A program made the translations under genes and the position numbers. Shown here piece by piece: positions 1-31,081 of a stretch of DNA of 31,081 bases. The number at the start of each line of letters is the position of its first letter. Within the stretch, counting starts at the first letter, position 1. The DNA comes from a virus: IMG/VR virus record IMGVR_UViG_3300013132_005541, positions 1-31,081 of that record; one strand, given 5' to 3'. The notes below the pieces were generated by a model. The model was not told where the DNA came from, did not search any database, and saw nothing but the letters and a program-made list of their open reading frames with translations.

Positions 1-124
1 CCTCAAGAGGATGAGTATATTTTAATGGGAATGTCTTCCTACGGCACAACAGACAAATATTATAATATTTGTCTGTTGTGCCGTAGGAAGACATTCCCAT
101 TAAAATATACTCATCCTCTTGAGG
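1..124. repeat. Perfect 124-bp palindrome at the left edge
   Basis: Bases 1-62 are the exact reverse complement of bases 63-124, with no spacer. Bases 63-124 continue the reading frame and conserved motifs of the carbamoyltransferase gene to their right, so this arm is the authentic one. Bases 1-62 look like a fold-back copy made during amplification or assembly. A real hairpin end is possible but would have to cut a conserved gene in its middle. Confidence 0.95.
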
Positions 125-643
125 CTTGAGCCCGATTAAATCCGTAATAGAAGAGTAAAATAAGCCTAGCGAATCCGGGTATTGCTGTTTGTATATTATT
201 TTATAATTCTTTTCATCCCTAATATCCCAAACAGAGAGTGACAAGAACTCACCTACGGTATCTATAATCACCCCTAGCGTATTTTGTATATTAAAGGGGG
301 CTGTTAATAATGAAGACAATAAGTGTGCTTTATGGTGATCACAGAAGGAAAACCTACAATCTATATTATAATATTCTGAAAATATCCCTTTCACGTCTTT
401 AAAATATAAACGACGATCAAATAAAGCATGTCTTACGAATTTCTTATAAGGGTTCTCATACCATACCAATGTGTCAGGATATCCGTACTCTAAGCAGTCA
501 TTAATAATTTTTATGTTAAAGTTCTTATCGTTTTTTATTCTAGAATATCGCTCGGTAGAGGAAGCAAATTTTATTTCGTTATTCTGAATTACACAAATAG
601 ATGCATCGTGTGAATACCCCGATACTCCCCAGATTGTCTTCAT
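63..643 (-). CDS. Carbamoyltransferase (NodU/CmcH family), N-terminal part only
   Basis: The minus-strand frame opens at the ATG at 643-641 and stays open to the left edge. The translation carries the N-terminal landmarks of the NodU/CmcH O-carbamoyltransferases: a start resembling G-V-S-G-Y-S-H-D-A-S, a T-E-R-Y-S-R segment, a D-H-H-K-A-H motif, L-G-L-F-Y-S followed by I-T-D-L-I-G, and D-E-Y-I-L-M-G-M-S-S-Y-G. Members of this family move a carbamoyl group from carbamoyl phosphate to a hydroxyl on a sugar or natural product. About 190 residues are present, against roughly 550-600 for the family, because the gene runs into the palindrome. Its ATG overlaps the TGA of the upstream gene (ATGA), so the two are probably translationally coupled. 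It would fit a glycan-tailoring role with the adjacent UDP-sugar dehydrogenase and glycosyltransferases. Confidence 0.85.
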
Positions 644-822
644 TTCTTTAAAAGAATGTTTACAAATTTATCTCTAACAGCCACTTGATTACAATTTGCA
701 CAGCCCTTATGTACATCATTAATTTCCTTAAAATATTGTGTTCTAAGTTCTTCGCAACCCTCAATCTCCTCGGGGCAAGGCTTATCTTTATTAAAAAAAG
801 CAAATATTTCAGTTAATGTCAT
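640..822 (-). CDS. Small cysteine-containing protein, unknown
   Basis: This is a 60-residue protein, not recognised with certainty. It has an acidic first half (P-C-P-E-E-I-E-G-C-E-E-L) and a C-terminal half with a C-A-N-C pair followed by V-A-V-R-D-K-F. Four cysteines in 60 residues could bind a metal, but only one C-x-x-C pair is present, so a full zinc ribbon is not shown. Its ATG overlaps the stop of the dehydrogenase gene and its TGA overlaps the ATG of the carbamoyltransferase gene. That tight coupling argues the gene is real and belongs to the same operon. Confidence 0.65.
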   Translation of the reverse strand: MTLTEIFAFFNKDKPCPEEIEGCEELRTQYFKEINDVHKGCANCNQVAVRDKFVNILLKK

Positions 823-1583
823 TTTGACCTATGTATTTTATTAATTTTTCTCATAAATTCAATTAACTTGCTTTTTGTAAATAATTGAAGCTCTAGATTA
901 TCTTTAGTAAAACAATGGCCTCCCCAACCTCTCCTCCCGTCCCTTCCCGGTACAGATGTAAAAGATTTACCAATACGATTGTCTAAAGTTAAGAGATTAA
1001 CCATATCATTAAATTTTGATTTTAGCTTGAGATTTTTATGAATGTCGAAAAGCTCATTAAAAAACGTTACTTTGTAGGCGAGAAAAGCATTTTCTGCATA
1101 CTTAATAAGTGCGGCGGTCTTTATGTCTGTGATGCCTGTTTTTTTAATGCTTGGTATTCTGTCACAAAGTATTTTTTGAATTTTTTTGCAAACTTGTTTT
1201 TTTCCGCCCAATATTATAAAGTCCTGACAATTAAAGTCTCTTATGTTAGAATGGTGTGATAAAAATTCTGGACTATGCACTATAGTAATATTATTATATT
1301 TTTTGCTCATTTGTTCGTATATATGTGGGGGCGCTGTAGATTTACAACATACTACATTTTTAGGTAACAATTTATTTAAATCTTTTAAAACAGTATCTAG
1401 AGTTTTAAATTTATCTTCAATAGGTGTATCAACACAAACAAAAACTAGATCAAATTTATTTTTGCTTACATCATTAATTCTTAAGCGAGTATACTTAGGG
1501 TCAATAATAATTTTTTCGTCTTGCTTAAAGATAGAGGCTACTGCGGAGCCTACGTAACCAAACCCTATAATTAACACCTTCAT
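819..1583 (-). CDS. Short UDP-glucose/GDP-mannose-type dehydrogenase
   Basis: A nucleotide-sugar 6-dehydrogenase homologue, a family that oxidises UDP-glucose or GDP-mannose to the uronic acid with NAD. The Rossmann motif G-F-G-Y-V-G lies at residues 7-12. S-P-E-F-L is at 104-108, K-Y-A-E-N-A-F-L-A at 161-169 (family catalytic Lys161 and Asn165), and G-G-H-C-F-T-K-D at 221-228 holds the catalytic-type Cys224. The usual enzyme is about 390-450 residues. This one stops at 254, after the catalytic cysteine, so the C-terminal nucleotide-sugar-binding domain is missing. The active-site residues being intact suggests a functional reduced enzyme rather than decay, but that is inference. It starts an operon reading left and shares a divergent promoter with the GT8 gene at 1642. 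Confidence 0.85.
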   Translation of the reverse strand: MKVLIIGFGYVGSAVASIFKQDEKIIIDPKYTRLRINDVSKNKFDLVFVCVDTPIEDKFKTLDTVLKDLNKLLPKNVVCCKSTAPPHIYEQMSKKYNNITIVHSPEFLSHHSNIRDFNCQDFIILGGKKQVCKKIQKILCDRIPSIKKTGITDIKTAALIKYAENAFLAYKVTFFNELFDIHKNLKLKSKFNDMVNLLTLDNRIGKSFTSVPGRDGRRGWGGHCFTKDNLELQLFTKSKLIEFMRKINKIHRSK

Positions 1584-1592
1584 AATTATATA

Positions 1593-1636
1593 ATAATATA
1601 ATAATTCTTTGATTAATCAATGTTATACTATAAAAT
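1593..1636. promoter_or_regulatory. Divergent sigma70-like promoters sharing a palindromic -35
   Basis: The 12-bp perfect palindrome TTGATTAATCAA (1609-1620) gives a -35 box TTGATT on each strand. Rightward, a -10 TAAAAT lies at 1631-1636 after 16 bp. Leftward, a -10 TATTAT (1598-1593) also follows after 16 bp. Each serves one of the two genes that diverge here. The ATG at 1642 begins only 5 nt after its -10, which would give a leaderless message. The palindrome could also be an operator. AT-rich DNA makes chance matches easy. Confidence 0.45.
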
Positions 1637-1641
1637 AGTTT

Positions 1642-2421
1642 ATGAAAGTTGCTATATTAGTTGCCCTTAATGATAGGCAAATAATAGGTATGAAAGCGTT
1701 TCTTTGTAGTCTTCTGCACAATAACAGGTGGTTTGACAAAGATATTCTTCTTTTGTCAGACGGTCAACTATCTGCCGAAAGCGTTTTGCTGTTAAAGAAT
1801 ATTTATTCAAATATAAGAATCATCAGGGCGAAAACCCATGATTATTTATTGTGTAAAAAAACTACTCGCGACTGGGGGTTTAATCTTTTTTATAGATTTG
1901 ATCTGTTTGATCTAGGGAAAGAAGGATATGATAGAATAATAATGTTTGATGCAGATATGCTCGTTTTAAAAGATATAAAAGATTTATTTCTACAAACTTG
2001 TGATATAGGGGCTTGTAAGAAATATTTAGGTATTGATGAAATAAAACCTGGTAATATTCTAGCTAGTAGAAAAAAACGATTTAACTGCGGATTAATAACT
2101 GTTTCTAAAACTCTCATGACTCCGAGTATAAAAAAAGCTTTGATTGACATTGCGACAGAAAAATCGTGGTCAAGCGATCAACCAGTTTTAAACAAATACT
2201 TTGAAGAAAGGATTAGCTATTTACCACAAAAATTTAATACCCCTACATCTATATTAACTGAAGAATCTCTTGATATGGTATCCATAGTTCATTTTCATGG
2301 TATGAGTAAGCCTTGGGATAGTGAAGATTATAAAAGCTGCTTTGATCCTTTTGTTTTAGAGCATCTTAACCATGATCTAGCTATCAAACTAAAACAAATG
2401 TTTAATAGCTATATTAAATAA
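1642..2421 (+). CDS. Glycosyltransferase family 8
   Basis: This GT-A-fold glycosyltransferase of 259 residues transfers a sugar from a nucleotide-sugar donor. Evidence is the metal-binding D-x-D motif in I-I-M-F-D-A-D-M-L-V (Asp103 and Asp105), the family segment F-N-C-G-L-I-T-V around 147-154, and the late motif H-F-H-G-M-S-K-P-W at 217-225 that supplies the second metal ligand in GT8 enzymes. It is the only rightward gene in an otherwise leftward island, and its last 8 bp overlap the end of the convergent SGNH gene, leaving no room for a terminator. A second GT8 homologue lies at 3277-4083 on the other strand. Acceptor and donor cannot be told from sequence. Confidence 0.85.
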   Translation: MKVAILVALNDRQIIGMKAFLCSLLHNNRWFDKDILLLSDGQLSAESVLLLKNIYSNIRIIRAKTHDYLLCKKTTRDWGFNLFYRFDLFDLGKEGYDRIIMFDADMLVLKDIKDLFLQTCDIGACKKYLGIDEIKPGNILASRKKRFNCGLITVSKTLMTPSIKKALIDIATEKSWSSDQPVLNKYFEERISYLPQKFNTPTSILTEESLDMVSIVHFHGMSKPWDSEDYKSCFDPFVLEHLNHDLAIKLKQMFNSYIK

Positions 2422-3142
2422 TATTGCGTTTTTTTAATTCCTCAATTAACGTTTCAGCGACCTTTTTATGTGCTTCTGTTTTTAAGTGGCCTTGGGAAGA
2501 AGAGGACCCATATTTTGCAAAACCTCGGTAATGAAAATTAAACATAGTATTTGGTGAAAATAGATCCTTAATTTTACCTACCCTGTGGTGTTCAGCATCA
2601 CCTAAAGTAGAAAAGGCAAGAAATTTGTATTTTCCGTTAAAAAGCACACTATCGGCACACAATCTTAACGCGTCATCGTTAAGATGAAAATAATCTGATG
2701 TAAAATAATAAAGAAGTATACCCTTTACAAATTCTTGCATGAACGGTTGATTGATTAAAGGCTCTATTAACTGTCTATGATCAGCGTTCATTGTAGAGGA
2801 TTTAATTCTACTATGCAGTATAAGTTTCTTTATTAAACACTCGCTTATCCGGTATTCATGATCCTTTACATTAAACATTAATCTATTGGTTTCTGACCAC
2901 CCCAATAGTATTAGGGTTTTCTCTTTATCTATAAAGGGTAAATGCGTCAATAACGTTTCTAAAATCATAATATTGCTTGCTCCAGGTATGGCGAAGTTTT
3001 TATACGTTTTTAATCCTAATGATTCCTGAACGTATTTACCGTAAGCGAAATTGGGATTTTTAGGATTTTGAAAATCTCCATCGGCGACAGTTTCACAACC
3101 GTAACTGTTACTGTCTCCAAAAACAATTAAATCTTCAATCAT
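2414..3142 (-). CDS. SGNH/GDSL hydrolase-like protein
   Basis: A 242-residue protein with the block structure of SGNH hydrolases. Block I is F-G-D-S-N-S-Y-G at 8-15 (nucleophile Ser11), a Gly-containing block II is N-F-A-I-P-G-A-S-N at 49-57, a block-III-like G-W-S-E-T-N-R is at 81-87 (Asn86), and C-terminal histidines His219 and His225 stand where the catalytic His is expected. Related enzymes remove or add acyl groups, often on glycans, so a sugar O-acyl esterase or transferase is a reasonable guess in this glycosyltransferase setting. It overlaps the 37-residue reading frame upstream by 8 bp, which suggests translational coupling. The block V Asp is not obvious, so activity is unproven. 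Confidence 0.65.
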   Translation of the reverse strand: MIEDLIVFGDSNSYGCETVADGDFQNPKNPNFAYGKYVQESLGLKTYKNFAIPGASNIMILETLLTHLPFIDKEKTLILLGWSETNRLMFNVKDHEYRISECLIKKLILHSRIKSSTMNADHRQLIEPLINQPFMQEFVKGILLYYFTSDYFHLNDDALRLCADSVLFNGKYKFLAFSTLGDAEHHRVGKIKDLFSPNTMFNFHYRGFAKYGSSSSQGHLKTEAHKKVAETLIEELKKRNII

Positions 3143-3248
3143 TATCGGTTATTTTATCGTAAATACAATTACCAACCGTCTTAAGATGTCTGTTAAGCTT
3201 CCACTCCAAGTACTTTCTGTAGAAAAACATTTTTATCAATTTAAACAT
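3135..3248 (-). CDS. 37-residue basic mini-protein, unknown
   Basis: A short frame starting at the ATG 3248-3246 and ending with the TGA at 3137-3135. The protein is basic and aromatic-rich, beginning M-F-K-L-I-K-M-F-F-Y-R-K-Y, and could be an amphipathic helix. It ends inside the start of the SGNH gene (ATGATTGA overlap), the same coupling seen between neighbouring genes. It also fills what would otherwise be a 134-bp gap in a very compact operon. There is no recognised family. A late-promoter-like TATAAATA lies 5 bp before its ATG. Confidence 0.45.
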   Translation of the reverse strand: MFKLIKMFFYRKYLEWKLNRHLKTVGNCIYDKITDND

Positions 3249-3253
3249 ATTAA

Positions 3254-3261
3254 TATTTATA
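3254..3261 (-). promoter_or_regulatory. T4-late-like box TATAAATA
   Basis: An exact TATAAATA on the minus strand lies 5 bp upstream of the 37-residue frame and may drive it together with the SGNH gene. T4-type late promoters have this single -10 box. The spacing would place the transcript start almost at the ATG. The surroundings are almost pure A/T, so this may be chance. Confidence 0.3.
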
Positions 3262-3276
3262 ATATAAAAAATATAA

Positions 3277-4083
3277 TCAATATTTTGCCTTGTGGTATAT
3301 ATTTTTTAGGCTAGATATGATAAGTGGCAAACTATATTTGCCATTATTTTCGACAATCTTATCTAGAATATATTTATCAAACTGAGTTTTAGTGGTTTGC
3401 CCCGTCCAAGGCTTATTATGACCGATAAAATGAATATTGGCTGGTGTTTTTAAATTATCTAAAGTTACGACATCAGTACATAAATTAAAAAAATTAGGAA
3501 GTGGGGTAAAGATATTTCCAAAAAATTTATTTAATATAGGCTCATTACCAATCCATTTTCCAGATTTTACTCTAGCTTCACTCTCCGGGGAGGATGTTGC
3601 TAACTGTATAAGATTAAAAAATATATTGAAGTTTAGAATTTTTTTATCTATTAACATAACCCCGGCGCTGAATGCTACAGCATTATCTATTTGAGGTACT
3701 ATATTCTGGGGTCTTATAACTGCACCAAAATCTACACTCTCTTTAAATATGTCCATTACATCGGTCTGAAAAATTATATCGCTGTCAATATATAATATTT
3801 TATCAAATGAACTTAATTTAAATATTTCAAAGCGATATAAACAATTATATTTCCATTTTCTAAAGGTATTATCAAAAATTATTTGCGGGTATTGAGTTTG
3901 ATCTATTTTCCTGAATTGTATATTTGGATATGTTAATAGTAAATCTTTTTTTCTCAAAGACTCTTCCCAATATAAAACAACAACAGGAAGGTTGAATCTT
4001 TTGCTATGTTTTAGTAGGCTAGTTAAAGTTATCTGGGCACCTAATAAAGTGTTGTTATCCACCAACAGAACTACAGCATTCAT
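3277..4083 (-). CDS. Glycosyltransferase family 8 (second copy)
   Basis: This 268-residue GT8-type enzyme has the D-x-D metal motif in I-L-Y-I-D-S-D-I-I-F (Asp100 and Asp102), a central F-S-A-G-V-M-L-I-D segment at 138-146, and the terminal H-F-I-G-H-N-K-P-W at 218-226. It resembles the gene at 1642 in plan (D-x-D near residue 100, H-F-x-G-x-x-K-P-W near 220) but is clearly diverged, so the two probably use different donors or acceptors. Its ATG overlaps the stop of the GT32-like frame upstream (4080-4083), placing both in one operon. Confidence 0.85.
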   Translation of the reverse strand: MNAVVLLVDNNTLLGAQITLTSLLKHSKRFNLPVVVLYWEESLRKKDLLLTYPNIQFRKIDQTQYPQIIFDNTFRKWKYNCLYRFEIFKLSSFDKILYIDSDIIFQTDVMDIFKESVDFGAVIRPQNIVPQIDNAVAFSAGVMLIDKKILNFNIFFNLIQLATSSPESEARVKSGKWIGNEPILNKFFGNIFTPLPNFFNLCTDVVTLDNLKTPANIHFIGHNKPWTGQTTKTQFDKYILDKIVENNGKYSLPLIISSLKNIYHKAKY

Positions 4084-4661
4084 AATAATTCGTTTTTCTT
4101 AAGTAAATTATAAAATAGTGTTGTAGGTAAAGGTGTATCAAAATCCCGTTTAATGGTTAAATCCCATCTGCCGGTTGAAACAGCTTCGTTACACCAATGA
4201 ATAGCGTACTTAGGCATAATCTTGACAGGGAGAAATGCTCCAATTGCTAATAATTTTTTTATATCTTCTATATTATCATCACCAAACCAATCAACAGGAG
4301 CTACAAATTTTTCTAGATTAGCTTTCTTGACATTGTCTCTCAATATTTCTACTGGTAAAACCCATCTGGTATTATTACAGTTAACAACTTTTTCAGTATC
4401 AATAATACATTGATTAATAAAATCACAGTCTTTAGGACATTTCATTATATTACCAACAAGCCCTACCCGCTTGTGCGGTCTAAAAAGATATTCCTGGTCA
4501 TCTATATCAATAAAACTACGTAAACAAGTTACGTCCATGTCACAATACCAACCGCCATGTTTCTTTAAAAGATAATATCTAAAAATATCTGAAAACCCAC
4601 CATAACTTCCTGCTCTACAATCACCACCACCTACATAAGAAAATATTTTATCACTCGACAT
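4080..4661 (-). CDS. GT32-like glycosyltransferase, C-terminal frame of a frameshifted gene
   Basis: This 193-residue frame holds the catalytic core of a sugar transferase with a D-x-D motif (GT32, Gly_transf_sug type). The segment G-G-F-S-D-I-F-R-Y-Y-L-L at 21-32 leads into H-G-G-W-Y-C-D-M-D-V at 35-44, where Asp41 and Asp43 bind the metal and nucleotide-sugar. The ATG used here is not the natural start. Reading back in the same frame gives I-L-R-D-A-N-E-I-M, a segment these enzymes have before the core. The missing N-terminus lies at 4679-4822 in the next frame. As assembled the gene is broken; see the fragment entry for the likely single-base cause. Confidence 0.75.
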   Translation of the reverse strand: MSSDKIFSYVGGGDCRAGSYGGFSDIFRYYLLKKHGGWYCDMDVTCLRSFIDIDDQEYLFRPHKRVGLVGNIMKCPKDCDFINQCIIDTEKVVNCNNTRWVLPVEILRDNVKKANLEKFVAPVDWFGDDNIEDIKKLLAIGAFLPVKIMPKYAIHWCNEAVSTGRWDLTIKRDFDTPLPTTLFYNLLKKNELL

Positions 4662-4678
4662 AATTTCATTTGCATCTC

Positions 4679-4822
4679 TTAATATGGTTTTTCTGGAACA
4701 TTTTGACAGTCTTTATCATATAACCATAGATGAGGCTCGTGCCCGTTTTTTATAAACGACTTTAAAGTAAGCTGTTCAAGCCTACCAAGTTGTTTTCCAA
4801 TCCACAAAAAATTAATATTCAT
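4679..4822 (-). CDS. GT32-like glycosyltransferase, N-terminal fragment
   Basis: A 47-residue frame starts at the ATG 4822-4820 (11-bp overlap with the gene upstream) and stops at 4681-4679. It has the opening strand and helix of GT32-type transferases: N-I-N-F-L-W-I-G-K near the start, then L-E-Q-L-T-L-K-S-F-I-K-N-G-H-E-P and L-W-L-Y-D. One extra base in the T5 run at 4688-4692 (A5 on the coding strand) would turn ...V-P-E-K-P-Y-stop into ...V-P-E-K-T-I-L-R-D-A-N-E-I-M and join this frame to the one at 4080-4661, giving one enzyme of about 247 residues. A homopolymer length error, a natural frameshift and polymerase slippage are all possible. Confidence 0.65.
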   Translation of the reverse strand: MNINFLWIGKQLGRLEQLTLKSFIKNGHEPHLWLYDKDCQNVPEKPY

Positions 4823-5726
4823 CTATTAAAAAGGGCTGAGGTTGTATTATTGCGGGCCACGTAGAGAGAACATCTTCCGTAGTAACACATTTATCTAATA
4901 TAGAAATGTCTAGCCCATCAAGCATTTTTTTATATTCCTTAAATTGATGTATAAAAGAACTTATGTCTTCTTTAGTAAAAATACCACCATAAACAGATTG
5001 TAGCTTTTCAAAGTTTTGAAATTCAAGCTCATATCTTGCAAGTTCAGTAGATAGATTAATTAAGGTAATTTTTGCATGTTTTTTCATTAGATCAAACCAT
5101 GCCTTTTTTAGAGAACAGATAAAGCTTGAATCATTATTTTTTAAAGCACTATTACTAAGACCAAAATATTTTAGTACCGCTAATGGGTGAGCTTCATCAT
5201 CTCTGCATATGTGATATTTTTCTAACACTTCTGTCTTTATTCTTTTAATAAGCTCTTCCCGTGTTATATTTTCTCGTACTGGATAATACCTAATATAGAA
5301 CAAGTCGTTTATAACATCTTCAGAACAATTTTCATATAAGTCGACTTGACTAGTATAAAAACTAATGTAGTTTGAATACTCTGCTGCTATAGCTTTTTTT
5401 ATACTTTCAATATAGCTTGCTTCTTGCAGCAAGAACATTTCACCAAATTTTTGAGTAATTGCGGTTTGTCCAAATATATCTTGATAGTTAGTGCCTTGTG
5501 GTAAGCTTATATAATCAAACCCCAAGACGTCTTTATCTAAGATAAATTCTTTCTCCCTAATTAAATCTACAAAATCACCTTGTATTTGTGTTCCGATTTT
5601 TGTTTTATTAACAAGATCCCGCCCGCAGACTAGCGCCCAGCTAACAGTGCTGCTATTTGTTCTATAGATAATACGCAGTAATATACCTCGGGCTAGCGCC
5701 TTAGCCGCTAAAGCCTTTAAATCCAT
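4812..5726 (-). CDS. Unknown protein with C-terminal L-x-x-W-P motif (possible virion protein)
   Basis: A 304-residue protein without a recognised family. The N-terminal 90 residues are mixed alpha/beta (a run of alanine-rich K-A-L-A-A-K-A-L-A followed by strands), and the remainder looks mostly helical, with long charged stretches. It ends L-S-T-W-P-A-I-I-Q-P-Q-P, closely matching the end L-R-Y-W-P-E-I-L-N-P-A-P of the gene at 10398-11345. It lies between the dioxygenase gene (1-bp gap) and the GT32-like gene (11-bp overlap), so it is part of that operon. A structural or assembly role is only a guess from the late-gene-like shared ending. Confidence 0.6.
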   Translation of the reverse strand: MDLKALAAKALARGILLRIIYRTNSSTVSWALVCGRDLVNKTKIGTQIQGDFVDLIREKEFILDKDVLGFDYISLPQGTNYQDIFGQTAITQKFGEMFLLQEASYIESIKKAIAAEYSNYISFYTSQVDLYENCSEDVINDLFYIRYYPVRENITREELIKRIKTEVLEKYHICRDDEAHPLAVLKYFGLSNSALKNNDSSFICSLKKAWFDLMKKHAKITLINLSTELARYELEFQNFEKLQSVYGGIFTKEDISSFIHQFKEYKKMLDGLDISILDKCVTTEDVLSTWPAIIQPQPFLIDEY

Positions 5727-5727
5727 A

Positions 5728-6609
5728 CTATGGGCGCCAGAAGCGCATTTCTAGTGAAACTCTTGTCTTGTCAGTGTTAAAATTAAACCCTCCACCGTGA
5801 ATAGCATAAGGGGTAAATATCATTGCTTCATTTAACCCAGGGTTTGGGGTAATTAAATCTAAACCGTGTTTAGTCGATACTATAGCGGGGTTAGTGTATT
5901 GTACACCGTCACAATATACTTTTCCAAAAGTTCTTTCTATTTCATTCTCTGGCCATAAATGACTACCGGGTATAATCGGAAGAGAGGACAGCTCATTACT
6001 ACCTGCCAAAGGGAGATAGAGGTTGATAGCCTTTTTACCTTCTGAGTTACCTCTATCAAGATGTACATCTTTATGGGGTAAATTATTATCCTTAAAGCAT
6101 TGAGGCCTTATAACTCTAAGCCAAAAATGTCTCGTTGTATAATAAGATCCATTCTCCATTAAAAATGTTTTAATTGCAGTAACCTCTGTATTACAAATTT
6201 GACTAACCCGTTGTTCAATAAATTCTAATAATACCGGTAATAGTTCAAAAGATAGGCCACCTGTCCCTTCTCCGCCCGCTCTAATATTTTCTATAAAGGC
6301 GAGATGTTGCTCATCGTTTACATATTCATGATATTTTTCTAAAGTGAATCCTTTTGTATCTACACCTAATCCTAGACCGGTAAGTTTATTAGCTATTCCT
6401 TTTGTAGCGGCCTCTCTTATTTTTAGATGGTCCTCTGGGGATAAGAAGGGCTGCACCGTATACCCTTCCTTGACCCACGCAGCTTCACTCCCCGGGGGGT
6501 TATCCCTATTAAACCAAACCTCGTCATTGCCATAAGCAATGTCATCTGCTTCGACTTTAACAGTTCTTACATTATCATTAATCTTAATTGTCGAAATAGC
6601 GGTTTTCAT
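5728..6609 (-). CDS. Fe(II)/2-oxoglutarate dioxygenase, phytanoyl-CoA hydroxylase-like
   Basis: A 293-residue protein of the PhyH-like double-stranded beta-helix oxygenases. Likely metal ligands are the H-x-D of L-P-H-K-D-V-H-L-D-R-G (His179/Asp181, or His183/Asp185) and the distal His271 in Y-A-I-H-G-G-G. Arg283 in T-R-V-S-L-E-M-R-F follows at the position that binds 2-oxoglutarate. The I-I-P-G-S-H-L-W segment at 212-219 is typical of the family. These enzymes hydroxylate small molecules or sugar- and lipid-linked substrates using oxygen and 2-oxoglutarate. The Asp ligand is retained, so it is probably a hydroxylase rather than a non-haem-iron halogenase. It lies in an island with a DegT-like enzyme and a flavin halogenase. 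A promoter-like sequence precedes it. Confidence 0.8.
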   Translation of the reverse strand: MKTAISTIKINDNVRTVKVEADDIAYGNDEVWFNRDNPPGSEAAWVKEGYTVQPFLSPEDHLKIREAATKGIANKLTGLGLGVDTKGFTLEKYHEYVNDEQHLAFIENIRAGGEGTGGLSFELLPVLLEFIEQRVSQICNTEVTAIKTFLMENGSYYTTRHFWLRVIRPQCFKDNNLPHKDVHLDRGNSEGKKAINLYLPLAGSNELSSLPIIPGSHLWPENEIERTFGKVYCDGVQYTNPAIVSTKHGLDLITPNPGLNEAMIFTPYAIHGGGFNFNTDKTRVSLEMRFWRP

Positions 6610-6615
6610 ATATAT

Positions 6616-6642
6616 ATTATACTATCAAACATATAATTTCAA
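6616..6642 (-). promoter_or_regulatory. Putative sigma70-like promoter before the dioxygenase gene
   Basis: On the minus strand TTGAAA (6642-6637) is followed after 15 bp by a consensus TATAAT (6621-6616), 6 bp before the ATG at 6609. The spacer is shorter than the optimum of 17 and the region is very A/T-rich. The -35 overlaps the end of the DegT-like gene. Confidence 0.3.
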
Positions 6643-7262
6643 CCTATTTTAGGGCATTTCTTAAAAAGCGTAAATTCGGTTAAATCCTTGTAGCCTCCAG
6701 GTTCAATTAAATCTTTATTTGTTTGGGGTAAAGTTTTAAGTAAAGATAATCCTTTTTTGGCTAAGACCGGGGCCATATACATATTCCAGCCTAGCTCTCT
6801 AATGTCATCATAATGGTAATCAATATCTGATCTGCCTTCATATCTGGCCCTTCTAAACCACTTTACAGCCTTATTATTATTTGTTAAAATCATCCCACCT
6901 TTGCCTATTTTTAAATGTTTTTTGTGGTGAAATGATAGACACATATAGCTATTATTAATATACATGTTTTTGGTAAATCGTTTTGCACTATCGTATATTG
7001 GATAGGGATATAGCTGATATAACCCCGACCAGTCATTAAATGATTCTTTAAAAACTATTTTACCCCCTGCGTGCATTATTGCTTGCGGTACAGATAAATA
7101 TGTCTTACTCGGAATTACAACTTGTTTTACATTTAAATATTTACAACATAAAAAAATAGCATTTGTACAGCTATCAATCGCTACAGCATACTTTGACCCG
7201 GTATATTTTGCAACCGCTTGTTCAAACATATTAACCACCTCGAAAGGATTATTGTTTTTCAT
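6639..7262 (-). CDS. Short DegT/DnrJ/EryC1-type PLP enzyme
   Basis: Homologue of the sugar aminotransferases that add an amino group to keto-sugars with pyridoxal phosphate. Matching features are F-E-Q-A-V-A-K-Y-T-G-S-K-Y-A-V near residues 13-27, the P-S-K-T-Y-L-S-V region at 51-58, the cofactor Asp in I-Y-D-S-A-K (Asp91), and S-F-H-H-K-K-H-L-K-I-G-K-G-G at 110-123, where Lys115 is the expected Schiff-base lysine. The family is usually about 370 residues. This protein stops at 207, soon after the L-G-W-N-M-Y-M-A-P segment, so the small C-terminal domain is absent and there is no room for it before the next gene. It overlaps the GNAT-like gene by 14 bp. Aminotransfer or a related PLP reaction is likely if the half-size fold works. 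Confidence 0.75.
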   Translation of the reverse strand: MKNNNPFEVVNMFEQAVAKYTGSKYAVAIDSCTNAIFLCCKYLNVKQVVIPSKTYLSVPQAIMHAGGKIVFKESFNDWSGLYQLYPYPIYDSAKRFTKNMYINNSYMCLSFHHKKHLKIGKGGMILTNNNKAVKWFRRARYEGRSDIDYHYDDIRELGWNMYMAPVLAKKGLSLLKTLPQTNKDLIEPGGYKDLTEFTLFKKCPKIG

Positions 7263-7725
7263 ATTTTAAATTTAATTGTATGTTCTCTATTTGTAGAGGT
7301 GAGGGGTGATTTTCTTCTAGCATTTTTGTAAAAGCTACTAAAGCTTTTTGATTTCTTGGATTCAGCTTAATGTGACACTTCTCTATATTTAAGCAATCAA
7401 TATATTGTGTAATTATCGCATAGCTAATTTCAAAATGTTTTCTAGTTATTTTTTTGATATGTTTTTTTATAGAATTAAAATCATAATTGTGGGTTAAAGA
7501 AAAATCTGTATTTAAAGCGACTATTCCAAGCCTAACATTTTTAAGATATATAATTCGAAAATCAATAAATTTAGTTTGTAAATTTTTAACGTGCTCACAA
7601 AAACTAGGTAATTTTTGCGCCCCTACAACTGTATTAGGTAAATTAAATCGTTGCTTAAGTAACCCGTAAGTGTACTGTAAATGGTATTTATTACCTAAGT
7701 CTAATTTTATAAAATTAAGTATCAT
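7249..7725 (-). CDS. GNAT-like acetyltransferase, tentative
   Basis: A 158-residue protein. The pattern resembles a small GNAT acyltransferase: an early helix with L-K-Q-R-F-N-L, a strand pair with I-I-Y-L-K-N-V-R-L-G-I-V-A-L-N, and a late segment L-N-P-R-N-Q-K-A-L-V-A-F-T-K-M that resembles the family's N-x-x-A-x-x-F-Y-x-K-x-G-F. The acetyl-CoA pyrophosphate loop (Q/R-x-x-G-x-G/A) is not clear, so the call is weak. Its position directly before a DegT-type aminotransferase gene is the common arrangement for making N-acylated amino sugars, which supports the idea. The ATG overlaps the stop of the halogenase gene (7722-7725). Confidence 0.4.
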   Translation of the reverse strand: MILNFIKLDLGNKYHLQYTYGLLKQRFNLPNTVVGAQKLPSFCEHVKNLQTKFIDFRIIYLKNVRLGIVALNTDFSLTHNYDFNSIKKHIKKITRKHFEISYAIITQYIDCLNIEKCHIKLNPRNQKALVAFTKMLEENHPSPLQIENIQLNLKYEKQ

Positions 7726-9257
7726 TTTAGGTTGGATAGCGCCTGTTTGATTGTAAGGTTGTTTTTGTTTAAAAATTTATAGTTGGCTACAAGTAGCTTT
7801 GTGTAGTGCTTATATTCAGCAATTTGATCTTGATGTAGTCTTGGAAGCGTGTTAATATATAGCTTATTGTAGCCTACAAGCATACTAGCCCAATTCCACT
7901 GGTTTAATAAAGTTTGCCCTTTGCTTGTCCAATTAATCTTAAACTGTTCATCTATTTTATTACATACTTCCTGTACAGCTGTATTGTTTTGGAATTGCAT
8001 CCAGTAATCATTATCTCTTCTCTCTGTTAACAGGTAATGGTATTTAACAAAATCTTTTGTATTTTCTAAAAATTTAATCATAATTTTATTATGTGCTATA
8101 GACATTTTATTATCCCACCTTTTATGCTTATTATAAATTTTAGAAAATAGCATTGCTGTGACGCAAGTTACCATTATACTTGTAGCTTCTAGCGGCTCTA
8201 TAAAGCTTTGACCTAAGCCGTTGCTAATAATATTTTTACAGGACATTTCTGCGAGTCTGCCTGCATTAAACTTTATGCTTTTAAATGGTTCCCAATTATA
8301 TCCTTTTTTCTTCCATATATTCTTTAATGTTTGTATAGCTTCATCTTCTGAAATAAAGAAATCTGAAAAAACATAACCAGTACCAACTTGTCCAAGCGTA
8401 GGTGTAATCCATACCCATCCTGCATCTTGCGCGATACTTTCAGTAGCAGGCTTGTAAAGTTGTAAGTTTTTAACCGGGCCCCATACAGCAGAGTTATTAG
8501 GGAGACCGGAATATTCTTTCCACTGTGTTAGCGGGCTCATTAACAATCTTTTCATACCAGTACAATCAAAAAATACATCTGCTTCTATTTTTTGACCATT
8601 TGATAATATTATATGCTTAACACCATTTTCATTATATTTTACATTTACTACCGTACCTATAATTTCCTTATATTTGTATGGGGGCGTGTGTTTTTTAAGG
8701 CTTTTGCCAAACTCAAAAGCATTAATATGATAGCTATAACCAGGAAATTCCCCCAGATTTACCTTACCGTTTTTATTATAGGGGCTAAGGTTGTTTTCTA
8801 ATAAAAATTGCTGGCATCCATGAGACCTATTAAACCAATCAATATTATATTTTTTATTATGCTTTCTTTCAGTTAAAAAATACTCTACACTACTAATATC
8901 TTTTTTAAAAGTCTCTTTTCCAAAATGTGTAAGGGATGTACTAAAGCATTGATGCGGAATTAAATCATCAAATGAATGAAACCAGTGTGAACCTTTTTTA
9001 TTAAAATTAATAAAATCTATACCATACTTAAATGTTGCTTTTGCATCCTTCATCCATACTTTTTCATCTATCCCTACAGCATCTGCAACATATTTTACAG
9101 TGGGTGTTGTACTTTCACCAACACCTATAATATCAATTTCATTACTATAAACGATTGTTAGGTCTAAATCGGTAGTTGCGGCTAAATACGCTAGAGTTAT
9201 CCATCCAGCAGAACCACCACCAACTATACAAATTTTAGTTTTTTTGTTTGAGCTCAT
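7722..9257 (-). CDS. Flavin-dependent tryptophan-halogenase family protein
   Basis: A 511-residue enzyme of the PrnA/RebH type, which uses reduced FAD, oxygen and halide to make a hypohalous acid relayed through a lysine. FAD-binding G-G-G-S-A-G-W is at 13-19 and G-V-G-E-S-T-T-P at 45-52. The conserved lysine is Lys77 in A-T-F-K-Y-G-I-D-F, and S-F-I-E-P-L-E-A-T-S lies at 351-360 where the family's catalytic Glu is found. The W-x-W-x-I-P signature appears as W-V-W-I-T-P at 281-286, close but with Thr for Ile. Length fits the family. Marine T4-like phages are known to carry such genes (VirX1 of cyanophage Syn10). Substrate unknown. It needs reduced flavin, and a reductase-like gene lies at 16989. 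Confidence 0.9.
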   Translation of the reverse strand: MSSNKKTKICIVGGGSAGWITLAYLAATTDLDLTIVYSNEIDIIGVGESTTPTVKYVADAVGIDEKVWMKDAKATFKYGIDFINFNKKGSHWFHSFDDLIPHQCFSTSLTHFGKETFKKDISSVEYFLTERKHNKKYNIDWFNRSHGCQQFLLENNLSPYNKNGKVNLGEFPGYSYHINAFEFGKSLKKHTPPYKYKEIIGTVVNVKYNENGVKHIILSNGQKIEADVFFDCTGMKRLLMSPLTQWKEYSGLPNNSAVWGPVKNLQLYKPATESIAQDAGWVWITPTLGQVGTGYVFSDFFISEDEAIQTLKNIWKKKGYNWEPFKSIKFNAGRLAEMSCKNIISNGLGQSFIEPLEATSIMVTCVTAMLFSKIYNKHKRWDNKMSIAHNKIMIKFLENTKDFVKYHYLLTERRDNDYWMQFQNNTAVQEVCNKIDEQFKINWTSKGQTLLNQWNWASMLVGYNKLYINTLPRLHQDQIAEYKHYTKLLVANYKFLNKNNLTIKQALSNLK

Positions 9258-9483
9258 TTAAATATTGACGCTCAATCTTTTGAATATGGTGGCGCTTTTT
9301 AATTTCGTGATATAAAGATAGAACGGTCATAATGCTATATCTAGGAAATAAAGGTGGAAAAAAACTATGAATGTAGCTAGCAAGAGCGCCTAATAACAGT
9401 CTAGTACCGTTAATTAACCCATGTTTACAATGATAAGCATATGTCATGCCACTTTCCACTAAATGATCCTTTGTCGATTGCAT
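9235..9483 (-). CDS. DUF6356-like small protein
   Basis: An 82-residue protein matching the pattern I know for DUF6356: an H-L-x-x-x-G-M-T-Y start (H-L-V-E-S-G-M-T-Y at 7-15), a hydrophobic middle L-L-L-G-A-L-A-S-Y-I-H-S-F-F-P-P at 29-44, and a charged helical end with L-Y-H-E-I. The middle could lie in or on a membrane. Function of the family is unknown. It overlaps the halogenase gene by 23 bp and is probably its translational partner. Confidence 0.6.
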   Translation of the reverse strand: MQSTKDHLVESGMTYAYHCKHGLINGTRLLLGALASYIHSFFPPLFPRYSIMTVLSLYHEIKKRHHIQKIERQYLNELKQKN

Positions 9484-9514
9484 AATAAGATTATAATTTA
9501 TTTATTATATAAAT

Positions 9515-10396
9515 CTATAGATACCAATGGCCATATTTCTTCATTGCAGATATTTTATCTTTTTGCCTTTGTATAGGGTCTGAATGAGAATGATAGTTGT
9601 AATGAACAAGATAGCATGAATCCTTTATTTTATTTCGTAAATAAGGGATTTGCCAAAGACTTCCGTTAGGGAATTTAAACACATCTAAAACTTTTATTTT
9701 AACATCGATTTTGTCGAGAAGTAGTTTGCTATTTGTCATGGTTTGTAAACTACCATCTTGAGTACCTTTAGGAAATTGATTCAAAATATCTTTAGAAAAA
9801 TGTAATTTTAGAAATTGTAAATTTTTAGCTTTACTTGCTCGGGAAAGAAAGAATATAGCTCCATTTTTTGAACCGTACTTTGCTTGTTCCGCTAACCCCC
9901 AATCTGAAACTGTCTTTCTATCGTGGTTTACAGTTACAATACGGTTGTGTTGTCTTTTATGATTATAAGGATCAAATCTCCTATCCGAACACATTATAAT
10001 ATCGTAATCTACTATCTCCTGTTTCAAATAAGGCAAAAAATTCTTGAAAAAATAAATATCAGTATCTAGATGAATTACATTTACGTTGTAATTTTCGTAA
10101 ATATATACGGGGCCTAGGCCTTTAACTGTTTTTGCATTTTCAATCCACTCCGCAGCTGTATCGTTTTTTAAATTTTTATCTAATAAAACAGTATTAATGT
10201 TTAGTTTTTTAAGTTTTTCGTAAGAGAACATATCTAGCGATATTACAAGAACGTGTTGATGTAAATTAATTTTTTCTAAGGAAATATACCAATTTTGACA
10301 CATCTCTACAAATTCTTTTGTTGTGCTTGTTATAATAACATCTTCTTTTTCTTTTAAAAAAAAATCTAGACATTTTTTATCTATATCGCTAAACAT
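9515..10396 (-). CDS. Nucleotide-diphospho-sugar transferase (PF03407-like)
   Basis: A 293-residue GT-A-type transferase. The family's core appears as V-I-H-L-D-T-D-I-Y-F-F-K-N at 107-119, with D-T-D (111-113) as metal site. A central N-G-A-I-F-F-L-S segment, the P-K-G-T-Q-D-G-S-L motif and the C-terminal L-V-H-Y-N-Y-H-S followed by K-I-S-A-M-K-K-Y-G-H-W-Y-L are all typical of the PF03407 (plant RRA/GT77-like) group. It probably adds a sugar to a glycan or to a protein. It lies 1 bp from the gene at 10398 and just downstream of the two tail-fibre genes, so modifying a fibre protein is a possible role, but that is inference. Confidence 0.75.
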   Translation of the reverse strand: MFSDIDKKCLDFFLKEKEDVIITSTTKEFVEMCQNWYISLEKINLHQHVLVISLDMFSYEKLKKLNINTVLLDKNLKNDTAAEWIENAKTVKGLGPVYIYENYNVNVIHLDTDIYFFKNFLPYLKQEIVDYDIIMCSDRRFDPYNHKRQHNRIVTVNHDRKTVSDWGLAEQAKYGSKNGAIFFLSRASKAKNLQFLKLHFSKDILNQFPKGTQDGSLQTMTNSKLLLDKIDVKIKVLDVFKFPNGSLWQIPYLRNKIKDSCYLVHYNYHSHSDPIQRQKDKISAMKKYGHWYL

Positions 10397-10397
10397 A

Positions 10398-11345
10398 TTA
10401 TCTACTACTAAATTCTGGAGGTGCTGGATTTAATATCTCTGGCCAGTATCTTAATATATCTCTAATAGTTTTTTTTGCGAGCAAAATATTTTTTGCCTCT
10501 TCTAAACCTTCGTCAATCTCATTTAATATAATTTTAATCTCTTTCTCCGTATCAGTATCATTGGATTCTAGGGCGATTCTGTATTCCTCTTTTAAAATAT
10601 CAGATGCTTTTTGATGAGTATTAATTATTTTTTCTAACCATTTATTTCTTATCTCATTAACCAGCTGATAATTTTCTGCTTCAGATATAGATAAATCTGC
10701 AAACATTAAGAAAGGTATTTTTAAAAATTTAAAACAACAATTAATCCAATATAAATCATCATCGTAAAGAGTTTCAAAAGGTTGTTTGTTCTTAAAATAA
10801 AAAGCATACAGCTTTTGTCTGATAGTATCAAAATATGAAAGTTTTTTATTGTGTTTAAATTTTGTTTCATAAAAATGAGGATCTCTTAAAAAATATTGCA
10901 AAAGTACAGAATCATCTTTAATATCTGCAACAGTCTCATGTTCCGCTATACTGTAATCAGATGGAGTTAATCCAATTCTTTGATTAATAAATTTTAAAAA
11001 TTTTTCTCTGTAAATTGAAATAATTTTTGTTCGGTTTTTTTCATTAATATCACGGGGGTCTACACCCAAACAACGAGCTAAACTAAATTCTATTTCTCGA
11101 TTAGTTATATCTTCTTTTTTTCTTAATTTTTTGACAATTTTTTGTTCGTGTAAATCTAAACTTACTTCTATTGATTGAAGAGATATTGATTCATCATATC
11201 TTTGGTTATCAATAATACTAGTTATTTGTGAATTGTGTATTTTAATGAAATCAGTTTTATTATCATTAAAGGTTATCTTATAGATAGCGCCTGACGGGTG
11301 GTGTGAAGCTAGTTCTTTTAAATGGTTTATATTAAGAGATATCAT
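10398..11345 (-). CDS. Unknown helical protein with C-terminal L-x-x-W-P motif
   Basis: A 315-residue protein of no recognised family. The first 65 residues form a strand-rich start (I-Y-K-I-T-F-N-D, D-F-I-K-I-H-N-S). The rest is charged and helical, with a possible coiled coil around residues 240-295. The end, I-R-D-I-L-R-Y-W-P-E-I-L-N-P-A-P, matches the end of the 304-residue protein at 4812-5726, and both are of similar size. It lies directly downstream of two fibre genes and upstream of a sugar transferase. It may be a fibre-assembly factor or structural protein, and the paralogy suggests the two proteins do related jobs. Confidence 0.6.
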   Translation of the reverse strand: MISLNINHLKELASHHPSGAIYKITFNDNKTDFIKIHNSQITSIIDNQRYDESISLQSIEVSLDLHEQKIVKKLRKKEDITNREIEFSLARCLGVDPRDINEKNRTKIISIYREKFLKFINQRIGLTPSDYSIAEHETVADIKDDSVLLQYFLRDPHFYETKFKHNKKLSYFDTIRQKLYAFYFKNKQPFETLYDDDLYWINCCFKFLKIPFLMFADLSISEAENYQLVNEIRNKWLEKIINTHQKASDILKEEYRIALESNDTDTEKEIKIILNEIDEGLEEAKNILLAKKTIRDILRYWPEILNPAPPEFSSR

Positions 11346-11376
11346 TATATATTTAAATATAATATATAATTATCAA

Positions 11377-12141
11377 TTATACGTAGGCGGCAGATGTTAT
11401 AGTAGTTGTGTCACTATTACAGCCAAAATTATTCTGTACAAATAGAGAATGGTTAGTATTACCACAAAATACTCGAGCTGACGTCCAATTAGTACCTCCT
11501 GTGTGATAGGGTGTACCGTTAATATAATACGTCAAAGACGACCCGTTGACCCCAGCGTATGAACCAAAGCTCGCTGAGATAGAAAAGTCTGCGCCATAGC
11601 ATTTGTTGCCGCAACCTCCGCCTGGATTACATGCGCGGGGCGGTGGGGTCGAACTATAACCAGTAACGGATGGTTTTGGCGGTGAATAGAGAGTAAAAGA
11701 AGCAGTGGTTAGTGAAACATTGTAATTTGATGCTGGTGTATTAAACCCGTCGTTAAAAGTTATAGAAGCAGTTCTTGATACTGCACTACTGCAACTAGTT
11801 CCCCCCGGGTTGTAGGTGTTTGTGTAAGTTCTAGTGTACCCGCTATTGGTAGAAAGGGTTAAACCTGAAATACTTGCTGGCCATGTAAAATTTTGGGATC
11901 TACTACCAATTCTAGATAAAAATCTTGAACCTGCACTAGTAAAATTTGTTGTAATAGTAACACTAGCCCCGTACGCATAAGCATTAGTATTTGTTGTGGG
12001 TGTTGTAACACCTGTAATGGTGAAGGAAGTTACAGTGATATTGCTACCACTGCCTCCGGCGGCGGTTAAAAGACTTTTTGGAGAAGCGCCAGTTGCTCCT
12101 GCCAGCGCATTTATTGAGAGGTTATCGCCAGTGGAAGGCAT
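11377..12141 (-). CDS. Tail-fibre or adhesin protein, cysteine-containing
   Basis: A 254-residue protein rich in Ser, Thr, Gly and Asn with regular short strands (I-T-V-T-S-F-T-I-T-G-V), as in phage fibre proteins and Ig-like modules. The start M-P-S-T-G-D-N-L-S-I-N-A-L-A-G resembles marine phage virion proteins. Six cysteines lie in the second half (T-S-C-S-S, R-A-C-N-P-G-G-G-C-G-N-K-C, V-F-C-G, F-G-C-N-S), unusual for a phage protein folded in a reducing cytoplasm. They could bind a metal or form late disulphides on the particle. The start is 2 bp after the stop of the S74 fibre gene, so the two genes are co-expressed. Its role in host recognition is inferred. Confidence 0.65.
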   Translation of the reverse strand: MPSTGDNLSINALAGATGASPKSLLTAAGGSGSNITVTSFTITGVTTPTTNTNAYAYGASVTITTNFTSAGSRFLSRIGSRSQNFTWPASISGLTLSTNSGYTRTYTNTYNPGGTSCSSAVSRTASITFNDGFNTPASNYNVSLTTASFTLYSPPKPSVTGYSSTPPPRACNPGGGCGNKCYGADFSISASFGSYAGVNGSSLTYYINGTPYHTGGTNWTSARVFCGNTNHSLFVQNNFGCNSDTTTITSAAYV

Positions 12142-12143
12142 GC

Positions 12144-12884
12144 TTACTTACCTCTATTTTGTGATTCTAATAAATCTACCTTTTTACTTAATTGCTTGAT
12201 AGCTTCAACCAAGAGAGGGACAATCAAGTGATATTGTACTGTTAGATACTTTTTACCAGACTTACTCTCACCATTTTCACCTGTGTCAAAAGGAGCTAAT
12301 TTAATAGCCTCTGGAAGAACAGATTGGACATCTTGGGCGATTAAACCGACTTTTTGATCAGTTTCCGTAAACCCAAATGTTTTAGCTAGCTCATTATGTG
12401 TATAAAGAACTCCTTTAAGGGCGTTTACCTTATCTAAGGCGTGCTCGACTTCACCTTTTACATCCTTTAGTCTACTATCCGAGTAATAAGCTATTACATC
12501 TTGTGTTGCTCTAATATTACCAGTAACATCTAATGTACCAGCATAGCCGCCAGAAGCAAAAATACTACCAGATATAGTCAAATTACCTGCCCAACCTGTA
12601 GTAGCAGATATATTACCTGTAACAGCTAAATTACCATTCCAACCAGTTCCAGATACACTACCAGAAGCAACAAAATTACCTGCATAGCCAGAAGTAGCAT
12701 TTATCGTTCCGTTTATTGTTGCATTACCATTGGTGGTAAGTCCTTTAATATTAATATCGTAAAAATTTGAACCACTATTAAGAGCGTCCCTTAATTGCTT
12801 GGGATTAATACTTGTTACTGTACTTGCTCCTTCTCTTACTTGAGCTAGTGTTGAAAAGTTTACTGAGATTGTTGCTACGGCCAT
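12144..12884 (-). CDS. Tail fibre with S74 intramolecular chaperone domain
   Basis: A 246-residue protein in two parts. Residues 67-126 hold four repeats of about 15-18 residues (G-Y-A-G-N, G-W-N-G-N, G-W-A-G-N and G-Y-A-G-T followed by alternating strands with S-G or T-G), the pattern of a trimeric beta-prism or solenoid. From 135 on is a peptidase S74 chaperone: S-D-S-R-L-K at 135-140 with the autocleavage serine region, V-G-L-I-A-Q-D-V-Q-S-V-L-P-E at 179-192, and a C-terminal coiled coil. Such domains drive fibre trimerisation and then cut themselves off. A TATAAATA box lies 6 bp upstream, indicating late expression. Confidence 0.9.
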   Translation of the reverse strand: MAVATISVNFSTLAQVREGASTVTSINPKQLRDALNSGSNFYDINIKGLTTNGNATINGTINATSGYAGNFVASGSVSGTGWNGNLAVTGNISATTGWAGNLTISGSIFASGGYAGTLDVTGNIRATQDVIAYYSDSRLKDVKGEVEHALDKVNALKGVLYTHNELAKTFGFTETDQKVGLIAQDVQSVLPEAIKLAPFDTGENGESKSGKKYLTVQYHLIVPLLVEAIKQLSKKVDLLESQNRGK

Positions 12885-12890
12885 ATACCA

Positions 12891-12898
12891 TATTTATA
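12891..12898 (-). promoter_or_regulatory. T4-late-like promoter box TATAAATA
   Basis: An exact TATAAATA on the minus strand, 6 bp before the ATG of the S74 fibre gene and just after the TGA of the dCMP deaminase gene. It separates an upstream nucleotide-metabolism segment from the fibre genes, as expected for a late promoter. Confidence 0.5.
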
Positions 12899-12900
12899 TC

Positions 12901-13332
12901 TCAACTACAATTTTCTAGACTAATCTTTTTTAATTTAACATTATAAAATTGAAATATATCTATAGCCCCGTTGTCCCTATTATAGTCGTCCAAATAACAT
13001 ACAAGAGGTATTTCCCAACTAGAAATAAGTCTAGCACAATCAGAGCAAGGTAACAGGGTACAAGCAACTAATCTTGCCTCGCCTCTTTTAAAAAGACTTA
13101 GCAGATTTTGTTCAGCATGAATAATATAGGGTAGCCTACTGTCTCGTTCTTTCCAGAATAAAGAAGATACTTTTTTACCGCTAACTAAACCGTTATAAGA
13201 TACACCTAGAACCCTATTATTAAAGCCTAGAGCACATGCACCGACTTTCTTGAACGGGTCTTCGCTCCGTTTTGAGGCTTCTCTTGCAAGTAATAATGCA
13301 TATTGTTCCCACGAAATTCTACTCTTTTTCAT
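12901..13332 (-). CDS. dCMP deaminase-like zinc enzyme
   Basis: A 143-residue member of the cytidine/deoxycytidylate deaminase fold. The zinc motif is H-A-E at 72-74 (catalytic Glu74) followed by P-C-S-D-C at 95-99, and G-A-C-A-L-G and V-S-Y-N-G fit the surrounding strands. Phage dCMP deaminases feed the dTTP pool by making dUMP. This protein is shorter than T4 Cd (about 190 residues) and lacks the inserted zinc segment. It overlaps the PD-(D/E)XK gene by 14 bp, an arrangement that suggests joint early expression. Cytidine deaminase or a tRNA/DNA deaminase role is less likely but not excluded. Confidence 0.8.
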   Translation of the reverse strand: MKKSRISWEQYALLLAREASKRSEDPFKKVGACALGFNNRVLGVSYNGLVSGKKVSSLFWKERDSRLPYIIHAEQNLLSLFKRGEARLVACTLLPCSDCARLISSWEIPLVCYLDDYNRDNGAIDIFQFYNVKLKKISLENCS

Positions 13333-14056
13333 GGTTCAAGCATTTAATTATTTCTTCTTCTAAATAAGGTATATTAAAGACATGCCATTTGCCGTCGGTT
13401 TTAATATAATTTTCCGGATCAAATCTTTCATACCAAAAAATCTTTAATCTAAGCGGCTCAAGACCTGACATTAGTTTATAGAGATAGGCGTACATACTTA
13501 ATTGCATTGAATATGCATAATATTCAGCGCATGGAAACATTTCTAGGGGGCCTAGCATTCTATGTCCAAAAGGAGAAGTAAATCTAAACTTTTTATTTGT
13601 TTTAAAATCGTATATATTAAAAGTTTTTTTATCCTTGTTCTTTACAATAATATCTGATGTTCCAGCAATTTTATATTTTTTATTAAAGACTAATTTCTCA
13701 AATTCACAATATTTTTTATCTAAATTAATACAGAGTTCTTTGAAAGAGGAGAGTATTGATTTATACTCCGGGTAAACAATTCTACCCCTACTACAAAATA
13801 CTTCTAAAGCTTTGTGAACCCTAGTACCAAATTCAGAACTATTATTTCTTTTTCTCTCCCATTCTTCTAATATCATTTCTACAGGAACACCCTCATTTTT
13901 TGCAACTCTTTTTGCCATGTCTTGTTCATCAAATGGTGGTTTAAACTTTTCCACCCACCTGGTAACACTGCAATATTGAAAATTTTCTTTTGGATCAGTA
14001 TAGGTGTGTTCCTTTGCATTAAAAATAGGAACACCAGTATTATTATTTTTAGCCAC
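13319..14056 (-). CDS. PD-(D/E)XK nuclease (Cas4/RecB-like)
   Basis: A 245-residue nuclease-fold protein. The N-terminal motif F-G-T-R-V-H-K-A-L-E (His81) is the G-x-x-x-H box of the RecB/Cas4 nucleases. Asp135 in A-G-T-S-D-I-I-V, then Asp150 and Lys152 in I-Y-D-F-K-T-N-K, give the D...(D/E)xK active site, with Glu118 or Glu120 upstream. Marine T4-like phages often carry such a gene. It probably acts in recombination, repair or end processing. The four cysteines that would make an iron-sulphur cluster in Cas4 are not evident, so a Cas4 call is not justified. It leads a two-gene unit with the deaminase gene. Confidence 0.8.
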   Translation of the reverse strand: MAKNNNTGVPIFNAKEHTYTDPKENFQYCSVTRWVEKFKPPFDEQDMAKRVAKNEGVPVEMILEEWERKRNNSSEFGTRVHKALEVFCSRGRIVYPEYKSILSSFKELCINLDKKYCEFEKLVFNKKYKIAGTSDIIVKNKDKKTFNIYDFKTNKKFRFTSPFGHRMLGPLEMFPCAEYYAYSMQLSMYAYLYKLMSGLEPLRLKIFWYERFDPENYIKTDGKWHVFNIPYLEEEIIKCLNHEKE

Positions 14057-14084
14057 AATTAATTATAAAGTAATAAAAAAAATA

Positions 14085-14291
14085 TCAAGCTTTTTGATAG
14101 ACACAAGTGACTGTTTTGGGCATTTCCGTTAGATGAACTAGTTTGTATCCATGTCTTTTTAGTCCTGCATCCATAGTTGTAAACCAGTCGTGATCTACGT
14201 TAATCAATATACTATTATGGGCCCTATCTTCGTAAATGTGAGTGGCAAACTCCTCACAAAACCCACGCACCGGTAAGTGTGTTTTTTTCAC
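14085..14291 (-). CDS. Small protein, unknown (68 residues)
   Basis: Not recognised. The 68-residue protein is compact with alternating strands and helices (S-I-L-I-N-V-D-H-D-W-F-T-T-M-D-A-G-L-K-R-H-G-Y-K split around a helix), with an R-G-F-C-E-E-F start and several histidines. The ordered pattern and the tight spacing to the next gene upstream (8 bp) support coding. It belongs to a row of four small genes between the GT4-like gene and the nuclease gene. Confidence 0.5.
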   Translation of the reverse strand: MKKTHLPVRGFCEEFATHIYEDRAHNSILINVDHDWFTTMDAGLKRHGYKLVHLTEMPKTVTCVYQKA

Positions 14292-14299
14292 ACATATAT

Positions 14300-14530
14300 T
14301 TATTCGTCGTCGTCTTCAGTACTATCAAATTCAGAATAATCAAAAGGATTTTCAATAGAAAAAGATAAATCATTTTCGTAACAATAAGCTTTCATCCCGC
14401 TACAAATAGCATCAAATTGCTCTTGAGATAAATATAGAATACCCGACTCCTTTGAGTCTAGGATCAATTTAACATGAAGGGATCCGCTTGAACTTTGATC
14501 TACAACTTGTAGAAGAAATTTATTCATCAA
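14300..14530 (-). CDS. Small acidic protein, unknown (76 residues)
   Basis: A 76-residue acidic protein with a strand-rich start (F-L-L-Q-V-V-D, L-H-V-K-L-I-L-D) and a strongly acidic end, F-D-S-T-E-D-D-D-E. The acidic tail could mimic nucleic acid or bind a basic partner, as anti-host phage proteins often do, but no homologue is recognised. Preceding DNA contains GAATAAATA, a weak late-like box, near its ATG. Confidence 0.5.
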   Translation of the reverse strand: MMNKFLLQVVDQSSSGSLHVKLILDSKESGILYLSQEQFDAICSGMKAYCYENDLSFSIENPFDYSEFDSTEDDDE

Positions 14531-14547
14531 TCACACTCATGTTTTTA

Positions 14548-14874
14548 TTATTTATTCTTTTGTGTTACCGTGTCAACAAACATAAAAGCACTTTTTTTTG
14601 CCTCATCTAAAGTATTATAAAGTCTTGACAAAACGATTGTATCGGGGAAATCACTAACTGAAGATCCGTTAATTCTTGGTTCAAACATATCGTTCTTTTT
14701 TACAATGGTTATATAACAACACTTATAGTCGCGTAAAGTATAAACCCTTTCACTTGAATCGATTTCCCAATTATGATTGTAGTTAAACTTTTCAATGCGC
14801 TTTTTATTTAACGCATGCTTTCTCTGTACACCAAGCTCATTAAATTTTTTAAATTTTTCTAAATTAGGATTCAA
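14548..14874 (-). CDS. Small protein, unknown (108 residues)
   Basis: A 108-residue protein with a basic helical N-terminus (F-K-K-F-N-E-L, H-A-L-N-K-K-R) followed by strands (V-Y-T-L-R-D-Y-K-C-C-Y-I-T-I-V). No family recognised. It overlaps the next small gene upstream by 11 bp, which supports expression from the same message. Possible nucleic-acid binding is suggested only by its charge. Confidence 0.5.
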   Translation of the reverse strand: MNPNLEKFKKFNELGVQRKHALNKKRIEKFNYNHNWEIDSSERVYTLRDYKCCYITIVKKNDMFEPRINGSSVSDFPDTIVLSRLYNTLDEAKKSAFMFVDTVTQKNK

Positions 14875-15067
14875 AAATAAAACCTTTTTCTAGGTTATAA
14901 ACTTCGTTATTTTTACTGTCTTTTATAGAAACTATTTCCTCTCTAATCTGATTATAGTATTCATTACCATATCTATGTGCAAGCCAAGTGTCTTCCGCAT
15001 CAATTTTAATTGATCTACTTTTATCAGATGTATGTACATTCTTTATAACAACTGTAAACTTTTCCAT
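14864..15067 (-). CDS. Small protein, unknown (67 residues)
   Basis: A 67-residue protein, unrecognised. It opens with strands (F-T-V-V-I-K-N-V, S-I-K-I-D-A-E-D-T-W-L-A) and continues with a helix, a possible alpha/beta micro-domain. It is the first of the row of four small genes and overlaps the 108-residue gene by 11 bp. It starts 36 bp after the GT4-like gene ends. Confidence 0.5.
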   Translation of the reverse strand: MEKFTVVIKNVHTSDKSRSIKIDAEDTWLAHRYGNEYYNQIREEIVSIKDSKNNEVYNLEKGFIFES

Positions 15068-15103
15068 GTCTTAATAATAGGTGAGTGTTTTTATAAATCA
15101 AGA

Positions 15104-16066
15104 TTATATTTTATCCAAGAAAACCTTTTTAAATTTTTGCATAACCTCTTCTGGTGAATATTCTTTTTTAAATACATTATAATCAATACACTTATCAACT
15201 TTAAAATTATTTAAAATATTCTGCAATTCTTCTCTATTATTATAATATATGCCTTTATTACCTAAGTGATCTATATGAGCTTTCTCAGGAGATCCGAGCC
15301 ATGTAATTACAGGCTTATTGCAAAAGGAAAACTCAGCAATAGCCATTCCAAATGTTTCACCACCGTGACGACAGTGGAGCATTGCATCACAAGAATTTAT
15401 AAATGTACGTTTTGCATTTAGCTCAGAAAATGCCTCAATAAAAATTGCCCGCGGATGATTTATAAACGGTGGTATGTTTGCAAAAAGAAAAAATGCTTCT
15501 TTTCTGGAATTTAAACACTCTTTAACACATTCTTGAGCATAAGGAATATTAAAAGAATCTGAACCCCCTAAAATTCCAAATACAAATGAGTCGTTATTAA
15601 TTTTAAGTCTTTCTCTTAAATTATTTTTATGTTCCGGAAGACGTACAATATAAGGAATATAAGGATGGCCACTTTTAGACCATTCTTCGCTAAGCCACCT
15701 ACTCGTATAAGCGTAGGAAATACCGTGAGGGTCATCGTTACAACCTACAACGTGTATGAGCATAGGGGTATTATTAACAAATCGACCATCATTTTTTTTT
15801 CCGCATTTCTGTATATACAAAGCATCAATTTTATATTTCCTTAATTCTTCCTCAAGGAGTGTCATATCTTCTCTACCTTTTATTGCAATGGTGTTTATTT
15901 CCTTTTCAAATTTTAATTTTGCACAAGGGTGTGTTCTATGATCATTTTCATCATAAAACATAAATGACTCATTCCCTAAAATTTTTTGATTAAAATAAGC
16001 ATATTCAAAATATGCTACCCCGGTACCTCTTTCATCCAGATGGGGTTGGTAAAACCCTATTCTCAT
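15104..16066 (-). CDS. GT4-like (GT-B fold) glycosyltransferase
   Basis: A 320-residue glycosyltransferase with GT-B features. The N-terminal half begins R-I-G-F-Y-Q-P-H, and the C-terminal half contains the donor-binding E-x7-E signature (Glu237 and Glu245) in H-G-G-E-T-F-G-M-A-I-A-E, preceded by C-D-A-M-L-H-C-R. V-F-G-I-L-G-G at 162-168 opens the second Rossmann domain. Retaining GT4-type transferases use a nucleotide-sugar to extend glycans. The ATG overlaps the stop of the fucosyltransferase-like gene (ATGA), so both probably act on one glycan. The acceptor is unknown. Confidence 0.75.
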   Translation of the reverse strand: MRIGFYQPHLDERGTGVAYFEYAYFNQKILGNESFMFYDENDHRTHPCAKLKFEKEINTIAIKGREDMTLLEEELRKYKIDALYIQKCGKKNDGRFVNNTPMLIHVVGCNDDPHGISYAYTSRWLSEEWSKSGHPYIPYIVRLPEHKNNLRERLKINNDSFVFGILGGSDSFNIPYAQECVKECLNSRKEAFFLFANIPPFINHPRAIFIEAFSELNAKRTFINSCDAMLHCRHGGETFGMAIAEFSFCNKPVITWLGSPEKAHIDHLGNKGIYYNNREELQNILNNFKVDKCIDYNVFKKEYSPEEVMQKFKKVFLDKI

Positions 16067-16896
16067 AATAAATTTTTTACTTGATTATAAAAATGATCTA
16101 TATCTGGGGGCGTGTTAAATAAAGGTTCATTAAAGTATTGATTGTATAGAGAATCGTTTTGATCTATTTCTTTAACTTTCTCAGCAAAATCTTCAATATT
16201 ATTATAATCTTGTAAATTTATAAAACAATTTTTATTGAAGTCATGCTCAACAGTTCTTGCCCCGTTATATATTGGAATACAACCTGCAAGTTTAGCGTGA
16301 AATAATTTTTCTGTATGATACCCTGGATAAATCGTATTTTCAAAACATATCGTAAATTTATACGGGGCAATAAATGCATATTTTTTATCTTCTCCATAAA
16401 ACCAATTACCAAATGGGTTACCAGCTCCATCTACAGGCTTATATGAATCGAGCAAATTTTTCATAGTATCTCTATTATTTGAGAGATGATTAACAACAAT
16501 ACAGCAAAACTTATCTTTCTTTTGTTTTGTAAATTTATTACTACCAATAGTATCAAGAGGTACTAAGCCAGAAGGGTTTTCATAGCTTCCCTTATTAAAC
16601 CAATCTATATACATAAACCATAAAGGAAGACGAATGTTTTTTCCATTATACAAATCAAAATCAAATGTCAATGACACATCACATTCATTAAAGTTAGGTC
16701 GTCTGTTTTCCCCGGTATAAAATATCTTTTTGCCTTTAAAATTTTGATGGCTACTGCCGAAAACAGAATAGATTAATGTGTCCGCCTCATCCATATTAAC
16801 CACAGAAACATTCTCTCTATATTTCTTTAAAAAATGTGTAAAAAAATTATTTGTTGGGTTAAAACCGCCCCAAAAATCTGCGTATGCTATTTTCAT
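16063..16896 (-). CDS. GT10-type fucosyltransferase-like protein
   Basis: A 277-residue homologue of alpha-1,3/4-fucosyltransferases, which transfer fucose from GDP-fucose to an N-acetylhexosamine or glucose acceptor. The signature appears as C-F-E-N-T-I-Y-P-G-Y-H-T-E-K-L (184-198) followed by A-G-C-I-P-I-Y-N-G (204-212), and the earlier F-Y-T-G-E-N-R-R-P-N-F (59-69) also fits. Family members end near 300-400 residues, and this protein is somewhat short at the C-terminus. With the GT4-like gene it forms a two-gene glycan module. A sigma70-like promoter precedes it. Confidence 0.8.
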   Translation of the reverse strand: MKIAYADFWGGFNPTNNFFTHFLKKYRENVSVVNMDEADTLIYSVFGSSHQNFKGKKIFYTGENRRPNFNECDVSLTFDFDLYNGKNIRLPLWFMYIDWFNKGSYENPSGLVPLDTIGSNKFTKQKKDKFCCIVVNHLSNNRDTMKNLLDSYKPVDGAGNPFGNWFYGEDKKYAFIAPYKFTICFENTIYPGYHTEKLFHAKLAGCIPIYNGARTVEHDFNKNCFINLQDYNNIEDFAEKVKEIDQNDSLYNQYFNEPLFNTPPDIDHFYNQVKNLL

Positions 16897-16915
16897 GTAT
16901 AACTTGTTATAATAT

Positions 16916-16943
16916 ATAATATTCCATAGACAAAAAAAGTCAA
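16916..16943 (-). promoter_or_regulatory. Putative sigma70-like promoter for the GT10/GT4 genes
   Basis: On the minus strand a -35 TTGACT (16943-16938) is followed after 16 bp by TATTAT (16921-16916), 19 bp before the ATG of the fucosyltransferase-like gene. It is paired back-to-back with the rightward promoter for the FMN reductase-like gene, so this 92-bp gap holds two divergent host-type promoters. Confidence 0.45.
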
Positions 16944-16953
16944 TATAAATAAA

Positions 16954-16982
16954 TTGATTTTCTTGTTATTTACATGTATACT
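16954..16982 (+). promoter_or_regulatory. Putative sigma70-like promoter for the FMN reductase-like gene
   Basis: TTGATT (16954-16959), a 17-bp spacer and TATACT (16977-16982) make a good sigma70 match. The ATG at 16989 begins 6 bp after the -10, so the transcript would start at or next to the ATG and would be leaderless. Confidence 0.5.
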
Positions 16983-16988
16983 ATATAA

Positions 16989-17591
16989 ATGAAGAACGTC
17001 TTAATTATCAATGGTGCCATTGGGGGGCGTACTGGTAATACGTCGATGCTTCTTAAGAAAATAAAGAGAATGCTTTTAAAGAAAAATGAAAATATTAAAG
17101 TAAGAATAATTCATCTATCACCTTCATTTTGTTGGACTAGCGTTAAGCGGGCAATTAAAAGAGCAGATGCATTAATTTTTTCTACGGGTACTTATTGGGA
17201 TAGTTGGGGGTCTAGTATGCAGCAACTGTTTGAAAAAATGACTGTTCTGGAGGGCTCAAGATATTTGGTGGGTAAGCCTGCATGTGCTATAGTAACTATG
17301 CACTCGGTAGGTGGTAAGGAAGTGTGTTCACGTATATTAGGTAATCTAGTTAGCTTAGGCTGTATGATACCGCCTTTTGCAGGGTTTGCCTATTCTTATG
17401 CAGATCATGTTGCACACAAAACTAGAACATCTGGCAGACGCCTCCTTGACGATGTGTGGCATATTCAGGATTTAGAATCATTACTCGCCAATTTAGTAAA
17501 AGCAGCTACAATTGAGATGAAGCCAGAATATGAGGTGTGGGATTTTCTCAATACTACTGCATTTGACCCGACTACAGTTTGGCTTAAGTGA
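16989..17591 (+). CDS. NAD(P)H-dependent FMN reductase/flavodoxin-fold protein
   Basis: A 200-residue flavodoxin-fold protein. The FMN phosphate loop is G-G-R-T-G-N-T-S at 12-19, and the G-T-Y-W-D-S-W-G-S-S segment at 67-76 followed by L-F-E-K-M matches the flavin-binding loop and helix of the NADPH-dependent FMN reductases. Family members reduce flavin or quinone. A free reduced-flavin supply is exactly what the halogenase at 7722 requires, although the two genes are about 7.7 kb apart and on opposite strands. It overlaps the metallopeptidase-like gene by 4 bp (ATGA-type, 17588-17591), so that pair is an operon. Confidence 0.75.
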   Translation: MKNVLIINGAIGGRTGNTSMLLKKIKRMLLKKNENIKVRIIHLSPSFCWTSVKRAIKRADALIFSTGTYWDSWGSSMQQLFEKMTVLEGSRYLVGKPACAIVTMHSVGGKEVCSRILGNLVSLGCMIPPFAGFAYSYADHVAHKTRTSGRRLLDDVWHIQDLESLLANLVKAATIEMKPEYEVWDFLNTTAFDPTTVWLK

Positions 17592-18148
17592 ACATAATAT
17601 TTTCTAATCAATCGCATAAATGGTTTAAGCGGTTTAATATTTGTTTTAAATCACTCAGAGATATTTTAAAATACCTTTGCTACAAAGAAGGGTATCCCTC
17701 AAATAAGACTTTACACATACATATTCGCGGCAACGGACGTAATAGTGATTTTGATATAAGCAAAAATGAAATAAACGTAGGGATAGACTGTTATTCAAAA
17801 AATAAAAATTTAAAAATTAGACGTATGGTACGTAACTTACTTCACGAATTGCGTCATTTTATTCAATACAAAATACAGCATTTTCCGGTTCGTTTTTCTT
17901 ATTCTCAACAAGATATGATAAATTTGTCAGATAAATATTGGTTTGCCCCGGAAGAAATTGACGCAAGAAAATACGAAATTCAGAAACTAAATTTTGTAAT
18001 AAAAAAATTAAAGAAGTTACCCCGTCGGAGGTACAGCTCCTCCGCCAACAGGGACCGCTCCACCTTCAGCCGGTGCCGCTCCACCTTCAGGGGCAACACC
18101 ACCTTCAGGGGCAGCACCACCGGGGGTAGGTCCAAAAGCAGGAGGTAA
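17588..18148 (+). CDS. HExxH metallopeptidase-like protein with basic Arg/Ser tail
   Basis: A 186-residue protein. H-E-L-R-H at 86-90 is the zinc HExxH motif, in a helix R-N-L-L-H-E-L-R-H-F-I-Q-Y, and P-E-E-I-D-A near 121-126 may give the third ligand (Glu). This plan resembles small SprT-like or toxin-like phage zinc peptidases, but the exact family is unsure. Residues from about 144 on are basic and rich in Arg-Ser-Thr; they are read from the strand opposite the glycine-, proline- and alanine-rich end of the portal gene, which it overlaps by 132 bp. The tail may be a by-product of that overlap. Activity and target are unknown. Confidence 0.55.
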   Translation: MNIIFSNQSHKWFKRFNICFKSLRDILKYLCYKEGYPSNKTLHIHIRGNGRNSDFDISKNEINVGIDCYSKNKNLKIRRMVRNLLHELRHFIQYKIQHFPVRFSYSQQDMINLSDKYWFAPEEIDARKYEIQKLNFVIKKLKKLPRRRYSSSANRDRSTFSRCRSTFRGNTTFRGSTTGGRSKSRR

Positions 18149-19834
18149 TGTACTTGCGGCTCCACCGCCAACACCCGCGCCACCCATTTCACCGCCTTCT
18201 GCTGGAGTAACACCCGCTAAAACATTTTCTTTCCAATTAGGGCCACCAGCTTTAATTTGCTCTAATTCCCAACTAAATGCCATATCCTTTCTCATAAATT
18301 CTCTATTTGCAAGAATCTCTACATCTGTCCAATCCATATATTTCTTAAGTGCATATGTCTTACTAATATTATCGGCAGATTGAACAATATCGGTAAAGGT
18401 CTTAGATTTAATTTCCTGTTTTTGTGCTTCATGCATTTCAAAGAAATTAATAGGTACATTAAAATCTATGTCGATGTTGGATTCTTTTAAATCAAACTTT
18501 TCCCAAAGTTTTCTCAGTTTTAAATGAGTAATAAACCCGTTTTTTAGACCTTCTGCAAACTGCTGTTGCATCCTTACAATAAATTTCGCAAATTTTAATT
18601 CTTCGCGAAGAATATTCATGTCATCTTTATAGCCTGTTTCGGCATTTAGGCGGGATACTGGTACTTTTAAACTCTTATACAGTTTCTTAAGAAAATAATT
18701 CATTTCTTCTAGACCCCAAGCTTGATTTGCCCCTTCTAACTGTCTTACATCGGTACCTTCTGACCCGGCACGTTTTGCAAACCAAAAATTATCTAAAATA
18801 CTTTGAGGGTTATACTTTTTAAGAGCACCACCACCTTGCTGAGCATCAAAAGACTTAGATGACCAATATTGGTTCATTAATTTACGCATGTAAGCCTCAG
18901 CCTTGGGTGCCGGCATATTACCCACATCGACGTTAAAAATTAAACGCGCCGGTGCTCTAGCTAACCGATAAATGACGACCGCATCTTCTAAGAGACTTAT
19001 CTGCCTGTAAGCTCTTCTAGCATTTTCTATGAACGGCAATCTAATTGTTTTATTTTCGTTCCATATACCTGAATTAATATAAGTTATTTGATTTTTGTCC
19101 ATAGGGACCAACTTATATTCCAATATCTTTGTTGGGTTGTTTTTATCAAAAACTGGCTTTCTCAACAAATATCCCTTAATCATCATATTCTGTACATTGC
19201 CAAAAATAGGATCAACAAACTCATTAGGAACGGTAATAACACCCAATATACCCTCATCTTCATATTGTTTGTGAATAATATGTTCAAAGTATAACTCCCC
19301 GTCAACAAGAAGGGTTCTAAAATATTCCCACCCCCTATGCGCTAGATCAAAATACTGAATATATTTTTGAAATTCTTCTTCTAATACTGTTGAGTCCTTA
19401 TCTGATAACCCCAACTCTGGGAATTTAACATATACAATTTTTCCCTTAGCATCTTTATTAATAGCCTCATCACATATCTCATCTAGTGCATCTGCTACCT
19501 CGGAAAATGAGGCCATTGTTCTGTAATCTCTTATACGTGAAACCTTGTCATGCTGAATGTTTGCATACATGTACTGAGTAAAATTGTTGTCAAGACCCAC
19601 AATAGCGGATGGGTCTAGGCTGTTATACTCTGTACTGCTGCTAATACTCTGTCTAGCTAATGCTTCTGTTCTCTTACTACCTGTATCTTGGAATACTTTA
19701 AACTTAGGGTTTAACTTGTTTATAGTGTCTATAGTAGTATAACTTTGATAGGGTAACCGAGAGTTAATATAATTCATTAAAGAACGACCAAAAGTCGATT
19801 CGCGATTAGAGTCAGCATTACCGTAGTCAGCCAT
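18017..19834 (-). CDS. 20: T4-like portal vertex protein gp20
   Basis: A 605-residue homologue of T4 gp20, the dodecameric ring at the capsid vertex through which DNA is packaged and to which the tail connects. It has the conserved plan: an N-terminal region ending in I-R-D-Y-R-T-M-A-S-F, then E-V-A-D-A-L-D-E-I-C-D-E-A, the central V-I-Y-R-L-A-R-A-P-A-R-L-I-F-N-V-D-V-G-N-M-P split around residue 295, P-V-S-R-L-N-A-E-T-G, and helices toward the C-terminus. T4 gp20 is 524 residues. The extra length is mainly a low-complexity Gly/Ala/Pro/Glu tail of about 55 residues with repeated A-P-E-G-G. A TATAAATA lies 11 bp before the ATG. The gene stands alone, opposite in direction to both neighbours. 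Confidence 0.95.
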   Translation of the reverse strand: MADYGNADSNRESTFGRSLMNYINSRLPYQSYTTIDTINKLNPKFKVFQDTGSKRTEALARQSISSSTEYNSLDPSAIVGLDNNFTQYMYANIQHDKVSRIRDYRTMASFSEVADALDEICDEAINKDAKGKIVYVKFPELGLSDKDSTVLEEEFQKYIQYFDLAHRGWEYFRTLLVDGELYFEHIIHKQYEDEGILGVITVPNEFVDPIFGNVQNMMIKGYLLRKPVFDKNNPTKILEYKLVPMDKNQITYINSGIWNENKTIRLPFIENARRAYRQISLLEDAVVIYRLARAPARLIFNVDVGNMPAPKAEAYMRKLMNQYWSSKSFDAQQGGGALKKYNPQSILDNFWFAKRAGSEGTDVRQLEGANQAWGLEEMNYFLKKLYKSLKVPVSRLNAETGYKDDMNILREELKFAKFIVRMQQQFAEGLKNGFITHLKLRKLWEKFDLKESNIDIDFNVPINFFEMHEAQKQEIKSKTFTDIVQSADNISKTYALKKYMDWTDVEILANREFMRKDMAFSWELEQIKAGGPNWKENVLAGVTPAEGGEMGGAGVGGGAASTLPPAFGPTPGGAAPEGGVAPEGGAAPAEGGAVPVGGGAVPPTG

Positions 19835-19845
19835 AATAGATATCT

Positions 19846-19853
19846 TATTTATA
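19846..19853 (-). promoter_or_regulatory. T4-late-like promoter box TATAAATA (portal)
   Basis: An exact TATAAATA on the minus strand, 11 bp before the portal ATG at 19834. Spacing and position fit a late promoter of a capsid gene. It lies back-to-back with the start of the rightward operon. Confidence 0.55.
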
Positions 19854-19886
19854 CGTAAAAAAACATATTCAAATGAAATTTACCAG

Positions 19887-19914
19887 TTGATTTTTAGAAT
19901 ATTTCGGTTAAAAT
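19887..19914 (+). promoter_or_regulatory. Putative sigma70-like promoter for the rightward operon
   Basis: TTGATT (19887-19892), a 16-bp spacer and TAAAAT (19909-19914), the same pair as at 1609-1636. It lies 31 bp before the ATG at 19946, with AGGAGA (19928-19933) between as a possible ribosome binding site. Consistent with early or middle expression of the takeover genes that follow. Confidence 0.35.
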
Positions 19915-19945
19915 GTATTGTGGGTTTAGGAGACAGATCTTTTAT

Positions 19946-20086
19946 ATGAAAAAAAATGAATGTGAAGAAATTTTTTTGCATGCGCGAGTCGAGAATTGTC
20001 AGGCACCATCACGTGATTTTATTTTCTATATAGGATATGATAATCATCAACTAACAAATACCTTTTCTTGCGCGCGATTTTTTTAA
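19946..20086 (+). CDS. Small protein, unknown (46 residues)
   Basis: A short frame from the ATG at 19946 to the TAA at 20084-20086. The translation (M-K-K-N-E-C-E-E-I-F-L-H-A-R, D-F-I-F-Y-I-G-Y-D-N-H-Q) looks protein-like, with three cysteines, and an AGGAGA lies 12 bp before the start. The next gene starts 3 bp after its stop, in keeping with an operon. It fills the gap between the portal gene and that operon. No family recognised. Confidence 0.4.
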   Translation: MKKNECEEIFLHARVENCQAPSRDFIFYIGYDNHQLTNTFSCARFF

Positions 20087-20089
20087 CTT

Positions 20090-20281
20090 ATGAAGTATAT
20101 CGATATAAAAATTCTGCTACCACATATTCTTTTTCATAAAAAAACGGATGATGGAATTGAATGTGGTCCGATGTTTACAAAACTAGATACCGGTATATAT
20201 TTTTGCAAATACGAATATGGTTACCAGTTTCAAGTATCTATTCTCGGCTTTGGAATTTATTTTCTATGGACTAATTTTTAG
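20090..20281 (+). CDS. Small protein, unknown (63 residues)
   Basis: A 63-residue protein with a strand pattern (I-D-I-K-I-L-L-P, G-I-Y-F-C-K-Y-E-Y, Y-Q-F-Q-V-S-I-L-G-F-G-I-Y-F-L-W), not recognised. The hydrophobic aromatic C-terminus could pack in a sheet or lie in a membrane. It is placed between two coupled genes in the rightward operon, which supports it as real. Confidence 0.45.
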   Translation: MKYIDIKILLPHILFHKKTDDGIECGPMFTKLDTGIYFCKYEYGYQFQVSILGFGIYFLWTNF

Positions 20282-20301
20282 GAGATACTATAATAAAGTT
20301 T

Positions 20302-20892
20302 ATGATTTTAAAAGATATTAATGTTTATGATGGGGTTTTATTACATAGACGTTTTGCCTATCGTTATTTTAGGGATAAGTGCCTACCTATAGGTAATATA
20401 ATTACCTTTCGTGCCCCTGCAAAGGTTGAGACAGAGGGGTTAATTGATCAAGAAGACTCACTCAATAAGGACTTCATTTATAGCGAAGATATGATTCATT
20501 TTCTTTATGAAATACCTCTTATTACAGAAAGCTTTGGGGCGATTTGCTATCAGAGAATGTTTAATGCGAATATAGCCAATATCTTATTTAAATATATTCA
20601 AGCACCTATAGAAGTTGACGGTGATGATTTGATGGTTAGTAAAGAGTTTACTCAAGGCGGAGTTACTCAGCAGAAGGGTAAGTGTAGTGTTAGTATTGTA
20701 CATGTAAAGGATGGGGCCGCACTAGGCCATACCGGTATTAATGTCACGGCGGGGAAGAGAGCCCCCGCTTTTGCTTACAGTACAAACTTGAACAATGAAC
20801 AGGCAGATTCTTTTATGAAGGATGTGGTAAATTTCTTTTACCAGACAAATGATAATATCTTTATTGCTTCGACTAAAATTATTTCACATTAA
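20302..20892 (+). CDS. DUF366-like protein
   Basis: A 196-residue protein matching the DUF366 (PF04017) pattern known from archaea and some marine phages: G-V-L-L-H-R-R-F-A-Y-R-Y-F near the start, G-N-I-I-T-F-R-A-P-A, a D-Q-E-D-S motif, M-I-H-F-L-Y-E-I-P-L at 64-73, C-Y-Q-R-M-F, D-G-D-D-L-M-V and K-C-S-V-S-I-V-H-V followed by H-T-G-I-N-V. The fold of this family resembles class II tRNA-synthetase or biotin-ligase domains, to my recollection; its reaction is not known. It stands in a cluster with replication and protein-folding genes, so a host-takeover or RNA-linked function is plausible. Confidence 0.65.
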   Translation: MILKDINVYDGVLLHRRFAYRYFRDKCLPIGNIITFRAPAKVETEGLIDQEDSLNKDFIYSEDMIHFLYEIPLITESFGAICYQRMFNANIANILFKYIQAPIEVDGDDLMVSKEFTQGGVTQQKGKCSVSIVHVKDGAALGHTGINVTAGKRAPAFAYSTNLNNEQADSFMKDVVNFFYQTNDNIFIASTKIISH

Positions 20893-20894
20893 AT

Positions 20895-21176
20895 GTGAAT
20901 ATATTTGATATTATTGATGGAATTGCTTTTAGTAAGAAAGCTGATTTACTAGACTCTGCAGATGCCGAAAAACAGTACTCTCCCTTTTTAGTTAACCGGT
21001 GGTTGTCTATGCTTGACCCTATTGCGGCAAAAATTGTTAATATAACTGTAAACAGAAATTTAAAACAACTCAATACACCACAAGATCAATATAAGTTTTT
21101 ATTAAATGCATTACCAAAATTTAGAAAACAGAGAATAACTTATATCAAGAAAGTTAGTAAAATTAAAGATTCTTGA
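20895..21176 (+). CDS. gp62-like clamp-loader small subunit, tentative
   Basis: A 93-residue protein that resembles the N-terminal part of the marine T4-like clamp-loader subunit A (gp62, PF16790-like): N-I-F-D at the start, E-K-Q-Y-S-P-F-L-V-N-R-W-L-S-M at residues 25-39, then a loop, D-Q-Y-K-F-L-L at 64-70 and P-K-F-R-K-Q-R-I-T-Y-I-K-K at 74-86. The T4-like subunit helps load the sliding clamp gp45 with gp44. Known versions are longer (about 130-190 residues), so the C-terminal half would be missing here. It follows the DUF366-like gene by 2 bp. I know of no better match but this is not certain. Confidence 0.5.
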   Translation: MNIFDIIDGIAFSKKADLLDSADAEKQYSPFLVNRWLSMLDPIAAKIVNITVNRNLKQLNTPQDQYKFLLNALPKFRKQRITYIKKVSKIKDS

Positions 21177-21183
21177 TTTTAAC

Positions 21184-21205
21184 ATAGTTACTCATAAGTG
21201 ACTAT
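21184..21205 (+). promoter_or_regulatory. Small hairpin just before the GroES-like gene
   Basis: ATAGTTACT (21184-21192), a CATA loop and AGTGACTAT (21197-21205) form a 9-bp stem with one G-U pair, 2 bp before the ATG at 21208. It could block or time ribosome entry. No protein-binding motif is known to me. Confidence 0.35.
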
Positions 21206-21207
21206 AT

Positions 21208-21660
21208 ATGAGTAAAGCTAACATCGAACAACTAGGCCCGGTACAGAAAAGTTTAATCGATCTAAGCTCTCATTCTAGAAATTCAATTAATAGTGTATTT
21301 GTTGGCTACGATCTTTCTAATCTTCTTGACGATATATTATTGGTAGAATTTGTCGATGAGGGTGGCACTTCAAATACTATAGTAAGAAATGGTATTGTTG
21401 TCCCTGTTAATGCTGAGACAAACGCATGGAGAATAGGGAGAGTTATTTTGTGCGGTAATAGTTGTCGTTTAGTTAAGAGGGGTGATTATGTTTGCTTCCC
21501 TAATAATATGGGTATACCTATTGCCAATATTGAGGTGATAGACCATGGTAAAGTAAGTCATGGAATATTTTTAAATGAACAAAGAATATTCGGAGTTGTA
21601 CAACCGAGAAAAGAGAATGCTAGTATCAATAACAAGCCTCAAAAGCGTGCTACAAAATAA
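21208..21660 (+). CDS. GroES-like co-chaperonin
   Basis: A 150-residue protein whose middle matches the GroES barrel: L-L-D-D-I-L-L-V-E-F-V-D-E opens it, followed by a mobile-loop-like region, V-R-N-G-I-V-V-P, W-R-I-G-R-V-I-L-C-G-N, L-V-K-R-G-D-Y-V-C-F-P and a closing F-L-N-E-Q-R-I-F-G-V-V. T4 gp31 and pelagiphage co-chaperonins do this job: they replace GroES on the host GroEL so that the large capsid protein can fold. The N-terminal 25 and C-terminal 20 residues are extra to the bacterial protein (about 97 residues). It is followed by the WYL_2-like gene, whose start lies inside it. Confidence 0.65.
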   Translation: MSKANIEQLGPVQKSLIDLSSHSRNSINSVFVGYDLSNLLDDILLVEFVDEGGTSNTIVRNGIVVPVNAETNAWRIGRVILCGNSCRLVKRGDYVCFPNNMGIPIANIEVIDHGKVSHGIFLNEQRIFGVVQPRKENASINNKPQKRATK

Positions 21661-21994
21661 CGTTTGCGAGATAAAATTTACTCGTCGGCGCCCTAAGCCC
21701 GGTAAACCTATGTTTAGGAGAATGCTTTGTACTAATGCACAATCACTTTTAAATAGCGTAGATGGGAGAGTTGCTTTAAATTTTAAGCCTGCAGTTCGAG
21801 GTACACGGTATAGTCCAGATCAAAAGAATCTTGTTATAGTGTGGGATATTTTTATGCAGGATTACCGGTGTGTGAATTGTGATAGCTGTGATTTAATTAC
21901 ATCCATTCCAGCTGGAGAATCGTTTTGGAAATATTTTAGAGAAAATTTAGCTAAAATGACCACATCGCAAAAAATTAGCTATATGGATTCTTAA
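21617..21994 (+). CDS. WYL_2/DUF2693-like SH3-barrel protein
   Basis: The 125-residue product fits a family common in marine T4-like phages (DUF2693/WYL_2, an Sm-like SH3 barrel): L-Q-N-N-V-C-E-I-K-F-T-R-R at 12-24, M-L-C-T-N-A-Q-S-L-L-N-S, L-V-I-V-W-D-I-F-M-Q-D-Y-R and F-W-K-Y-F-R-E-N-L with a final M-D-S. An ATG at 21575 in the same frame is possible, but family members begin just before the V-Q-N-N-V-C-like segment, so the ATG at 21617 is preferred; either overlaps the GroES-like gene. The role is unknown. A regulatory or nucleic-acid-binding task is the usual guess. Confidence 0.6.
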   Translation: MLVSITSLKSVLQNNVCEIKFTRRRPKPGKPMFRRMLCTNAQSLLNSVDGRVALNFKPAVRGTRYSPDQKNLVIVWDIFMQDYRCVNCDSCDLITSIPAGESFWKYFRENLAKMTTSQKISYMDS

Positions 21995-21995
21995 T

Positions 21996-22355
21996 ATGAA
22001 CGTAGAACGCTTAGAAAAAACAATTAATGAGTTTTTACAGCAGAAAATATCTTTTTCTGTAAACGGTAAATCTATCAAAACAGGTAAGTTAATTCTTTTT
22101 TGTATTAAAGATTTTTATCTCGTCTTTACTATTTTAGTTAACCATACAAAGAAAGTTTTTGAAGTACCCTACCCATACAGTTTTTTTGTATCAAATAAAA
22201 AAATTATTTTTGATTATTCCGTAAATTCTTTATGTAACGGGGAACATAAAATATTAGAGTATGCAAAGTTTCTTGTACCAAAAAAACCCAACAAATACTA
22301 TAACACACAGGCCGAAATTATTGTAGTTGATGAGTCATTTTTAATAAGTAAATAG
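21996..22355 (+). CDS. Unknown protein (119 residues)
   Basis: A 119-residue protein, not recognised. It starts with a charged helix (E-R-L-E-K-T-I-N-E-F-L) and continues with strands (K-I-S-F-S-V-N-G-K-S, K-L-I-L-F-C-I-K-D-F-Y-L-V-F). The start is 1 bp after the stop of the WYL_2-like gene and it is 3 bp before the bS21 gene, so it is in that operon. A beta-rich RNA- or DNA-binding domain is possible but unproven. Confidence 0.55.
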   Translation: MNVERLEKTINEFLQQKISFSVNGKSIKTGKLILFCIKDFYLVFTILVNHTKKVFEVPYPYSFFVSNKKIIFDYSVNSLCNGEHKILEYAKFLVPKKPNKYYNTQAEIIVVDESFLISK

Positions 22356-22358
22356 AGT

Positions 22359-22562
22359 ATGATAATTAACTGTGAGGTAGTATTGGATAAAAAGAAGTCT
22401 ACCAATAAGCTTTATTTTGATAAGAAATTACGCCAATTTACAAATGAGGTTAAGAGGTGTGGTATAATGGAAGAGGTCAGACTATTACGTTCTTATCTAA
22501 AACCATCGGCAAAAAGAAAGATATCACAAAAGCTAAGCTATAATAAGTGGAAGTATTATTGA
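22359..22562 (+). CDS. rpsU: Ribosomal protein bS21-like
   Basis: A 67-residue basic protein with the bS21 pattern: F-D-K-K-L-R-Q-F-T-N-E-V-K-R-C-G-I near residues 20-36, then E-E-V-R-L-L-R-S-Y-L-K-P-S-A-K-R-K. The bacterial protein is about 70 residues and sits at the mRNA exit site of the 30S subunit, where it affects start-site choice. Pelagiphage HTVC008M and other marine phages carry bS21 genes, which likely replace the host protein and favour phage messages. A short GAG lies just before the ATG. It ends the takeover operon, directly before the late virion genes. Confidence 0.8.
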   Translation: MIINCEVVLDKKKSTNKLYFDKKLRQFTNEVKRCGIMEEVRLLRSYLKPSAKRKISQKLSYNKWKYY

Positions 22563-22593
22563 TTAGTTGTTTAGGTATAACAACTAAATAATA
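22563..22593 (+). promoter_or_regulatory. Inverted repeat plus late-type box CTAAATA before gp15
   Basis: TTAGTTGTT (22563-22571) and AACAACTAA (22579-22587) form a perfect 9-bp stem around a 7-nt loop, starting on the base after the bS21 stop. The right arm runs into CTAAATA (22584-22590), a box like the late promoters of marine T4-like phages, 6 bp before the gp15 ATG. It may end the upstream message and start the late one. Confidence 0.45.
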
Positions 22594-22596
22594 GGT

Positions 22597-23427
22597 ATGA
22601 AATTACCTACACATTATTTTGAGATTAAAGATCTCTTAATACAGTTTCTTGCCGCATTTGATGATGTAGTAATTAAGAGGTATAATCGTAATAGAGTAGC
22701 TGAGGCAACACAGCAAGTTAGATATATTTACGCCCCTAAACAGAGAGTATTGCACGATTTAATTAACCCAGGTCAAAACTTATCACTACCAGTAGTTAGT
22801 ATTACAATTGGTAGTATATCTCGAGATAATAATCGTGTTTTTAATAAAAATGCTGGGTTTTTTGCACCAGGTACCCCGCTTGATAATGACCCTGGTATTG
22901 CAACGTTTTTTTATAAAGCCCCTGTCCCTATTAACATAGAGGTAAAAATGAGTATTATTGCTAGGTATCAATCTGATATGGATCAGATCTTAAGTAATTT
23001 TGTACCCTTTAATAACCCTTATATTATATTAAGCTGGACTGTACCCAAAGAATTTAATCTACCCTATACACAAGAAATAAGAAGTGAGGTTTTGTGGAAC
23101 GGCAATATATCATTAAATTACCCCACCGATATTAACGGTAATCAGAAAGCACAAATAATTGCCGAAACAGGATTTACAATTAAAGGGTGGATGTTTCCCG
23201 ATCCGCAAGCCCCAGTTAAAAATATTTTTAAGATAGATACCAATTTGACATCAGTGAGTACTGGTACATCACTTGATTATGGTAGCTATACCTTTCTTAG
23301 ATCACAAGTTGTTTCAACTTCAGATGAATCTCTCTCTGCATATGGCAATACTGAGCATGTTACTGTTTCTGGGCGGCCGACAATTTCTGAAGTCAGGCTC
23401 TACACACCTCTTGGACCGTCGTTATGA
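22597..23427 (+). CDS. 15: T4 gp15-like tail-sheath stabiliser (tail completion) protein
   Basis: A 276-residue homologue of T4 gp15, the ring that caps the tail tube and holds the sheath before joining to the head neck. Matching segments are F-Y-K-A-P-V-P-I-N-I-E-V-K-M near 105-118, I-I-A-R-Y-Q-S-D-M-D-Q-I at 120-131 (T4 has T-R-Y-E-D-D-M), L-P-Y at 155-157 and the end of the fold I-K-G-W-M-F-P-D at 195-202. The length fits T4's 272. The next gene overlaps by 4 bp. Confidence 0.8.
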   Translation: MKLPTHYFEIKDLLIQFLAAFDDVVIKRYNRNRVAEATQQVRYIYAPKQRVLHDLINPGQNLSLPVVSITIGSISRDNNRVFNKNAGFFAPGTPLDNDPGIATFFYKAPVPINIEVKMSIIARYQSDMDQILSNFVPFNNPYIILSWTVPKEFNLPYTQEIRSEVLWNGNISLNYPTDINGNQKAQIIAETGFTIKGWMFPDPQAPVKNIFKIDTNLTSVSTGTSLDYGSYTFLRSQVVSTSDESLSAYGNTEHVTVSGRPTISEVRLYTPLGPSL

Positions 23428-23771
23428 GCAATATTACAATTAAGGTTGGTACATCTGGAAAAGAAATATACCTTTATGGTGATATGTTTAGTTTTAAAAC
23501 TGATGTTGGGTTATATCTCAGTTCAAATAAGTTTGATGGGAAACAAAAATATTATGATTTTTATAGTAAGGTAAAAAGCACTAGCGCTGCAAATCCTCCT
23601 TTTAGCGGTTACCCAGTCTATAACTATAGAGCTTATACTAATAATACCTTATCATTTAAATTACCTGCTTTCTTCGAACCACAAACCTTAGATATTATTT
23701 TTGCAAATGATGCTGGATATAGACTTGCCTCAGATGCAAAAAGATTTGGGTTTATAGAAATTATTAGTTGA
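23424..23771 (+). CDS. Small virion protein, Ig-like fold suspected
   Basis: A 115-residue protein rich in Tyr, Phe and Ser. The end L-D-I-I-F-A-N-D-A-G-Y-R-L-A-S-D resembles the last strands of IPT/TIG-like Ig modules (D-I-x-V-x-N-x-A-G-Y), common in phage structural proteins. It overlaps gp15 by 4 bp (ATGA type), pointing to a neck or tail part. The exact role is unknown. Confidence 0.5.
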   Translation: MSNITIKVGTSGKEIYLYGDMFSFKTDVGLYLSSNKFDGKQKYYDFYSKVKSTSAANPPFSGYPVYNYRAYTNNTLSFKLPAFFEPQTLDIIFANDAGYRLASDAKRFGFIEIIS

Positions 23772-23799
23772 AAACTTATTTTTCTATATAAGTACAAAT

Positions 23800-23991
23800 A
23801 TGAGCGATAATACACCAAATTTGACACCGCGGGAAAAGGAGTTAGTTGAGGCGAAGGGAAAGATTGAGGCCCTTCTCGCTGAATACAAGGCTGCTTTAGT
23901 ACCAGTAACGCTAATTAGCGGTACCAGGGTTCTCAGTCGCGTAGATGTTGTTCCGACTGAAGCAGTTGAAAAAGATTCTGCTAATTCCTAA
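23800..23991 (+). CDS. Small charged helical protein, unknown
   Basis: A 63-residue protein with a charged helix at 7-33 (P-R-E-K-E-L-V-E-A-K-G-K-I-E-A-L-L-A-E-Y), then a strand-like part. The helix could form a short coiled coil. It lies between two structural genes and probably belongs to the late unit. An imperfect ACTTAT/ATAAGT hairpin (23775-23794) precedes it. Confidence 0.45.
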   Translation: MSDNTPNLTPREKELVEAKGKIEALLAEYKAALVPVTLISGTRVLSRVDVVPTEAVEKDSANS

Positions 23992-23999
23992 TAAAAGAA

Positions 24000-24044
24000 T
24001 TATTTAGTTTAATAGACTCTTTTAAGGGGTTTAAAACTAAATAA
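24000..24044 (+). promoter_or_regulatory. Inverted repeat with late-type box CTAAATA before the beta-helix gene
   Basis: TTATTTAGTTT (24000-24010) and AAACTAAATAA (24034-24044) are perfect 11-bp complements around a 23-nt loop. The right arm contains CTAAATA (24037-24043), followed by ATA and the ATG at 24049. The AACTAAATAATA 12-mer is identical to that before gp15, so these are probably two copies of one type of late promoter. Confidence 0.45.
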
Positions 24045-24048
24045 TACT

Positions 24049-25542
24049 ATGCCGTATCGTTCGTTTGCAGATTTTTCTCGTACTCTACCTCTACCTTCAG
24101 ATTATCTAGTAGGTTATAGACCAAATCTGGGGGAATTTCAGGTTGATTTTTACGCAATTTCAAATTTGCTTAGCGGCGGTCTTTGGAGCACACCTAATGT
24201 TCTTTATGTAACTGTTAGTGGATCAGATACCAATGTTGGTACAGCAGAAAACTATCCCTTTAAAACTATTAAAAAAGCTTGTCAATATGCTGCATCTAAT
24301 CCAGGTACACAGTATACTATTTTTGTAAAAACTGGTGCTTACTATGAAAAAAATCCTGTCTATGTACCTCAACGTACATCAATTATTGGAGATAATTTAA
24401 GAAGAACAAGCGTATACCCACAAAACTCTGCATACGATTTGTTTTGGGTAACAAATGCAGATTATATTTGGGGATTTACCTTTAGAGGTCATAAAAGACC
24501 AGCAGCTGCTATTGCCTTTCCGCATCTTGATTCTTCTCTACCAGACTATCAGGTCGCATTTAATACCCCTGGGTATGTAGTTTCACCACCAACCGGTAAC
24601 AAATTTTTACCTGGCCATCCTCTTTATATTTTTACTAGCCCATATATTCAGGGTTGCAGCTCTATAACACAGTCAACAGCCCCGGGAGCTGATGATGCTG
24701 GTGCAGGTATGAGAATTGATGGTAAATTGGTAGGTGGGTATATACGTAGTATGGTCTTAGATTCATATACCCAATTTAATGAAGGAGGTGATGGTATTAT
24801 TATTCTTAATAACGGTTATGCACAGCTAGTTAGTATATTCACCATTGGTGGTACAACAGCAGTAATGGTTAGTGCAGGGGGGCAGTGTGATATTAATACA
24901 TCTAACGCTTCATTTGGTTTGTCTGGATTAGTAGCGTTTGGTAAATCCAATACACCTATGTTAACCGGAACATTGGTAAGAGATATTTCTGCAAATACAC
25001 CTAATTCTAATAAATTTTTAGTTGGAAGTGTAACCCCTAATGATTTAGCAAGATTTCCTGGTGAATTAATGGTTTTTGATTGTGAAGCAGACCCAACAAC
25101 TACACTTTTTACAATAGTATCTACACTTAGCGTTGGTGGTAATGGGTATGAAGAATATACGTATGAACTAACAACAGAAGATGCTGCACAAAATTATATT
25201 TCAGCCGGGCCAGTATTTGAACCAGAAGGGCTTTATAATGGAAATTATGTAAGATTGTATTTTAGAAGTCAAATATTGGCTAGTGCTTATACAATGGAAT
25301 ATGTAGGCGCTGGTTCTACTCTGGCTACAGCGCTACCCGTACTTGGTGGTTTTGCAAAACCAGAGAATGAAGTTAGAGCAGTTGACGGGGCAAGAATATT
25401 TGTAACACTAACTAATGAAAAGGGCGACTTTAAAGTTGGGTCTGATTTCACAATTAGACAAGCCACCGGGACTATTGAAGGGAGAACATTTAACAGGTCA
25501 ATATTTTCATTGATAACTCCATTTGTATTATCTTTGGAATAA
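24049..25542 (+). CDS. Virion protein with right-handed beta-helix (pectin-lyase-like) fold
   Basis: A 497-residue structural protein. L-Y-V-T-V-S-G-S-D-T-N-V-G-T near residue 52 followed by P-F-K-T-I-K-K-A-C-Q-Y-A is the typical entry to the beta-helix of marine T4-like baseplate or fibre proteins (DUF1565-like), and Y-T-I-F-V-K-T-G, T-S-I-I-G-D-N and repeated G-F-T-F-R-G-like rungs follow. The C-terminus (G-S-D-F-T-I-R-Q-A-T-G-T-I-E) fits the same family. Such proteins bind or cleave glycans at the host surface, but no catalytic residues were identified here, so a structural role is the safer reading. Confidence 0.7.
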   Translation: MPYRSFADFSRTLPLPSDYLVGYRPNLGEFQVDFYAISNLLSGGLWSTPNVLYVTVSGSDTNVGTAENYPFKTIKKACQYAASNPGTQYTIFVKTGAYYEKNPVYVPQRTSIIGDNLRRTSVYPQNSAYDLFWVTNADYIWGFTFRGHKRPAAAIAFPHLDSSLPDYQVAFNTPGYVVSPPTGNKFLPGHPLYIFTSPYIQGCSSITQSTAPGADDAGAGMRIDGKLVGGYIRSMVLDSYTQFNEGGDGIIILNNGYAQLVSIFTIGGTTAVMVSAGGQCDINTSNASFGLSGLVAFGKSNTPMLTGTLVRDISANTPNSNKFLVGSVTPNDLARFPGELMVFDCEADPTTTLFTIVSTLSVGGNGYEEYTYELTTEDAAQNYISAGPVFEPEGLYNGNYVRLYFRSQILASAYTMEYVGAGSTLATALPVLGGFAKPENEVRAVDGARIFVTLTNEKGDFKVGSDFTIRQATGTIEGRTFNRSIFSLITPFVLSLE

Positions 25543-25551
25543 ATAAAATAT

Positions 25552-25905
25552 ATGGCTCAGATACCCTTAAATAAATTTGTCAGAAAATTCAGGCTATTAT
25601 CTGACTTTGAAGCCGGGCAAGAGCCATTCTATATATGTCCGTCTCAACGTGCTACAATTGTTTTAACAGTACAAGCAGCAAATATATCGGATTCAACAGC
25701 TACTATTTCCGTAGGTATATCGAGTGCAGAAGATAAGACATTGTACTACTTAGTTTCTGGATTTCCTGTACCAAAAAACGATTCGGCAAATGTTGCTCTT
25801 GGAAAGGTTTTAATTGTTGCAGGTGATGCTATTGTCGCGTATACCGATACTGCAAGCGCTGTTCAAGCATCATTTGCACTACTAGAAGCATTTAATGAGA
25901 ACTAA
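25552..25905 (+). CDS. Small virion structural protein
   Basis: A 117-residue strand-rich protein of a type found next to fibre genes in marine T4-like phages: M-A-Q-I-P-L-N-K-F at the start, R-A-T-I-V-L-T-V-Q-A-A-N near 34-45, Y-Y-L-V-S-G-F-P-V-P and G-K-V-L-I-V-A-G-D-A-I-V-A-Y. Probably a beta-sandwich decoration or adaptor for the fibre encoded just after it; the two genes share one base. No exact function known. Confidence 0.55.
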   Translation: MAQIPLNKFVRKFRLLSDFEAGQEPFYICPSQRATIVLTVQAANISDSTATISVGISSAEDKTLYYLVSGFPVPKNDSANVALGKVLIVAGDAIVAYTDTASAVQASFALLEAFNEN

Positions 25906-28613
25906 TGAACACACCGTTTTTAATAAGTGGCAAGGAACGTCCAACATCGCCAACTAATCCAAACCCTACTAGATATCAATTTCTTTCTTTAAGAGACGCA
26001 GAACCAAATCTTGCTGCACCAACCCTATTAACCGGGCCTGTTTCCGAAACATATTTGCTTGTCTCTACGATTTCCGGTGTTCGAGGGTGGGGATCTTCTT
26101 TTAATTATGATTCATCGTTTACTACGTTACAAGTAAATAGTGGTTTTTGGGTCTCTACATATGTAACTGTTCAAGGGGCAAGCGGTAATTGGGAATCTAC
26201 ATATAATACCGTATTTGCTAATAGCGGTACTTGGTTAACAGAAGCTTCTGCAAATGCGCTATACTTTAAACTTTCTGGAGGAACTATTTTTGGTGATGCT
26301 CGGGTAGAAGGTGATTTAGTGGTTGTTGGTGTTCTTTCTGCATTAGGCGGTATAGCCACAACTGATACTCGAGTAGTAGAAACTACAGCATTAAGAATTG
26401 TTAATACTGGTGTAGGCCCTGCACTTTATGTTGAGCAGGCTGGATTTGATGATATTACACAATTTGTAGATACAGAGGGCGGTATTGCACTTCATATTGG
26501 TAACATAGCCCCCCTTGTACCAGGCATGAATACTGGTGTAATTGGAATTAGAACTGAATTTCCTAACGAAACATTAACTGTAAAAGGTACCATTAGTGCG
26601 AGTGATCATATCTACACTACAGGTCAGTATTATAGTGCCGGTGTAAATCTAGATGATATTATCTACAATGCTGTTCCTGGTATTTTAAGATCTACCTATT
26701 CTACGGTTAGCTCTAACAGTGCAAAGTGGGAGTCTGTATACAATTCTTGGTTTAGTACAAGTGCAAGATATACAACGGTCGATTATCTTTCCACAAGAGA
26801 ATTAATTTTATCCGCTGCTACTGTTCGCGGTGACGTAAGAATATTTGGTAATTTATTCGCATCGGGCAGTTCTTTTCTTTCTAATACAATTATTACTACA
26901 ACTAGCGCATTAAGCGTTGTAAATGATGATAAAGGACCAGCTCTTTATGTAAAACAAGGCGGTGCTGGAGCAGTTATTGCAGAATTTTATGATTCTGAAT
27001 TAACAAGAGCGCCTGTATTACACCTAGGAAACGCAGCTAATCCAGATTTATTTGAACCCCCTGGCATTGTTGGTATTCGCACATCAAACCCTAACAAAAC
27101 CTTTACTGTTGTAGGTGAAATTAGCTCTACAGGGTTATATAACGAAGTAAGATTATTTGGTGAAAGAAATAATCTTATTGCCGGGCAAAACATGCCTGTT
27201 CTTGGTCAGTTAGGTGGTCTTAATAATGTTTTTGTTGGAAGCGAAATAGGAAACTTTATTGGATTTGCAAGCAACAACGTACTCCTAGGGTTTCAAGCCG
27301 GCAGACTTATTTTTGATGGTAATGAAAATGTTTTTATTGGATCAGAAGCAGGTAGATCAGCAACCAACGTATCAAAAAATATATTCATCGGTAGACAATC
27401 CGGTATGCTACAAAACAATGGTGTTGGAAATGTATTTATTGGTGAAGGTGCTGGTAAAAATAATACTTCAGGTTCATACAATGTAACTATTGGGAGTCAA
27501 ACCGGTGCAGGGTTACAAGGAGGTTCATATAATATTCAAATTGGCCCTAACACCCAGACAGTATCTGAAGTAAGCAGACAAAATACTCTTGTTATTGGTA
27601 GAGAGGCCAGAGCTACACAAGACGATCAGTTTGTAATAGGTTCACCAGTTTACAGGTATAACACTAGTAGGGTACATGCTGACTTAAATGTATACGGTAC
27701 ATTAAGTGCAACTAATACCCAGGTTGCTGGTTTTACAGCATATAATACAAGTAATTTTAAGAGTGATGTTTCTTTTAATAAGAATGTAGTTGTAGAAGGG
27801 ACGTTATTGGCGTTTAATATTAATGGATCAGTTTCTGGTACAAGTACAGGATCTGTTAATATTAGCGGTATGCTTACTGTTTCAAACGGAATTTCAACCA
27901 ATTCAATTTCTGCCCGTGATATAGTAGGTTATTATTCTGTATTACCTTATCAATCGTTTTCTGCTAATGGAATACAAACTGATTTTATTCTTTTAAGTGC
28001 AGCAAAATCTGTTAATGATATAATGGTGTTTATCTCTGGTGTATATCAAAGCAAGGATTTCTTTACCCTACCTACACAAAATACATTAAGAATGTCAACA
28101 CCTCCTCCTGCAGGAACCACCTTAGAAGTAACATATCAAAAACCTTCTGAAATACCTTGGACAAATGTACCGCTACCTGGAATAGGGGGTGTACAAACAT
28201 CAATGATTGCCAACCGTGCAGTAGATCAAAGTAAGATTAATTTTGACGCGGTACAAACTGAGCACGTTTTAGATAGAAACATTACCCACATTAAGCTAAG
28301 CAATGGTGCACCGTTATGGGATACTAGCAACAACCTCACCGTCTCTGGTAATTTAATAATGACCGATGGTAATGTTGACGCAAGAAATATTATACCAAGA
28401 ACAACTAATGCTTTTGATTTAGGTACTACTTCATTTCGTTGGAGAAATATTTATACCCAAGATTTACATCTATCTAATTCTATTGGTGATTACACCGTTA
28501 TTGAAGGGGAAGATAATCTTTACCTTGTAAATAATAAGAAAAACAAAACCTATAAATTTGCACTAATTGAGGTAGATCCTAAGGAAGTCCCGCCAAGATC
28601 TAATATTTCTTAA
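25905..28613 (+). CDS. Long tail-fibre-like protein (902 residues)
   Basis: A large trimeric-fibre-like protein. The N-terminal part has repeats with S-T-Y-N-T-V and S-G-x-W-x-S (about 70-105). Two homologous modules near residues 145-240 and 313-410 each contain G-P-A-L-Y-V, a following H-I/L-G-N, and V-G-I-R-T. A solenoid near 440-570 repeats N-V-F-I-G-x-x-A-G. A beta domain near 685-745 has a D-I-M-V-F-I-S-G-V-Y-Q segment common in phage fibres, and the C-terminus has G-D-Y-T-V-I-E-G-E-D-N-L-Y-L-V. No S74 or lectin domain seen. Likely attached to the baseplate; adhesion is inferred. Confidence 0.75.
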   Translation: MNTPFLISGKERPTSPTNPNPTRYQFLSLRDAEPNLAAPTLLTGPVSETYLLVSTISGVRGWGSSFNYDSSFTTLQVNSGFWVSTYVTVQGASGNWESTYNTVFANSGTWLTEASANALYFKLSGGTIFGDARVEGDLVVVGVLSALGGIATTDTRVVETTALRIVNTGVGPALYVEQAGFDDITQFVDTEGGIALHIGNIAPLVPGMNTGVIGIRTEFPNETLTVKGTISASDHIYTTGQYYSAGVNLDDIIYNAVPGILRSTYSTVSSNSAKWESVYNSWFSTSARYTTVDYLSTRELILSAATVRGDVRIFGNLFASGSSFLSNTIITTTSALSVVNDDKGPALYVKQGGAGAVIAEFYDSELTRAPVLHLGNAANPDLFEPPGIVGIRTSNPNKTFTVVGEISSTGLYNEVRLFGERNNLIAGQNMPVLGQLGGLNNVFVGSEIGNFIGFASNNVLLGFQAGRLIFDGNENVFIGSEAGRSATNVSKNIFIGRQSGMLQNNGVGNVFIGEGAGKNNTSGSYNVTIGSQTGAGLQGGSYNIQIGPNTQTVSEVSRQNTLVIGREARATQDDQFVIGSPVYRYNTSRVHADLNVYGTLSATNTQVAGFTAYNTSNFKSDVSFNKNVVVEGTLLAFNINGSVSGTSTGSVNISGMLTVSNGISTNSISARDIVGYYSVLPYQSFSANGIQTDFILLSAAKSVNDIMVFISGVYQSKDFFTLPTQNTLRMSTPPPAGTTLEVTYQKPSEIPWTNVPLPGIGGVQTSMIANRAVDQSKINFDAVQTEHVLDRNITHIKLSNGAPLWDTSNNLTVSGNLIMTDGNVDARNIIPRTTNAFDLGTTSFRWRNIYTQDLHLSNSIGDYTVIEGEDNLYLVNNKKNKTYKFALIEVDPKEVPPRSNIS

Positions 28614-28614
28614 T

Positions 28615-29169
28615 ATGGCTGTTATCTTTGGAAATGACGCCAGCGTAAGAGGTGGAAGCTCTTTTAGTGTTTTTAATTCTTCTAATACAAAGATATTTGA
28701 GCAATTAGTCTCTTCAAACAATGGTGTGGTATTCGAAGGGGAAAGACCTGGGTTTATTGCCGGGGTAACGAGTGATCCCGGTTGGTTATCCTATGGAAGT
28801 GGTAGTTGGCATAAAATTACCAGTTATAATAATGTAGCGATAAACAAGGGAAACCATTATAGTACTGCTAATACAAGATTTACTGCCCCTTTTGCTGGTC
28901 CTTATTTTTTTATGCATTCGGTATATTTTTATGTTAGCGATTACGTTCACCCTCAGTTTGCTGTAAACGGTGGGTTAAGTACTAGGAGATATTCCACCCC
29001 TCACAAAATTAGACAACACGGAATGGTGGGTAATCGCGAACATGATATGCAAATTGAAGAGGTAATACAACTTGAACAAGGAGATATAGTTGAGGTTTAC
29101 TTTTATACATCCGGCACAGGTTATATATACCCGCAGCATGGAATTTTTGCAGGAGTATTTGTAAGATGA
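28615..29169 (+). CDS. C1q-like virion protein, copy 1
   Basis: A 184-residue protein whose C-terminal 130 residues have a C1q/TNF-like jelly-roll pattern: N-T-R-F-T-A-P-F-A-G-P-Y-F-F near residues 86-99, H-P-Q-F-A-V-N-G around 110, a Y-S-T-P-H-K-I-R segment, and L-E-Q-G-D-I-V-E-V-Y-F-Y before the last F-A-G-V-F-V-R. Such trimers form tips of adhesins. The N-terminal 50 residues may anchor it to the virion. It is the first of three tandem relatives. Confidence 0.65.
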   Translation: MAVIFGNDASVRGGSSFSVFNSSNTKIFEQLVSSNNGVVFEGERPGFIAGVTSDPGWLSYGSGSWHKITSYNNVAINKGNHYSTANTRFTAPFAGPYFFMHSVYFYVSDYVHPQFAVNGGLSTRRYSTPHKIRQHGMVGNREHDMQIEEVIQLEQGDIVEVYFYTSGTGYIYPQHGIFAGVFVR

Positions 29170-29756
29170 TTAATATAGGGACATCAAGCTCAAATATTGA
29201 AATTAGTTCACCCAGCTCTAATTTACTGGCAGTTGACAGTACAGGTAATAGAGTTTTTGAACAAACTAGTACTGGATCGGTTTTAGCACCAAAAACTGCT
29301 GCGGGAAATCTTACAACACCTTTATTTAAAGTTGGCATGCCTGGTAGTAGTTGGCAAAATTACACTCAATACCCTGTGGGTTTTACTTTTACAGGTGGAA
29401 GTGGTTATATGAATGTAAATAGTTGCTACAACACCTCAACATCAAGATTTACAGCTGTTTTAGAAGGGTTTTATCTCTTTAAACAACATGGATATATGTA
29501 CGGTAATAATGGTACGACTAGTTGGTATCTACATCCAGATTTCTTTATCAACGGTTCAAGAGGCGGAAGGAGGGTTAGTACACCCCACAGAATGCGCTTA
29601 TATGGATTATACGCAAATAATGCTCAAGATACAGATGCCTGCGAGATATTGTATCTTTATCCAGGAGATTATGTAGAGGTTGGATGGAGTACATCTGGAA
29701 CCCTACAGACCCATTCTTCATACAACGATTTTTCTGGAGTATACATAGGAATATAA
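29166..29756 (+). CDS. C1q-like virion protein, copy 2
   Basis: A 196-residue relative of copies 1 and 3: T-S-R-F-T-A-V-L-E-G-F-Y-L-F-K near 96-110, H-P-D-F-F-I-N-G-S, V-S-T-P-H-R-M-R, and L-Y-P-G-D-Y-V-E-V-G-W before the end F-S-G-V-Y-I-G. It differs most in the Y-M-Y-G-N-N-G-T-T-S loop, which may set target specificity. The ATG overlaps the stop of copy 1 by 4 bp. Confidence 0.65.
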   Translation: MINIGTSSSNIEISSPSSNLLAVDSTGNRVFEQTSTGSVLAPKTAAGNLTTPLFKVGMPGSSWQNYTQYPVGFTFTGGSGYMNVNSCYNTSTSRFTAVLEGFYLFKQHGYMYGNNGTTSWYLHPDFFINGSRGGRRVSTPHRMRLYGLYANNAQDTDACEILYLYPGDYVEVGWSTSGTLQTHSSYNDFSGVYIGI

Positions 29757-29757
29757 C

Positions 29758-30318
29758 ATGCCACTCTATATTGGAAATACAGCTTATATTGAAGGTGATC
29801 AAAGTAATGCATTAAAGTTTAATGCAAATTTTTTAACTGGATTATCTTTTACAAATAATACCCCGGTAAGACCTTTATCTCCTTATTTTATAGTTCAAGG
29901 AACCGGTACAAGACAATCCGGCTCTACACAATGGTTTACAATTAATGACTTTAATTATACTCTTGCAAACGTAGGAAATTGTTTTTCAAATAATTCAAGG
30001 TTTACTGCACCTATTACTGGGGTCTATTTTTTCTGTGCTCATTTATATGGTACAAAATCCCCTTCATCAGGTCAATCAGAATATACACATCCAATATTTA
30101 GAATAAATGGAAGTTACACCTACAGGCAGGCATCAGCCGATACCCCTTATAGAATTAGGTCAAGAACCTATAATAATGGAACTTACAGTTGGGATACACG
30201 TATATCTGATATTTTTTATCTAGTTGCCGGTGATTATGTAGAATATCATGTTTATATTACCGGTAATCAGCTCATTTACGCTTATCATAGTATGTTTGCT
30301 GGATTCTTGGTTGGATAA
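29758..30318 (+). CDS. C1q-like virion protein, copy 3
   Basis: A 186-residue relative: N-S-R-F-T-A-P-I-T-G-V-Y-F-F near 81-94, H-P-I-F-R-I-N-G-S, D-T-P-Y-R-I-R and L-V-A-G-D-Y-V-E-Y-H-V before the end F-A-G-F-L-V-G. The N-terminus, ending in A-L-K-F-N-A-N-F, resembles A-I-K-F-N-E-G-F in the gene at 30661, which suggests a shared docking part. One base separates it from copy 2. Confidence 0.65.
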   Translation: MPLYIGNTAYIEGDQSNALKFNANFLTGLSFTNNTPVRPLSPYFIVQGTGTRQSGSTQWFTINDFNYTLANVGNCFSNNSRFTAPITGVYFFCAHLYGTKSPSSGQSEYTHPIFRINGSYTYRQASADTPYRIRSRTYNNGTYSWDTRISDIFYLVAGDYVEYHVYITGNQLIYAYHSMFAGFLVG

Positions 30319-30332
30319 AACCTATATAATAT

Positions 30333-30611
30333 ATGGCACTTACACTAACAGTTACATTAAATGATTTAGACGAAAGGGTAGCAAGACATTTTGCTGCAGA
30401 CCCTCAGGAATGGTTTTCAAATTGGGTTCATTCTAGAATTAATATTGAAAAACAAAACCTTTACAATCAAGAGGTTAGTAGGCTAAAAGCAGAAGGCGCC
30501 TCTAGTGTACCTCTTGATGTAGATATGACTTTGGCTACAGCAGAGATTAAATCCGCAGTTGAGCTAAATGCCCAGGCAGCTGCCAATTTACCTACTCCCC
30601 CTCAAGTTTAA
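30333..30611 (+). CDS. Small virion-linked protein, unknown (92 residues)
   Basis: A 92-residue helical protein of a kind common near fibre genes of marine phages: L-N-D-L-D-E-R-V-A-R-H-F early, W-V-H-S-R-I-N-I-E-K-Q-N at 31-42 and an alanine-rich end. Function not known; it may help assemble the fibre tip. It lies 14 bp after copy 3 of the C1q-like genes. Confidence 0.5.
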   Translation: MALTLTVTLNDLDERVARHFAADPQEWFSNWVHSRINIEKQNLYNQEVSRLKAEGASSVPLDVDMTLATAEIKSAVELNAQAAANLPTPPQV

Positions 30612-30613
30612 AG

Positions 30614-30621
30614 CATAAATA
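30614..30621 (+). promoter_or_regulatory. Late-type box CATAAATA
   Basis: CATAAATA lies 39 bp before the ATG at 30661 and just after the stop of the 92-residue gene, in keeping with the N-A-T-A-A-A-T-A late-promoter type of marine T4-like phages. Distance leaves room for a short leader. Confidence 0.4.
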
Positions 30622-30660
30622 TATTCTATATGAGTAGTTTATACTCTAGAGAAATATATT

Positions 30661-31081
30661 ATGCCATTAACTAAAGCATCTGGGAAATTAATAGATAATA
30701 GCTCTTTAAGTGCTATTAAATTTAATGAAGGTTTTTTTAATTGGTCGAATACCGGTTTTATTTCTGCTGGGTCAACTACAAAAAATAGTGCCTCTTTTAC
30801 TAATCCAGGAACATATAACTGGATGGCACCTGTAGGGGTTACATCAGTTAATGTTGTTTGTGTTGGAGCTGGCGCCCATGCAAGTACAGCTACTGGTGGA
30901 GATGATGGAAATGGTTATAGAAGAGGTGGTGGGGGCGGTGGGTTGGGATGGAAGAATAGTATTCCCGTAACTCCCGGTCAAACATATACCGTAGTAGTAG
31001 GGGCACCAGGAGCCACAGGCGAAGATTCCTATTTTATTAACTCTTCTTTAGTCCGCGGCGGCGGGGCTTTTACTGATACAG
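30661..31081 (+). CDS. Glycine-rich tail adhesin, N-terminal part
   Basis: An open frame of 140 codons that runs off the right edge. After a 30-residue start (M-P-L-T-K-A-S-G-K-L-I-D-N, then A-I-K-F-N) comes the typical glycine-rich phage adhesin module: P-G-T-Y-N-W-M-A-P near 50-58, V-N-V-V-C-V-G-A-G, a G-G-G-G-G-G-L-G-W-K-N-S run and T-P-G-Q-T-Y-T-V-V-V-G. Such modules form polyglycine sandwich tips that recognise hosts. The stop is outside the window. Confidence 0.7.
   Translation, partial: MPLTKASGKLIDNSSLSAIKFNEGFFNWSNTGFISAGSTTKNSASFTNPGTYNWMAPVGVTSVNVVCVGAGAHASTATGGDDGNGYRRGGGGGGLGWKNSIPVTPGQTYTVVVGAPGATGEDSYFINSSLVRGGGAFTDT

Follow-up and report, generated by a model that had tools for sequence, protein, structure and literature searches.

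The 31 kb stretch of DNA analysed here (31,081 nucleotides; hereafter the window) is a fragment of a T4-like myovirus from an aquatic setting, with matches to a T4-type portal (phrog_213, 1.5e-96) and a T4-type tail sheath stabilizer (phrog_227, 8.7e-17) that bear out its initial annotation as a myophage. One end of the window is occupied by a compact gene island (Table 1). The enzyme block originally placed at positions 63-10396 is real, but it extends to 11345, with orf254 and the S74 gene at its head reaching 12884, and three previously unlisted ORFs (the paralogues orf304 and orf315, and orf60) also belong to it. Most island genes abut or overlap on one strand, with gt1 on the opposite strand in the window and in most relatives. 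Neither sigma-70 promoters nor terminators were found in the window in excess of shuffled sequences, and no assembly-line, carrier or transporter/export gene, nor any epimerase, sugar kinase or nucleotidyltransferase, was seen in the window's block.

Table 1. Features of the island and its fibre-gene edge in the window
Feature	Position	Strand	Evidence or remark
Carbamoyltransferase (NodU/CmcH-type), N-terminal part, off contig end	1..643	-	Carbam_trans_N 6.9e-22, phrog_1601 4.6e-16
orf60, small protein found with ugd in several islands	640..822	-	family in most islands
Mini UDP-sugar dehydrogenase (mini-UGD), 254 aa	819..1583	-	UDPG_MGDP_dh N-terminal and central domains, 1e-13 each
gt1, family 8 glycosyltransferase	1642..2421	+	Glyco_transf_8 3.5e-17
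SGNH/GDSL-like hydrolase or acyltransferase	2414..3142	-	Lipase_GDSL 3.5e-4, below cut-off
gt2, family 8 glycosyltransferase	3277..4083	-	GT8 7.4e-20
gt3, DXD glycosyltransferase, frameshifted	4083..4822	-	Gly_transf_sug 6.4e-9
orf304	4812..5726	-	paralogue of orf315; directly upstream of gt3
PhyH-like 2-oxoglutarate/Fe(II) dioxygenase	5728..6609	-	invariant HxD...H...R
Mini-DegT sugar aminotransferase, 207 aa	6639..7262	-	DegT 5e-22
GNAT-fold N-acyltransferase (predicted)	7249..7725	-	predicted fold
Flavin-dependent (tryptophan-type) halogenase	7722..9257	-	PF04820 (Trp_halogenase) 5.1e-84
DUF6356 protein	9235..9483	-	PF19883 7.1e-9
gt4, nucleotide-diphospho-sugar transferase	9515..10396	-	PF03407 (Nucleotid_trans) 5.4e-17
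orf315, second orf304-family member	10398..11345	-	directly upstream of gt4
orf254, Ser/Thr/Gly-rich, island edge	11377..12141	-	same place in 5 lineages
Tail-fibre-type protein with Peptidase_S74 chaperone domain	12144..12884	-	PF13884 1e-11
T4-late-promoter-like octamer TATAAATA	12891..12898	-	6 nt before S74 start codon

Enzymes of the island

Most of the enzymes in the initial annotation, including the halogenase and the DUF6356-like protein, were confirmed by profiles; the SGNH-like protein is weak, its GDSL match lying below the Pfam cut-off, and the PhyH-like and GNAT-like assignments come through homologues or a predicted fold. The carbamoyltransferase has the expected N-terminal domain, but the gene is incomplete, a piece at the contig end with 60% identity to the complete 506-aa gene of relative G014. 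The adjoining orf60 overlaps each of its neighbours by 4 bp. All four proposed glycosyltransferases were recovered (two GT8, one Gly_transf_sug and one Nucleotid_trans), and gt1 and gt2 are paralogues with 28% identity. The third, gt3, is frameshifted near position 4690 and really reads from 4083 to 4822, as the intact 249-aa protein of a relative covers both frames in tblastn. A further glycosyltransferase pair is inserted elsewhere in the window and is absent at that place in the relatives compared. The orf304/orf315 family, present in two copies in several islands, shows an invariant C-terminal W-P...P; an orf304 model (pLDDT 79) gave no convincing fold match, with generic helical similarity only, and a single-sequence search with orf315 found no homologue in either the reference phages or the viral contigs.

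Pfam also upheld the UDP-sugar dehydrogenase and the DegT-like PLP enzyme, but both fall well short of their solved relatives in length, and the versions in phage relatives are equally short. The mini-UGD retains the N-terminal and central domains, with the catalytic Cys in GWGGHCF, and is without the C-terminal nucleotide-sugar-binding domain, the match stopping near template residue 264 of 393; its complete viral relatives (n = 74) are all 254-294 aa long. The mini-DegT has 207 aa, compared with about 370-390 for full-length DegT. Alignment to 3bn1 places its PLP Lys (K115) and an Asp (D91), both invariant in five homologues; the C-terminal domain is absent. Mini-DegT-type ORFs of 196-236 aa were found at 90 viral and bacterial loci, and at 39 of these a GNAT gene lies directly upstream, in a setting of glycosyltransferases and UDP-GlcNAc 2-epimerase. 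Both mini-enzymes are consistently short forms without the C-terminal domain, each with hundreds of viral relatives, and what is known of full-length enzymes is no safe guide to their substrates.

In the window, the GNAT-like gene overlaps the mini-DegT gene by 14 bp. Its product has no Pfam match, and alignment to phage GNATs with hhalign gave 18% probability (E 0.0013). However, all listed PDB matches of its AlphaFold model (pLDDT 69) are acetyltransferases (best E=1.6e-3, TM about 0.5), so that this modest model points to a GNAT fold. For the PhyH-like protein, the iron triad and the 2OG-binding Arg (H179, D181, H271 and R283) are invariant in six homologues. The window ORF has no Pfam match of its own; a homologue from the same island type matches PhyH (PF05721) below the cut-off (7.5e-4, 20.3 bits against 22), and the ORF itself weakly matches TIGR04324, 'sporadic carbohydrate cluster 2OG-Fe(II) oxygenase'. 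No homologues were found in reference phages.

Profile and motifs (GGGSAG for GxGxxG, catalytic Lys77, GWVWITP for WxWxxP and EPLEATS for EPLE) assign the next gene, on sequence grounds, to the flavin-dependent halogenases. Tryptophan halogenases are closer to it (best 3.5e-57) than VirX1 is (3.2e-37), and among viruses it falls in an aquatic group with 47-75% identity; relatives occur in 65 phage records, and patterns were matched in bacteria, with none confirmed. Flavin-dependent halogenases have been reported in 20 of 153 cyanophage sequences (PMC10452541). The DUF6356 gene overlaps the halogenase gene by 23 bp. An FMN reductase (16989-17591) was considered as a dedicated halogenase reductase and rejected, being 81-94% identical in all portal relatives compared, with or without a halogenase.

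Modular inheritance among related islands

Twelve islands, partly gathered through phyh and ugd matches, were compared, and the Fisher tests on gene co-occurrence treat them as if unrelated by descent. These islands lie at a hypervariable site that follows the S74/orf254 fibre-type genes, and their inheritance is modular. Three contigs share the order orf315-gt4-DUF6356-hal-gnat-degt-phyh-orf304-gt3-gt2-(sgnh or PIG-L)-gt1(-)-ugd/orf60, and gnat, degt and phyh are all present in seven islands and all missing from the other five. Modules keep their order and co-occur completely across contigs with diverged backbones; the recurrence of the same gene order on separate contigs excludes chance. Random, independent presence or absence across relatives, which would have counted against an island, was not what the comparison showed: gain and loss affect whole modules, and a list of auxiliary genes thereby becomes a set of testable modules. 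Several slots are swapped between relatives, involving SGNH, carbamoyltransferase, PIG-L deacetylase (in the SGNH slot of several relatives), Asp-hydroxylase and radical-SAM enzymes, while the glycosyltransferases are the most constant gene class. One relative, G320, has a partial duplicate mini-DegT.

DUF6356 and the halogenase occur together in all three islands having either, and both are absent from the other nine. In G320 the halogenase is distant (33% identity) and DUF6356 is 79% identical, suggesting that the step was kept while the enzyme was exchanged; another relative, G322, retains gt4-gnat-degt-phyh without the pair. From these sequence comparisons, DUF6356 is named as the probable partner of the phage halogenase. 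DUF6356 was also found in 60 of 289 alphaproteobacterial genomes, and none of 20 loci examined there (1.5 kb flanks) carried a halogenase; the pairing is therefore phage-specific, as far as tested. The viral scan with DUF6356 recovered solely its own query loci and gave no independent support, reference phages contained no homologues, and the literature search returned an incidental mention only. The initial view of an island that probably makes a modified glycan stands, but oxidation, amination, acylation, carbamoylation and halogenation do not form one fixed pathway, since the halogenase-DUF6356 pair is optional and several slots are swapped.

At the fibre-gene edge, NATAAATA occupies the octamer position, at a fixed 6 nt before S74, in all islands checked. 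The bare count of TATAAATA is not above chance, and the informative part is this fixed position; lying so near the start codon, the octamer could be a translation signal instead of a late promoter. The FMN reductase and fibre genes are also found in phages without the island enzymes, and proximity alone therefore proves little.

Proposed product and alternatives

With moderate confidence, we regard the block as one allele of a hypervariable, modular glycan-tailoring island following the S74/orf254 fibre-type genes, whose sugars would be placed on the virion or else on the host surface. We infer the reactions, substrate, acceptor and purpose as follows. On the best reading, the island would be late-type and would make an N-acylated amino sugar open to hydroxylation and, as an option, to halogenation. 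In the core module, mini-DegT would aminate a keto-sugar, the GNAT protein would acylate the amine so formed, and hydroxylation of the acylated product would fall to the PhyH-like dioxygenase; in the optional module, the halogenase with DUF6356 would add a halogen. The mini-UGD may convert a sugar to a uronate, the carbamoyltransferase and the SGNH protein (PIG-L in relatives) may provide interchangeable end decorations, and the GT8, DXD and Nucleotid_trans enzymes would assemble the sugars from host nucleotide sugars. The orf304/orf315 proteins, each encoded just upstream of a glycosyltransferase, may carry or present the acceptor, most likely a co-produced virion surface protein (tail fibre or orf254) and next the host surface. 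The purpose would probably be changed adsorption or escape from recognition. Should the island turn out to make an acylated or halogenated glycan of the virion, this would be a new means of surface variation in phages and would offer the many phage halogenases that have no assigned role a substrate class to test. A bolder version, in which mini-DegT and mini-UGD act on protein- or lipid-attached sugars rather than nucleotide sugars and, with a DUF6356-dependent halogenase, yield an N-acylated halogenated virion glycan, appears unlikely.

The alternative to be taken most seriously, although we consider it the less probable, is that the island serves to alter the surface of the infected host (LPS O-antigen or capsule), excluding other phages. 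This has been proposed for P-SSM2- and S-SSM6a-type clusters (PMC7824862), the uronate, amino sugar and GT gene classes are those of O-antigen loci, and phyh weakly resembles TIGR04324; however, neither a flippase nor a polymerase or ligase turned up (in relatives, among the selected genes profiled), and the fibre-linked position and late-type element suit a virion role better than early host takeover. A host-surface target is also compatible with the genes of the island. Direct protein modification, with the halogenase and 2OG oxygenase (in relatives, Asp-hydroxylase and radical-SAM/SPASM) acting on fibre or orf304/orf315 residues and the sugars forming a separate layer, seems quite unlikely. 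The islands of relatives that encode Asp/Asn beta-hydroxylase and radical SAM-SPASM enzymes would fit it, as would the doubled orf304/orf315 genes of several islands and a weak halogenase match to the protein-modifying monooxygenase QhpG, but that match (23.6 bits) is far under the cut-off of 240, mini-DegT, GNAT and UGD are sugar-type enzymes, and an obvious target peptide is absent.

The soluble compound that the initial annotation had left as an option, here a halogenated sugar or amino-acid antibiotic or signal, is improbable: carbamoyltransferases, halogenases and 2OG enzymes do recur in secondary-metabolite clusters, and such a product was proposed for S-SSM6a (PMC7824862), but nothing in the block favours it, given four glycosyltransferases, a dispensable halogenase pair and no carrier-protein, assembly-line or export gene. 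Mosaic gene content, the glycosyltransferase pair inserted only in the window and the duplicated mini-DegT fragment might suggest that auxiliary genes gathered loosely and independently at a recombination hot spot and contribute to no common product; complete module co-occurrence, with order kept across diverged backbones, makes this disfavoured reading highly improbable.

Relation to known phage systems

The general idea of such an island was already published for cyanophages in 2021, while inheritance by modules, the pairing of DUF6356 with the halogenase and the mini-enzymes seem to be new. The S-SSM6a cluster (Iyer et al. 2021, PMC7824862) likewise lies in a T4-like aquatic phage and brings a carbamoyltransferase, a flavin halogenase and a dioxygenase together in a single block that follows long fibre-type genes, but it has two carbamoyltransferases, a cytidylyltransferase and RfaE-type genes. 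Its matches to island families are limited to hal (27%) and cmt, with none to mini-DegT, GNAT, mini-UGD or DUF6356; conversely, no Pfam match to its HemK-like methylase, cupin or HAD phosphatase was found among 15 ORFs of the window, whose contig ends inside the island. The P-SSM2-type cyanophage LPS/sugar clusters share variable sugar-modification genes and several glycosyltransferases with the island, but their epimerases, sugar kinases and nucleotidyltransferases give them the means to make their own activated sugars.

Glycans on phage virion proteins, as proposed here, have a precedent in mycobacteriophages, whose virion glycosylation involves, to our knowledge, no halogenase, amination or uronate chemistry. 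That mycobacteriophage virion proteins are glycan-decorated is attributed in PMC12619734 to Freeman et al. 2023. The window's halogenase has its Pfam family and catalytic residues in common with VirX1 and other phage flavin-dependent halogenases. Aminotransferases of the DegT/PseC/perosamine-synthetase group with a GNAT partner (PseC-PseH or FdtB-FdtC type) resemble the island in their adjacent genes and catalytic Lys and Asp, whereas mini-DegT has about 43 fewer residues ahead of the Lys and lacks the C-terminal domain. A mini-DegT among glycosyltransferases is also found in phages immuto (Flavobacterium) and S-SCSM2R (Synechococcus).

Exchange of the island behind the fibre-type genes

The window, a linear fragment of 31,081 bases, spans its whole IMG/VR record and derives from a T4-like myovirus, as it carries a T4-type portal (phrog_213, E=1.5e-96), a tail sheath stabilizer and fibre genes. 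Relatives of the portal were found at 40 viral contig loci, one of them on a contig of 229,717 bases. Twelve distinct islands, including that of the window, were readable beside the fibre-type gene S74 (and orf254 where present); these are fragments, partly collected via phyh and ugd matches. Across the portal relatives, backbone genes stand in a constant order, while the islands differ in gene content. G005, whose portal is 82% identical, harbors the window's cassette in identical order (gt4 57%, DUF6356 80%, halogenase 75%, gnat 53%, degt 51%, phyh 59%, gt3 65% and ugd 60% identical), yet G002, with a 93% identical portal, harbors a different island lacking the halogenase, mini-DegT, GNAT and PhyH genes. 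The island is thus swapped or lost independently of the backbone. In three other relatives (G006, G007 and G014), the gt4-to-orf304 segment holds a second, full-length DegT and a minus-strand 232-aa gene, an aspartyl/asparaginyl hydroxylase in G007. Further slots hold a PIG-L deacetylase, a methyltransferase, radical SAM-SPASM enzymes or fatty-acid desaturases.

Relatives of the halogenase occur in 65 phage records and are frequent in cyanophages; a halogenase was reported in 20 of 153 cyanophage sequences (PMC10452541). Cyanophage clusters with carbamoyltransferases, a halogenase and 2OG enzymes were described by Iyer et al. (2021), who suggested a role in decorating glycans or in making a secondary metabolite (PMC7824862). 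As the cluster of the S-SSM6a record likewise follows long fibre-type genes, the window block is a variant of a type already described. Our search, with most subscription journals outside it, found no published account of the modular inheritance, the link of DUF6356 with halogenase replacement or the two short-form sugar enzymes.

Coordinates of features in the window and related contigs
Feature	Sequence	Position	Remark
gt3	window	4083-4822	frameshift near 4690 in contig sequence (sequencing error or real lesion)
orf304, orf315	window	4812-5726, 10398-11345	diverged pair in several islands; W-P...P invariant close to C-terminus
mini-DegT	window	6639-7262	207 aa
orf254	window	11377-12141	fibre-type
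S74	window	12144-12884	fibre-type
Second small variable site	window	15104-16896	GT-B-like protein and alpha-1,3-fucosyltransferase (GT10, FucT_N 4e-22)
FMN reductase	window	16989-17591	NADPH-dependent
Tandem paralogues	window	28615-30318	three proteins, 184-196 aa, 32-38% identical
Partial mini-DegT	L285 (G320)	1291-2188	93 aa, 65% identical to window's; adjoins complete copy
DUF6356, third viral lineage	L081 (marine contig)	14800-15015	38% identical; adjoins S74 gene
Desaturases	L051 (G021)	7434-9508	two fatty-acid desaturases in tandem within the equivalent island, adjoining GNAT, PhyH and mini-DegT
Radical SAM-SPASM island	L012; L054 (G002)	17588-18967; 2763-7528	three enzymes and glutamine-amidotransferase/asparagine-synthase-like protein

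Modules within the island

The mini-DegT, GNAT and PhyH genes were all present in seven islands and all missing in five (Fisher 0.0013 per pair, shared descent ignored). Two contigs first pointed to a DUF6356-halogenase pair. G320, the third island with a halogenase, came to light afterwards via ugd relatives rather than by a search for the pair, and there too DUF6356 directly precedes the halogenase. Compared with the window, its halogenase is only 33% identical and its DUF6356 79%, with gt4, gnat, degt, phyh, gt3 and ugd at 47-68%. The gt4-gnat-degt-phyh genes of G322 occur without the pair, and this island represents the empty state of the slot. The partial mini-DegT of G320 is a trace of recombination within the island. 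The L081 contig also carries a halogenase, 5 kb from DUF6356 on the opposite strand.

Gene assignments and short-form sugar enzymes

Most enzymes named in the initial annotation were supported by Pfam: the UDP-sugar dehydrogenase, two GT8 enzymes, DXD glycosyltransferase, nucleotide-diphospho-sugar transferase, DegT, tryptophan halogenase and DUF6356. The carbamoyltransferase also matched, but its gene is partial, and support for the SGNH-like protein was weak. The PhyH-like ORF of the window has no profile match of its own, although HxD...H...R is invariant in six homologues, one matching PF05721 under the cut-off. A predicted model of the GNAT-like protein (pLDDT 69) resembles acetyltransferases, which occur throughout the top PDB matches listed, PseH among them. 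The block was described as compact and overlapping; most genes do overlap or abut. In the window, as in most relatives, gt1 lies on the opposite strand. The gene list omitted orf60 and the paralogues orf304 and orf315, all recurrent in islands. Relatives of gt3 are intact (247-271 aa).

When aligned with perosamine synthetase, the DegT of the window matches in two blocks, with about 43 fewer residues between them, and ends before the C-terminal domain, while the PLP Lys and Asp are kept. A scan of viral sequences gave at least 557 matching loci; among the best 80 of these and 10 loci from bacterial contigs, the ORFs span 196-236 aa, a GNAT ORF lies directly upstream in 39 of 90, and neighbours include glycosyltransferases and UDP-GlcNAc 2-epimerase. 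The copies in bacterial contigs (L092-L101; Balneolaceae, Bacteroidota, Alphaproteobacteria, Prochlorococcus), which may be host genes or phage-derived, share 49-64% identity with that of the window. Two cultured phages, immuto and S-SCSM2R, likewise carry mini-DegT among glycosyltransferases; immuto has a full-length aminotransferase there, and S-SCSM2R has radical SAM and 2OG genes. The UDP-sugar dehydrogenase of the window also lacks its C-terminal domain, and all 74 complete ones measured, among 303 viral relatives, have 254-294 aa. As C-terminal parts were lost in two independent nucleotide-sugar enzymes, we speculate that both may act on attached sugars.

Proposed function and other variable sites

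Judging from enzyme families, the island would tailor glycans and draw its nucleotide sugars from the host. Its recurrent core would be amination, acylation and hydroxylation; halogenation would be an optional addition, and the end groups would differ from island to island. A virion target is favoured because the island lies behind S74/orf254 and a late-promoter-like octamer sits exactly 6 nt ahead of where S74 starts in every island checked; the octamer may instead be a translation signal, a reading that its closeness to the start codon allows. The paralogues orf304 and orf315 may link glycosyltransferase and acceptor, as gt4 is immediately preceded by orf315 in five islands, and gt3 by an orf304-type gene in several; profile and fold searches gave no match for this family.

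The glycosyltransferase pair of the second variable site, between the FMN reductase and o67, occurs in the window only; relatives have nothing there or an unrelated 254-330 aa gene. The FMN reductase, 81-94% identical in portal relatives whether or not a halogenase is present, is a backbone gene. The three tandem paralogues follow a 902-aa fibre protein and are possibly a duplicated adhesin or fibre-tip module.
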